Shown in pieces: positions 1 through 64,000 of a stretch of DNA of 64,000 nt (the stretch's first letter is position 1; every line of letters starts with the position of its first letter). The position numbers were made by a program, and so were the translations under genes. The DNA is from Sistotremastrum niveocremeum HHB9708 (lineage: Eukaryota; Basidiomycota; Agaricomycetes; Sistotremastrales; Sistotremastraceae), in assembly GCA_001630475.1 (NCBI GenBank), contig KV419413.1:230787-294786 (forward strand), given 5' to 3'. Under the pieces are notes generated by a model. It worked only from the letters and a program-made list of their open reading frames with translations, had not been told where the DNA came from and did not search any database.

Positions 1-282
1 TCCAATAATGGACATGAACCTCCTGTCCTTCTCGCTCGCAGACAGTTCAGCACTTCCCATGGGTTAACTGATAGTTTCACTACCACCGTTCGTATTTTCC
101 TTACCCCATCAGTAAACGTATGTGGCTGATAATTATCGGATTCTTAGGTCCCGAAGTTGAATTATTTCGAGGGAGCCCCGTATGTTGTGCAAGTGGATGT
201 GACCTATCCTATCCAAGGAACGGACGGGGAGCCTGTATACATTGTGGGGGGAACTGAGGCATCTATTAGCCTGTCCACCTAA
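1..282 (+). CDS. Small secreted protein, 3' part (cut by window edge)
   Basis: Only the C-terminal part is inside the window: an exon at 1-90, an intron at 91-147 and a last exon at 148-282 ending in TAA. The protein can be aligned residue by residue with the complete gene on the opposite strand at 15064-15637 (shared blocks NNGHEPP, LLARR, GAPYVVQ, DVTYPI, GTDG, GGTEA), and the intron lies at the same place. The donor at 91 is GTTCGT, weaker than usual. It was chosen because the paralog uses the homologous site and because the better-looking GTAAAC further on would leave a 36-nt intron. The family has no function I can name. The full paralog carries a signal peptide, so this one is presumably secreted too. 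Confidence 0.75.
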
Positions 283-874
283 AGACATACGTATCTCTAT
301 TGTTTGAAGGACTTTATCGTATACTCGGTACTCGGACTATCAGTACTATGCTACTAGTAATACTAATCCTAGATCGTGATCTACATGGACTACAGATCGT
401 AATCCAGTAATGATAGTTGCAACTTTCTAGTCTTCGACTTGGAGGTTTTCTGAACTTGTTTCTGAACACTTTCACTGAGCATATATCAATTTTTTTCGAG
501 CCGTCAGGCTAAGATTGCAGCCTTCAACAGCTGTTACAACTTTTCTAGATCATGAGCTAACCGTCAGATCATTGCGAGTAAGGAACTGATCGGACTAGAG
601 TGCAAGGAAGAGGAGAAATCACTATGACCAAACAAGAACCAAACAAAACTCTTATCGCATGCGGAGATACGGCCAAACTCCGTTACTCCGCCCTCTGACT
701 CAACGGCCACCGTGACACCATCAACTCGTAGTGAAACGCCAACTCTCACTCGCACGACGATAAGGGGCATCAACGTAGACCGCAAATCTCGTTCAAGCGA
801 CGGTGGAAGCTCCAGTCTCGAATTGAAGACGTCGTCAAAATAAACAACGAAGTGTCAAAGGTGACGACGACAAC
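283..874. other. Gene-free stretch
   Basis: 3' flank of the secreted protein gene and 5' flank of the Spp2-like gene. The first part is AT-rich and repetitive in character (many TACTA/GTAAT steps). I see no coding exon with splice sites and no RNA gene. Confidence 0.5.
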
Positions 875-2332
875 ATGTCATCCAAAGTCTCCTTCACGGT
901 CCGACGACCAACGCCGTCTTCTCGTGGCACATCTTCAGGTCTCGACTCTGACGCCGATTCCCCTCAGCCTTCGTTCAAAATTCCGCCACCTCCACCCTTG
1001 GGAAGGACGTCAAGCAATGCTCCGTCTCCCCTTGCGAATGCTGTCTCTATCAGACGAAGAGATGACGACAGCGATGAAGAAAATGACGAAGAAGAGAAGG
1101 AGATTATCAGCGGATTTGACAAGTTTGGTGTACAGCGGTGTGTTACTTCTTTGCCTTTTGAGTGGGTGGATCTCAATTCACACAAGACCCCTCTTTCGTC
1201 CTCTTCCTCTTTTGTGAATGGGAATAGGAAAGGCGAAACGGCCAAGAACAGGTTCAAAAAAGAGGGTCCGCTCGTGATTCCTGCGCTCAAAAATCGGGAT
1301 TGGAGACAAAATGCTCGTGTCAAGAAGGAACGATTCATCCCTGGTGCGGGCGCAGTGAAGACGGGTGCGGATGGAAGTGTCGGAGGACTTGGGACGAAAG
1401 ACTCTATCAACAGTGGGCCGCAGATGGCTGGATTACACTTCTCGAAGAAGAATTTGGGTGTGGATGCCGTCAAACAGGAGGGAGACGGAGATGGAGATGT
1501 GACGATGAAGACTGAAGATTCCCAGGAGCAGGGTCGAGAAGAAGTGAAGAAAGAAGAGCCACTATCCGAAGATCAACTCGCCATCCGCGCCCTCCTCGCA
1601 TCCGCAACGAAAGAAGGGGATGACGAACCGTCCATCGGAGCCATCCCACTCTCATCTAACTCATTCCGATCATTCCCTGAAACCGAGACAGACGCATATC
1701 GTACGGACGTCGTCACTCGACCCGACTCTGCGTCCTTAGACGACTACGAGCGCGTCCCCGTTTCTCAATTCGGTGCAGCGCTGTTGCGTGGGATGGGGTG
1801 GAAGGAAGGTGGCGTGGATAGGAAAGGGAAGAAAATCGAACCATGGGTTCCTGCTCAGAGACCTAGTCTTTTAGGGTTGGGTGCGAAAGAGAGGGTTGTG
1901 GATGATGACGGAACTCAACAGAAGAAGAAACTCGGCAAGGAAATCAAGCAGAAGTACATTCCTGTTGTTAAGCAAGAGAAGGTACGAAGTCTTTTCAGCT
2001 CGTTTGAATGATGACTCATAATCACTTAGAGTGGATCGAGCGCAAGTTCGAGAAGGCCTTCGAGAGAGCGATCGCCGGACCGTAGAAGGGAACGGGACAG
2101 GTCAAGAGATAGGGAACGGGATCGTACGCGGGACCGGGAACGGGACGGCGACCGCTACCCAAGCGATAGAGACAGAGACCGTCGTCGAGAGCTTGAGGGT
2201 GGACGGGACCGCGACTACACGTCCGACCGAGATGACCGAAAGCGAAGAGACGACCGTGACCGAGGTTCAGAACGACGAAGAGACAAAGAATATTATTCGG
2301 ACAAGGAACGAGAAAGAGATAGACGTCGTTAG
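875..2332 (+). CDS. SPP2: Spp2-type G-patch pre-mRNA splicing factor
   Basis: Nuclear splicing factor of the Spp2/GPKOW/MOS2 kind, whose G-patch binds and activates the DEAH helicase Prp2 in the spliceosome. Exons are 875-1981 and 2030-2332, joined across a 49-nt intron (GTACGA...CTTAG), giving 469 aa. The N-terminal half is low-complexity and charged, with a proline run and an acidic DDDSDEENDEEE stretch. The DExH-binding G-patch is at about residues 293-345 (VPVSQFGAALLRGMGWKEG, then the PSLLGLGA block). The second exon encodes an RS/RD/RE-rich tail of about 100 residues ending in RDRRR, as in many splicing proteins. Without the intron the frame stops nine residues after the donor, so the RS tail depends on splicing. 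The start is the first ATG in frame. Family assignment is firm; the exact orthology is inferred. Confidence 0.85.
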
Positions 2333-2921
2333 AATGTACGTTGATCCTGGATTCATATAAACGGTGTATTATTTGCGTCTAGACTCGGTATAGCTAAGAG
2401 TAAGAGCTTGAGAAGCGTCGGCGATCAAACCGCATGGACGCCCGTTGGCTCTTCTTCTGCGACGTCGTTGTTTCACAGGACTCGATATAGCGTGCTTGCT
2501 TTAGTCCGAAAATGGAGTCGATACGCACACGCCATGGATATCGTACGATGTGCATTGTGCTCCGTGCTATCCCAGAGCCTCGGGTGGGTCGTATTCCATG
2601 GTCAGTAGCCATTGTCGCTGACGATGCCGACGGCCTATAATACAGCGGCCACCAACGAAGAACGTTGCATCTGATCCGCACTACACTCATCCAATGATCC
2701 TGATCACGAACAGAGGCTTTAGTGCGACCTCGTCGTCATCAACGTCCTCAGGGTCCGAACGTTCTGCTTCACTCTGCGCAGATGGACCGTGTTCTGGGAA
2801 TACAGCGAGTCCGTGTGGCACTCCTTGTGCTTCTGGGAAGCAGATGCATTCTCCATATATCTAGGCCCTATACCTGCATCTTCGTCTCCCAGCTTCGTCG
2901 CGGCCCTAGTCCGAGTCCAAG
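2333..2921. other. Gene-free stretch
   Basis: Spacer between the Spp2-like gene and the protease. Pyrimidine-rich sequence just before 2922 is consistent with a protease promoter or 5' UTR. No other gene is recognisable. Confidence 0.5.
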
Positions 2922-5168
2922 ATGCTGCTCTCCCTGCCCATCCTCATCTTCACCGCTCTCGGAGCCATCGCCTCTCCTGTTACTTCGCCCAAGACCCTCC
3001 ATTCAAAACGCATCGCATCTCCATCTTGGAACGCCCACCGCCGTCTCGAACCCCATCATACCCTCCCTCTCAAAATCGGCCTCACCCAGTCCAACATTGA
3101 CTCCCTGCCTTCCCTCCTCTCATCCGTCTCCGATCCCCTCTCACCCACCTACGGCCAACACTACACACCCTCCGAAATCGCCTCCATCTTCGCCCCATCT
3201 GATGAGTCGATCGGTGCAGTCAAGTCATGGCTTCATTCCGAGGGAATCCATCCTTCTCGCATCCGATTGAGCGATACCAAGGCATTCTTGAGTTTCGAAG
3301 CTAGCGTCGAGGAGGCAGAGAGACTTCTCGAGACGGAATATCATATCTTCAAACATGAAGATGGGAGTGAGAATGTGGGCTGCCATGAGTTCTCGGTGCC
3401 GGAGCACCTTGTCCCTCATATCGACTTGATAACCCCCACCATCAACGTCGCACGTATGACGACGAGACAACCCGAGGCACTCAAGAAGCGCGGTATATTC
3501 ACTCCGGCGTCCGCTTCCTCATTAATGCTCCTCCCAAAGACGAACGGAGAGCTTGCCAACGCGGATGCGGTATCACCCACCTCCACAGCAACATGCGATC
3601 AATTCATCACACCAGCATGCCTTCGCGCTCTCTATCAGATTACGCGCAAGCCGACGGAGACGAAGCGAAATACTCTCGGTGTCGTGGAGCTCACTCCGCA
3701 GAGCTTCTTGCAGGGCGATCTTGATCTATTCTTCAGGAATTTCTCGCCGAGCACGATGGGTGAGAAACCTATATTGGTTTCAATCGACGGTGGTGTACCG
3801 AGTTTGAATGCTACGGCTGGATTTAACATTAATGGAGAGAGCGATCTCGATTTGGTACGTTCCTTTCGTCATTCGGTTTACTCAGACGACGCTGAGTATC
3901 ACGGCCACGCAGCAAGTGACGATGTCTTTGACGTCGCCGCAACCGGTCCAATTATATCAAACGGGTGATAACATCGAAGGGGGATCATTCAATAACTACC
4001 TGGATGCGTTAGACGGTACATTCTGTACATTTGAAGGAGGGTGCGTGAAGAAAGTTCCCTTCTTATCCCAAATTTGCTGACTAGGTGGCTCACAGAGATA
4101 ATCCCAATTTCGACGGCATCTATCCCGACCCCGCACCAGGCGGCTTCAAAGGCCCCGAATCCTGTGGTATCGTTAAACCTGCCAACGTCATCTCTGTCAG
4201 TTATTCGGGTGATGAATCCAGTGCGTCCCCCTTCTTCTTCCTCTCACTATCACGAACTGATGACGTTGGTAGCCTTCCCTGCGTCGTATCAGCAGCGCGA
4301 GTGTGCCGAGTTCGGGAAATTGGGTATGATGGGCGTGAGCGTGTTATATTCCTCCGGAGACTCTGGTACGTCTTCTTGCCCTTAAAGACGTGTTGATTAT
4401 CAACGGCGGATGTAGGTGTCGGAGGACGAAATGGAAGATGTCTCACCGCAAACGGAACAGAATCCGTCAACGGGACGAGATTCAGCCCCATGTTCCCTCG
4501 TAGGCCCTCCATCCAATCCAATCTTCGAGAAAAGCTGACGTGAGGGGGTAGTCGGATGTCCATTCGTCACGGCGGTTGGAGCCACGCAAGTTAATCCCAA
4601 CGCGACAGTGCATGATCCGGAGAGTGCGTGCATGCAAGTTATCTTCTCCGGTGGAGGATTCTCCAACGTCTTCGGTACGTCTTGTGTTTCTCAATATGGA
4701 TCGTAAGTTGACATTGGACGGCGCGTTGTAGAAATACCAAGTTATCAAGAAAAGGCGGTCAATAATTGGTTCAGGGAGTTCCCGCCTCCTTTCACATCCG
4801 CCCAATTCAACAACACCCGTAAGGCACGTGCATACCCCGACATATCGGCCAACGGCGCAAACTACGTCATAGCAGTCGACGGCTCGTTCTTCCTCGTCTT
4901 CGGCACCTCAGCATCCACGCCTACCTTCGCATCAATTCTAACACTCATCAACGACGCTCGATTATCTATTGGCAAACGACCCGTTGGGTTCATCAATCCG
5001 GTGTTGTATAGTGATCTGTTCGAGGGGGCGTTCCATGATGTTACGAGTGGGACGAATCCTGGGTGTGGAACGCCTGGTTTCAGTGCGGTGAAGGGATGGG
5101 ATCCGGTAACGGGGCTTGGGACGCCGAATTTTGACGAGATGGTGGCGAGATGGTTGATTTTGCCTTGA
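2922..5168 (+). CDS. Secreted sedolisin (S53) serine-carboxyl protease, TPP1-like
   Basis: Acid-active secreted peptidase of family S53 (sedolisin/tripeptidyl peptidase). Seven exons: 2922-3854, 3913-4040, 4096-4220, 4273-4365, 4416-4499, 4552-4674 and 4732-5168; 640 aa. A signal peptide (MLLSLPILIFTALGAIASP) is followed by a pro-kumamolisin activation domain (to about residue 190) and the catalytic domain. Seen directly: the Glu/Asp pair in GESDLD (E306, D310), the oxyanion Asp in SSGDSGVGG (D425), the nucleophile in FGTSAS (S555), and a C-terminal HDVTSGTNPGC...GWDPVTGLGTPNF calcium-site block. All expected parts are present, so it should be active. The last about 65 bases and the 3' flank recur at 7433, upstream of the second F-box gene. 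Confidence 0.93.
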
Positions 5169-5519
5169 TGGCTGAAGAATATTGTATCAATGCTGGAGCC
5201 TCCGAGCCTGACACTGGGTATTCAAGGAATCATTGTAGGTGGAGACTCAGCGTGAGCTAAAGAATTGTACATCGGAAGATACAGCACAATGTTTTCAAGG
5301 AATCCTGAACATCATCAATACAATTAGTGGGTCCATTGAATGAGAAAACCTCAGAATAGGGGGATTGAAGGCGTTGGCTTCTTCGGAGCGGACTTCGGGA
5401 GCATCCTTTCTTGTGCCTTTAACCCGAGATCCATCGCGACGCGAGCAGGCTCTTCATTCGACGCGTCTATTATCAATCTTTCTCTCTGTATATATATTTA
5501 AGGAACCTGGAAGCTAGTG

Positions 5520-7287
5520 ATGACGATACCAAGCGTTTCGGACCTCTCTGACGTGTGTACGGTTTTCGAGAGAAATGTGACGGATGGAATGTAAGGAATG
5601 CCACTGCCATCACGTTCTGCTCGTGGTGCTAACTCGGTGTAATGCAGACAAATTCAGTTCCTCGGAGCCAACCCTGATCATGAGCAACGAGGCGAAGCAC
5701 AGAAGGGTGAGTAACCTCCAAGGACGCGTCGACGAATTCAGGTTCACGCGAAGTACCTCTTTCAGCTTTGAAACAGATGGAAGCAAGACTACGCCGTTCG
5801 ATATACTTTCTGAAACAGCGGCACAACTCGTGCTCACCTCTAGGGCGTCTGACGGATGAGCTCATTTCGAGAATTCTGCAATATTGCTTGTGGGAAGATA
5901 ACCAGTTTTTGGAACCCTCGGAACGATTTACAGTCCCCTTCGCCTTTTCTCTGTCAGCCATCCACCAGCTATGAGAGAATCATACTCATGAGGATACTCC
6001 AGGTGTGCGAGATGGCGAAACATAGCAATCAGCTCTCCATCACTGTGGTCCACAGTCTATCTCCCTTGTTCACCGACCTTCTTCAAGCTTCTCCGTGACC
6101 GAAATGGAAGCTCTCCACTAAGTGTCTTTATCTCGAACGAGATGTTTGGGACGAAGAAGCTAGCGAAGTCCCGGATTGCATCTCGGGTGACAGAACCTCT
6201 CAACGAGATTGCTCCCCGCATCTGCGATCTGACCGTGCAATGGGACGAGTGGAGTTATGAAACACAGTCCTTCAACTCTTTGGTGAGACAGCACATTGGA
6301 CTGAAGGAGTTCAGTGCCCTCCAATTCTTCAACCTAAGTGGCACCGACCGCCACCTTTCGGATGACGCCCCTTGCACTCTGAACACACCTGTGCTCCGAA
6401 CCCTGAAACTATATGTGGATATAAGCAACATTCCTCAGCTATCTATTCAGCATCTCGTGTCTCTGGAATACGAGCGTTGGTCCATGACACCGCCCCAGAT
6501 CCTCGATGTACTCACACTATTCCCCGCTTTAGAGCGCTGCTCGATGATCGATGACGATCCCGACGGAGATGAAGAAGAAGATAATGTGGACCGTCCGGTC
6601 GTTGTAATGCACAGGATGCAATCCCTGTCCATTAAATTTCGCTTTGTGAAGGACGTGGATTATTTACTGGACCATATCAAAACACCTGCGACGGCCGCCA
6701 AGGTTATGAACCTTTGGGGCCCATCTGGTGAGAAAGACGGGCCGACTCTTGAGAGCCTCATCGGAAGTCGTATGTCTTCGTACGATGAGTTGCGGATCGT
6801 CCAAACCCCTCGATTACTCGAAGCGACGCTCACTTCAAAAAGCGGAGGGTCATTGCAATTTCCACACGGGCCACGCGACTCAGATAGACCCTTGGAAAAC
6901 ATATCGTTCTCCGCGCTCGCTTCATACCCTAGCAGCCTCTTTCGGATCGAGCTTGTCATGCCAGCATTGCCATCTACCACACGGCTAATCGCGTTCCTAC
7001 GCCCCTCACCCCTGGCTCATATTCGTATACACACCAACGAGGCCAGCTTTGGGAGGCTTCTCACAGCTCTCGAATATACACCCGACGTCGTCTGCCCCCT
7101 TCTAGAGAGCATCGACTGCACTGGGACACCTTTCAGCGCCGCCCGCATGAGGAATTTCTTGAACTTCCGAGAGACCCAAGGGGTCGCTCTTCGAGAGCTG
7201 AAGATCACAAAGAGTTTGTGTGACCCCGATTCAAGCGGCTTCATCTCAATCATCGATAGTCTTGTCGAGGTTGATGCAGAGGCTTGA
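5520..7287 (+). CDS. F-box/LRR-like protein, array copy 1
   Basis: Predicted substrate receptor of an SCF ubiquitin ligase; the target is unknown. Exons 5520-5590, 5648-5706, 5766-5952 and 6003-7287 give 533 aa. The first two tiny exons encode a conserved leader (VCTVFERN, QFLGANPD). Exon 3 holds a short helix (RRSIYFLKQRHN) and the F-box (GRLTDELISRILQYCLW), which continues over the last intron into CARWRNIAISSPSLWS. The long last exon is LRR-like with repeated L-x-L spacing and ends in a conserved RELKITKSLCDPD block. Splice phases (2,1,2) match the other four copies. The donor after exon 3 is GTCAGC, not a standard GTRAGT. It sits directly downstream of the sedolisin gene. The frame is intact. 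F-box families of this size vary fast between mushroom species. Confidence 0.85.
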
Positions 7288-7432
7288 GGAGATTTTGAGT
7301 CTTATCTCCAAAGGGGTCATTTCTCGACTGTCTGAATCTTGGATAGGATGCTGTGGAGGGTAAGGTTATATAATAAGGCTACCATTGTATATGTTCTTTC
7401 GGGATCACACATTTCTCTATAACAATTTTGAA

Positions 7433-7499
7433 ATCCGGTACGGGGATTGGGACGCCTAATTCTGACGAGATGGTGGCTAAGTGGTTAATCTTGACCTGA
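7433..7499 (+). pseudogene. Detached 3' tail of the sedolisin gene (duplication scar)
   Basis: The sequence matches the end of the protease gene at about 5102-5168, coding for the GLGTPNFDEMVARWLIL end including the stop. The similarity continues into the 3' flank and on to the start of the next F-box gene (5169-5590 against 7500-7798). No protease exon lies upstream of it. It is a scar showing that the duplicated segment began inside the last exon of the protease gene and contained a whole F-box gene. Confidence 0.85.
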
Positions 7500-7724
7500 G
7501 GGCTAAAAGATCTTGGTATTACTACTGAAGCCTGACACTCGGTGTTCAGAAACAGTCGGGTTAGCGCGATTGAAGGCGTTAGCTTCCTCGGAGCGGATTT
7601 CGGCAGCCTCCTTCCTCTTGCCTGCAACCCGAGATCCATCGCGACGAGCGCAGGCTTTTGATTCGACGCGTCTATCGTCTAGGTTCCTGTCTGTACATAT
7701 ATCTAAGGAAACTGGAAGCTAAGG

Positions 7725-9481
7725 ATGGCGCGTATTCCCAGCGCTCTGGCTCTTTCTGAGTTGTGCGCGGTTTTCGAGAGGAATGTGGCGGATGGAATGT
7801 AAGCAATTCGACTCTCATTATTTTCTGTCCGATGTCCTGACACGGAAGCTTGCAGTCAGATTCAATTCCTGGGCGCGAATCCTGATAATGAGCAGAGAGG
7901 CGAAGCACAGAAGAGTGTGTAATACCTCAAAGAGCGCGTCGGCAATCCCAAACTAAGACGTCTTCTAGCCCTGTCGGACATGCAGGCACGGCTGCTCAAC
8001 TCGGTCTATTTTCTGAAGCAACGGCACAATCTGTGCACATCTGTGGGACGTTTATCGGACGAGATTATACTGAGAATCTTGCAATACTGTTTCTGGTCAC
8101 AAAATCAGTTTACGCGATCTTCCCGATTCAAGATCCCCTCCTCTTTCTCTGTGTAAGCTGTTGTTCCCCTTTTGTATTGAGCTACTTATCCGTGGAATTC
8201 AGGTGCGCGAGATGGAGAGCTATAGCGATAGGCTCTCCAGCCCTGTGGTCTACGGTCTATCTACCCTGCTCGCCAAAACTATTCAGGCTTCTTCGTGATC
8301 GGAACGGCAGTTTCCCACTCAGCGTGTTCATATCCAATGAACGTTTTGCAGAGACAGGGTGGCCTAACTCTCGGATTGGATCTCGGATCGCAGAACCTCT
8401 CCGCGAGATTGTTTCCCGAGTCTCAGACATGACGGTTGACTGGGACGAGGACGAGCGACGCACCCAATTCTTCAATTCTTTCATCACTCAACACATCGGG
8501 TCAAAAGAATTCAGCTCCCTCCAATCCCTTATCTTCGACAGTTGTCACTCTGGACGCCCGGGCAACCCTCCCAGCACCATGAACACTCCGATGCTAAGCA
8601 ACTTGACTTTTCACGCGGAGATATTCACTATTCCTCGCCTATCCCCTGAAAATATTGTGAACTTAGATTATACATGTTTGTTCATGACTCCGCCAGAAGT
8701 TCTTGACCTGCTCTCAGCATTCCCTGCTTTGGAGCAGTGCTCAATCACCGATACGGAGCCGGAAGGCTACGCCGAAGACAGGGTAGATCATGCGGTGGTC
8801 TCGTTGAATCATCTGCGATCTCTGTCGATCAAGTCCCGTTGGTTTGAGGACGTGGATTATCTATTGGATCATATGGATATCCCGGCCACGGCCACAACAA
8901 TCATCGGTCTTCTCGGCGTAGGAGATGATGAGGATGACGCAACATTTGAGAGCTTGATTGGAAGTCGTTTGCGCTTATACGATGGCTTAAAGCTCGTTCA
9001 AAGCCCTCATTCACTTGTTGCGACCCTAACTCCAAAATTCGGAGGGTCGCTGCAGTTTTCATATGAAGGCGACTTGTGGCGCACCTTGAAAGACATGTCC
9101 CTCTCGTCGTTCTCCGCATATTCCAGCATCCTCTCTTCCATTGACCTAGAGATTCCATCGTTGTCATCGGCGGTGGAGCTGGTTGAGGCGTTACGCCCCT
9201 CGCCCCTCATACACATTCGTGTACGCACCCAGGAAGCCAGCTTTGAGAGACTTCTCACAGCTCTCGAAGACACCCCCGGCGTCGTCTGCCCTTTTCTAGA
9301 GAGCATCGACTGTACGGGTACACCTTTCAGCGCAGCCCGCATGAGGAATTTTTTGAACTTCCGAGAGGCCAAGGCGATTCCTCTCCGAGAGCTCAAGATC
9401 ACCAAGGGACTTTGTGACCCAGATACTCACGGGTTTCTCTCAATCGTCGATAGGCTTATCGAGGTCGATGCGAGGTCTTAA
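7725..9481 (+). CDS. F-box/LRR-like protein, array copy 2
   Basis: Predicted SCF substrate receptor, 531 aa, exons 7725-7798, 7856-7914, 7969-8152 and 8203-9481. The architecture is identical to copy 1: leader exons (ELCAVFERN, QFLGANPDNEQRGEAQK), a helix plus F-box (GRLSDEIILRILQYCFW), then CARWRAIAIGSPALWSTVYLPC and an LRR-like region ending in RELKITKGLCDPD. The reading frame is open throughout. It is the closest relative of copy 1 in the window, with flanks that are also duplicated. Copies differ mostly in the LRR-like part, for example the acidic insert around TEPEGYAEDRVD, the part expected to bind the substrate. Confidence 0.85.
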
Positions 9482-9675
9482 GCATTCCGAATCATCTTCA
9501 TACTAACCGGTACCATCGCCCTGTGCGCATTGGATCTTCGAGTTCTGGTTTGTCACATGTTGTCCGACAAGACTGTTACAAATATGGCTCATGACAAAGT
9601 CTACCCGTGTAGCAATGTAGTATTATCGCAGTGCATAGATTTATTTTGGCAATTTCGAATTTCCGATCACGACCT

Positions 9676-9905
9676 CTGTGCGGACGAACCAGGGGCCAAA
9701 AGCCCCAGGGCAAGCCCCACCAGGCATGGCACAAAGTCACGCCCCCTGGGGTTTTCGTACACGGCGCCGTGGCCAAAAACACCAGCCAGAGGGGCCGGAA
9801 CCTGGGGCTTTAGGCAACCGAAAATGTCCGGAAAGCCCCAGGGATATATTAGTAGAATAGGGTGCCGCCATAGCAGAAAACCCCAGCCAGCGGTGTTTTG
9901 CATCA
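9676..9905 (+). repeat. CCCCAG/CTGGGG hairpin repeat, copy A
   Basis: Opens with CTGTGCGGACGAACCAGGGG and contains several short palindromes built from AAAACCCCAG and CTGGGGCTTTT, for example around 9700-9760, 9772-9812 and 9880-9898. The opening 30 bases recur, inverted, at 12235-12263. This looks like a dispersed foldback-type repeat. No terminal duplication could be defined. Confidence 0.6.
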
Positions 9906-11139
9906 TGATAGCGGTAGCTTTAGATACACCACAGAATGACTAAAATATTCTCCCACTGGGCTTTTCGGACATGTACTGAAGGGTATCGCAAATAATATTA
10001 CGCTCATATTACCTGTCCTACAAGCCCGATGAATCCTACTGTCTCGTCCGCATTGCACTCATCCCATGCTTTTTACTCCCGTCTGGCTTTCTCGTCGCCC
10101 TCAGTATTCGAGTCCATCCGAACCACTTCCAAACCCCAAAAGCGCTTCATCGCTCCCCTCCTGGTCTTTGCGTCAACGTCAGGGCTTGAAGCTGGGAGCG
10201 GTGAGGCTGCTGTTGGAAAGGGATGCTCGGATCTGTGTTCGGAGCTCTTAGTGAGTGGAGAGCGTATTGGTGCGCATATATGGTACTCACTGAGCGCACA
10301 AAGGTCATGGAGCACACCGTCAGTCCATTCTTCCTGCGATATTCCACATCTCCAGCCCAGGTTGCAATAGTTCTTCTCACAAATCTGTGAGCGGTATTTC
10401 GAATGAATCATTGTCTCGGCTGGAATAAAAAAGAAAACTCGGCTCAGTAGCCTGGCTTTGCGGCTTGCCATTTCCCCCTCTCTTTTATAATGAGACACTC
10501 TAATCATCCAAGTCCTTCAATCTTGATCTTCTCCTCAGCATCCGTGTTCGATGGCGGCAGTCTTACGACTCCTTGAGTCGCGCATCCTCGGCATAAGAAA
10601 CTGATGCTAGAGCAAAAGTGAGCTGCGTTCTGGAAATTGAAGATGTAATCACCTCTGGGTCATTCAAATATTCGAGTCCTTCGAATACCGGAATGGACGC
10701 GTTCGAATGGGCAGTGGGCGGTCGCGCTGTATCCGTGGGTGATCAAATGCCAGTCGCATCTTGTTTCCTTCTCTGGGATCCTTCACTGGGCATCTCTTGT
10801 GTTCGTATGAGGCGTGCACATCAGTCTGGAGAGGTCGAGCTCATAGGAGGTAGAGACAGCATGAGTGCGGTGGTCGTCGTTGAGGGCAAAGAGCGCAGGG
10901 AATAAGCGCCGAGAGGACTTTGACGCTCCGATCGATCGCTCTCGATCGGAGTGTGGAGTTGGTCTCAACTTATGTCTAGGTGTGCATTTCCAAGCTTAAG
11001 GGTGCGTATATTGAATTTCAAAATCCATAAGAGCCTAGGAAATTGGTGGTTCCATGCCATGTTTTCGTACACAAAACTACATTTAGGAAGATGATACAGT
11101 GGTATAGCACTATGTACATAAGCTATGAGACTACATAAA

Positions 11140-11345
11140 AAATGACGGGACGGAAAACCCCAGCTGGAGTGCACATCCCCTGGGGCTTTTGAGTTGAAAC
11201 CTCAGGCTCGCGATCGACATGCCGTAGAACCCCAGCCAGTGGGGCGTCGATGTCCCGCCAAATTTGGGTAGCAAAGTCAGTGCGAAGAGTGACGTCATTT
11301 CCGAAAGGTTCCGACACGGGCATAACTCGATTTCGGTCCTGTAAT
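11140..11345 (+). repeat. CCCCAG/CTGGGG hairpin repeat, copy B (left arm of an inverted pair)
   Basis: Contains two hairpins (AAAACCCCAG...CTGGGGCTTTT near 11153-11191 and AACCCCAGCCAGTGGGG near 11228-11244) followed by a segment of about 75 bases that reappears, reverse-complemented and nearly identical, at 12090-12172 (TAGCAAAGTCAGTGCGAAG, TGACGTCATTTCCGAA, CATAACTCGATTTC). Confidence 0.7.
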
Positions 11346-11481
11346 CCGGCTAACTTTTGATCTCCGCTGCCCTCTCACCTGTTCTCGCCCGCTCTCCTCT
11401 CGTCCGTCCCTCTGTCACAGTGCTCTTTTCCAACGCGCCAAATTCCATCGAAACAACAGAATCTCGTGTCTGGATTGCAAG

Positions 11482-11745
11482 ATGAGGATATCAGTAAGTA
11501 TTGAGCCCCGGAATATAGCAAGGCTGAGACTGACTTCCATTTTCGCGGCTCGCAGTCTCAGTACGCGTCGAGACACGCGACAACCTCGCGGGGACTGGTG
11601 AGCTGGAGAATAGGAGGAGGAGGAACAACATGGCGGCTCAGGCGCAGTCAATGTGCGCGTAAATAGGCCCTTTCCCCCCATCTTCCGAGTCCTGCTCTCG
11701 CCATTCTTTTGCTTTTTCTTTCAGGATAGCATGTGCTACGGGTAG
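11482..11745 (+). CDS. Possible very short spliced gene (24 codons)
   Basis: The shape is that of a gene, although the product is not recognisable. A CT-rich stretch typical of fungal promoters lies at 11350-11420. An ATG at 11482 is followed by a perfect donor (GTAAGT at 11494), an acceptor at 11555, a second donor (GTGAGC at 11598), a strong polypyrimidine acceptor (CTTTTTCTTTCAG, 11724) and a stop at 11745. The exons 11482-11493, 11556-11597 and 11725-11745 keep one frame and give 24 residues. If the second intron is retained, the frame runs 40 residues instead. It could equally be a spliced non-coding RNA. It lies between the two inverted repeat arms. Confidence 0.25.
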
Positions 11746-12089
11746 TCATGCATTCCTATCCCTGTGTACTGTATTATAGATATCCAGAATACATGTATGT
11801 ACATCATTTAATGAAAGTCCGAAACACTCAAGTGAAAAGTAGCTCAGCCTATGTGTTTCCCTTGGATTTGTGATCTGCTGGTTTAGGTATCGCTGTTCTT
11901 AAGCAGACGACTAAATAAGCTGGTAAGGAGTTATAAAAATGTGGCGAGCGGATCATTTTTATAAGGTAATTTACATGAGCACGACTGAACCTGACATTGC
12001 TACGATATTCTCGAGCGAGAGGCTATGGCCTTGTCGCTGCGAAGTTGGCTTCGGCTGCTGGTGGCAGCCGAGCCGGTGTTGCGGAACGG

Positions 12090-12263
12090 AAATCGAGTTA
12101 TGTCCGTGTCGGAACCCTTCGGAAATGACGTCACTCTTCGCACTGACTTTGCTACCCCAAATTTGTTCCGGAAATGGCCGTGACATCGAAGCACCCGCCA
12201 ATAGGGCTTCTATCCCCGAAGCCCCAGTCTCGGTTGCTTTCGGCCCCTGGATCGTCCGCACAG
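12090..12263 (-). repeat. CCCCAG/CTGGGG hairpin repeat, copy C (right arm, inverted)
   Basis: Read on the minus strand it begins CTGTGCGGACGATCCAGGGG like copy A and then matches copy B, including the TGACGTCATTTCCGAA core. B and C form an imperfect inverted repeat around about 750 bp (11346-12089), which could mark a non-autonomous foldback element. Confidence 0.65.
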
Positions 12264-12422
12264 TCGACTGTTTTTAAAGCAAACAGACCTAGAGCCCTGA
12301 TGAATACTCGGGTAAACTACTTCAACGCTCCTCGTACAGCTCGAAACTATGCATTCACGAGCGGATTCATGACCTAGGCTTCCGGAAAGTGTATCTAGAG
12401 AGCTACCTAGAGCTGATTCAAG

Positions 12423-12910
12423 CAAGGGGCATGCACCGGGAGATGCCGAGACATCGGGTATCCGGGTTCGGGCCTGAAGAGCCCTTAAATAAATTTTTCG
12501 ACATATATTTTCGACACTTTCCTGGGCCTCACACCGGGATTTCCAGGTTGTCTGCTGCTCAAAAAGGCATATGCGCCTCCGCGACATTTTTCTCAATGCC
12601 CAGCTGACCACCCGAGTCCTCAGCGGCGTGACGTACGTCACCGGAGTGACACATGGTCACGCTTTCGCGCCGTCACACTTCCGGTCACTCTTGTGACACA
12701 AGAGTACCCTCGCTCAAACTGTGCCTCAAACAATGTTTGAGGGCGTTATAGCAATCTCCGTAGGCATGTAGTCTTAGCTGGATAAGACTTCAGAGGTCAA
12801 ATTAATATATTTATTATTTATCGGAATTTAAATATCGGGATCCGGTCCTCAGAGGCCTTAAATAAATTTTTCGACGTGATGTCGGAAAATTTTATCCTGC
12901 ATGCCCCTTG
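12423..12910. mobile_element. hAT-like MITE, 488 bp
   Basis: Terminal inverted repeats of 13 bp (CAAGGGGCATGCA at 12423; its complement ends at 12910) are flanked by a perfect 8-bp direct duplication, GATTCAAG, at 12415-12422 and 12911-12918. An 8-bp target duplication with CA-starting ends points to the hAT superfamily. Inside there is no transposase frame, but an internal direct repeat (12456-12502 and 12836-12877, sharing CTTAAATAAATTTTTCGAC) lies near both ends. The target site is in the duplicated 5' flank of F-box copy 3: the sequence right of the element continues the GATTGAAGGCGTTGGCTTC flank of copy 1. Confidence 0.85.
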
Positions 12911-13081
12911 GATTCAAGGCGTCGGCTTCTTCCCTAGTGTTTTTCTTCAAATCGGAATCGGAACTCGGCAGCTTGAAGCTGCCTGGTTCAGCAGTTCTGT
13001 CACCTTCCGTCGACTTGAGCGCATCTCTGCTGTATTATGACTTTCAAGAATACCATTTCTGGGAGACTGCGTCGTCTCACA

Positions 13082-14853
13082 ATGGCGGATATCCCAAGTG
13101 TGTCAGAGCTGTCGGCAGTATGTGTGGCATTCGAGACAAAGGTGATGGATGGAATGTGAGCAATACTACTTTTATGGGACCTAATGGCTCTTGTTGAGGC
13201 TTGCTATCGCAGTTAAGACCAGTTTCTTGGGGCACAGCCTTGCACGGAAAGAAGGAACGACGCTCGACAAGGTAGCTATCGGCTTCCGCTTTCGCGAATA
13301 CGTTCTGACGAGCTCATACGCGCGCAATGTTCCAGCCTTGGAAGAGATGCAAGCAAGACTACGCAACTCTATTTACTTTTTGAAACAACGGCACAATCTG
13401 TGCACACCTGTAGGACGTTTAACGGACGAGCTCATATCGAGGACGCTGCAATATTGTCTTTGGGAAGATAACCAGCCTTGGGAGACTTCGGGACGATTCA
13501 AATCTCCCTCGACATTCTCTCTGTGAGTCACTCAACATCTATGAAAGAGCGATACTAATGGTGTGACGCAGGTGTGCGAGATGGCGAAACATAGCGGTCA
13601 CGTCTCCAGAGCTGTGGTCCACGATCTACCTCCCGTGCGCTCCGAAATTGTTCAAGCTTCTCCGTGATAGAAATGGAAGTTTTCCGCTTTCCGTTATTAT
13701 CTCGAACGAGATGTTCGGCCTCAAAAAGTTACCCACGTCTCGGATTGGCTCCCGAGTGATGGAGCCTCTTCGCGAGATTGTCCCTCGCATCTCGAATCTG
13801 ACTGTCAAATGGGATGAGCGCAAATATAAGACACAGTCCTTTAATTCTTTGATCAACCAGCACATCGGACTCAAAGAGTTCACCATTCTTCAATCATTCG
13901 ACCTTTGTGGCACTTCCACCAGCTCCCCGGATAACACTCCTTGCACCTTGAACACGCCTTCCCTTCGCAGTCTGAAGGTAAACGCGGACGTATCCATTAT
14001 TCCTCGTATATCTCTTCAAAATCTCGTATGTCTGGACTACGAGTATCGGTCCATGAAGCCGACGCAAATCCTCGATTTGCTCTTACTGTTCCCTGCTCTA
14101 GAGCGTTGCTCGATAACCGATCTCAATCCTCAGTGAGAAGCAGCAGACAGAATGGATCATTCTATCGTTGTGATGGAGAGGCTTCAATTCTTATCAATCA
14201 AATATCGCTGGCTGGACGACGCGGATTACTTGTTGGATCATATCGAGGCGCCTACCACTGCCACCAAGATTATAAGTGTTTGGGGCCCGTCAGATGGGTT
14301 CGACGATTCAACCTTCGAGAGCCTGATCGGAACTCGTATGTCTTCGTGCGATAGATTGCAGATCATCCAACGATCTCAATCCTACGTCGCGACGCTCACA
14401 CCGAGCTCTGGAGGATTAATCAAGTTTCCATACGAAACGCGCGACTCATCTCATACCGTGGAAATCATATCATTTCTGACGCTCGCTATAGATCCCAGCA
14501 CCCTCTCTTGGATTGACCTTGAGATACCACACTTACCATCTGTGACAAAGCTCATTGCGTTCCTCCTCCCTTCGCCCCTCACACATATCAGCATCCACAC
14601 CCAAGAGACCAGCTTTGTGAGACTTCTCACTGCTCTCGAAGACACGCCCGACGTCGTTTGCCCCCGTCTGGAGAGCATGGACTGTACAGGCACACCTTTA
14701 AGCGCATCTCGCATGAGGAACTTTTTATATTTCAGAGAGGCCAAAGCGATTGCTCTTCGAGAGCTGAAGATCACGAAGGGTCTGTGTGACCCAGATGTCA
14801 ACAGCTTGGTCTCAATTATCGAAAACCTCATCGAAGTTAATGCAGAGTCTTGA
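13082..14853 (+). pseudogene. F-box/LRR-like gene, array copy 3, broken by two stops
   Basis: The exons align one to one with copy 1: 13082-13155, 13213-13271 (same 59-nt length), 13336-13522 and 13572-14853. Splice sites are all kept, but two stops lie in the frame: TAA at 13214-13216, where copies 1 and 2 have CAA/CAG, and TGA at 14134-14136 in the variable acidic loop. The rest reads through cleanly (GRLTDELISRTLQYCLW, CARWRNIAVTSPELWS, RELKITKGLCDPD), so inactivation is recent. A truncated product could still arise from a downstream start, for example the ATG at 14152, but it would lack the F-box. Confidence 0.82.
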
Positions 14854-15063
14854 GGAGAGTTTGAGGCATATCTTGAAGGACATTATTGACTGAACCCGTG
14901 TCTCTTCCACAGCGATGTCGAGGAAGGTTATTTGATAAGGCTATTATTGTATAACTCGACCGTAAGAGTCCATAATTCTCTAAAACAATTCTAATATTAA
15001 GTTCATGTAAATGGACGTCATGAACGCTACGTCATATATCCGACGACTCAACGATCTACTGTT

Positions 15064-15637
15064 CTAATCCGTGGCGGTGATGGTCAGGGGGGCTTCGGTG
15101 CCTCCCTGGATGAAGACGGGATTACCGTCGGTCCCGGTGATGGGATAAGTTACATCCATCTGGACCACATACGGCGCCCCAGAAAAATAGAATGTACGAG
15201 GAAGCTATGGCCACGAGTAAGGCGACAGCTGAGAATATAGCAAAAGGGACTAACGGTGACACTGAAGTTGTCGGTCAAGGAAGGAGATGCGCTCTGGTCG
15301 AACGTGCGCCGAGCCAGGAGGATGGGAGGTTCGTGGCCGTTATTTGAGTTCTCGAGTACCTCGATGTAGTAGTCGAGGTATTTAGGAACGATTCCGAACT
15401 GGTTGACGGCGCAGTTGAAGTCGGCGTTAATTGTGAAGGTCTGCAAGAGCGCGCAGCGCGCTGTCAGTATATGAAGACGACGCAGGACTGAGGATTACTT
15501 ACATCACCGGGCGAAAGTTTGGTAGGCGTAGCAGTCAAAACGCCGAATTGAGCTGCCTCGGGGCACGACCGAGGTAACACTGCGCTAGAAGCGACCGAGA
15601 CGAGAGAAAGGAGCGCGATAGATAGAACAGACTTCAT
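15064..15637 (-). CDS. Small secreted protein, complete paralog of the left-edge gene
   Basis: Exons 15637-15503, 15440-15255 and 15204-15064 encode 153 aa, with both introns in phase 0. The signal peptide is MKSVLSIALLSLVSVASSA, followed by a mature domain of about 130 residues with two or three Cys (SCPEA, FNCAV), short beta-like blocks and the shared motifs NNGHEPPILLARR, GAPYVVQ and GGTEAP. No lipid anchor or membrane segment follows. The start was chosen at 15637 because it begins the signal peptide. A TATA box lies 78 nt upstream. I recognise it as a small secreted protein found in agaric genomes but cannot name a function. It sits between F-box copies 3 and 4, in opposite orientation to both. 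Confidence 0.82.
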
Positions 15638-16577
15638 CTGGACGCTGGTATGAGAGGAGAGTGGCAATTAGGAGGGAAGGTATGTTGATGTCGACTCAGG
15701 ACGGATCCCTCTGGTTTATATACAGTAAACGTTTAAGCCCTTCTGTACGAGCCCCGATTCGGCTTGCAATTGTCGAAGACGTCGTCAATTTCTGGTGAGA
15801 GAGCATGCAAGCGGAATTGATCAAGGGCCACCGATGCTGTCCGCAAAGGCTTCATTACTCCAGTTTCTGGCCAATCATGAGACTTCACTTGGGTCCGCAG
15901 GCGGAGAAGACTCTAGCGTAATCGTGTTTCATGGAGTATTAGAGGCGGCCGGTTGGAATCTCGAACGCTATTGGATGAAACATAGGCTGTGCAGTGGAAC
16001 TTCGACAATAAGGAAGTATATGTCATGCCGCTACGGAGAGTCCGAAAGCAATTGCAAGACACAGGACGTAAATTAAATGGGCGAACGTGGCCGTAGCCGG
16101 GCCTTCGGAACAAAATTCTAGTCTCGATGGTATTTCCACGAGTGCTGATCATGATAGCAGAGAAATTACGGTGAGCTGAACGGCAAGATTAAATCAGGTA
16201 ATTCCAAGCCACTACTGAGGCCTGAGGTCCATCGTGGAGGCCGCAAATTTGGAGTCGGGTCCAGAGAAAGGCAACGGTGCCAATTGATCTTGATAACACC
16301 GCAAAAAAAAAACGGTGAGACACCGATGCAGTTTCGAATCAAAGACACTAGAGCAAGAGTGGAAGAGCTGAAATTTTGAAAGGATGTCACCCGATGAGCC
16401 TGACGAGCAGCAGAAACGTGGAAAAAACATCCGAACTCCGCTGTCTTGCCTCAAGTCATCATCCGCGGCGGCCGAGTCGCTCTCATCGACATTGGTGAGT
16501 ATTCCGCGTTTGTACGCTGACTAGTAACACATCTGACAGCACATCGTAGTCTGACCTGTTTGACCGCTCCTGAAACG
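15638..16577. other. Gene-free stretch
   Basis: Divergent intergenic region between the secreted protein gene (minus strand) and F-box copy 4 (plus strand). Apart from the TATA box it holds a run of ten A at about 16304. No exon is supported. Confidence 0.5.
15715..15722 (-). promoter_or_regulatory. TATA box of the secreted protein gene
   Basis: TATATAAA on the minus strand, 78-85 nt before the ATG at 15637, a usual fungal spacing. Confidence 0.6.
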
Positions 16578-18322
16578 ATGACGACGGAGCCTGCGAGGTC
16601 TGAGCTGGCCGAGCTGTGCGCTGGGTTCGAGATGCAAGTCGCAAACAGCATGTGAGTCCAGCCAGCGCTCTCGCTGGTTGATGTATGTCTAAGTTTTCAC
16701 CGAAGTGCAGAGAGGATGTTGAATTTCCATCGCGCAAGTGACGCGCTCAGTGATCCTGGAAAATGTATGTCGAGCGCGGTGAAAAATTGCAGAAAAATCT
16801 GACAGGTGTCATCTTCTAGCCCTTCCTGAAATGCAGCGGAGACTCTCTCGATCAATTCAATTCTTGGCGCAACAACGCAATCAATGTACCTTAGTTGGGC
16901 GGTTGTCTGATGAGATTATCTCGGAGATCCTAGGATACTGCATGGCAGCAGCGTACGCGGAAATGATTCCTTGCTTCAGCCACAAGAACGACTTCAGCTT
17001 CCCTGCGGCATTTTCAACGTCTGTATGCACCTTATTCGAATTCATTCTGTGTTGACCCAGTCCATAGATGCGCTCGGTGGAGACAAATCGCAATGCAGAC
17101 ACCCTCGCTGTGGTACAAAATTGTCATCCCATGTCATCCGGAGTTGTTGAGTCTTTTCGAAGCCCGGAGCGGCAACTTCCCTTTGGACGTCACAGTAATC
17201 AATAGTTGCACCAAGAGCGACCCGTCTTCCCTGAATATACTTGGCGACACCCTTCGTCGACTGGTACCCCGAATTTCTCATCTTTTTCTGAATTGGGAGG
17301 AGCACGATCATGGCCCGACAAGCTTCCTGGCCGATCATCTCGGAAGCAGAGAATTCCAATCTCTCAAATCCCTGCATATAAATGACTGTCATCAAGCGAA
17401 AAAGCCAATCGGCCTCATATTGAACATGCCGAAGCTCCAGTTTTTCGAGTACCACGGGGATCCGATCAATATGCCTCGCTTGCAACTTCGTCATCTACTT
17501 CATCTCCACCTTCAATGGACATGCATGGGATCTGACGACATACTCAAGTTCCTTTCTCTATTCCCGCTGTTGCAAAAATGCTTTCTGCTCAACACTGAGG
17601 TCTCAACGACGCCTTCGATCGCTGGACAGCTTATCGTTCCTCTCCCCAGATTAGAAACCTTCTATGCACTCACAATGCGACCTTCTGACGTCGATCATCT
17701 TTTCCGACATCTTCATGTGCCACCTTCTGCAAGCCTTTCCTTCTCCATCAACAAGGACGACGCCAATACTACACAGCTTTGCGATCTTTTGGGATCTCTT
17801 ATCAGCTCATTCGCCAAATCCAGCATCTTAAAGCCCGACGCTACATCATCCGTCACATACCGATTCGAATCGAAATCGTCTCCGACACTCTCGATACATC
17901 ACGAGGCTCCTTCTTCCACAAAGGTTCCACTGAAACTCGTGTCGTTCCCAAAGCTTGCGGAATACCCGAATTACCTGTCTCACCTCCACCTTAATGTTCA
18001 TTGCCTACCATCCCTCCGCGATCTTATTCGAATTCTTAGTTCGTGGTCGGGCCTCATCAAGATCAAAGTTCGCACGCAACCGAACGAATTCGAAAGATTC
18101 CTCGATGCTTTCGAGGAAGCACCTCTCACTTTATGTCCTCGTCTAAGGTTTCTTGACTGCCAAGACACCTCATTCAGCAGCGCCCGAATGCTCAGATTCC
18201 TTGCTTTCCGAGTCAGTCGCGGTTTCCCTCTGGCAAGACTGTATATGACACCTGGATTCTCTGACCATGCCTTTATCGCCCCCGGGACCGAGATCCGCGT
18301 AGCATCTGCGGAGGACGGATAA
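16578..18322 (+). CDS. F-box/LRR-like protein, array copy 4
   Basis: Predicted SCF substrate receptor, 528 aa, exons 16578-16651, 16706-16764, 16820-17018 and 17068-18322. The second exon is again exactly 59 nt, which fixed its acceptor at the GAAG before 16706 rather than the nearby GCAG. The F-box reads VGRLSDEIISEILGYCMA, continuing after the last intron as CARWRQIAMQTPSLWYKIVIPC. The LRR-like part ends differently from copies 1-3 (FRVSRGFPLARLYMTPGFS), and the copy is clearly older. The donor of the third intron is GTCTGT, weak but required by frame. The frame is intact. Confidence 0.8.
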
Positions 18323-18964
18323 TCGTAGATGTAATGTGGTGGTCACAAAAGCAGACGGGAGGGCTATGCTTGTGTTGCTTTCTTTTCCGCTGCGTCTTTC
18401 AAGCCTGGCCCGTGAATGTCGAACTACGGTAAGCCTCTCGTTCCGAAGATCACAATACTAGCGAGAGCTGACGGCTTCCTTCCAGAATCTTTATTTCCGG
18501 GACCCTCTCATCCAATCCTTCGCGGAACCTTCGTCATGCGCTATCCTATCGATGAAGTTGCACTGATCGTCTTCTGTATACGTGCTGCTTTCAAGTCTTG
18601 CCGCTGTCTCGCCCACTTCACTGACCAAAAATACCATGCGAATGAATTTGGAGCTTTTAGAATAAGAATTACTGTTACAGTAGTACCTTCTAGTATCACC
18701 ATCACTACAGTAATGTAGTAAACACGCGACTGGCTACGACTTGGCAATATTCGCGTCAATCGGTCTCGCTGCTTTGTTAACGAGCGCTTAATAAGATTAC
18801 CCCGGTTGGCCAATATCTGTCCACCATCATAACGCCATTAAATTTGCGTTGTTTGCTGAGACGTGTGGAACTTGCGCTTCAGGCTATCTAATCCAGTGAC
18901 ATTCGTGTCAGTTTAAGTTCTCATTAATGCTGAGCTTTCGTTAATTCTGAAATGCAGAAAAACG
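18323..18964. other. Gene-free stretch
   Basis: Spacer between F-box copies 4 and 5. No repeat and no coding exon seen. Confidence 0.5.
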
Positions 18965-20826
18965 ATGGCAACCCAGATATATGTCAATGGGATACCCTCT
19001 GCGCTCCAGTTGTCAGAACTTTTGGCCGCGTTCGAAAACAGTATAGCAGAAGGGGTTCAGATTATGTGGGTGGCATGCTTCCTTCGATTTAGCCACACAG
19101 GCATAATAATTCGTTCCCACAAAGCCAGAAGCAAGCACTGCATACTCGCCAGGATGACGCAAAATTGGAGCAAGTGGATCAAGGTAAGCACCTCACGTAT
19201 CCTTAATAAAGCCTGAAATTCTGATCATTTCGTTCATGTCAACTTCACGAGTTTAGCATTTTCCCAATTAAACCAAAGGATATCTTCTTTACCAATACGC
19301 CTGAAGCAGCAACGCAACCTATGCACTCCTCTAGGACGATTATCCGACGAGATCATTTTACAAATCCTTGGATACTGCTTGGTCTCAAACGCAGGGGACA
19401 ATTCTTTGCAAGATCTATACTACATAGAGGAAACTATTCCACTTTCCTCGGCATTTTTCTTGTAGGTCTTGATTCCTCTAGTTGCGGGCACTTTGATAAT
19501 TGATCTAATAACAGTTGTAAGAGATGGAGGGACTTAGCCAACTCTTATCCTCCCCTGTGGTCGCAGATTGCTCTTCCGTGCAATCCAAATCTATTCAGAT
19601 TGTTTCGCGATCGAAGCGGAACTTCCCTTATGAGGGTACATCTCACAAACGTTGGAGTTCGGTCCGACGATGTACATATGCATGCGCTTGGTGATTCTCT
19701 GTGTCAGCTAGCTCCCCAAATCTCAGAGCTGCAAGTTGACTGGATGCGCGATGTCCAGAATTTGCTTGGGTGGGACCAATTCTTGGCCAGGCACCTGAGG
19801 CAGAACGAGCTTAGTTCTCTCAAGTCGCTACTATTAACAGACGGCGGATCCCATCAACTGACCGACTACATCATCAGCACGCCGGTTCTTCAAACATTGA
19901 GGGTCTACGCCAAACATCCACTGGCTCCTCTCCACATGCGTGTCGATAACTTGGTGGAGTTGTCCTATCTCTGCGACTCTTTGAGCCCTTTGAATATTTT
20001 GAGGCTTCTATCTGAATTCCCGCGTATAGAGCGTTGCTCTATTTATGACCAAGAACCAGAATCCCATTCCCGCTCCGAAACCCTCCCCGTCATCTCTCTT
20101 CCTAGACTGAAATCCATTCACATAGGGTCCCTATACCTGTCAGATATGAGACAGGTGTTGGGAAATCTCGAGGTTCCATCTTCTGCCCACTTGCGGCTGG
20201 AAACAATAGAGCTTCACTCGCGCTCAACGTCTATTGAAGGCTTCCTGGCACCTTACTTAGCATCTACCCAGGATCTCAACATCGTCAAAAGCAAGTCTTT
20301 GGTCACTTACCGTCTGACCTTGGATTCGGGACGTCTGCTCGTTGTTGAGAATAAGTTCGAGCATGGGGGTGGTATAACGGTCGCTTCGTTAGCGGCACTT
20401 TCCAGATATCCGACTAACCTCTCCCGGGTCAACCTTAAAGTGCAGCATTTGCCATCACTGTATGGCATTGTCGAGATACTCAGCTCATGGCCCTCCGTAA
20501 AACACATCGGAGTCTGCACACAATATGCCGACTTCGAGCGACTGCTGACTGCTCTCATGGAGACACCTAACACAACGTGTCCTCTGCTGAGAAGCTTTGA
20601 CTGCACTGGTACAAAGTTTTCGGGGAATTACATGAAGCGATTCTTGGAGTTTCGAACGAGCAAAAGTGTTGCTCTTCAGGAGCTCAACATCACCGAGGGC
20701 TTCTCGGACCTCGAACCAGGGGAAGTCGCACACTTAGTTGGAAAAGTCAGGGAAATCCCTGTCGAGTCGAAACTGCGATGGGAGGTGGCTAGGCCAGATT
20801 GTGACCCCTACCCTAGATGGCTCTGA
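18965..20826 (+). CDS. F-box/LRR-like protein, array copy 5
   Basis: Predicted SCF substrate receptor, 566 aa, exons 18965-19065, 19101-19183, 19257-19461 and 19515-20826, with the same phase pattern as the other copies. The leader exons are longer than in copies 1-4 (101 and 83 nt). The F-box is LGRLSDEIILQILGYCLV, then CKRWRDLANSYPPLWSQIALPC. The LRR-like exon keeps the family end (TTCPLLRSFDCTGTKFS, LQELNITEGFSD) and adds a tail of about 30 residues. The first intron is only 35 nt (19066-19100), the shortest in the array, and should be checked with RNA data. It is the most divergent copy and ends the array. Confidence 0.78.
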
Positions 20827-21158
20827 ACCCTCATCCACACATCTCCTGCTTTCCACACTAGAAATCTTTAGTGGGGTCGAGGATATAGCCTTTCGAATGA
20901 GCCCGTTATGTATAGTCTGATTCGTGTATAAATACGAGAGCTGTCAAGAGTCGGGGTCATAGTTCTATAACATAAATGTACGTATACATATAGGACTAGT
21001 ATTGTATATGCGAGCCTCGGCCTTACTTCATATATTTAGCTCTGGTGTTAGAAGAAGAGTACAACCGGGTGGAGTAGCCTTAAACCCATCTCAGCATGCC
21101 TGCAGAACATGAAAAAATAGACTACTTTACCGTCGACCTCGTCACTGCCTAGAGCATC
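20827..21158. other. Gene-free stretch
   Basis: Short convergent spacer between F-box copy 5 and the minus-strand gene that follows. AT-rich 3' flank with nothing else recognisable. Confidence 0.5.
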
Positions 21159-21699
21159 TCATGCTACTTGAACCAAACGAACTGTCTTGTCGATGTGTTT
21201 ACCACCAATAACACTGAGAGCGAAAGTGGCGTAAAGCCATTGTCCATTCTCATATTTCTCCAGTCCGAAGGTTATAGATCCCTTTGCGATTCCAAGATTG
21301 ATACCCGTAGTGACGGCACCAGAGCTGAGATTCTCGGTGATATGTCCAATAGAAGTCCATCCTTTGAAAGGAACTTCGATTTGAAGATTTGCATTGAGAA
21401 TGTAGGTGGTGCTGTCGATAGAGCCGTCAATCTAAGCATCTCATTTTAGTCAATTATGTGTAGTTCGTCAGAGTGTTTTGTGAAGACTTACGCGGAAGAA
21501 AGAGACGCTGTACTTGAAGTCAATTGGAGCACCCACGGATTTCTCCACGAGGATATACCCATTATCATCGGGAAGAGAGTGGGATTTGATATAACGCTCG
21601 ACCTCTGCAAGAGATACAATTAATAGGACTCAAAATTTTGAGTAGTTTGAATAGAAACGCACCAGCGGCGGCTTCAAGACTGAGAAATGTGGCCGGCAT
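21159..21699 (-). CDS. Small protein of unknown family, 140 aa
   Basis: Exons 21699-21663, 21604-21492 and 21431-21159 give 140 aa. There is no signal peptide and no membrane segment, so it is probably cytosolic. The start MPATFLSLEAAAEVERYI is followed by alternating hydrophobic stretches (YSVSFFRIDGSI, TFGLEKYENGQWLYATF, KHIDKTVRLVQV) that suggest a compact beta-rich fold. It has no Cys. Size and composition recall small fungal lectin-like or pore-former-like proteins, but I see no motif that would support either. Both introns have clean GT-AG ends and branch sites, which makes the gene itself believable. Confidence 0.7.
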
Positions 21700-22695
21700 A
21701 TTGGATTTGGTGATGACTGGACGATTGTGAGGTAATAAGAGACTGGCTTGTGGAAGACTCGAGAAGAATACTTTATAGTCTCATGGATCCCGCTCATCGA
21801 TGCGGTGAACTCGATCCATCCCTAACATTACCTCTGTGCGTGTTCCTGCGGATCGCGGTAACGGAAAAGGTATCCAATGACATGCAGAGAAATTTCAGAC
21901 GCCCCGAATGCTCTGAAGATTTGGCACAAGGGCCAATAGCAGAGTGTCCATGCATCCTAACCTCGACGGTGAAGGATACGATCGATCATTCAACACAAAT
22001 ACCGGAGAGCTTCGAAGCGCTGGGAAGGCACAAATCTATTTCTGATAACATAGGCAGTAGTACTGTGGAAGTCGGCTCTATAAATCACGTCGGCTCTATG
22101 AATCAAGGGCCTCATTCACTCAGATGGTCCCATTTTCTCCTAGTTTTTTCTTCAGCGCATTGATCTATGAGTACTTTACATGCCTACCAAAATTCAAGAG
22201 AGTCCGATGACCTGATCGAGCACAATGTTGGATAAGACTGAAAAAACTGTGAATCCGCGCCATTTCCGGGGTGCCGCGTCGTCCGAATAAACGTCACCCA
22301 TATGCTCCCGTCACATCACGCTGATCAATTGGTCCCAATTTTTGACAGGCAAGGAGATGATGGGGCGAAATAGATCTCCGAATTTTAGTGAAATAAATTT
22401 TGCACTTCTTGAGGGTCAACGAGGTAGGTTCCCACGCTTGATTCATTGAGTCGACGACGCGACTTTTCAACCCTTCCCGCCAAACTTGCTTTCTTCAGGC
22501 TCTGACTCTCTCTACACTCAAGGAAAGTATCTAACTTCATACTCGAGAGTCTCAGCTTCGCAATAGTCTTGGTTTTATCAAAAACGGAGCAAAATTGAGG
22601 GAATCAGCCGCCAAATCAGTTTTCCTGATTCATTGACGCGACTTCCACAGTAAGTATTCTCGCGCTTCAGACACAAATTGCTGGATCAGGTTGAT
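21700..22695. other. Gene-free stretch
   Basis: One 137-codon open frame (21750-22163) has no splice signals, domain or plausible start context. Near 22440-22640 the sequence GATTCATTGA...CGACGCGAC occurs twice. No gene called. Confidence 0.5.
21771..21777 (-). promoter_or_regulatory. TATA box of the 140-aa protein gene
   Basis: TATAAAG on the minus strand, about 72 nt upstream of the ATG at 21699. Confidence 0.55.
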
Positions 22696-23434
22696 ATAAA
22701 GTTTTATAGGACCTCCACGGAATCCAACGGAGATAATTGAAGCTCCGCTTTCGGATGATCGTGCTCATGACGGCATCGCTCAGATCATTACATAATGTTC
22801 GGTTTTCTCGCGAAGGTAGTTGGCTGCACGACTGCAGAGTTTTTTGGATATATCAGAGTCTGTATTTAATATCTACGAGGTGATATACATGGTAGAGCTA
22901 CATATCATATTAGCATGTCGGCCACTACAAAAATCTACAGGATAAACGGAATCTAGGTTAGAGGGGTACCAGATGCCTGGGGGCCAAGTTGGGGCAAGGG
23001 CCTGGTGACGAGAGGGCGACCGAAAAAGGGCGGCGGGGTTGCGGGCGTGTTCAGATGGCTAATGATAGGTGGATATGTTTGTTAGCAACGCGGTAGTTCT
23101 CTAACGGGACGGTCCACACTCACCTGAGACCCTAGACCATGTTGACATCCCACTACATCCCTTTTCAACCCTTCTAGCGCGCTCTTCTCTTGTTTACGGC
23201 GGGGCTCGACAATAGAGAGCGTCCAGCTAGGGGGGAGTCAACGGCGGGAGGCGGGGCCTGATATGTTGACGGCGGGACGGTCGACGAGGACGATGGGGGA
23301 AGGCAAGGAGGCGCGGTCACATGACGATGTTCGGATCCAAGGATCAGGGGCCACGGGGAATCCCGACTCAGCTCATCCAAAAGCGGAGTTTTTCTTATCT
23401 CCGTTGGATTCCGTGGAGGTCCTTGTAGTCAAGT
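22696..23434. mobile_element. Probable MULE-like MITE, about 740 bp
   Basis: A 29-bp perfect inverted repeat starts at 22708 (AGGACCTCCACGGAATCCAA...) and returns inverted at 23395-23423. The similarity goes on inward through CTCCGCTTT and GGATGA for about 50 bp. About 12 bp outside each arm lies the same 10-bp word TCAGGTTGAT (22686-22695 and 23435-23444), a likely target duplication of the length Mutator-like elements make. The outermost bases of the two ends match poorly. The interior is GC-rich around 22975-23060 and has no transposase frame. Confidence 0.6.
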
Positions 23435-24395
23435 TCAGGTTGATCGGCTAATCTCGAGGCATGTCGACCCCACTCGGCATCTGGGATATTCCGAGGTGAA
23501 TCGGGGAGGATATAGACCAGTCGACCTAGTTTTTGATGCAACTGGTTTATTGGGGAGCGCGATGACGAACTCTCAATAAAATGTCGGAAAAGGAGGATGC
23601 TGCACAGTACTTTTCTTTTACCGGTAGTATACAGTAGAACTTTCAAGTTGGAAGAGTTGCTCGAAGACGAACGGAATTGAAATACTGATGGTTTCCGTCT
23701 ACGATCGTAGAACATTGCATCAACTACCTAAGAAAAGCTTCTCAAAGGGTTCGAGTTGGTTGTTCGGGTCAAAACGGGAAGGTGATCGATCAACGGGATC
23801 ATCCGGCAGTCATCCGGCTTGCGCACCTTCGGCCGATTCCGGGTTGAAGCTCTCCCGACGGCCCGATGTAAGTTCAGTCTACACTAACGCTCCTGCACTG
23901 CGAGCCCTAAGCTCTCCTGAAGTCCATCTGAATTGCATCACGAATGAAATCCTGTCCCTCCCTGAATGAACATCTAGATTCGTAGGCCGGCTCCTCTGAA
24001 CAATCGGGTCCTATACATTCGAGCACGTCGCGATCGGTGCCGAACGATTCCGGTGACATCGTCTTTTCAAGCCTGTTCAAGCAACTGCACATGTGAGATT
24101 TGCCCGAGTCATCTGAGCTCAGCTGTCTCTTACTCTTGGGCTTTCTATCTTCGGTTCGATTCTCGCGGATACATAACAGACAGCTAGGGTAAATGCTAAG
24201 ACATCCGACTCGGATAATCATACGGTCGCAGGGCAGATGTCTAATGGTTCACCCTTATATCTACAGCCTATGTTTTTCGTTACTTCCTTGGCAGTCTGAC
24301 TACCCGTATTGACCGTCCGAGCTCGGATCCGGATTTGGCAAGGATCGCGACGTCGGCATCTGAGCTTTGTAGGAATCGTCATTTGGAAAATTGGG
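23435..24395. other. Gene-free stretch
   Basis: 5' flank of the hydrolase gene. Open frames of up to about 105 codons on either strand lack splice logic or domains. Nothing else supported. Confidence 0.5.
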
Positions 24396-24403
24396 TATAT
24401 AAG
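24396..24403 (+). promoter_or_regulatory. TATA box of the hydrolase gene
   Basis: TATATAAG, 35-42 nt before the ATG at 24438. Confidence 0.55.
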
Positions 24404-24437
24404 GATTATTCTTCAGAGCCTGGATTAGAGGCGCAAC

Positions 24438-25889
24438 ATGTCGGCAATGGTTGCACAATATCTGTCTTTCCTCTTGCCGCTGGCCTCAGTCGTTTCGGCT
24501 CAGACGTGTACTTCTTTGACGATTCCCGTCAGCATCAATACCCAGGTGCCACATCTCACCGTCGCGGAACCCGTAAATCAGGCAGCTCTTACTGGGTTCT
24601 TCACCTCATTCGCCACTCCATCCGTTGACTTCACTTCGGCTATCATCAATGGCACGCATCAAGTAAAGCAGACGTATAAGATTGCCGGAAAATTGTGCAC
24701 CCCGAAAAATGTAAAGTCCAACGGGATTCTCGAGTTTGCTACCCATGGGTATGTCGATATTATCCTATTGAACTCCTATTATTGACTAACACAATGTCCT
24801 TTATTGCCAGTATCGCTTTCGACCACTCATATTGGGAAGTCGGAGGAGCCAACTCGAAGTACAACTTTGCCGAGAGCGCTGTAGCGTCAGGACATTCTAT
24901 CTTCTATTATGACCGCCTCGGTACGTTTCCCTATGTTCACTCTGTTCAGCCCGTTAAATTTCACGCACAGGAAATGGTGCTTCATCGAAACCCGATGGTA
25001 TTCAGGAAGTCCAATCAGGCGTTCAGATAGAGATCACCCACGAATTGGTGCAGTACATTCGTCAAGGAAAACTTGGTCATAAGTTTGGGAAGATCATTGG
25101 CGTTGGGCATTCGTTTGGAAGGTAATATATACTCTGACATTGTTCATGGTCGTACTGAGTTCGTCCTTAGCATCTTATCTGGGGCCATCACCGCCAAATA
25201 TCCTAAAGACTTTGATGATGTAGTCCTGACGGGATTCGCCACCGGAAACGTGGTTGGCCTGTATATTGGCACAGGTTCATTTGGCGCCACAATTGCTTCG
25301 GAGTCAATACCGACTCGTAAGTCTGACTTCCTCCATAATGGACGATGTGTCCGGTAACATAATGTCTGATTCCAGTGAAACTTCCTCCCTCTTATGTCGT
25401 GCCCGGGACTCCCTCTGCGTATCAGTTCGGATTCTTGAATTATCCTTTCTACGATCCTGGTATGTTTCTTTTGATCGCCGATTGCGTTCCAGTCTCTGAC
25501 CTTTGGTCAAGCTGTCGCCGCTGATCAATTCAAAATCCGAGGAACTACTACTTTGGGAGAATTTGCCACTCTTGTGGCTCCTATCGGAGTATCTCCCAAC
25601 TTTACCAGCCGAGTTTTAGTCGTCACAGGATCTGCAGATTCGTGAGTTTCAGTCGAGTCCACTTGTTGTCGATATATTTCAAGACTGAACACATCTATCC
25701 AGTTTCTTCTGTGCCGGCAATTGTCACCAGACAGTCAATGGAACGAACCTCCTGGATCTTGTAACTGAGCTCTATCCTGTTGCATCTAACTTCAGCAGTT
25801 TTCTCGTAGAGAACGCCGGTCACGGATTGACTCTGCACTTTAGCGCCCCTGCCACGTATGATGTTATACAAAAGTGGGTCGGATCTTGA
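24438..25889 (+). CDS. Secreted alpha/beta-hydrolase (lipase/esterase-like)
   Basis: Seven exons (24438-24748, 24811-24920, 24971-25121, 25171-25316, 25376-25459, 25512-25641, 25703-25889) encode 372 aa. A signal peptide (MSAMVAQYLSFLLPLASVVSA) precedes an alpha/beta-hydrolase fold. The FATHGIAFDHSYW block and YYDRLGNG, typical of the fungal secreted branch, come first. The nucleophile elbow GHSFGS (Ser at about 187) is split by an intron. An acid candidate lies in VVTGSADS, and the catalytic His in ENAGHGLTLHF near the end. The Cys pair in FFCAGNCHQ is likely a disulfide. All triad positions are present, so an active esterase or lipase is expected; the substrate cannot be read from the sequence. 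Confidence 0.88.
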
Positions 25890-26426
25890 GGACAACACAC
25901 ACTCCGCCGATCTACGCTTTGATTACGGTTTGCAAGCTAAGAAGAAATCAAAAGACCGGTACGCAACCAATGTGCCGAATGCGTTGTTGAATGTTCCGGA
26001 ATACAGTATACAGTAGGACTATAGTGCAAGTGATGGTCATGTTGATCAATTATCCTCAGTATTATATACTCACTTACTTTCCTTTCCACCTATTCTAGCT
26101 TTGAGAGTCTGATAAGAACAACCCTATCGAGCTCTAGTTCGCCTCATGTTTGATAGTATTCCATTCAGTGAAAGTCTCACTGTTGAACGTGCCGCGCTAA
26201 GCAGTTGCCTAATCGAGTTGAGAAACGCACGAGATCATTTCCACTTCAGATCAGCTTGATAGACTTTCTGTCATTGAAGATGCACGTGCGAAGAGAATTA
26301 CGGTTGCAGCATGGTCGGGCGCTAGCGCACTTAGTGGCTGTGCTATGAACGAATGAGAGCGTTGCCGGCGACTGCCGAACGGGGCTCCTTGATGCTTCGC
26401 TGCTGCTGCGTACCGACCCGACGACG
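25890..26426. other. Gene-free stretch
   Basis: 3' flank of the hydrolase and promoter region of the oxysterol-binding protein gene. No gene or repeat seen. Confidence 0.5.
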
Positions 26427-29400
26427 ATGGCAACCGAATCAGAACCAATCTACCAGGTCAAGCTATTAGCTGCACTCAGGACAGGAGACCTTGCTACCAT
26501 CCAACCCTACTTGTCTGATATCCATAAACATGCTCAAGACAAGGATAATGATTTTGGAGCACTTGCACTTCACCTTGCTATTAGATGTGCATCCGGTGAG
26601 TTATTTAGGTCTAATGAATGACCAAACTCTCATATAAGCTTGACCAGTTGAAACTGTGCAACTTTTATTAAATCAACGTTCAATATCTCCCAATGCCACA
26701 CATCCGCCAAATTCCCTCACCACCCCGCTGCATTTAGCAGCGTCCATAGGACGCGCAGACGTCGTGGCTTTACTTTTGGACCAACCCGAAATCAACGACA
26801 CGGCCAGAGACGCACAAGGAAAGACTGCTCTCGAAGTGGCACGCACCAAACAAGTTCAGCAAATCATAAGCGACTCCCAATCTCTACTCCAGGAATCCTT
26901 TCGCTCTTTACTTCGAACCTACGTCCTGTCTCCCATCAATGCCAGCCCTCCCCCATCTCTTCTTCGGCTCCTTACATCTCCCCGGGCTCGTCTCTTGGAT
27001 TTGTCATACCTGGATGAATCGACAGGCACCACTTTACTACATGAAGCTGCGAAACGAAAGGACATGAAACTCATGGAGCATGCAGTACATGCCGGAGCCG
27101 ATGTTTTTGTACGAGATAGGAAAGGGCGCGGCGTCGCAGAAGTTGCCGGGAAGGACGAACGAGTCAAGGCCTATCTAAAGCAATGTACGTCCCAGTGTAT
27201 ATTACTTGTGTGCCTTTTGTTCAATTATTATCAGTTGCAAATCAGGATATATCGCTCTTGGATATCCCCTCATCTGAGCCTCCAGTCCTTCGAGGATATC
27301 TCAGTAAATACGGCAACGTGGCTAAGGGCTATGGAACGAGATGGTTCGTGTTGAAGGACGGCATTTTGTACTGTAAGTTTCGCTATGCATGTGTGTTGTT
27401 TTTATGCTTAGCTCTGCCATAAGACTACCGACACCGGGATGACGAAAACTACGCTTGTCGAGGCTCAATATCCATGCACTCCGCTACTCTCAAGACGAAT
27501 TCCGGCGGTGACAGACTCCGGTTTGAAATCAAGACTGCAACATCTCCCGCCACCGGATCCACGCCTTCTCTCATTGGAACCAACACCCCGACTCAAAAAT
27601 GGTGGATGAAAGCCAATCATCCGGCAGAAGTTGCCCGATGGACGAATGCCATTCAACGGAGTATCGAGTGGTGCAAAAGAGAGCGAGACAAAGACAAAGC
27701 GAGCTCATCAGCCAGTGTCAAGACGAAGCGAAGCAGACGACAGACAAAGACCGCTAGTGTAGGCAGCTCTATGGTCGGCCTGGGAGACTCTGGAGTCATG
27801 GTGGCAGGTCACGAGGAGATCAGTGGTTCCACCTCTCTAGACGGAGAATCCATGTCGAGTGAGAGCGGATCTCAGGATACGGAAGTCCCGCCTTACGAAG
27901 ACCAGTTCGAGCTGCATGCCAACACCACAACGACGCAGTTGGAGCTTACTTCACATCTCCGACTACCTCCTCAGTCGCCGGAACTGACAGAATGTCTTTC
28001 ACTAGTCCGGAAGTACGTCGACATGGTGCGCGAAAGAGAAGAGTGGTGGCGAGAACGGGTGAAGAGGGAGAAGGAGAAAGTAGGCGTATGGGAGGAGAGT
28101 CTGGGCATCGTGGTCCGCGAAGGAGAGGCACTTGAGAGAGAATTGAGGGAAAGAGCAGGAAAGAGGAAAAGCAGGATCGTCAGCACCGCTCACCCGAACT
28201 CAGCCGACCCATTCGATCGGGGATTTTCCCTTTCTTCACCACCTGAACCGATGAACGCCGACGCAGCCCAGGATGTGCCGGAGTCGTCTCTGCCTTCGTC
28301 ATCCGCCCTCAAAACGCCAACTCCTCAACATCCTGAACCGTCCACCCCTGTCCCTGCTGTTCGGCCATCACAGCCTATACCTGTCCCAGTCGCTCCCCCG
28401 CCACCTCCCCTGGAAGAAGAGGATATTGACACTGACGAGGAAGACGAATTCTTCGACGCTATCGAGGCAAATACATTGCCAAATCTCGTCGTCTCTGCTC
28501 CCCTCGCGGCCACTCCCAAGGCCCCGATTCAATCCGCGTTCCTGGATCCTGAGATCTTTTCGTCATATGCGCATCTGCGATCGAAGATGCCTATCTCGGA
28601 TGATAATCGTCCGTCGATAAGCCTTTGGTCTGCTCTGAGGAACAACATTGGAAAGGATCTAACAAAGATCAGTTTCCCTGTCTCGTTCAATGAAGTAAGT
28701 CAGCCCCTTTGAGAGCTTATGACGTCAGCGTTCGTTAATGAGACACACAGCCGACAAGCATGTTGCAACGGATGGCGGAGGACATGGAGTTCTCGGAATG
28801 CTGTAAGTACTCTCGCTTGATATACCATATTCTGTCAGTTAATCCCGCCATTAGTGGATGCTGCGGCTGCGGAAGAAGATCCACATCGCCGAATAGCATT
28901 CGTTGCTGCGTTTGCCATGTCCAACTACTCTAGCACGATCGGCCGAATAGCCAAACCGTTCAATCCAATGCTTGTCAGCTTTATTCCAATTCTTCTTTCA
29001 TCGTATCTCCTCTGATATCCTTGTTTGGTCAGGGCGAAACTTTCGAATATGTCCGCTTTGACAAGCATTATCGATACATGTCCGAGCAAGTTAGCCATCA
29101 TCCGCCAATCTCCGCCTGCTGGGCTGAATCGCCGAAATGGCACTATTACGGCGAAGTCGATGCCCAGAATAAGTTCATGGGCAAGAGCTTCGAAATCCGA
29201 CCCACGGGTGTCGCTCATGTCGATCTGAAGATACCCCAAGAATGGGTTCGGGGAACCGTGTCTAGAGCTTCGAGCAAAGAACCTGAAAAGGCGGACACAG
29301 TTACCGAACACTACTCCTGGAAGAAAGTAACGACTAACGTGTCTGGTTTCATTCTGGGTTCTCCCACTATCGACCATTATGGCGAGATGACGGTTAGTCG

Positions 29401-30122
29401 TTTTCGCTATGCTGAGGGCTCTATTCTAAACCCGTTTCCAGGTCGTCAACCATCGGACAGGCGAGAAATGCATTTTGACTTTCAAGCCACGTGGATGGCG
29501 AGGCAAGGATGCCTATGAGATCTCAGGCCGCGTCCTCGACTCTTCAGGGCGCCCTACATACGAGATTGCGGGAAGATGGAACAGTCAACTTGTCGCCCGC
29601 GCAGTCTCGCCCGATGGCAGCATACTCGGAGGTCACTTCCCAGACGTGTCCGAGTCCAGCGGGTTCTCTTCGCCCTCATCATTGACCGAACATCGCTACA
29701 TTCTATTATGGAGAAATACACCCAAGCCGAAAGCGCCGTTCAACCTGACGCCTTTCGCAATCACATTGAACGATCTTCCTGCCGATCTTCAACCTGTTCT
29801 CTGTCCCACGGATTGTCGACTGCGACCTGATCAACGAGCGTTTGAAAATGGCGAGTATGACCTTGCCAATGAACTCAAATCGAAGCAGGAGGATTTTCAA
29901 AGGCAGAATAGAAAACGCAGAGAAGAGCGGGGCGAGACTTGGCATGCGCGATGGTTCGACAAATCCGTAGACCCGGATACCGGGGAGCGTGTTTGGCAAC
30001 CGAGGCGCAAAGGGGATGGACTGGAGTATTGGGCAGCAAGGGAAAGGATTGTGAAGGACAGCTCTACTGCCGACACCTGGGTGGATGTTCAGAAAATATT
30101 TATTGATACCCCAAAACAATGA
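26427..30122 (+). CDS. OSH1: Oxysterol-binding protein, Osh1/Osh2 type (ankyrin-PH-FFAT-ORD)
   Basis: Lipid transfer protein acting at ER contact sites. Eight exons (26427-26595, 26648-27184, 27235-27372, 27424-28694, 28751-28802, 28855-28973, 29033-29392, 29442-30122) give 1,108 aa. Order of domains: ankyrin repeats (about 20-235, e.g. TPLHLAASIGRADVVALLL), a PH domain (about 253-357, LRGYLSKYGN...WTNAIQRSIEW), a linker with a coiled coil and a proline-rich part, a textbook FFAT motif EFFDAIE (623-629) preceded by an acidic run, and the sterol/PI4P-binding ORD (about 670-1090) with the signature EQVSHHPP near residue 780. FFAT predicts binding to the ER protein VAP/Scs2. This architecture is that of yeast Osh1/Osh2; which of the two cannot be decided. 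Confidence 0.93.
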
Positions 30123-30590
30123 ACAGTCTCATAGAGCACTATTATTGACCTGAGTTGTCAGCACGTTTTATAGATTTAGTTGGACATTCCAGGATCCTAT
30201 CGCAATCCGGCTTGCCGTTTGCTTTGAGCTTCCGTGAGCATGAAGGTCTGATCATGACGCGTTGATTAAACTGGGACGACCCCAGCAAACGTTTCGATCA
30301 AGAAACTATGTAAGGATGATAGTGATGGGTAGTAAATACATATGTGATAGGTATGCGAGTTGAGTAAGAGCGAGTACTAAAGACAAATCACAAGAAAATC
30401 CGGGACCCTCCTTGAAGGGCGCCTGAAAATTTGTCTTAAAAGGTAGATCAAGGAAAGCAAAAATAACAGCGTTCTATATACCAGAGCATGAACGAAGCCT
30501 AAACCAAGAATGAAGGAACGAAGGATATTTGCACCGACAAGAAACGAACGGAAGGTAAATATATATGAGGATAGAAAGGGATGCGGAACG
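30123..30590. other. Convergent 3' spacer
   Basis: 468 bp between the stops of the convergent OSBP and TBC genes, presumably the two 3' UTRs. No gene seen. Confidence 0.6.
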
Positions 30591-33500
30591 TCATGTTTTG
30601 CGAATCAACGTGGAGTTCATAGTCAAGCCGCGGGAAGAACCCGGCTGCTGCTTCCGGATTGTCGCCTCCATTTTAACACGCTGCTTTCTGAGATCATCAT
30701 CTTTGAGCTTGACAGACAGCGCGTCCGAAAGGAAGGTCTCGGGATCGGGCAACATCGTTGGTGGAAGGGGGCGCGTGAGCCACGCAGACCCAGCAGGTGA
30801 GGCTGGAGAGTCGAAGATTCGGCGACGGTAGATGCGCAGAATCTCCAGACCAACTCGAAAGAGGATGACGGGGCCTTCGTAGAAGAATATATCCCACACG
30901 CGGCAGAGATGCTCGGTGGGGAGTGTTCCTGCGAACATGGAAGAGAACCAGGGACCACAAAGATCGATGGGACGAACGTCGTTAACAAAGAGACGTTTCG
31001 ACATCGGCGCATCGTTCGCTTCGAGGTATTTTTGAAATAAAGAAGCATCAGCTTCGAGCTGGTACGCGCCAGGCGAAAAGTAAGGTCGAAGATGCTGATC
31101 CATCAGCGCTAAAAACATCCAAAATGCATCCTCTTCTGGGGACTGAAGGAGAAGGTGGCCAGCAATAATGACCAAGCCTGTATATCATATTAGCAGAGAT
31201 TAGGAATGGTAAGACGCAACAAACCTGCTTGGTAAGTGATGTCCGGGACCATTGCGAAATAAGCATTAAGCAACGACACCAACGGACCCCTTGGATCTTT
31301 CAAGTGAGGGTGCTCAGGGAAGTATCGATCGGCGTCTTTTTCGATGTTTGCCGAAGCTCCTACTCTCGGTCTTTTGCTCAGGTCGGAATAGATGTTTGGC
31401 ATTCTTTTCGCTTTCGCATCCACCAAATGCGACCACACTTGATATCGCACAGAAGACGGCACGGGTTCTTGCAACATTTTGCGGAGCTTCTTGCTTTTGT
31501 GTGAAGTCGATTGTATGGTCGACATCCACTTCAGTTCTCTAGCACGATGGGCTTCCATCTGAGCCGATGCTTCCACCGTTGGGCTCCGGATCTTCTTCAA
31601 CATCGTAGCCCTGGAAGCTCCAAATGAGTCGACGGATGATGCAGCAGGTGAACGACCATCGAGTCCACTGGCACCATGTGAGCCCGCTAACATAGAAGTA
31701 GCAGGACTGAGTGATCGCTCAAGGATATCTGGTCGTGCTTCGCTTCGTAATGACATGACGTCGGTTCCAAGACCTGCAGAATCTTCACTGTTCCGACTGA
31801 CAACGTGTTTCAGAACAGGCCGGACGAGCTCGAACTCCATGTCTTTGACCTGAACCGTCTCCTCTTCGTATTCCGGAGTATGCATGGGCATGGGGGCAGA
31901 CGTAGAGGCAGCCGGGGTCTGGGGAGCAGAACTTTCCCGGGATGGTGTGGCATCTCTCTTGGGTTGAGAAAGGCTAGCGCGAGAGCGTAAAGCCGAGATT
32001 GATAGCTTGTTCCTCAGAGATTCACGTCCCATGGAGCTCGTGGGGGAAGAGGCCGAGGGGGTTTGGGCACGATCGTCTTCGGTCTGAGGTTGTGGATTTG
32101 AATGATGACCAATGGATTCGCTGTAATGCGATGCTTCTGTGCTATGGCTTGTATCAACTGATGGTGATCGTTTGCTTTCTTTCCCGTCACGCGCCGGCTT
32201 CTCCGGGTTGTCCTGAGTAATTTGGGAGATGGAAGTGATACTGGTGGAAGCGGCAGGCCCTGAATTCCTTCGTCCACGCACTGTAGGTGGTGAGGAAGGT
32301 GTGGCTGTATTTGTAAAGGTAGCAGTAGAGGTAGGTGATGTGACAGAAGGAGGTGCAGGTGCGGCAGGGATTTGCACTTGCAGCATGGGAGTTTGCAGTG
32401 CAGTGCTGGAGGCAAAGTGACGAATGACCCCACGGGGAGGATTAGGCTGCAGCTGAATGGGAGAGCCGAGAGATGTCGAGCTTGACATGACGGGGCTGGT
32501 AGGACTTGCAGGATTAGGCGACAAAGGAGGTCGGGCTAAAGGACTCGACGGCGTGGGTGAAACTTTACCAAGTGTACCCTTGGATGCACCTAGCGACAAA
32601 GGAGATGGTCCAATCGGCGAACGTGCAGCTGAAGACCGGGAGGATAGAAGTCGAGGGCGAGAGGGACCTGCAGTACTTGAAGGTGATGCAGCACGATTGG
32701 CAACTGGATTCGATGAAATAGTCGCCGGTGATCCGAGAGCTGATGGTGCGGAGGACGCCCTATGTGTGAACTCAGTTACCATCACATTATGACATTCATT
32801 CATTTGTACTCACTTTTCGGCGGTATTAGTATCCGCAGCACCAACAGGAGGTATCGGGGTGCTATTAGCGTTGAAACCAGAGAAACTCCGCGATCGAGGT
32901 CTTTGAGCACCAACCATAGGCGAGAAGTTGGTTCTTGGTATCGCCGCCCCAATGACCCCTGCACCCTCGGAAACCGAGGAAGAGGCGTTCATCGCAGACT
33001 GTTGTCTGGCAGGTCCACTACTCTGTGACCTTCCATTCACGGCTGCGGGCTTCTTTGGCAGCTCTTCAACCCGCATATCAACTTCTCGTTCTCGCCATCC
33101 ATCGACGAGCCAGGAAATCGGCACAGGCCCACTAGCGCTCAGTAAATCCTTCTCAGTTCGCCCATGTATGGTTGCTGCTCGTCTTATACTAGGTGGCGCC
33201 TTCGGGCTCGATTTGATAACCAGCGGACTCGGACTTGATCCATTCATAGGACGAGTATACAAAAGAGCAGCTTCACGAAGACTTGTTAACAGGGACTGAG
33301 AAGCTGGAGGTGGTGGTGGTGGAGGGGGGACGGAAGGAGATGACGATGAGGAAACAGGAGCGAGAGATGGATTGATGATTTGTGATATGCGTGTTCGGTG
33401 GATTGATGGGCCTCGTGAGAGGGGTGAGGTCTCTGATGGAGGTTTCGGTGCTAACGGATGCGGCAGGAACGGACTTGATGAGGTGGAAGGTAGGGCTGGT

Positions 33501-35918
33501 GAACTTCTCGAAGTGATCGGTGGTGAGGGCTCGGGAAGAGGGGAAGAGCATAAAGGGGTGGGTGGGTTGAGGTTTTGTACTATCGAAGGGGATGGAGGGA
33601 ATGAAGGTGTGGGGGATAGTGGACCAACGGATGTCGGTGTGGAAATAGGGGTTTGGATTTGGGATTGGTTAAGTGACTGGAGTGATCCAATGGCCTTGAC
33701 ATTTTCCAGTGAGTTCTTAGCCGAAAGTTTCAACGGTTCAGGTCGCGATTTCGTTGACGATGATCGCGAGAAAGCAGACACAGGAGAGCTGGGTGTTTTC
33801 GGAGTCTTCGGAACTTCTGCTTCAACATCACCGTCCCCTCCAGACGTATCAGTCTCGGGTGGATCAGGGTTCGCGATAACAAATCCATGATGTCTCGGAC
33901 TTCCCGGCGATCCAGCGCTCATCTTACGAGACCGCGATGAAGATTTTCTTCTAGGCATGGGAGGAGAACGTGGAGGGGATGTCATAATACCACGGACCCC
34001 AGGGTTGGCAGTCGGCTCGGCGAATTGGGTAGGAGGTGAAGTTGGGGACAACGGTTGAACGCCTTGGGAGGACTCTCCTTCAGCAGATTGAGGTTGTTGA
34101 TTCAACTGCTGCAACCTCTTCTCCTCCAATCGGGCACGAAGGGCACTGGCCGCTCCACCACCAACGTTGAGAGGACTGACGCCGCCACCGACATTCACCG
34201 GACCAATACCCGCTCCAGTCCCTGATCTGAAACCCTCATCTATATCTCTCGGTGATAGTAATGGAGAAGGCATAGGGTGGGCAGCGCTGATGGGAGGAGA
34301 TAATGGTGCTAGACTTTGGGAATGTGACGAGAACGAATGGGAAGATCCTGAAGGTGATTCGAAGCCCGTATGCAGTAAAGGAGAGGGACCGGGACTTCCG
34401 ACTGTTGTCGAGGGGAGTGACATCTTTCTGGGCTGGAGACTCGAGAGGGGAGGAGGGACGTGACCGTGAGATCCAGTTCGGGGAGGTGGCAGAGGCCTTG
34501 ACGATTTTGAAGATTCAGAAAGAGATGTTGTTCTCGTTCTCGCTGAGACCGCATCGAGACTTCTTCTCGACGTGGAATCAATCGACTTCTGAGCACTGTG
34601 TGACGTCCCTTCACTCATCGTTCTCTCTCGTTCCTTGTCGTCTGGCATCGGTGGCAGAGGTTGCGTCCCGACTATACCACCCAGCATACTCAACCGCGAA
34701 GCACGGGAGGAGAGTTTACTCGCCAGGCTGTATCTGGAGTATCGATAATTGTCATAAATATCGGATGCACCATCCCATTCTCCGTGCTCGAGATCCGAAT
34801 CATCAGTGTGAGTGTGGGTTGTGTGGACGCTTGACGGAGACAGAGGAACGATGGGTGGCAGAGGCGGAGGAGGCGACAACGGGGGTTCTGGTGATGAGGA
34901 GAGAACCGGGATGTCCGAGACGAGGACTGTGTGATGGACATGGACGGTACTATTGTCGTGATTATCAGCTTCATCTTCTTCGTCATCTTCGTATCTCGAC
35001 TCTTCATCGTCTGACCCCATTCCTCCTAACAATGTCAACCCAATGCCTATCTTTCCCTCAATTTCTCCTTCTGAGAAAGCAGCCGATATTCGAGATGAAT
35101 CTTCGACCAGAGGTGGAGTAGGTGTTCGTGGAGGTGGAGGAGCGGTAGGGAGTAAATAGGGCGCAGGATTCTGTGGCGGAAGAGGAAACGAAGAAGGTGA
35201 CGGCGAAAGTGGCAATCCTGGGGATGAACCATCAATAGGGGAAGGGGAGGGCGCCTTTTCGACAGAAGAAGTGGTTTCAGGTGTGTCAAGGCGTGCTGGT
35301 AAGGTCACAGAGCGGGTATCGATCATGCCACCTCGACGCTTTTTGGAAAGATCCCTTTGCACTGATGTTATGTCATTTGGCGTCTGAGGAAGGGCGCTCT
35401 CAGGTGAAGTGACGATTGATGACCGACTAGTGACAGGGACGTCCGCATCTTCGGGAGAAAGCATGTATGTTTTTCTCGGCACGGGTAAAGAGAGTCGGGT
35501 GGACGGGTGGTCTGAGCTGATGGAGTCATGTTTGGGTATTGGAGGAGAGGGTACTGGAGATGTGCTGTGAACAGAGGCTGAAGCTGAAGAACGTTTCTGC
35601 TTGACAGGTTTCTTTAATTTGCCATGAAACTGCACGTCGCTGCCCAGAAAACGTCCTACGACGCCTTCGCAGTAACCCTGACATGTAACATCGTAAGTGG
35701 ATATTCCATGTTATGCCTCATTGATAACACGGGAAACGCACCAGAAACACGTTCTCCTCCGTGAGCTGCATTAGGACCACAATCTCATCGCCAGCGAGAA
35801 ACATCAAATCTTGGGTGCCCTCAGCGACTCGATCTTTCAGGGCCGTACATTTTCCTATCCCTCCCTTGGCCGCAAACCTCGTCCAGCGACCCAGGTCCGC
35901 CGCATCCATTGCGTCCAT
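30591..35918 (-). CDS. SH3-TBC domain protein, Rab-GAP-like, 1,720 aa
   Basis: Probable regulator of a Rab GTPase in membrane traffic. Exons 35918-35742, 35677-32814, 32759-31225 and 31177-30591. An SH3 domain opens the protein (about residues 8-75; DLMFLAGDEIVVLMQL, then GYCEGVVGRFLGSDVQF across the first intron). Roughly 1,370 residues of Ser/Pro-rich, presumably disordered linker with several PPPPPP runs follow. The TBC domain is at about 1450-1650. Its arginine-finger motif is canonical (IEKDADRYF, near 1489). The glutamine-finger motif is not: the usual YxQG reads YQAG (near 1525, across an intron). The start at 35918 is the first ATG of the conserved MDAMDAADLGRWTRF beginning; upstream sequence in frame has no ATG. 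A single large gene, not an operon partner of its neighbours. Confidence 0.9.
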
Positions 35919-38459
35919 GAGGTCACGGCTTGGGAGAGAGCCTTGGAAGCGAAGGCGCGAGTCTGGCTCGCTATCAAGCTCGGCTGCTATTGAATTTAGG
36001 CTATGACGCACGGGTCGAGTGCCAAATTGAGCTTGAGGGATATTAGGGTATTAGAGGCGATAAATATGTTCGTCGCCGGTCGATACAAAGTTGTTAAAAG
36101 AGTGTCGTGCGTCGTCGTCGTCGTCGGTGAGGAGAAAGGAGCTGAACGGAAGCGAAAAAGTTTTGGCTGTCGCCGTCACACTCGCGCCTGACACCAATGG
36201 TTGCAATCCCCACACTGCATCCACCGCACGATTTGAACACGCTTCCATGATCATCATCGCCGCCGCAACACATCCAATAATCATTAAATAATATTCCATC
36301 AAAGACGGCACCGACGTTTGCGGTCTCACAAAAATATGGACAATTATCGGAGTTTCAAACTCGTGCCTTGATAAAGCTTTGTTCAGTTTCTGGTTGATCC
36401 CGCATGTTCCCCTGAATTTAGGTTGCATCCGGAAAATACTTCAGCATTTGAGGGCATGAAAATCCCCTTTGAATCTTGCGTATGTGTCTGTCAGAGGACC
36501 TCGGGACCCGGGACGGACTGCTACTTGGACTCGACTACGTCGTCGACGTAACGACGTTATTAATCTATCACGGACGAACCGCGAGAAGCTGCAGAAGTTG
36601 ATGCATGCACATTGATCTCTTAGCACTTGCCTCGTGAACCCCATCAGCACAGGACAGCTTTTATGCTATATACAGCAGTGTTTTATTCTCAGGAAACTCA
36701 GCACTGTCGAACGCCAGCGTCATCTCATGCCTTCATCTTGATGAACTAATCCAATGTACGGCTCGGGATTGTCGGCGCCGCAGTCCTGGCACACTATACG
36801 CATACGAGGTCAGGCTGATACATCATCTTCCGTCAACTCTATCCGTATCGCACCTGCCCCGTCGCAATGAACTCTGCGTTGATATTCGTGCGCCAACTAA
36901 AGCTCTCGCAGAGCAAGATGCTATATCTCTTGGTCTCACGACCCTATGTCTACAGATTGACCTATTGTAAGACAATACGTTAACTCAAGCCAGGTTTCGC
37001 TCATCGCTTGAATGTAACCCTGCAGCACGCAGCTTTAACTGGCAAGGACAGCAATGTCCAACCTCATTTCACCATCAATTATCGATAGCAACAACTCCGC
37101 TTCGTCCTCCACATAGCAGATCGTAGGGCATTTCCTCTAGACTTGTGCGAAATCCCAGGCGGACAGCCTACCTTTCACGCAAAAAAGGGGCGTCAGTTTG
37201 ATCCCAAGACTTGAATAGGTTTGATGGCGAGCCGCACATTCTCCTCATGTCTAACACGATAGACAAGTACGCAATCTAATCGTTATTCGTCCTCTGCATC
37301 ACTCATTGATGTGCTCATTGGCCATTTCAACAACAGTTCACAGCCGTCGACGAGTCCCTATTCTCCCCTTCCCCAACTAAACCTTTCCATGGCGCGCTCT
37401 ACGTACCACGATTTGAAAAGGAAAATCTAACAAAACGATGACCCTTCCTCTCCTACAAGTCTCCCAAAACTCTCACATCCAAACCATAATTCCAATACTC
37501 GAATCCTGGATTTCTTTTGGTGGTCGGAAATTTGCCGAATGCCAAGGTTATGGAGACGTCAAAGTGTCTTTTCGAGACCATCTGCCCCCGATCTCCTCCA
37601 TGTGTATCGGCCGGTTGGTCAGATAGTATCCGCCTTTGAACTTCGAAAGTTCCACTGCCATGTTGACCTGACATATGAATCTCAAACGAAAGAACCTTGA
37701 TTGAACGATTGATCCACACCGCGCTTGCATTGCGATTCCATCAACGCACGCCTCTATTTATATCCCTCTGAGCACACTTTTCAAAACAATTATCAAGAGT
37801 ACGTAGAGGTGCGCGAAATTTATCCCTTCCGGGCCGGTCTCGGCCCATCGGGATTATCGGAGCCTTCGGTTTCAGCATGCCAAAAATGGAAGGCTTCCGT
37901 CGATCATCGATCGTCGCCTCTCGGAGCACCCCTTGAATATTTTGCACCACTTTTGCACCATATGACTTTTCGGCCTTCAACCTTATTCTCCTATCTATTC
38001 ACGGCTATCCGGCACAACGAAAAATTTTCATGGCTTATTACTAGTTATTAGACAGTATCGCGATGCGTAGAGCCGGAACGCTTGACTGATACTCGGAAGC
38101 CTCGATCTTTTCCGATCTGTACTTATCAGGCTCTCACCGAAAAATTTATAATCGAGTCTTCGGGAGGGCTCAAGGGCAGTCCCTCCGCCGTCACTTCCCA
38201 CCAAAGGAAACGAAGGACACTCAATCCGGCACATCTCTTGCCCCGCGTCCTATGGTCGGTCAAATTACATCCGCGAAGTCTTGAGTTTCTGACGACCGAC
38301 CGATTCTACAGTCATGACTGTTTCACTCGAAGGAGCACCATCTGCATCTCATATCCTTCCTCATACCGGCGAGTTCGAGAACGTCGGAATAGTCCTCTCA
38401 AAGGATCACAAATCCTTCGAGTAGACCCTCTAGAAAACTTCGCTCAGAATCCATCTCAG
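35919..38459. other. Gene-free stretch before the Gag fossils
   Basis: 5' flank of the TBC gene (a run of GAC/GTC triplets near 36108-36125 on the presumed 5' UTR) followed by about 2 kb in which I find no coding exon, no terminal repeat pair and no RNA gene. Open frames of up to about 135 codons show no domain. Confidence 0.5.
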
Positions 38460-39255
38460 ATCCAGGAAACTCGACGAGATCACTTATAGGCAAGAGATAA
38501 CGCCTCCGGCACCTCCGGTAGTCGACTCGAAGTCATCTAATTATGAAGTCTGGAGAGAGAAGGACGAAGCCGCGAAAGATCAGATTATCGGGAACATCTC
38601 AGACGATCTAGCAATCGTTCTTCGCACCGAAGCTACTGCCTCGGGAATGTAGAAGAAGCTCGTCGGAATCTTCGAAGCGCCAGATCGGACGAAAAAATCG
38701 CTGCTTTTACAGCGATATAAGGAGTTGCGTTATGTCGATGGCTCATCGATGCGCTCCTATATTTTGAAGCTGGACACGATTCGCCGAGAGCTGGCAAAGC
38801 AACAGCTGCATGTCTCGGACGAGCGCTACGTAGCTCGTCTGTTGTATTTCCTTCCAGAATCATGGAATCAGATCGTGCTTCTCTGTCGTTCTCCTCCACG
38901 ATCTGCGAACGAGGTCAAGCGGATATTAATCGAGGAAGAAGAAAGCCGCGTTCGTCAGGGGATATTTCCAGAAGTCACAGTCAACTCTCGACCTCATGAA
39001 CCCCCTGCAGCTACACCCGAACCAAGCAACCCTCCAGCTTCGGCACCCAAGACGGTCCCGTCTGTCAGCGATCAAAGTGTTCCTGACTCGGAGGAGCCAA
39101 CTGGAGAGCCAACTGGAGACCTTTCGCGAGCTCCGCGAAGGAAGAAGCGAGCGTTCTGCACTTTCTGTGGACGTAATGGGCACAAAATATCCAGTTGTTG
39201 GGCTCTTGAGGAAGCCCATGATCATCAGCTATGGAGCAGAGGTTGGTATGGCTGA
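38460..39255 (+). mobile_element. Ty1/copia-type Gag fossil 1 (broken)
   Basis: Remnant of a Gag gene of the LTR/copia kind. Recognisable parts are the copia Gag core (LRYVDGSSMRSY region) and a CCHC zinc knuckle near the end. It is closest to fossil 2 next door. It appears broken, with roughly one or two breaks and a decayed beginning. No protease, integrase, reverse transcriptase or LTR is visible on either side. Likely old, because only the Gag part survives and it has drifted well away from fossil 2. Confidence 0.75.
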
Positions 39256-39963
39256 GAGCCTGAGACCAGAGACATGGACAGATGGGATTCAATTGGATGG
39301 AGACCTTCTGATAGTGGCATACATCGGTCTTCCTCTCGCCAGCTTTCTGGGACGGGCCGGAGATACTCAGTGAAGGAGAACCATTGAGGAGTGGCGATAA
39401 ATTCACACCAGCGGGCAAGCCAGCGGGGTTAAGGATTTCCCCACGAAATTCTTACCAGAATGTTATAATATATTTATGCATGCATGTAATTTGGTCGAAT
39501 CCTACGAAGTACCAGTACACCCAAGTCACCCTGCTGGATGAACTGGTAGATTTGCCTGCATCGGCGCGCATGTACTGCAAGGACTACTGTAGCACTCCTA
39601 AATTAATCTCGCCGATCGCCCGGGCCGACGGCTACTAGGAGTCATGCCGCCATTTCGGCATCCCCTTATGTAGCCGATCATGCATACCCAAAATGCAACT
39701 CCCTTGTGTTTTCAGGAGCCTCAGGCTTGTGTGTCTCACAATTCTCTCCTGTCGCAATAAACTTATAATCACAGAGGTTTCACTAGGGGGTCTTCCGGAG
39801 AGCCTTTCAATCTTTCCGGCACAAGTCATCCAAAGAGTCTTCGATCCACTCCGAATCTTTGCCCCTCCAGTTCAAGTTAGCTCTTGGAATTATCTGGTCA
39901 GTAGAATCACGCTCGTGGCCACTGTGTTTTGACTCTATACGGATTTTGACCAGACCTCGAGTA

Positions 39964-40893
39964 ATGGCCTTGATCCCGCACTCCACCACCGACGCCTTAG
40001 CGCCTCCCTTTGGAGAGTTTAAGGCTATCGGAGGGGGTCTGACAAGAGAGGATAATGCCTTCACTTGGGATCTGTGGAAATCCGCAATGATTTCCTGGCT
40101 CAAGTTACGGAAACTCGACAAAATCACTCTTGGACAGGAACTGAAGTCATTCGACAGCGAGTCTGCTGCTTACAGACTCTGGCAAGACAAAGACGAAGCG
40201 GCCAAGGACCAAATCGTTGGGAACCTGTCTGACGAACTGGCCGACTTCGTTCGCGGCGAAACCACAGCTGCAGGAATTTGGTCAAAAATCATCGCCGTAT
40301 TCGACGCCCCCGATAAGGCTCAGCAAGAGTTACTCGTTCGCCGCTATAACGAGCTACGATACGTCGACGGGTCGTCCATGCGCTCTTACCTCATCAAGCT
40401 GGACGTGACTCGCCGCGATTTGAAGAAACAACAAATCGACATCACAGACGAGAACCACGCCCATCGTCTCTACAGTCATCTTCCCCCGTCATGGAGCAAC
40501 ACTGCCCTCATCTGCAGTATGTTCCGAAGATCCCCGAGCGATGTTAAGCGTGTTTTACTCGAAGAAGAAGAAGTCCGAGTTAGGAGAGACCCACTGACGG
40601 AGGCTCTCGCAGCTGAACCTCAGGCATATCATCCAGTCTTTCACTATCAGTTCCAGTTCCAACCCCTCGCAGCAACAGGGGCTCACCACGCTCCCGGTAT
40701 TCCTGGGGTGCGGGAGCCCAGGATAGTGCTCTCGAAAGCAGAGCGAAGGAGCCTCCAACATTTGCTCGAGAATTCTCGAGTGTCTCAAGCCGTGTGTACT
40801 CATTGTGGGCGCAGGGGTCACAGGGCAACCAAGTGTAAGGCTCCTGGCGGAGCCCATTATGTGCCGGGATGGAACCAATGGCGTCGAAACTGA
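39964..40893 (+). mobile_element. Ty1/copia-type Gag fossil 2 (looks whole as a stand-alone Gag)
   Basis: Copia-type Gag of 309 codons: an N-terminal part, the Gag core with the LRYVDGSSMRSY and SHLPPSW blocks, a variable proline/alanine-rich linker and a CCHC zinc knuckle (C-x2-C-x4-H-x4-C) close to the end. It looks whole as a Gag but stands alone. Nothing of the pol part and no LTRs are found within several kb, so the parent element is long gone. Whether the host has kept it for its own use cannot be told from one genome. Confidence 0.8.
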
Positions 40894-41670
40894 TCATTCT
40901 TACGTTTGCGCGAAAGAATAGCTTTGAATGGACAAAACTAATGGTCATTCGAGCCACTGTCTTACATTATTATATAAGTTGACCTATCAAGTACTAAGTA
41001 GTAAATTATATTTATTGAGTTATCTCCTACAAGAGCGGTTGACAGTGAAACTGCATGTAAGCTAGCTCGAAGCAAGCCATCTACTAGGAAAAATTAGTAA
41101 ATGGAAATTCCTCACGAAGGCTGTAGCATACATACGGACCTATGCGAAAGTGCCCGAGCCGTGGCTGATGATCTGCGTGCGCCAGTTCCATCGAGAGTGG
41201 TCCATCATAGCTTCGGCCGATTTACATGTCAGGCACAATAAACCCCGAAAATTCGGGAGAAATTCGCCACATTACCGCACGAACGGCGACGACTCATAAA
41301 GGCCTTGACGACGGCTAAAAACCTTATCAGATTCGTTATAGCAAGCAAGACGGTCCGTGCTTACGGATAAATTGAGCCATCCCACTTTCTGCTGCCCTCA
41401 TCACTTCCTGCGAGAAATCGACAAGTGACAAGCCTTCTCAACCAGTAGATCCAGTCTTGACAAAACCGCTCATACTACTGTAAGATATCTTTATAGGTCG
41501 TATGCTCAGATCGCGAATTCCACTCACACTCAGCTTGCAGTGTCACGGTAAATCTGCTCCTCGGGCATCGCCTTTGCGTAAAAGCTTGTTAAGCTCTCTT
41601 TCGTTGTCGTGAGTGCCTAACGGGGTCTTCAGGAGCTTGTGCCTGATTGCTTTCGAGTTATCAGTATCAA
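40894..41670. other. Spacers between the Gag fossils
   Basis: This 0.8-kb spacer and the similar one at 39256-39963 hold no pol-like sequence, no LTR pair and no other gene. They are about equal in length, which fits a tandem arrangement. Confidence 0.5.
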
Positions 41671-42585
41671 ATGACTTCCATCTCGGCGGCAGACCCACCT
41701 GTCGCGCAACCTCCCATTCAACTACTACAACCTACCAATGCGGCTTCGACGAGCTCTGCGGACGGCATTAAGCTGACATGCAACAACTGGGTTGTCTGCA
41801 AAGCCGACATGATGAAACGACTCCAAGCTGAAGGATTGTGGGATGTAACAACCGGAGCGGAGAAGAAGCCACCGGGTACTGAAGTCACCCCTGAGCTAGT
41901 GCTCTGGGTCGAGAAAGACATGAGGGCAATGACGAAGCTCATGCAGAACATGGCCAACGTGTACACACTCGATGCTTTCAAGGAGAGAAGGGCGGCGAAG
42001 ATGTGGGAGAATCTTCTGGAGCTTTTCGAATCGCCGAACCCCCCTCTTCTTCGAGAATATCACAGCCTTCAATATGTCGAGGCAGCTTCACTGGAGGCTC
42101 ACTGCCTGCGTCTGGACTTCTGTCGTCTTCGATTAGAGGGGCTGAATCGTCCTATCAGTGACGAAGTTCACCTCACTCGCCTCCTCAGCTCCCTCCCTCC
42201 CTCTTGGACGTTCGTTAGGGATTTCTGCCAGCGGCGGAACATTGCCATCGGAGAGATTGGGCAAATATTACTGGAAGAAGAAGCAAATCGTCAGGAGGAC
42301 GCGATACGTGAGGCGCGCAACTTCAACGCCAGACACCAGAGTAGGAGCAGCGCATCTCGTCGTAGAGGGTCGACTGAAGGTCATCGAACGGGTACGAGAG
42401 CTGCGACGAGAGCAAGTACCTTCGCCAGAGAACGAGCGGACCGACGAAACCCAGGCCCTGCACCCTACGAACTCTTCTGCACCCACTGTCGACGCAATGG
42501 GCACAGAGCAGTTAATTGTCGAGCACCTGGAGGCAATCGGGAAAGACAGCGTTCAGAACGACGTCGCCACACGAACCCTCACTGA
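41671..42585 (+). mobile_element. Ty1/copia-type Gag fossil 3 (looks whole, most divergent)
   Basis: Third Gag of the same orientation and size class (304 codons), much more divergent: the LRYVDGSS block reads LQYVEAAS, while the SLPPSW block, the LLEEEA block and a CCHC zinc knuckle (CTHCRRNGHRAVNC) remain. The stretch before the knuckle is Arg/Ser-rich. It looks whole as a stand-alone Gag, with no pol part or LTR. The divergence from fossils 1 and 2 suggests either a separate old insertion or a very old duplication. Confidence 0.78.
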
Positions 42586-43391
42586 CAGTAGACCCCAAAG
42601 AGCTAGCAAAAACGTCGAGAGCGGTGAGGCCAGCGCTGACTCAGCAAGCCTGGGAACCTTACAATTAGCGATGAGCTTTCGGCTCTGACGCTCGATTTAT
42701 TTCGGATCGTACAAGTACAACTGTAGTACATAAACGTATCATCCGCCAATGTATATGTGAGGCTGATCCATATAGGCTTCGAATATTATGTTAGCAAGAT
42801 GTCCAAGTCGGTCCGTCAATCCAGACTCAATCCAAATTCACTCTCCAGTCTCACACGAATAAGGGCGTCAAATGGCCAGAAAAGCAGGTCGATCTGTTGC
42901 GAGCTCAGATCCAAGAAGAGAGGACGTCAGAGGTACTTTCTCTCCCGAAGAATCCGGGATGATCATGAGGCTACTCGTCCCAAACGGCACGGTTTGACCA
43001 GTCTCAGGATGAGGTGGGTAGCCGGTATGAACACGGATCGCGAGCGCTCTCGATAAAGGACGGGGGGGGGGGACTGCGGGCGGTAGAGTCAGAGAGACAG
43101 GTGTCAATCAACCGGTATGGAAGTAGACCACCGATGCCTCGCACGTCGATTAAAGATATCGATTCGCAGGTATAAGGAGCCCAAATGCACGGGTCGAATG
43201 CATGTGTCCAAGAGAACGTAGGGGTAGGTGCCTGCAATACCAACGGTAGACCGCAGTGGTTTTGATAGAACAACTTGGTAGGATTGGAGAAGGACAGGCG
43301 AACCGACCACGGGAAAAGTTAAGAACGTGGTAAAAAGACCGACGGCAGGTACCAAGATGAGGACAAGAATTGAGATATATTCCATCACCCG
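42586..43391. other. Gene-free stretch
   Basis: Convergent region between Gag fossil 3 and the next minus-strand gene. Contains a run of ten G at about 43063. A 94-codon hydrophobic open frame on the minus strand (43388-43104), starting just after the stop of the membrane protein gene, is probably its 3' UTR. Confidence 0.45.
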
Positions 43392-44372
43392 CTACGAGCC
43401 GTCCAGTTCGAGCTGATTGGTTAGGCCAGATGGCAAAGCGGTCTCTGCAACAGCAGAGAACAGCTGTTCTCGAGTAGGTCCGCGTCTCGGAACTGCTTCG
43501 CCGTCGAAGACCCCAAACCCCATATCCTCGTCGCTCTCCTCCTCCTCAGCTTCATCCAAGAGCGGAGGCACCTCGTCTAGCAGGCTATCCTCAGAGTCTC
43601 CCAGTGGCATAGCATCCCTTTCCGGCGGTCTAAGCGACCCAGAAGAGAGCCTCTGGTTAAGTTCTGTCATTTTTATGTGCAACTGAGCGTTGGCATCTTC
43701 TAGCGCATGATGGAACAGGAAATCCATACTTTGAATTTCAGGTTCTGGGTTGTCGATTACAGTGGATGGGAAGGAGGATGCGGTCGTAGAGTCTTGCGTA
43801 TCGAGAGCGTGAGCCGCGCTATCAGGATAGGGGCGTGGGGTTTCTCTGAGTGAATGGAATTTGGCGAGATTGGAGTAAAGCTCTGCCTCGCGAGCTGCCA
43901 GTCGCGCTTGCTCAACAGCAAGCTCAGCTTGTTTGAGAGCCACATCAAGTTTCTCCTCCTTCAATCGTAGTAGCGATCGCTCATTCGTCTCATCTATAAC
44001 TTCAGGAACGGATTCTTCCGCCCCCTGTTCATCGCTGACGTCTTGGACAGCGTATCGGTCTTCGTAGTAGTGTTCCGAGTGAACGATAGGAACTATCGGG
44101 AGACGACTGAGAGTCAGAACGCAAGATGTGCAGAGACAACACCCACCTAGGAGAGTCGCTAAGATCACCCCAACAACAATGCCACTCATAAAGTTGGTCA
44201 CGCCCATGTAGCTGAGTTTCCCGGCCCAAGGACATGGTGGACATCCAGTGGGGGTTGGGAAGGAAAATGTAGATTTCGTAACGAATAAGACTTGTGCAAG
44301 ACTGAAGCCAAAAGTCACGATAAAGGCGATCGCAGCCAGAATCCAGAAGAATGAGGTTCTATAGGATGCCAT
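43392..44372 (-). CDS. Two-TM membrane protein with coiled coil
   Basis: Single open frame of 326 aa. Two hydrophobic segments lie near the N terminus (about 8-31, FWILAAIAFIVTFGFSLAQV; about 60-85, FMSGIVVGVILATLLGGCC), followed by a long hydrophilic tail with a Glu/Ala/Leu-rich coiled coil (about 130-175, LKEEKLDVALKQAELAVEQ) and a strongly acidic part near the C terminus (DEAEEEESDEDMGFG). The ATG at 44372 is the first in frame, but open, coding-like sequence continues about 25 codons upstream without an ATG, so a short upstream exon may be missing. I do not recognise the family. It is unrelated in sequence to the neighbouring Gag fossils. Confidence 0.7.
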   Translation of the reverse strand: MASYRTSFFWILAAIAFIVTFGFSLAQVLFVTKSTFSFPTPTGCPPCPWAGKLSYMGVTNFMSGIVVGVILATLLGGCCLCTSCVLTLSRLPIVPIVHSEHYYEDRYAVQDVSDEQGAEESVPEVIDETNERSLLRLKEEKLDVALKQAELAVEQARLAAREAELYSNLAKFHSLRETPRPYPDSAAHALDTQDSTTASSFPSTVIDNPEPEIQSMDFLFHHALEDANAQLHIKMTELNQRLSSGSLRPPERDAMPLGDSEDSLLDEVPPLLDEAEEEESDEDMGFGVFDGEAVPRRGPTREQLFSAVAETALPSGLTNQLELDGS

Positions 44373-44617
44373 TCGAGCCGCACCGTTGATAACGTTTTGG
44401 AATTGGGATCTGGTGGCCGTGGTAGCCCAATGCCAGGGTGGTCGAGAGCAGTGAGAGCAGATTCATCAGGGGCTGAGGGAGTCCAGCGTCGTTCGCAGAT
44501 CCGGTCTCCGATCCGGGCGTTTCTTTGGAAATTCAGTAAACCTGAACTCAGAGTATTGTTTATTGTGGCGAGTCTGTGCGGTGCTACTTTTCGTTTGGCG
44601 TGTAATATGGTACAGGT

Positions 44618-46275
44618 TTAAAATTGCAATATATACAGTTCAGGAAAACTGCGAACATCGTGATGTCTCACATACACTCGCCCATACACTTCATCGATCC
44701 CCAGGATATATAACTTTGAGAATGAAAACATATCCGGACAATTCGGCCCAAGACTCATCCGTATCCATTTAGCACTACCTTGGGAAGGATTAACCAGGAA
44801 GAAATTGAATGTGTCATGCTGACGATCCAGGTATGCGAGCATACGTCTTCCGGCGATGCCCTGGATATTCCTTTCAGGGACGGGTGGGACCGACATACAT
44901 ACGGGTTGAGTTTCATCGTCTTCAGTGATCATCGTTGCTTGAAAGCGATAATTCAAATGTGACATGATGTTGGCGACAGCGACGTCTTGGCCGCCTAGAC
45001 TATCGACAGAATAAAGTGCTAGAGTCGGAATGGAGTCGAATTCTGAGAGTCTTTGACCACGCAACAGCTGGACGATTTTGAAAGGTGAGATGATGATTTC
45101 TGGCCACGAGTCAGGGTCCCACGCTGGACTAGGAAGATTGGAAAGTGTATGCGGGAGGGGAAGCTTGTACATCCAGCTCTGGCCATCTATTTCCGCTGAG
45201 ATGACGACCGTTCGTTGGGAAGATTGAATATGTCCGTCACGTAATCTTATTTTCTGCCGCCATATGTTGAGCTTCATTTTTTCAATAGACAAGTTATTAG
45301 TGAAATTACCTTCCGCGGGAATTGACAGGAAGCGCTGTCAGAGGCTTCGGTTTCACACACTATGACTTTGGCTCCCTTCAACCGACGCCAATCCATTAAT
45401 GCGAAACAGGCACAATTGGGGCTCGACGAATTGTCTCGATCGAGAGAGAAAAGGGCAAGAAAATCTCCTTTGAGTGAGGCCCGAAGATTCGTACATTCTT
45501 CCGTAAATTCCGGTACAGCGAAAGTCTTCAGGATACATGTCTCCAGGTGAATTTCAGCCCGTGCCACAGCACTTCGTATGATACGAATTTGAATAATGGA
45601 TATCGTCCTAAGGCAGTAAATCAACTGAAGCCGAGTCCTTGCGGAATGATATTGAGACCTACATGTGAGTTATGGGTGTCCGTTGGCAAGATTCTCCATT
45701 CTCTACAACAGCTATGCGGATGTAGTCAGCCGCGCCGTCGTCGGCTACCGCGAACGCTCTCCAATTCTTCCATGAGAGGAGATATGATGCTGCTGGGGAG
45801 CTCGAAATCAGTAGCCTAAGCCACAGATAATCATCCTGCTCAAATACTGCCAATTCGTTCCCTGGCACGATGTATCGGAGGGAGCCACCCGTGATTGGAA
45901 GATGAAGATAATGCGAGCTGGGCCCTTCGGCAACTCTGCGAACGTATAATGGATCAACAGATTCTTGACTCCAGCGCTCTTGAATATGTTTCGCTCTGAG
46001 TGCAAGGGGCAACAATGCATCCAGCGGCGCTGTCTCTAGCGTGATGCCGGTTGCGAAGGGAAGGCGGTATCTGTCATGAGAATTGGACCAGGCTGAGCGA
46101 AATCTCTGGATGATGTAGTATAAACGTCTTGATGTCTATGTTTCGGAGTCAAAGGGGGTATGGATATATCGGAATCACGAATACTAACACAAGCAAAGCT
46201 GGCAATATCATCGATCGAGGAGCCATAAATGATGGCTAAAATGAGTTCGGTGGGCAAATCAACGAGATGAGGCAT
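44618..46275 (-). CDS. F-box protein with propeller-like C-terminal region
   Basis: Predicted SCF ubiquitin-ligase receptor of a type distinct from the five-gene array. Exons 46275-46189, 46135-45663, 45571-45310 and 45253-44618 give 485 aa. The protein opens at once with the F-box (MPHLVDLPTELILAIIYGSS, IDDIASFAC), whose end lies after the first intron (TSRRLYYIIQRF). The rest consists of repeated WxxW/DxDDYLWLRLL-like strands (VFEQDDYLWLRL, AFAVADDGAADYIRIAVV, FLALFSLDRDNSSS, RMLAYLDRQHDTFNFFLV) that suggest a beta-propeller, as in other agaric F-box proteins starting this way. All junctions keep frame. The target is unknown. Confidence 0.82.
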
Positions 46276-46914
46276 GTAAGATGAAGTTCGGGAAGAGATA
46301 AAGAACTCGATGCTTCCCGAGACATGAAAAGCAGCGACATTTTATTAAGAGTTGGCATCCTGCAGGAACGGAGGTCTCGGAATTCGCCGATTCATGTGCC
46401 GCAGAGAGAAAGCTCCACTCTTACGTAATCCTACTCAACTCAATTCAACTGAAGCGCTGCTTTCAATAGTTTGAAGCTTGAATACTGGTTTGACACTCTT
46501 TCTACGGTGTATCTCATGCAGAACTTCCACTATGAGCAAGCTTCTTATCTCCAAATTAAACATACCGAGCCCGCGATTCAATCTTTGACAAGCCGCTTCA
46601 ATCGGAACCTGGGCTCTTTCAACTCGGCCCCCCCAAAAGAGGCAGATGTAGCCTGATAAGATTAGGTTACGAGACTATCTTGACCCTCTTTCGCAATCTC
46701 CACCTGAAAATTTAACCTCGGGACGTCATCAGGACTCCGTGTAACCTGGAGGGCCCGATAGCGACTCGGCCCCTTGGGTCATTACACCCTCCGGTGGGAG
46801 ATAGGAGCGCGGACCAAGGACTGAGGGCGTCGAACGTTCCACATGTGTTCCGTCACGAGTTATCGATCGTTCTGCCCTCATGATGTTAGAACATTGAGGG
46901 CTTTGGATATGATC
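46276..46914. other. Gene-free stretch
   Basis: 5' flank of the F-box gene and 3' flank of the next minus-strand gene. Nothing else recognised. Confidence 0.5.
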
Positions 46915-48672
46915 TCAACACACCTGAATACTGCCTTTGGGACCGGATCGCTTGCTTCTCGGATCTAACGAACGTTTCTTGCTGTACTTGGGAGGTAGAA
47001 ATTGAGATTTGGGCGGGCTCAAGTATGAATGGTCGCGCTATTAAGTTCTGTTCCCGCGCAGTCTCGTAACCTATTCGGATGAGCCGTATCTGAGCGAACG
47101 AACGGGTAAAAAGACATAGATTAACATAGCACTTACTGACAGGTCCAGGCATAATGCTCCGAATGTTAGGGTTACTTAATTGATACCCTTGCGTTATAGA
47201 AAACTCGGTGCGTGGGAGGTAAGGGCTTTTGCTCCCGCCGATATCCACCAATTTTTCGTCCTCGTGTGATTTACGGATCCTGAAGAACAGAAACCCAGCG
47301 AGAGCGATGCTCAAAAGACCAATCGCCCCTATAGTACTTCCAAGTAGCAAAATCGTCTCGGCGTTCCTTCATCGAATATTGAGCGAAAGCAATCAGGGAA
47401 GCCATGCTAGGTGTACTTAGAGATTGACCTTTGATGTGAATTAATAAGTCGCCTTTATTAGTGAGTTCAAACACTTACAAAGAATTTTGGGAAGCGGCGT
47501 TCATCGTATTCATGCTGAAGGCCGTGCGTAAAATATGCATGAGTTATTCGAGAGAGCTGAGAGGCTTACATAGTCGGTCCTGGCGTCGAGTATACAACCG
47601 CACTTTCAACCGCAAATACCTGTGAGAGTTCATCCGGGTCATTGCACATTGTGAGGGTATGATTACCCTGTGGTAACCCGCTTGCAGTATAAATCAGGCC
47701 ACTGTTGGTTCTCTGCGTGTTGCTTATGTAAGAGCGAGAGACGATGCCGTCAAGACTTGTGTAAAAGGATGAGTGATTGAGTCCGACACCTCCAGAGACT
47801 TGAAGGGATTCTCCTTGAAACGGTCAGGCAATAGCCAAAAAGAATTCGGAAATCAAACCCTGTATGATAGTCAATGAGTTTGCCGAGAAATGCAGGATAC
47901 GATAGCTGACCACACCTACATTGAAAGGAATGGCAACGCATCCCAGGGGACTTTGGGTAGAGCTGTCGACTTTTAGAAAGTATCAGATGATGAGAAAATC
48001 ACATGTACATGGAAAGGGAGTTGTTCTGCCAATATTCGTTCGAAGGAAGATATTCAAACTGCGTTGGCTGCAACAATGACTGTGTCGCTGGAGACGCTTC
48101 ATCTCCGATTTCAGTTTCGTAGACTAGCTATATGAAAAGTCAAAAAGAGACCCATATATTACAGGCAGAGTCTCTTACGTAGTCTACGTCCAAGACGGCT
48201 TGACTGTTGTTGGGAGCCGCATTATTGTAGAGAATTAATTGATGAGGCGCGCAGTCCATATCGTCTTTGCCGAACAGTACTGCCTGGAAGGATTCTGAAT
48301 CTCCTGCACCGAACCCAGGATTGGAAAAGGTCGAATTGTCGAGCTTCACATTATACGGCCCCAAGGATGGCCGAAAGCCCCCGAAGATCCTGTTACCAGA
48401 TAAATCTTCCTAATTCTGTTGCTGCCTCTCCCAAACGCACCATACTCCAGTACCATTGAAATTAAATACCATACTTGGCCCATTCAGTGTTGTAGAGTGA
48501 TAGCCGAATTTGTATAGATCCTGAATGAAATTAGACTTGTGAACCTGGCATGCAGACAACGATAATCCGTCTTTACCAGGCTTGCATCTGTCTCGTTCCC
48601 TTCCGACCAGAGTAGTTGAGGGGTATATGAAAGAGCGGGACTCCAGTTTGGGACGGTCACATTTATCCGCAT
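46915..48672 (-). CDS. Single-pass membrane protein with beta-rich ectodomain (5' end uncertain)
   Basis: Nine exons could be followed: 48672-48577, 48520-48441, 48389-48179, 48127-48009, 47962-47916, 47813-47570, 47514-47479, 47366-47141 and 47037-46915 (393 codons). The ectodomain has two jelly-roll-like units (NVTVPNWSPALSYTPQLLW ... YHSTTLNGPSMVFNFNGTGV, GPYNVKLDNSTF, FGKDDMDCAPHQLILYNN; then GCVAIPFNVGESLQVSGG and HTLTMCNDPDE). One TM helix (LLLGSTIGAIGLLSIALAGF) and a basic cytosolic tail of about 85 residues ending KGSIQVC follow. This layout is common in agaric membrane proteins of unknown role. A signal peptide must precede 48672 but I could not place its exon; MVQKLYLFSVLFFGTLDSQ at 49085 is a candidate. 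The last intron could also use another donor (GTAAGT), which changes the tail. Confidence 0.68.
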
Positions 48673-51600
48673 GTGAATTCTCAATGAGGATCGGAAAAGA
48701 GCCTTCCAGAGGCAACCAAACCTCAAACGCTAGAATCAGACAAACGACAGCGGGAAACTCGAAAGCTTCAGCCGAGACACCAGGTCGTCGACGAAGAGCA
48801 AGAGAAAGAGCGAAAAAGGTCAATGGGAAACCAAGGCACCGTCTGGGATATAGTTGCGCGCGGCTCCGCGCTCTGTATGGGTGCTATGATGCGTTTGTGG
48901 AGCTGATGATGATCAAGGCTACAGATTGGTTGTGGGGAGTTGAGAAGATCCGAGCCATCAAAGTCCATCAAACCTGAGTTCTGAGCCCACGAATCCCCAG
49001 CCAGATTTATTGAGCAAGATCTAATGATCTGGGAATCCAATGTCCCGAAGAATAAAACTGAGAATAGATATAGTTTCTGTACCATAACTCAGTCAACGAG
49101 TATGTCCTCCAGCGAAGCTTGAAACATATTTCAAGCTTATCAGAAAGCGTCAAGGCCAGTCAAACGCTTTAGTCGGAGAGCTCAGGATCAGCGCTCAGCT
49201 CGAGATTTCGGCAGTTGCCGATTTCCTTGATGATGACAACGACTCGCAGCAGCAGCCAACGAATACTCCTCTTCACGATGCTGATCCATATTTTCGCCGT
49301 GACTGCGGACTTCATACACCCCCGCACCAGTCAAATTGAGACCATCGATACCTGATCTTTGTCTCATCGAGGAGGCGTCGTCAATATTCCGCGTTGATGA
49401 GATTCGTTCTACTTCGGCATGGCTGTTGCAAATTTAGGATCTGATGAATCTCCCTTGGTCGACCTCGAGGCCTCAGCAATAACTGTAATAGATTCCAGCT
49501 TCTCATCGTAACCCCTTTATAGTTGTATCGGTCGGAAGCACCCTATCGTCTCAGTTGAGCTCAAGAGTCACAGTGATCATGATGTCTCAAATGATCAAAC
49601 GCTGCGCGGCAATCTATCCCCCCTGGCGATCTTGCTCTCAATGATGCAACGCCTACAATCTATAAAGAATATCGTCGAGACTGTCAGTAAACGGTTGGAG
49701 ACACCCCCCGTTTCGAATTTGAGACGTCAACAAATTGCCTGACGCCTTTCATCAGAGTCGGGCCAGACTACGAGTGATAAGCACCTTCCGGATGATGCGC
49801 TAGATACGGAGTTTGATGAGCCCGCCTTTCTGTTTATCAGGATTAACTGCGAGGTGTGAGTTTGTTCTTGCCCTAGCTCAGTTCACAGCGGCGGCCTGTT
49901 GCTTTACGCCGTTTCTTGCACCAGCTCCTGGCGACATCGACTCGTTGGCCATCTTTGCCTTTCTGTTAATCTGACGAACCGAGTGTCTGCAACTTCAGGA
50001 GCTCCGTCAATTCCAAAGTTGCCTTCGACTCAACGGGCGCTTATTCTAGCTGGGACTGGGGATATTTCACAGTTTCAAAGCAATAAGCCTATGGATCCTC
50101 TAACTTTCTCTCCCAGTCTCGGAGCCATGAGCATCTGAGGTCGTGGTCCGCAAACTGGATTTCTCATGGTATATTTAATACCTTGTGCAGCAACCTGCCC
50201 GCCTTCGCACCCTGTGAACTTAGTGATTTATCGCGGTGGGTGCACGGCTCAATTAAGTTGTTCGTGCCATTACCCCGTACGGTCCCCAACAAGTCGAAAT
50301 TCTGTAGCTCTACAGATGGGCTCCGTCGCACGCTATGCATCGCACTCACGGTCAAGGGGGCGCTTCTGCTGATCCCAAGACTTCTGCGGCGGTCTTGAGA
50401 CCACCTCATCTCTTGCTAAATGCACATTTCCAACTGTGATCACTTGCTCTTCTGCAATGCTCAGTCATCTGCGAGTTTCCTCGCTCTCTCCCACTGGTGT
50501 ACGTCTGTTTCGTGAATTCTTCCAGGCATAGAGTGTGCCTCACCTTCTCTTCTCATCTGCTATATCGTATTCAGTCATGTGCTATCTGAACACACGCGCA
50601 AAGTAGTGTTCGTGTCAATTCTGTAGATTAATGTCGGACTTACTCATGGTCTATTTGTCAGATTGAGCACATAGTAATCTTCCTTACATGCACAGCTTGT
50701 ACGGGGCGTGAGCGGCTATCTCAGATTCCAATTCTCAGGGCCAAGCTTCCTTCCTAGCCAGAAGAAGAATCTGAGACGATCTCGATATTATTTTTTTCTT
50801 CCTCAGGCACAATTTGACCCTGCGAAGTCTTCATTTCCGCTCTTCATGTCAGAATTTTAGATCGTTGTCAAGCTCCTAGTCGATGCGACGGGGACCTGAA
50901 ACTCTAGGTAATGCTAAGCGAAAAGGAAAATGTCGTGCTCAAGAAATAAGGGACGTAGCCACACTGCCACGCCAATAGTGAGCGTTTGTCGGCCACATTC
51001 CATGCATGACTGACCTCTGAGCTGTGCAGGCGGCCTGAAGCAGACGCTTGATGGGCGTTCTTTGCGTCTTCCTGATTGGCGGATTTTAACCCGATTTACC
51101 GGCTTCTCGGAAGGCATCTCGGGCTCGGCCAAGGCTTCGGCCTCGACTTCGTCGTCTCGTTCATCGATGGCCATCGTTCTCAACTCTGGGACCCAATTTT
51201 CATGACAATTGCGGCTTGAGTCCAAACAAACATCTTGCTTGACTCCATTAGACGCTTTACGTCCTCACTATCTGTCGACTGCATTCAGTTTTGCATAATG
51301 GAGACTGGGTAGCAAGTGCTGCTATCACAAGCACAGGGCGCAGCCCTATTTCCTCCTTATGAGCGTTCCCCCGAGATCACCTATCATTGCTTCAAAATAT
51401 GGTCATCGCCAGCTGCTGCCTCTCAGCCAAGTGCCCCAGAATTTGACTCCCGCTCCCGCCAAGTGCTGATTCATATCACCGCCGACAGATCAAAATATTT
51501 TTGATATTATCTATCATCTTACTCACCGCTTGCTTTGCCAGCTGCGGGAGCCACTTGCTTGAAGATCCAATGATACGGGTTCCTTCTCCAGTTGCGCCTT

Positions 51601-52314
51601 ACGGAGTCGTTTCGGAGTCCCACAGAACTGCGAACCTACGCTGCTCCTTCTCCGTGCATCCATGAATTCAAGACCTTCGACAGCGTTCTCAAAGCACGAC
51701 GTTCGATATGCCACAGGTCCGACGTAGTGCGGCCCGTTTCCCATGCCACAAGAAGGTCAATCTTCAATTAAATATATCCTTTTTGTTCCGTGGGCGTCTC
51801 TTTTTGGCGAAGAGCCTCTCGCTTCGGCGTGAGTCGGTTAGCATGAACAGGGTAGTCACCCCCGCCTAGCCGCGCATCCCCGACAAGGCTTCCTTTCTTG
51901 TCTTACGGAACCCTGCAGCTGTAATGCAAACGACAATCTGGCGACCGCTTCTGTCTCAGGTGGCTTCGTACGGAACAGCGGTGGCTCTCACTCCCCTGCC
52001 ACCTCCGAGTTGGCTCGAGAGTATATATAAAGCGATCAGTCGATCGTCTCCAATCCCTTTCTTTCCCTACCCTCCACTCCGGAAGCTCGGCCCCGCCTCC
52101 CGACTCTGCCGGCATCATTGTCAAGGACAATAACCTCGCTGCCTCCTCCTGCCGTGCCTTAATTCTTTCAGGCTCATTTCGACCCTTGTTGCGCGCGCAA
52201 TCAGCAAGTCATTGACTCCGCGTTGATTTGTACGCGTATACACGTTGTCGCTTGTGCCTCGTGCCACCCTGAAACCAGTTTCATCTCGTACCGACGACGG
52301 GGGCCGTTTCCTTG
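48673..52314. other. Long gene-poor stretch
   Basis: About 3.6 kb. The first 400 bp may contain the missing 5' exon of the membrane protein. At 49190-49330 and 49840-50120 there are stretches with coding-like composition (DDDNDSQQQPTNTP; EFDEPAFLFIRINCEV) interrupted by stops in all frames, probably a decayed gene of unknown kind. A TATATATAAAG at about 52025 has no clear gene behind it. No repeat ends found. Confidence 0.5.
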
Positions 52315-52322
52315 TATATAAA
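52315..52322 (+). promoter_or_regulatory. TATA box of the serine-rich protein gene
   Basis: TATATAAA, 50-57 nt upstream of the ATG at 52372, followed by a CT-rich stretch before the start. Confidence 0.6.
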
Positions 52323-52371
52323 GCAACCCTCTGTTTCCGTGTCATCTCCCCCTCCCCATTCTTCACCCATA

Positions 52372-52934
52372 ATGTCTTATCCTGAACTCTCATTTGCTCC
52401 GACGCGTTCGTCGGTGTCTTCGCGTACATCGTCTTCGTCATCATCGTCGAATGTGAGTCATACAGTAACTCCGGGATTCTCCGAAGCACTGACGTCTTCC
52501 TAGGATTCGCGTTCCTCGAATCACCGATCTCTTTTGAGTCGCGTTCTGAAACGCCACAAGGTTTGTTCAATTGACAGTCGTTCTCCCACTCGTTTCTGAC
52601 GACTGTGTATTTTCAGAAAGAGGAAGACGACGAGCCCATTGCTTATACGACGGTTTATCTACCAGAGTTATCGAAAACTTCACCTTGGGCAGTGGTGAGT
52701 TTCTATAACACTGTTTGCACTACTCTTTCTGACGGCGATTCTAAGCCCAATCCTGCTTCTGAATCGGATTGGGATGATGCACAGGTTATCGGTCAAGAGA
52801 ACCTCGCGTGGCTCAGAGTTCCCAAGAGACCAGCCCGGGCAACTAGACATTCCACCAGCTCTTCGACCTCATCCATGTCCTCAATCACCTCATCATCTTC
52901 CCATTCTTCCCAGCCACCAACCTACGCAAAATGA
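52372..52934 (+). CDS. Serine-rich small protein, 151 aa
   Basis: Exons 52372-52452, 52504-52560 and 52617-52934. The protein begins and ends with long Ser/Thr runs (SSRTSSSSSSSN; HSTSSSTSSMSSITSSSSHS). Between them is a basic patch (LLSRVLKRHK) and an ordered-looking core (EEDDEPIAYTTVYLPELSKTSPWAVV ... IGQENLAWLRVPKRPAR). No signal peptide, membrane span or known domain. A further intron may be removed from the last exon (GTGAGT at 52695 to CTAAG at 52744 or CACAG at 52784). The whole stretch is open in frame, so retained and spliced forms would both be translated. Function unknown. Confidence 0.65.
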
Positions 52935-53918
52935 TACCGTCGCCCGCTGCGGACGAAATCCATTACCGAATTATGCACGAACATACGATTACTTGACGAA
53001 AAGCACGACTTCTTTCGTGGGGTTTTAATTTGGGCTAAAGCTTTATGGTATATGTATACTTATTATGCATCCAATGTTCCTTCTTCCTTCGCATCCATTC
53101 TCACTTGCTTTATCCTTCATCGTTCTTTTACTGCTTGCATGACTGTCACGACAATCACCCTTCAGCATTTTCATCCAAACTTTCATCCTTTATTAGCATA
53201 GTTCCTAATGTCGTACACTTATACGTAGAAAGGCATTAATAGACGACTCGTCCGCGGTTCCAGCAGTTCTTCACACCTTGTTCATCAGGCATCACTATCT
53301 TCTGAGCCTTTGCATCCGCACTGATAAAGTTTGGACGGAAGGCCCGAGCGCCGCGACGGCCAAGAATTGCCGTTCGGCTCGCTGAGTCCCTGGTCGGCCG
53401 ATCTGATTTGTTAGGGTTTTCCTGAACCCTCTAACCTTCAACCAAGTCAATACGTTATCCGACTGTTCTGGCTAGGCAATGAAAAGCTCGAAACACTCAG
53501 AGGTGTCTGAACATATCCTCCAGAATTTATGATGCCTTGATCACTACTTATCATCATCCGCATTCGCTGTCCAAGCCTGGCGCACGCATCTCTCCTGCGC
53601 ACTGCACAGGACACTTGGGGAAATTGAACCACTCGACCCCCAGCGCTCCCCCTCACTTGCCTCGTATATACGACTCGTGGTCACCCCGTTCTATATCAAG
53701 CGACGGAACCAAGCATCGTTTTCTGACACGCCAATCACAGGCTCCAATTTGCATAGCCGCCGGGAGTTATGGGCGGGGTAGCGATGAATCCGCCCTGACT
53801 CGAGGTGCAGGAATGCTCAGCGATGTGACGGAAGGCTTCGTAATGCGTCAGCGTGCACAGATCGTGAATATATCAAAACCATCAATGGGATCGCCCATCT
53901 CTCTTCTCATCCACCTTG
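52935..53918. other. Gene-free stretch
   Basis: 3' UTR of the serine-rich gene, then promoter region of the DUF6533 gene. A 154-codon frame at 53537-54001 overlaps the real first exon in another frame and is not called. Confidence 0.5.
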
Positions 53919-55318
53919 ATGCCATCCAATGTGACTTTGTTAACGGCCAGTCAGACCAATGCTTACAGCACTGGTACGTGATTAGAACGAGCGCTGAATG
54001 ATGAATCTAAATCGAATGTAGTCGCCGCTGTTGCTTGGATGATATGGGACATAGTGACGTCGTTGGATGATGAGGTGAGTTTAGTTCTCTATCTTGTAAA
54101 ATTGGATCATTGACGGATCTGGATCGCCAGATCGAGTACATCTGGAAGTGAGAAACACTATTCCGAGTAAAAGCACGTCAAATTCTAATCATGAGACAGG
54201 TCTTCTTGGTCTTTATGCAAGTTTCTCTATTTTTATTCCCGGTACATTGGATTGGCCAGCCTCATGTACGCCATATCTCTTGATAACTCTTGTCGTACGA
54301 ACTCAACCCTTCCTAGCACCATGGGCGTCCCATGGAATGGATGGCTATTGCGAGATCCTCCAACATCGCATTACTGTCATAGCATGAGTATCTACCAGGC
54401 TGCAGTTCCCATGTTCATCACACTCGGAGTTGATCTAGTACTCATTCTGCGAGGCAAGTTCTCTTCCTCACGCGATCGCTAGGTCAAACTGACAGCTTTC
54501 CAGTATATGCTCTTTACGGCTGTAGACGGAAATTTCTCTTCTCCATTCTCGGTTTCTACGCCGCCGAGTTCATCTCTCAACTCTTCGTTACTATATTCGG
54601 CGAGGTCAGAATACGAATCGACCCCGTCCTGCTCTCCTCCGATACCCAACCCTATGCATGTATACCCCGCAAAATCCCTGCAGTAATGAGTGGAAATTGG
54701 TAACTTACTATATCCCTCACATCCCTTATGATCTTGTGCTAATCTTTGTTCCGAATTTCAGGATCCCAGCAACCGTCTTCCAAACATTGTTATTTGGCCT
54801 CACTTTCTATAAGTCATTCCAGAATGCTTTCGATAAACGTTTTCCGACCCGATACGGGAAAGTCCTGTTTATTGACGGGACGTGGGCATTCGCTGTTCTG
54901 GCCAGTACGTCCTTGCTCCTTTTTATATCGGACGTGGATCCTCATCGATTCCTTTATCAGTCACGAGTATAGCGTGCAACGTTACTTGGTGTCTGTGGCA
55001 TGGTCTCGTATTTGCAGCCATGTATCCGTAAGCTGCTCTTCTATGCCCATCCTTCGAATAGGCTCTGATGGATCCATATACAGTTGGAATGTTGCTGTAT
55101 TGTCCTTTGTAGTGAGTTATTTCTTACTCTACGTAAGTCGGGCCCTAATATAAACCCAGGCCGCTCATCTCAACCTCAATCTACGTAAAGTCTACGGAAA
55201 ACCAGCTTCAATAATTGAACTCACCACACTCACTGACATGAAGTTTCATGAGCGCGAAACTCAGGAGTTGTCAGATAGTACCATCGAGCGGGCAACGTCG
55301 TCTCTATTCCGCGAGTAA
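53919..55318 (+). CDS. DUF6533 multi-pass membrane protein
   Basis: Seven-TM-like membrane protein of the large basidiomycete DUF6533 family, function unknown. Nine exons (53919-53973, 54022-54074, 54131-54147, 54200-54453, 54504-54699, 54762-54904, 54961-55027, 55084-55111, 55160-55318) give 323 aa. The N-terminal DUF6533 signature is spread over four small exons: VAAVAWMIWDIVTSLDDE, IEYIW, then SSWSLCKFLYFYSRYIG. Hydrophobic segments follow (AAVPMFITLGVDLVLIL, FLFSILGFYAAEFISQLFV, IPATVFQTLLFGLTFY, FIDGTWAFAVLA, CLWHGLVFAAMYPWNVAVL), then a hydrophilic tail. The intron at 54454 starts with GC (GAG|GCAAGT), a known minor donor class; with it the frame runs on into VYALYGCRRK, the expected motif. 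Part of exon 4 (RTNSTLPSTMGVPW) is atypical and may hide one more intron. Confidence 0.82.
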
Positions 55319-56131
55319 TTCGGAAACCACGGACACACGGAAGAGACACTGTGTTATCACTATTGGACTCATTCTATATTGTACTTGACATACTTGTATT
55401 TGTATATTTAGACTAGCTTTACGTCGCAACGACTTGTCTTTTCGAGAGTTTCCAACTCCCGCTGACGTCAGTAATAGCCTGAGTGAATTCGGGCCCGACT
55501 CGCTTCCGATGCTCCTTCTGCACTTGACAGTGAGAGCTAAGCTAACTATCGACTGTAGTTCTTCCTATCTCCAACTGCTATTTGAATAGCATCTCCGTCG
55601 TCACGAGAACGATACAAGTGCCTCCAGAATGCTTTGCCTTGCGAGCTCGTCCGGTTCTGGTCATATTCTTCTCAGAGATCTTGTTGTCGCTTGCGCTTGA
55701 CAGCTGCAGAATGGTTTCGCTCTTCTTCGGGAGCCCTCTATCCTCTCGGATTTCCCTGAAGAATGGACTTGTGATGGAGCTGAACGTGTCATGACGATTT
55801 ACAGAAGAAATAAGCGGGTTTAGCGAATGGCACTACAGAAGTTCTCAGTCTCTGATCAGTCTCTTAATATCTTGTGATCCTTGATCAGTACTCCTCCTCA
55901 GGCTTGAACGTCGTGCGATGACCTGAAAATTCTGCCGGAGTCATGATCGGCTGAACCCCTTGGTTAATCGTGACAGCGAACGACGATTGGCTTGAGGCTT
56001 TGACAATCCTATTGTCTGACATCGGCACGAGGGCAAATCTTGCACCACAATGTTTATGCTTCGGAATCCGCGTACCCTGTGACTTGTGTTCTGGTCGATA
56101 CACACCTTTGCGGCGCGGGAGAAAACCTGGC
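55319..56131. other. Gene-free stretch
   Basis: 3' flank of the DUF6533 gene and promoter region of the JAMM-motif gene. No gene seen. Confidence 0.5.
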
Positions 56132-56137
56132 TATAAA
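56132..56137 (+). promoter_or_regulatory. TATA box of the JAMM-motif gene
   Basis: TATAAA, 87 nt upstream of the ATG at 56224. Confidence 0.45.
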
Positions 56138-56223
56138 CGCCTCAGCGAGTACTCTGTCATGACATCAGGAAAAACAGCCAAGAACATAAAAGCACACCTC
56201 CGACTCGCTTTCTGTATCAGACC

Positions 56224-56960
56224 ATGGCCGACCGTCTCCCTGAACTTCCACTCCCCGCAGAGATCGCAAAGAAGCTCAAAGATCCTTTCCAGAAAGCATG
56301 GAACGACTCTTTCCTCAAGGGCCAAAAATATGCATGTGAACAAGGAGGGTTTATCTTCATCAGTACGTCATTCCATCCCCTACATCCTCTCTGATTATTG
56401 AAGTATCTTGCTTGTCTTAAGCTCGCTCGAAGCCGAAGGAGATCCGAGCTGTGCGAGCTCGTGCTGGGGAAACTTTCCTCCAAAGACCTTCAGATAAAGT
56501 TCCGAAGGATAGCAACCCAGGCATTGATCTCAGCCGTGTCATAGGCGCGGGCAACGGCAGCATCTTGCGTACGTTATACAATCTTCAATCTTCTCTCAGC
56601 ATTTTCGTTGACTCATCCGGTGACATAGTGGGCACATTCCACACCCATCCCCTCCGCGAAGACAGAGCAAGTCCCTACCCCAGCGACGCTGACACCGATA
56701 ATGCATGGAGACGACAACTTCCAGGATTCGTCATTGGCCGTGCAGGAATTATGCATTATGGATTGGAGTATAGGGAAGATGCGAGGAATCCGGGAGGATA
56801 TCCGCCTCAACCGCATGGGTCGCGAACGGTCTATAGGTCTCATAAAGTGGGGAATAGGCCGAATAATGCACCGTATCAGAAAGATGATGCGCTTTGGGAG
56901 GAAGATTTTGATGAGGAGGGTGGTCAAAGTAGTACTGCGGACTCAAATCCTGATTGTTGA
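56224..56960 (+). CDS. JAMM/JAB-fold protein, DUF4329-like
   Basis: Exons 56224-56362 and 56422-56960 encode 225 aa without signal peptide. All elements of a JAMM metal site can be read: a Glu in the ACEQGGFIF strand (about residue 39), then VGTFHTHP (about 133-140) and, after a 10-residue loop, S-x2-D in PYPSDAD. HxHP...SxxD with an upstream E-x-GG is the pattern of MPN+/JAB zinc peptidases, and the EQGG...HTH layout is closest to the mostly bacterial DUF4329 group, by memory of the family. Eukaryotic JAMM enzymes (Rpn11, Csn5, AMSH) are longer and have HxHP immediately before x7-S. The C-terminal about 50 residues (RTVYRSHKVGNRPNN) are polar and end in an acidic stretch. Peptidase activity is inferred from the motif only. 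Confidence 0.72.
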
Positions 56961-57127
56961 AGACCTGTATCAAATAATTTCGACAGAATAGCAATTGTTT
57001 GCGAAGAAGTCCTTGGTTTTTCAATCATCAGCCTTACAAGAGACACTGATCGGCGCGCGTGTGTTGACTCAGTTCAATCCAAACACCAAATATATTACCA
57101 TCGTGAGATCGTTGTACTAAAGAGTGC

Positions 57128-58047
57128 TTAGCACCCAACGATCAACAGAGCAGAACAAATTGAGCCACTTTGGCGAGCGGTAACCATCGTTCCTGTGTAA
57201 AAGATGAGAGTCAAAGCGGTCCAGAATGACGATAACTGAGGAACGGTTTGAGCATCTCTGAGATAAATAACAATTCCGATTGAACGTACCTCACTTCACA
57301 AACAAAAAATCCCTCCAAAGCAATCCGGTTAACAATACACTCCATCACATCCAGAATCTTAAATAGACAGTCCTCCTTCGGATGATTATAATGCCAGTTC
57401 ACCCCTGACAGGAATTTTTCCAATTCATCGTAATCTCGAAGATGTCGACCCCGGGGTCGTTTCATAAGATCTTTTCGGCCGTTGGGTGATGGTTGGGGAA
57501 TGTTAGGGAGATGAAGTGTGATTGCTCGCTGTTTGCTCCCGGATGAAGATGATTGTGATAGAAGGGGGAGAAGCATGTCGATTTGGGAAATGGCGGATGT
57601 ATAGAGTGCCGCAGCATCGAACACTCGGACGCTGCTCCATAGAACGTCAATTAGGAGTATGTATGGTTGAAGAGAAACGTACGTCCGATCAGGCATCATC
57701 CACTGAACACTGCCATTTAATCTCCTCAGAACCTGCACGTCAAAGGTACTCCTCTGATCAGGTGTGGGAGGTACACATGCCCCACTTCCATAAAGTAAAG
57801 ATTCTCCACTCGAGAGTGGTCCCGACGGTACCAAAGTCGATGTGCTGGGCAGATAATCTGTTGATCTATTCGGTGATCGACTTGTGATAGTCGGCGGACT
57901 GGTGTGAGTATGAGCGTTAGGATTGTATTCAAGTCGGATCCCTTCGTTCGATTGAGATAGGATGTTGCTAGTTGTGATAGATGATTCGGCTTCTGCATAC
58001 GACGGCAGAAATTCTGAATCCTGCGATGTGATTCGAAGTGTTTCCAT
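57128..58047 (-). CDS. Protein of unknown family, tandem pair member A
   Basis: Exons 58047-57683, 57631-57295 and 57235-57128 give 269 aa. The N-terminal 90 residues are Ser/Thr/Pro-rich and polar. The conserved core has the blocks IRLEYNPNA, QWMMPDRT, FDAAALYTSAISQIDMLLPL and ILDVMECIVNRIALEGFFVCE, all shared with the gene at 58894-59910. The last exon encodes a hydrophobic tail (LSSFWTALTLIFYTG) that could be a C-terminal membrane anchor; exon borders there rest on similarity to the paralog. Introns are at equivalent positions in both genes, which supports a tandem duplication. No domain known to me fits. Confidence 0.7.
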
Positions 58048-58893
58048 GTCCAAGTCGAGGGCTCAAGCTCAAAATTCGATGCAACGACGTTCTACTGAAC
58101 GTTTTCAAGTAGAGTGCTTCAAGTCTCTGAGCGAGGATGGATAGGAGAACAGTGAAGAGATAGCGATTAGATCATGTTGAAAATGCACATTAGAATCATG
58201 ACGCACACTGCACCAGCACTGGCAGAAGGCTCTGCTATAGCAACAAGGGGCGGCGGCAACACAGCCTCCGAGTCCGGGCCGTCCCGCAGGCCGGCGTCGG
58301 CATCGGCATCGGTCTAAATTGCACTCGATCGCTCGATCATAAAATGCAAAAACCTACCATGAAAAGGAGAAAATAAAATTTTGAAGCGTGCAGCAAAAGG
58401 ATGACCAGCGCGCCTGGTCAGAGCCTTTATGAGAAAGTAACGACAAGCCGCGGAAAGCAGGCAGTTCAAGGACATGGAATGGATACCATAGACGCAAGCG
58501 ATAACACAACACAGCGCACACACACGCTGGGGCCCTGTGGCCGAAGAGCACTGTATGGAACTGGATTGACCAGAACTGAGAATTCGATTGTGAAAGAGCT
58601 CGGGTGGTCGATAGTTCATAGGAGGGGCGGACATAACGATGACATTTCCGTATTTGCACTTGTTGTCCAAAGGCTCCTATCTCAATTCGGTCACGCATTT
58701 CAAAAGATACGTCGCAGTCGGCTTGCGTTTCGAATGGTAAATTACTATAATAAGTTGAAGATAAACGAATCTATACACCTAGATTGATATATCACGACCC
58801 TGTCGATCAAGAACAAGGGTTGCCAGCAAGTCTATTGCTATCGCAGGCGATTCGTAGCACGTCCGATGGGAAACAAGTAGGCTGAGACTAGTA
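58048..58893. other. Gene-free stretch
   Basis: Spacer between the two paralogs. Open frames of about 115-130 codons occur on both strands but show no splice or domain support. GTCGGCATCGGCATCGGTC near 58297 is a short tandem repeat. Confidence 0.5.
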
Positions 58894-59910
58894 CTAGCAT
58901 AAGAGAATTATTTGGGCAACTTTCAGCCGAGGATACCACAAGTCCTGTGCAATAAATCAGAACGCGTCTCATGATACCACAAAAGAAATATTTTCGCACC
59001 TCAAGCACCACGAATCCCTCCATAACACACCTCGCAACAATGCATTCCATAACATCCAACACCACACCAACAACCTTGTCCTTCGAATGTTTATTCCACA
59101 CAACTCCCGTGAACATCTTATCGATCTCTTGGAACTCTCTCACCAGCTTCGCTGTCACAGCTGGACATTTGAGGTTCGTATTTCGCCACATACCTGTGGG
59201 CTCTGGGAACAAAGGTAAACGAAGAGTGATGGTTCGTTTCGTCGTTTGACTTGGCAATGTTCCGGGAGGTGAAAGGTGTGGAAGTAACATTTCCAACTGG
59301 GAGATGGCTGACGTGTATAGCGCACTGGCATCGAAGGTGTATTTCCTGAAAGGATCGTGATCACTTTTCATTCGAATAAGTATGCAGCCTCATGTTCTCT
59401 TGGGTATATCAAGAACAATGAGTCGCGTGATGGGGCATAGACTCACTCGCCGGTTCGATTTGGCATCAAGAAAAGATAAGGTCCTTCTTCCCATCTCTTC
59501 AATGCCTTGCGATCGAATTGCGTCCTTTCTTCCCGCGTTAAAGGAATAGAGGCGCCGCCGGAGTTCAATAAAGAGTTCTGAATCTCTAACGTTGGAGTTG
59601 GAGTCGCAGAGATGAACGAGAGTTGAGCTTGGGACGAAGAAGCGACAGCATTGGAGCTCTCAGCTGTAGCAGATGATGCAGAGGGATTGTATTCGAGTCT
59701 CAGACCGCTCCTTGTCCGAATCAAAGTGTTGTTCGAGGTGGCCGAAGCAGTAGTAGAGCCTGGGTTTGGACCATTTGGTAGAGATGAGTGTGTCGTATTC
59801 GGAGATGGTGGGTTCGTTCTGAGACCTGGCGAAGATCCAATAGATGGCACCTCAAGCTCATTATACGGAGGAGCAGGTTCGTGCAGGATAGTGTGGTCTG
59901 AGGCTGGCAT
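58894..59910 (-). CDS. Protein of unknown family, tandem pair member B
   Basis: Exons 59910-59447, 59345-59000 and 58944-58894 give 286 aa. Same plan as member A: a polar Ser/Thr/Asn-rich N-terminal third (ending GLRLEYNPSA), then LFLMPNRTGE, FDASALYTSAISQLEMLLPH and VLDVMECIVARCVMEGFVVLE, ending DLWYPRLKVAQIILLC. Unlike A it has only a short C-terminal tail, so the membrane anchor suggested for A is not shared. The start at 59910 (MPASDHTILHEPAPPY) aligns with the start of A and its P-x-Y-x-E motif. Function unknown; the core looks helical and may bind a partner through the conserved LYTSAISQ helix. Confidence 0.7.
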
Positions 59911-60504
59911 GGTCTTGTTTCCAGAAGATACGCGGTCCAAGTTTCTCGCTTTGAGCAACTCTTAATAAGCCTCTTATCGATAAGCGTTGGGAAGACATTT
60001 CGATGAATCGTCCCATCATTATCGAGCTGGAGCACAGCACGTGAGGCAAGTGCTTTCACATCAGCGATTGCCTGCTGTAATTGGTCCGGAATCAGACTGT
60101 CGTCGGCTTGGCAGGAGACGGGCGACGTTGCGTCCGCGTTGACTAAGCGACTCGTTAGATAGGGAGACGAGATTTCGATTATAACGTCGTTCATGGCGAG
60201 GCATCCAGTATATGCTCGTATTATGATAGGTATACAGGATGAGCAATGTGAGTAGGGATTACATGCGTAGAACGACGTTGCCTCCTAAGCGGTGATATTA
60301 TATTCGCAAAGCCATATTCTTGCCAGAAGGGCCGCAAGAGCCAGAATTCGTGCTTTGCTCAGCGTCGAGCTGATAATGAAGTCTCGGGTGTGACATCATG
60401 AAATGGCAATGGTGGAAGAGAATCGGTCTGGAAGCAAAAATTGAGCGTGTATTTCAGGTTTCAAGGGTCAGTCCAGACATACCTTCCAGACTTCATTTCA
60501 CATC
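59911..60504. other. Stretch with one doubtful short frame
   Basis: A minus-strand frame starting with ATG at 60194 (MNDVIIEISSPYLTSRLV ... LPDQ-like helix QLQQAIADVKALASRAVLQL) reads into member B in another frame. The first about 65 residues have coding-like character, but I find no clean end or splice partner. It may be a 5' UTR frame of member B or a small separate gene. Confidence 0.3.
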
Positions 60505-60732
60505 CTACGCAGGAATCATGACCTCTCCCCACAGCCTAACACTAACAATCCCAGCAACGAACACTGCAACACCAGTCAAAATGCTGATGTTCCCTGGCAA
60601 CTTCTCCGGTGCCCAGACCTCCTCTCTCATGAACGTTGAAAACGCGGACTCGTTGGGATCATGGATGGCACGATGTGATGATTGGGGTGGCCCGAAGAGA
60701 GATTGATTTGGAGGTGCACCGCGACGGGACAT
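60505..60732 (-). CDS. Small tail-anchored mitochondrial protein, Tom6-like
   Basis: Intronless 75-aa protein: a polar N-terminal part (MSRRGAPPNQSLFGPP), a conserved-looking ESAFSTFMREEVWAPEKLPG stretch, then one TM helix (NISILTGVAVFVAGIVSVRL) and the end WGEVMIPA. Length and the helix-W-x-E-x-(I/L)-P ending resemble fungal Tom6, the small subunit that stabilises the outer-membrane import (TOM) complex. The start at 60732 is preceded by CCACC. The assignment rests on a weak, short resemblance; another small mitochondrial membrane protein is possible. It lies near two mitochondrial ribosomal protein genes. Confidence 0.55.
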   Translation of the reverse strand: MSRRGAPPNQSLFGPPQSSHRAIHDPNESAFSTFMREEVWAPEKLPGNISILTGVAVFVAGIVSVRLWGEVMIPA

Positions 60733-61470
60733 GGTGGTATGACGATCGTTGAAGGTTTTTTCGTCGGATGAGCGTTCCGAAGTCCGACTTTTTCCTTTTC
60801 GCCTTTCAGCATATACATTTGTACTGGTACAGTAACAGATCATTCTGTAAGAAGCCTATCACGCGTATAGACCTCAAGTGATGAAAGATTCCACTGTCTT
60901 GCAGAATTCTCTCCGCCCATTGGGTCTGGGTAACCACATGTGTGCTGTATGCGCCGGTTCTAGTTGTTAGCATGGTTTCGGCAGTGTTGAGCAGAGTCGT
61001 ATATATTTGAGGTTCGTTTTCTGGACTTTCAGAAATATCTTGAATCCAGCCTAGTCACGGGTGTAGCACCGAAAGTGTAGAAAAGACTCTGGTGAACGAT
61101 CTGGCGATCTGGCAAATGCACTTGCTGGACGTACTATGTCTTCCGCAATGAATGAAGAGCTCGAGGATGGTGAAGATCTGGCGGCAAAAAAAAGTAGACC
61201 AAAATCTGCAAGAAACCTTTTCAGGCGCGCAGAGGTCTTGACTCAGAAGTGGTTCGAGATCCTAGGCTTTTCGCTCCAGCTTGTCGCGGGTGCGGGTGAT
61301 AGGGGGCGAGCCGATTACACTTCAAGTCGGAAGATCAATTTGCATGGGATCAATTAGGAATTAATGACGAGATAATAATACAAATGTAATCTGGAAGAGC
61401 GCATAAAGTTAGCCGAAAGCTAAGGGTACGGAGAAAGCCCAGACTTACGATAATGCTCAGTCGAACGCGC
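60733..61470. other. Gene-free stretch
   Basis: A 73-codon frame on the plus strand (61136-61357, MSSAMNEELEDGEDLAAKKS) starts with a real ATG but has no recognisable domain and no homologous clue. Not called as a gene. Confidence 0.4.
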
Positions 61471-61983
61471 TCACGAAGTCGTCTCAGCTGGTCGAGGTGT
61501 CTCTTCTTTCTGCCACCCACTCAAAGCATCCTTCAATATGCGGCTCGATTGCGATGAATCATCGCTCCCGCTCGCCTTGGCCAAGCTCGCTTTCTCTCGC
61601 TCCAATTGCTCATGCCGTGCTTCACGTTCGAGTACCGTACTGCGTATAACATTATGCAGCGTGAATCGTTTCCGGGCGGATATGGGTCGACAGTTGATAA
61701 TCTCGACTTCATCTTCGAGATGGAGTTCTGTGAGATTCGTGAGCGTGTAGGGCACGTCATCGCTCGACAAGAACTGACTGTTTTCGGGGTCATGTGTCAG
61801 ATACTTCTTTGACAACTCTATTCGCTGCGGCACGATCAGGTTGAGTTGCTTGGTAGGCGGGCTCGCAAGTAAACTCACCTTCTGAGTTTTTCTGTGTACA
61901 ACCCATCTCCAAACGGTCACCGTGGCCGTCTTCTGCATGGCTCCCACTTTAGTAACTGTCCCTCGAAGTACCATAGGCCCCAT
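61471..61983 (-). CDS. MRPS17: Mitochondrial ribosomal protein uS17m
   Basis: Small-subunit mitoribosomal protein S17. Exons 61983-61879 and 61824-61471, 152 aa. The OB-fold signature of S17 is plain: LRGTVTKVGAMQKTATVTVW, HRKTQKRIELSKKYLTHDPEN, then HLEDEVEIINCRPISARKRF. A C-terminal helical extension (REARHEQLEREKASLAKA) is typical of the fungal mitochondrial form. The intron (61878-61825) is 54 nt long and free of stops, so an unspliced message would translate with an 18-residue insert. It shares its promoter region with the divergent bL33m gene. Confidence 0.88.
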   Translation of the reverse strand: MGPMVLRGTVTKVGAMQKTATVTVWRWVVHRKTQKVSLLASPPTKQLNLIVPQRIELSKKYLTHDPENSQFLSSDDVPYTLTNLTELHLEDEVEIINCRPISARKRFTLHNVIRSTVLEREARHEQLEREKASLAKASGSDDSSQSSRILKDALSGWQKEETPRPAETTS

Positions 61984-62134
61984 TTTGTCCTGCAGAGAAT
62001 GTACGAGATCTCAAAGACTTCGAGAGTGAAGGATAAAGCAGACGAGAGAGAAGTTCAAACTCCGAATTATCCCCCAAATATTCCCCAGGGCACCGGTATC
62101 GTCTCCAGCTCCAGAGAGTCGGTTGCAGGCAAAG
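61984..62134. promoter_or_regulatory. Shared promoter region of uS17m and bL33m
   Basis: Only 151 bp separate the two divergent ATGs, so both mitoribosomal genes must be driven from this stretch. No TATA box is visible, as usual for housekeeping genes. I do not see an obvious symmetric regulatory motif. Confidence 0.6.
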
Positions 62135-62434
62135 ATGGCTGCCAAATCAAAAGCAAGGTATGCCTTTCAATATCTCATTCAAGATCGGGACTCATCTGGT
62201 TTGGTTTGATTATTTTAGGACGCTCATAGTCCGCGTCTTATCCACCGCACGAACAGGCTACTTCTACACGACACAACGATTAAGACTGGGTCCTAAATTG
62301 GCTATGATGAAATATGACCCTGTCGGTATGTTATCAGAAATTTCATATCCCTCAATCAGAGTGCTGAACGTCGAGTGTCCACTGCAGTCAAACAACGAGT
62401 TTTATTCGTGGAGAGTCGCAAGACTAAAAAATAG
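62135..62434 (+). CDS. MRPL33: Mitochondrial ribosomal protein bL33m, 58 aa
   Basis: Large-subunit mitoribosomal protein L33, found by splicing three very short exons: 62135-62157, 62219-62325 and 62388-62434. The product begins MAAKSKARTLIVRVLSTART, continues with the family core GYFYTTQRLRLGPKLAMMKY and DPVVKQRVLFVES, and ends in Lys-rich RKTKK. Length is right for L33 (50-60 aa). The lack of zinc-binding Cys is usual for the mitochondrial form. Both introns are about 61-62 nt with good splice sites. Yeast calls the ortholog Mrpl39. Confidence 0.9.
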
Positions 62435-63126
62435 ACCACTTCGGCAGACGGAGGTGGCTTTGAGCTGTTGATGTTAGTAAAAGAAGAAGTGGGGATATCG
62501 AGCAGGGGTCTTGAGATGTGTCGATAACTCAAGTGAGCACGCGCCTCAACCTCTCGCATTCCACCTCTTGCCATCGAGGCTGATCTTGGTCGCAGATTAA
62601 TCTGTATATGTATTGCTCTGCTAATTGTCACTCTTTTTCTTTCAAACTTGTCTCTGGGACTGCTTGTGAAACGACCGGGCGAGGGCGGTTCAAACAACTA
62701 ACGGTCGCTGTCTTCTAGGGGATGCTATTACCCAAGATCATTGCAAAAAGCTCCCTCGACCCCTCCCGGAGGATCACATTCATCGACGGCATGTTCTTGG
62801 GCCTACTACACCCCTTATCAGGGCTCCGGCGTTGCGGTGTATCGAGATGTTGGTTTGATGGAGGCTCGCAGAGCTGACACCCTTGGTCCGATGTTCGGGA
62901 TGATGAGCGCTGGACAGATCTTCCTCTCAAGGTGCGTCTAGATGCTTGCATTATTGTGCCAATTGAATGAATGTCTTTTCATCGACAGTAGCCTGCACAA
63001 GGCCCCCCAACGCAAGACCTCCCCCTGCGGAGTTCCAAACCCCCCACCTCTCTTTCTCTCTTTCTCTCACCTCCCAAGCCTCCCGCAGCTTCCTGACACG
63101 CCCACATTCACTTTTACTTGAAAGAA
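62435..63126. other. Gene-free stretch
   Basis: 3' flank of bL33m and 5' region of the flavoprotein gene, which ends in a long CT-rich tract (63040-63075) typical of fungal core promoters. Frames at 62715-62951 on both strands are not supported. Confidence 0.45.
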
Positions 63127-64000
63127 ATGGGCCAATTCTTCGATTCCATCCCTGAGGATCTCATCCTCTGGATCCGAAAGCAAGAAGTTTTCTGGGTAGC
63201 AACTGCCCCACTCTCTCCTGACGGACACGTCAATGTCTCTAGCAAGGTATGTTCTTCTCCTCATCTCAATGCGGTGAAGTCGCTGAGACGCTTCCCGACG
63301 CTAGGGTGTGAAGGGTACCTTTCACGTAGTCGATGGTAATAGAGTCTGGTATCAGGATTTGAGCGGAAGCGGTACGCTACTTTGTCCTGTCGCGTTCTCC
63401 ATCATGAAGCTCACGCGTTTCTTTGATAGGCATCGAGACTATCTCTCATCTCCGTGAGAATGGTCGCATCACGATCCTTTTCAACGCATTTGAAGGAGGC
63501 CCGAAGATCGCGCGGTTATTTGGCAAAGGTATGCCCAAGCTTCACGTCCCTCCTCAGCCACCTGATTGTATGTTCATCGATAGGGGTTTCGTATGAATTC
63601 GGAACTCCCGAGTACGACCAATATATTCCTACTTCGGAAAGACTTCCGGGTAGCAGGGCTGTCATAGTCATTGATGTCCATAAAGTCGGAACGGTCCGTA
63701 CTCCTCACATCTATTCGGATCAGTCTCCTGATCATCATCTCCACAGTCCTGTGGTTGGGGTGTCCCTCTGTATAAATTCGTCTCCCATCGGCCTACGCTA
63801 AATTCATGGGCGTCAAAGTTCGAGGCGAAAGATCTCGCTATCCCTCCTCCCGCTTCTCCGGAAGAGCTCCAGAACGGAGGGAAAATTGCAGACAGAGGCA
63901 TGAAAAGATTCTGGCGGCTCTTCAACGCTCAAAGCATCGATGGTTTGGATGGTCTGCTGGTCGCCAACGTGACGCCCAAACGAGCGGAATCCGGGGATTG
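63127..64000 (+). CDS. Pyridoxamine 5'-phosphate oxidase-like FMN protein (cut by window edge)
   Basis: N-terminal part of a split-barrel flavoprotein of the PNPOx-like family. Exons 63127-63246, 63305-63371, 63430-63528, 63584-63693 and 63747 to beyond 64000; about 216 residues visible. Motifs: FDSIPEDLILWIRKQEVFWV, TAPLSPDGHVNVSSKGVKGT, ISHLRENGRITILFNAFEGG, RLFGKGVSYEFGTPEYDQYI, then RAVIVIDVHKVGTSCGWGVP, the usual order in fungal members that are not true PNPO enzymes. FMN binding is expected; the reaction is unknown. The last visible intron has the unusual donor GTCCGT (63694) but is needed to join VHKVGT to SCGWGVPLY. Confidence 0.85.

Follow-up and report, generated by a model that had tools for sequence, protein, structure and literature searches.

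Three paralogous copia-type Gag frames, designated u1, u2, and u3, lie head to tail on the plus strand of a 64,000-nt stretch of the Sistotremastrum niveocremeum HHB9708 genome (hereafter the window). With a probability of about 0.55, these frames represent a small Gag family that arose by local duplication and was retained by the host, with u1 broken recently. The open u2 and u3 frames, which stand without a detectable surrounding element, suggest that the fungus has kept them for its own use. The better argument for such retention is that two frames are open while no LTR is detectable.

Organization of the Gag array

All three units match the Retrotran_gag_2 family (PF14223) and carry a CCHC knuckle, in agreement with a preliminary description of three tandem, same-orientation Gag-like frames, two of them whole as Gag. 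The u1 frame (38314..39255, plus strand; 313 codons) is broken by three in-frame TAG codons, and its ATG lies 146 nt upstream of the array start at 38460 given in that description. The u2 (39964..40893, plus strand; 309 aa) and u3 (41671..42585, plus strand; 304 aa) genes are intact and open from ATG to stop. The copia capsid region occupies 40138..40587 in u2 (E 3.2e-21) and 41821..42300 in u3 (E 2.6e-16), both on the plus strand, and u1 matches the same model as two pieces (E 0.0055, under Pfam's cut-off, and 2.1e-14). In each unit, a Cx2Cx4Hx4C knuckle follows the capsid region close to the frame end: CTFCGRNGHKISSC in u1 (39157..39198), CTHCGRRGHRATKC in u2 (40795..40836), and CTHCRRNGHRAVNC in u3 (42478..42519). 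These plus-strand knuckles were identified by motif match, and their scores against the Pfam knuckle models are under the cut-offs of those models.

The ATG-to-ATG distances are 1650 nt (u1 to u2) and 1707 nt (u2 to u3), and identity is 41–44% between u1 and u2 and 29–31% between u2 and u3. Chance origin of the open frames is excluded because the longest stop-free run is 368 codons, compared to at most 220 in 300 base shuffles of the stretch. Moreover, u1 and u2 both stop exactly 18 residues past the last knuckle Cys, such that the Gag-only form is probably older than the split between these two units.

Searches for LTR and pol sequences

The preliminary description reported neither pol nor LTRs at the array, and the profile, tblastn, repeat, and shuffle searches likewise detected none. 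Spacer A, upstream of u1 (37300..38313), has no detectable LTR, and neither LTR nor pol was detected in spacers B (between u1 and u2; 39256..39963), C (between u2 and u3; 40894..41670), and D (42586..43391), the last of which is bounded downstream by a minus-strand open frame of 356 codons (43392-44462). The neighbor on the upstream side of the array is a TBC-domain gene. Within 35720-43391, the protease profile and three pol-piece profiles gave nothing above noise; the protease and first pol-piece profiles match a control locus (L048), and the other two pieces are without one. When two copia polyproteins were cut into 300-residue queries for tblastn, only Gag matched in the array. The assembly has 22 RVT_2 matches, none of them on the contig of the array. 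Outside the array, one weak pol-piece tblastn match was observed at 23637-23792 (E 0.011).

Direct repeats of at least 30 nt are absent from 36000-45000 except for two coding matches. None of the six spacer pairs in direct orientation exceeds the shuffled background (60 shuffles each), and spacer B does not resemble any other spacer in direct orientation. The units have retained no flanking similarity that would attest local duplication, which counts against that origin. LTRs masked by divergence were sought in 12 spacer comparisons (six pairs in both orientations, 60 shuffles each) and not found. Spacers B and C share a 71-nt inverted match (39444-39514 and 41198-41266) that exceeds all 60 shuffles; however, this is a single case among 12 comparisons, and its orientation is wrong for LTRs. 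The best of 24 comparisons between the spacers and the LTRs of three other families was equalled by one of 60 shuffles. In simulations, LTR pairs of 134, 205, and 450 nt were recovered in 39 or more of the 40 trials per setting when each copy carried no more than 0.2 substitutions per site. Any LTRs at the array may have diverged strongly, past about 0.3 per copy, or been lost by deletion.

A loose primer-binding site (PBS) motif has 16 matches in 36001-43400, each with two mismatches. The sequence TTATCAG, which is a core of the PBS-like stretch in a Gag-protease element on the same contig, occurs 12 times on the plus strand of the window, and three of these are in the array spacers compared to 0.6 expected (p 0.025, post hoc). 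This excess is a hint of former LTR elements and fits host retention and mobile elements alike.

Pol-less elements and relatives in the genome

Gag without pol is not unusual in this genome. Three other pol-less families are present, namely Gag-protease elements on contig C20 (which also carries the array), Gag-only elements on C1, and Gag-only elements on C43 and C6. In all three, the LTRs are identical and target duplications of 5 bp are present; thus, pol-less LTR elements, which lack integrase and reverse transcriptase, moved recently in this genome. The absence of pol at the array therefore says little, and the premise of the preliminary description that Gag outliving pol is unexpected does not apply here. 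Its suggestion that the host recruited these genes is favored here as well, but the argument given for it, namely that Gag survives while pol is gone, fails for the same reason. Fossils whose pol has decayed are likewise unnecessary as an explanation.

The C20 copy of the Gag-protease frame (C20:110927-113654) lies between two identical LTRs of 450 nt and has a target duplication of 5 bp. The C83 copy (C83:2611-4263) is open and has a single LTR remnant with 68% identity, such that this genome offers another example of an open frame that has lost its LTRs. A Pol_BBD region is present in both frames. The LTR-bearing pol-less elements also contain stretches that we take to be PBS-like and purine-rich.

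The best relative found outside the array is a Gag-protease frame with 35% identity. Within the searchable part of the genome, the 7.7-kb array stretch has no second DNA match, and an intact element with near-identical Gag, which the preliminary description regarded as a sign against recruitment, was not found. A scan of viral contigs for relatives gave 202 pattern matches, none of which was confirmed. All four trees place u1, u2, and u3 in one group with moderate support (93/91, 85/85, 90.7/88, and 87.3/88; below the usual 95), in which u1 and u2 group together (99–100) and to which the two Gag-protease frames are the sister group. These five sequences form a group with support of 99.8–99.9/98–100 in three trees and 86/77 in one. 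Alternative topologies that join the Gag-protease pair with u1 and u2 (p-AU 0.116) or with u3 (p-AU 0.058) are not rejected. Ordinary decay of full copia elements is not favored as the source of u1–u3: their nearest relatives are Gag-protease frames, whereas identity to single-frame polyproteins is low (21–28% for u2 and 29% for u3).

Selection and survival of the reading frames

The preliminary description took a dN/dS near 1 as evidence against recruitment, and the results on this point are mixed. The pairwise omega between u1 and u2 is 0.28 (LRT against 1, 49) over a span of about two neutral substitutions per site in that model, and decreases to 0.155 in the capsid core (LRT 56). Outside the core, omega among u1–u3 is 0.46–0.74 (LRT 0.6–4.5). 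Single-branch tests do not convincingly reject an omega of 1 and are not significant: 2dlnL is 3.81 (u1), 2.12 (u2), and 0.31 (u3) for the whole span and 4.02, 0.12, and 0.52, respectively, for the core. The distances in these tests are saturated, and the u3 estimate for the core is unusable. The codon-branch models are too saturated to decide, and pairwise omegas against the mobile frames mostly hit the distance bound and were discarded. Third-position differences are similar in u1–u2 (0.57) and the Gag-protease pair (0.56), whereas differences at positions 1 and 2 are 0.44 and 0.34 in the former compared to 0.28 and 0.23 in the latter. From these sequence comparisons, the constraint on u1–u2 looks weaker than that in the mobile lineage.

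Under neutrality, the probability that u2 or u3 would still be open at 0.1 substitutions per site is about 0.0005 when stops and frameshifts are both counted (2000 trials each), and 0.03–0.04 for stops alone. This divergence is within the range at which simulated LTR pairs are still recovered, and none is seen at the array.

Proposed host retention and alternative explanations

Under host retention, a single ancestor would have settled at the array site; it would have come from the copia-type lineage that is represented on C20 by a mobile element with Gag-protease only. At least two local duplications would have followed, separating u3 first and then u1 and u2, and selection would have kept u2 and u3 readable after the LTRs decayed beyond recognition. 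The u1 unit was probably maintained for most of the time since its split from u2 and broken recently. Both divergence at the array site and a benefit to the host are inferred in this scenario. By analogy with yeast DRT2, the proteins may act in trans by joining capsid assemblies, as the capsid domain and the presumed RNA-binding knuckle are kept. In the simplest and most likely form of such action, they would poison particles made by related mobile elements, for example those of the Gag-protease family. A less likely alternative would be a host-owned, RNA-carrying capsid similar to Arc, which is a host capsid that carries RNA. In its full form, the proposal is a tentative one at somewhat below even odds: tandem copia-type capsid genes, consisting of whole Gags with knuckles from a Gag-protease lineage, would have been selected by the host beyond the lifetime of their LTRs, with two functional genes whose products form or poison capsids, and with a third that was recently broken or, more boldly, is recoded at its three TAG codons.

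As the main alternative, which we consider less likely than not, the array may be a cluster of mobile elements similar to the TR-GAG elements of plants. The three units would have been inserted separately from a Gag-only family unseen elsewhere and diverged while mobile; their LTRs would later have been deleted rather than mutated, and u2 and u3 would now be neutral and open as little time has passed. The recently mobile pol-less elements, with their identical LTRs, target duplications, and PBS-like and purine-rich stretches, demonstrate that such elements exist here, and the C83 copy provides an example of the LTR loss required. A low pairwise omega is equally expected from a mobile phase, and the TTATCAG excess is compatible with this explanation as well. 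However, LTRs must have been lost at all three units, by at least two deletions that spared both open frames; if such deletions occurred, they would cancel the LTR argument for retention. Moreover, the three insertions must have shared an orientation and been similarly spaced, the search of this genome gave no relative above 35% identity, and the grouping of the three units and the common stop position of u1 and u2 suit local duplication better.

It is very unlikely that u1–u3 are useful to mobile elements rather than to the host by supplying capsid in trans, a possibility named for plant TR-GAG in PMC8704663. The recently mobile elements of this genome that lack integrase and reverse transcriptase must have borrowed these functions. 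However, no LTR was detected at the array, so nothing there is likely to be mobilized as an element, and selection for aiding others in trans would be weak.

Comparison with known systems

If host retention is correct, the closest precedent for the array is DRT2 of Saccharomyces cerevisiae, described in PMC10951436 and PMC12530519 as a domesticated Ty1' Gag that acts as a restriction factor. As in the array, a Pseudoviridae (Ty1) Gag is found at a fixed fungal site as its own gene with the capsid domain kept. According to these sources, DRT2 is a p22-like, C-terminal capsid domain at a locus with many LTR remnants and is derived from the very subfamily that it restricts. In contrast, the array consists of whole Gags with knuckles in tandem, has no detectable LTR, and has a nearest relative (Gag-protease) of at most 35% identity. 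Any restriction by the array proteins is putative.

In comparisons with known capsids, phmmer against a copia capsid gave E 0.0019, and the best Foldseek match of u2 is the copia capsid 8vvw (weak), followed by Arc, Ty1 p22, and PNMA2, with Drt2 at rank 19 (weak). No Foldseek match passes E 0.001, and the underlying structure model is of poor quality, with a mean pLDDT of 49.5 and values around 70–83 in residues 121–210 only.

Gag capture is well known in animals. Arc, PEG10, and PNMA2, like the array, are Gag-derived capsid genes without a mobile element; these are Ty3-type in origin, whereas the array is copia-type. Fungal Gag capture (DRT2) was published in 2024 for yeast (PMC10951436), and the array, if host-retained, would be a second and independent fungal case, in which a Gag-protease lineage gave rise to a tandem of whole Gags. 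It would also indicate that capsid genes have been recruited repeatedly outside animals. The array further offers a testable system, as a Gag-protease relative with identical LTRs is present on the same contig.

As described in PMC8704663, plant TR-GAG elements have one Gag frame and no pol, as do the LTR-bearing Gag-only elements of this genome. They differ from u1–u3, for which no LTR pair was found and hence no LTR ends could anchor a target duplication. The literature searched yielded TR-GAG papers on plants and no description of fungal TR-GAG elements; the LTR elements with target duplications found here, of both the Gag-only and the Gag-protease kind, extend this class to a fungus.

In-frame stop codons of u1

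The three u1 TAG codons (38422..38424, 38431..38433, and 38650..38652, all plus strand) each fall at a position that is Trp in u2 and likewise in the two Gag-protease frames. A simple mutation model gives this pattern a probability of about 0.001 with u2 as the template and 0.0004 with u3. The protein alignment with u2 shows no u1 frameshift, and the protein branch lengths of u1 (0.66) and u2 (0.62) are about equal, suggesting that u1 has not been long released from constraint. Substitutions within TG pairs are among the common types of mutation.

That u1 is alive, with its TAG codons read through or altered in RNA, is highly improbable: the rarity of the TAG-at-Trp pattern, the lack of a visible frameshift, the scarcely longer branch, and UAG stop editing in filamentous ascomycetes (PMC11156358; PMC7306014) speak for it, whereas the pattern was spotted post hoc and suits that common mutation type, editing of premature stops in basidiomycetes had not been reported on according to PMC7306014, u1-specific changes outnumber u2-specific ones (78 and 55, with the Gag-protease pair as the outgroup), and the base composition bears no sign of hypermutation. 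Hypermutation was separately rejected as the source of the stops, as the dinucleotide indices of u1 (0.54 and 1.19) resemble those of the window (0.63 and 1.20).

Organization of the Gag array

The three Gag frames are paralogous and lie head to tail on the + strand, with u1 at 38314-39255, u2 at 39964-40893, and u3 at 41671-42585. As proposed in the preliminary description, all three are Gag-like with CCHC knuckles in the same orientation; each matches the copia-type Gag family PF14223 and has a Cx2Cx4Hx4C knuckle close to its end (18 residues before the stop in u1 and u2, 21 in u3). Two frames had been viewed as whole Gag, and u2 (309 aa) and u3 (304 aa) are indeed open from ATG to stop. The start given for u1, 38460, was off by 146 nt, and the first two of its three in-frame TAG codons were thereby missed.

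The array had also been described as lacking pol and LTRs, and neither was detected. The assembly has 22 RVT_2 matches, none on the contig of the window (C20), and in tblastn the 300-residue pieces cut from two polyproteins recovered Gag alone at the array. Profiles for protease and pol pieces gave nothing over noise in 35720-43391; as a control, locus L048 is matched by the protease profile, derived from a pair of Gag-protease frames, and by the first of the pol pieces, and the remaining two pol pieces are without a control locus containing them. Except for two coding matches, no long direct repeats were found at the array. None of the six spacer pairs in direct orientation stood out (60 shuffles), nor did any of 24 comparisons of a spacer against LTRs from three further Gag families of this genome, the best of which was reached by one of 60 shuffles. 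No second copy of the 7.7-kb array stretch was found in the searchable part of the 34.7-Mb assembly, where repeats may be missed, and closer relatives of the array may lie in unread stretches. The spacers between u1 and u2 and between u2 and u3 share an inverted 71-nt similarity (39444-39514 vs. 41198-41266), which scored above all 60 shuffles but is one of 12 spacer tests. The motif TTATCAG, the core of a PBS-like stretch in a Gag-protease element on C20, occurs three times in the array spacers (0.6 expected; p = 0.025, post hoc). It is a possible relic of an LTR-element past, and fits either a host-retained Gag family or pol-less mobile elements with deleted LTRs.

Pol-less Gag elements in the genome

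The assembly contains at least 27 PF14223 matches. By position check against the RVT_2 list, eight of the 27 listed are within long single frames (1365-1518 aa); seven of these frames include a listed RVT_2 match, and the eighth, on C40, includes unread letters. Five further listed matches have RVT_2 on the same strand at most 8 kb away, and for the other 14, u1-u3 among them, no RVT_2 match lies at 8 kb or less. Four of these 14 show an exact LTR pair together with a 5-bp target duplication. One is a recent Gag-protease element at C20:110927-113654 (L044:2928-5655) with identical 450-nt LTRs and an AGGAC target duplication, in which no integrase or reverse transcriptase was seen; it sits inside a gene that is F-box/LRR-like by eye. 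The others are Gag-only, namely C1:83848-85331 (L046:3849-5332), with identical 134-nt LTRs, and two members of one family with identical 205-nt LTRs, C43:157058-158782 (L053:4059-5783) and C6:873549-875273 (L052:3550-5274). A copy of the latter family on C10 has one LTR split in two pieces. This one fungal genome has two families of such Gag-only LTR elements, 1.5-1.7 kb long. Several direct repeats (248-300 nt, 84-90% identity) surround the C6 element at L052:1786-8437 (L052 = C6:870000-879000), perhaps a segmental duplication.

An open Gag-protease frame at C83:2611-4263 (L045:2611-4263), 62% identical to that of the C20 element, has a single LTR remnant (68%) and is another instance, besides the array, of an open frame outliving its LTRs. 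As for other Gag matches, that on C2 extends beyond its frame's stop, that at C6:614809 carries a stop, that on C49 has pol pieces close by, that at C21:185318 adjoins an unread stretch, and that at C5:28293 scores under the PF14223 family cut-off. The mobile forms might borrow pol from a partner with matching LTRs, and on C52 two LTR fragments lie 2.7 kb apart around a mostly unread interior. Pol-less Gag is common in this genome and has been mobile. Therefore, the decay of pol with survival of Gag, as envisaged in the preliminary description, is not needed to account for the array.

Kinship, selection, and frame survival

In the trees u1 is sister to u2 (support 99-100), and u1-u3 form one group in all four trees with moderate support (93/91, 85/85, 90.7/88, and 87.3/88; two of the last three trees used 18 of 24 rows, with six dropped). 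Joining u1 and u2 to the Gag-protease pair was not rejected (p-AU 0.116), and joining u3 to it was not strictly rejected (p-AU 0.058). Together, u1-u3 and the Gag-protease pair form a group (99.8-99.9/98-100 in three trees, 86/77 in the other).

Host recruitment had been raised as a possibility, with dN/dS as one check. Pairwise omega is below 1 for u1-u2 (0.278, LRT 49; capsid core 0.155, LRT 56) and u2-u3 (0.42, LRT 16), but on a five-row tree with saturated distances the single-branch tests of omega = 1 are not convincing, either over the whole span (u1 3.81, u2 2.12, u3 0.31) or in the capsid core (4.02, 0.12, and 0.52, respectively; u3 estimate unusable). Beyond the core, little or no selection is seen (omega 0.46-0.74; LRT 4.5, 3.8, 0.6). 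The third codon position is the most different in all eight pairs examined. Differences at positions 1, 2, and 3 are 0.44, 0.34, and 0.57 for u1-u2 vs. 0.28, 0.23, and 0.56 for the two Gag-protease frames, and u1-u2 are under less constraint than the latter.

The missing LTRs provide a clock, which is a stronger argument than the omega tests. In simulations, LTR pairs with 0.2 or fewer substitutions per site in each copy were detected in at least 39 of 40 cases. At 0.1, a neutral u2- or u3-like frame stays open with a probability of 0.0005 given 0.07 frameshifting indels per substitution (0.03-0.04 for stops alone), and at 0.2 with a probability of at most 0.005. Loss of the LTRs by mutation in place would require that u2 and u3 were kept open. 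Deletion of the LTRs, for which two events could be enough, would remove this argument.

The protein alignment of u1 with u2 shows no frameshift, and each of the three TAG codons sits opposite a Trp of u2 and of both Gag-protease frames. The protein branches are similar (u1 0.66, u2 0.62), while polarized changes are somewhat more numerous in u1 (78 vs. 55 when the Gag-protease pair serves as outgroup, 117 vs. 102 when u3 does), which we read as a recent break. Under a plain mutation model the probability that all three changes are of this Trp-to-TAG kind is about 0.001, but the pattern was spotted post hoc, and transitions in a TG context are a common mutation type. Editing of these codons in RNA is very improbable. 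UAG editing is known in filamentous ascomycetes (PMC11156358), and for basidiomycetes PMC7306014 notes no report on premature-stop editing.

Possible function of the array proteins

Overall, the u2 structure model, made from an alignment of three rows, is of poor quality (mean pLDDT 49.5), with ten-residue block averages of 69-83 in residues 121-210. The top Foldseek match is the Drosophila copia capsid 8vvw (E 0.028, probability 1.00), followed by Arc, Ty1 p22, PNMA2, and PEG10, with Drt2 at rank 19; no match passes E 0.001. A copia capsid also ranks first in the sequence search (E 0.0019).

Because the array proteins combine a knuckle with a capsid region and lack any recognizable enzyme, it is most plausible that they would bind RNA and assemble, either among themselves or together with Gag from mobile relatives. 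The mechanism as a whole is one that we infer. Its most economical form would be restriction in the manner of yeast DRT2, a Gag remnant at a fixed site that restricts Ty1' and associates with Ty1' particles or assembly complexes (PMC10951436; PMC12530519). The natural target would be the Gag-protease family of this genome, to which the array is 27-35% identical. Joint assembly at such identity is uncertain, since DRT2 had no significant effect on the mobility of canonical Ty1, a subfamily with a Gag 78.9% identical to the Ty1' Gag (PMC12530519). Alternatively, the array may encode an Arc-like host capsid.

Other features of the window

With a pol piece from the copia element on C3 as query, tblastn gave a weak match at 23637-23792 (E 0.011, 31% over 52 residues). 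Repeated open frames at 5343-14740 are F-box/LRR-like by eye, with three copies 63-76% identical at the DNA level over pieces of 146-300 nt; one frame scanned had no Pfam match at 0.01. A frame at 56421-56957 has a weak Prok-JAB match (E 0.00012) under the Pfam cut-off. Inverted repeats at 11260-12163 (85 nt, 91%, 734 nt apart) and 22708-23423 (51 nt, 90%, 614 nt apart) may represent non-autonomous DNA transposons.
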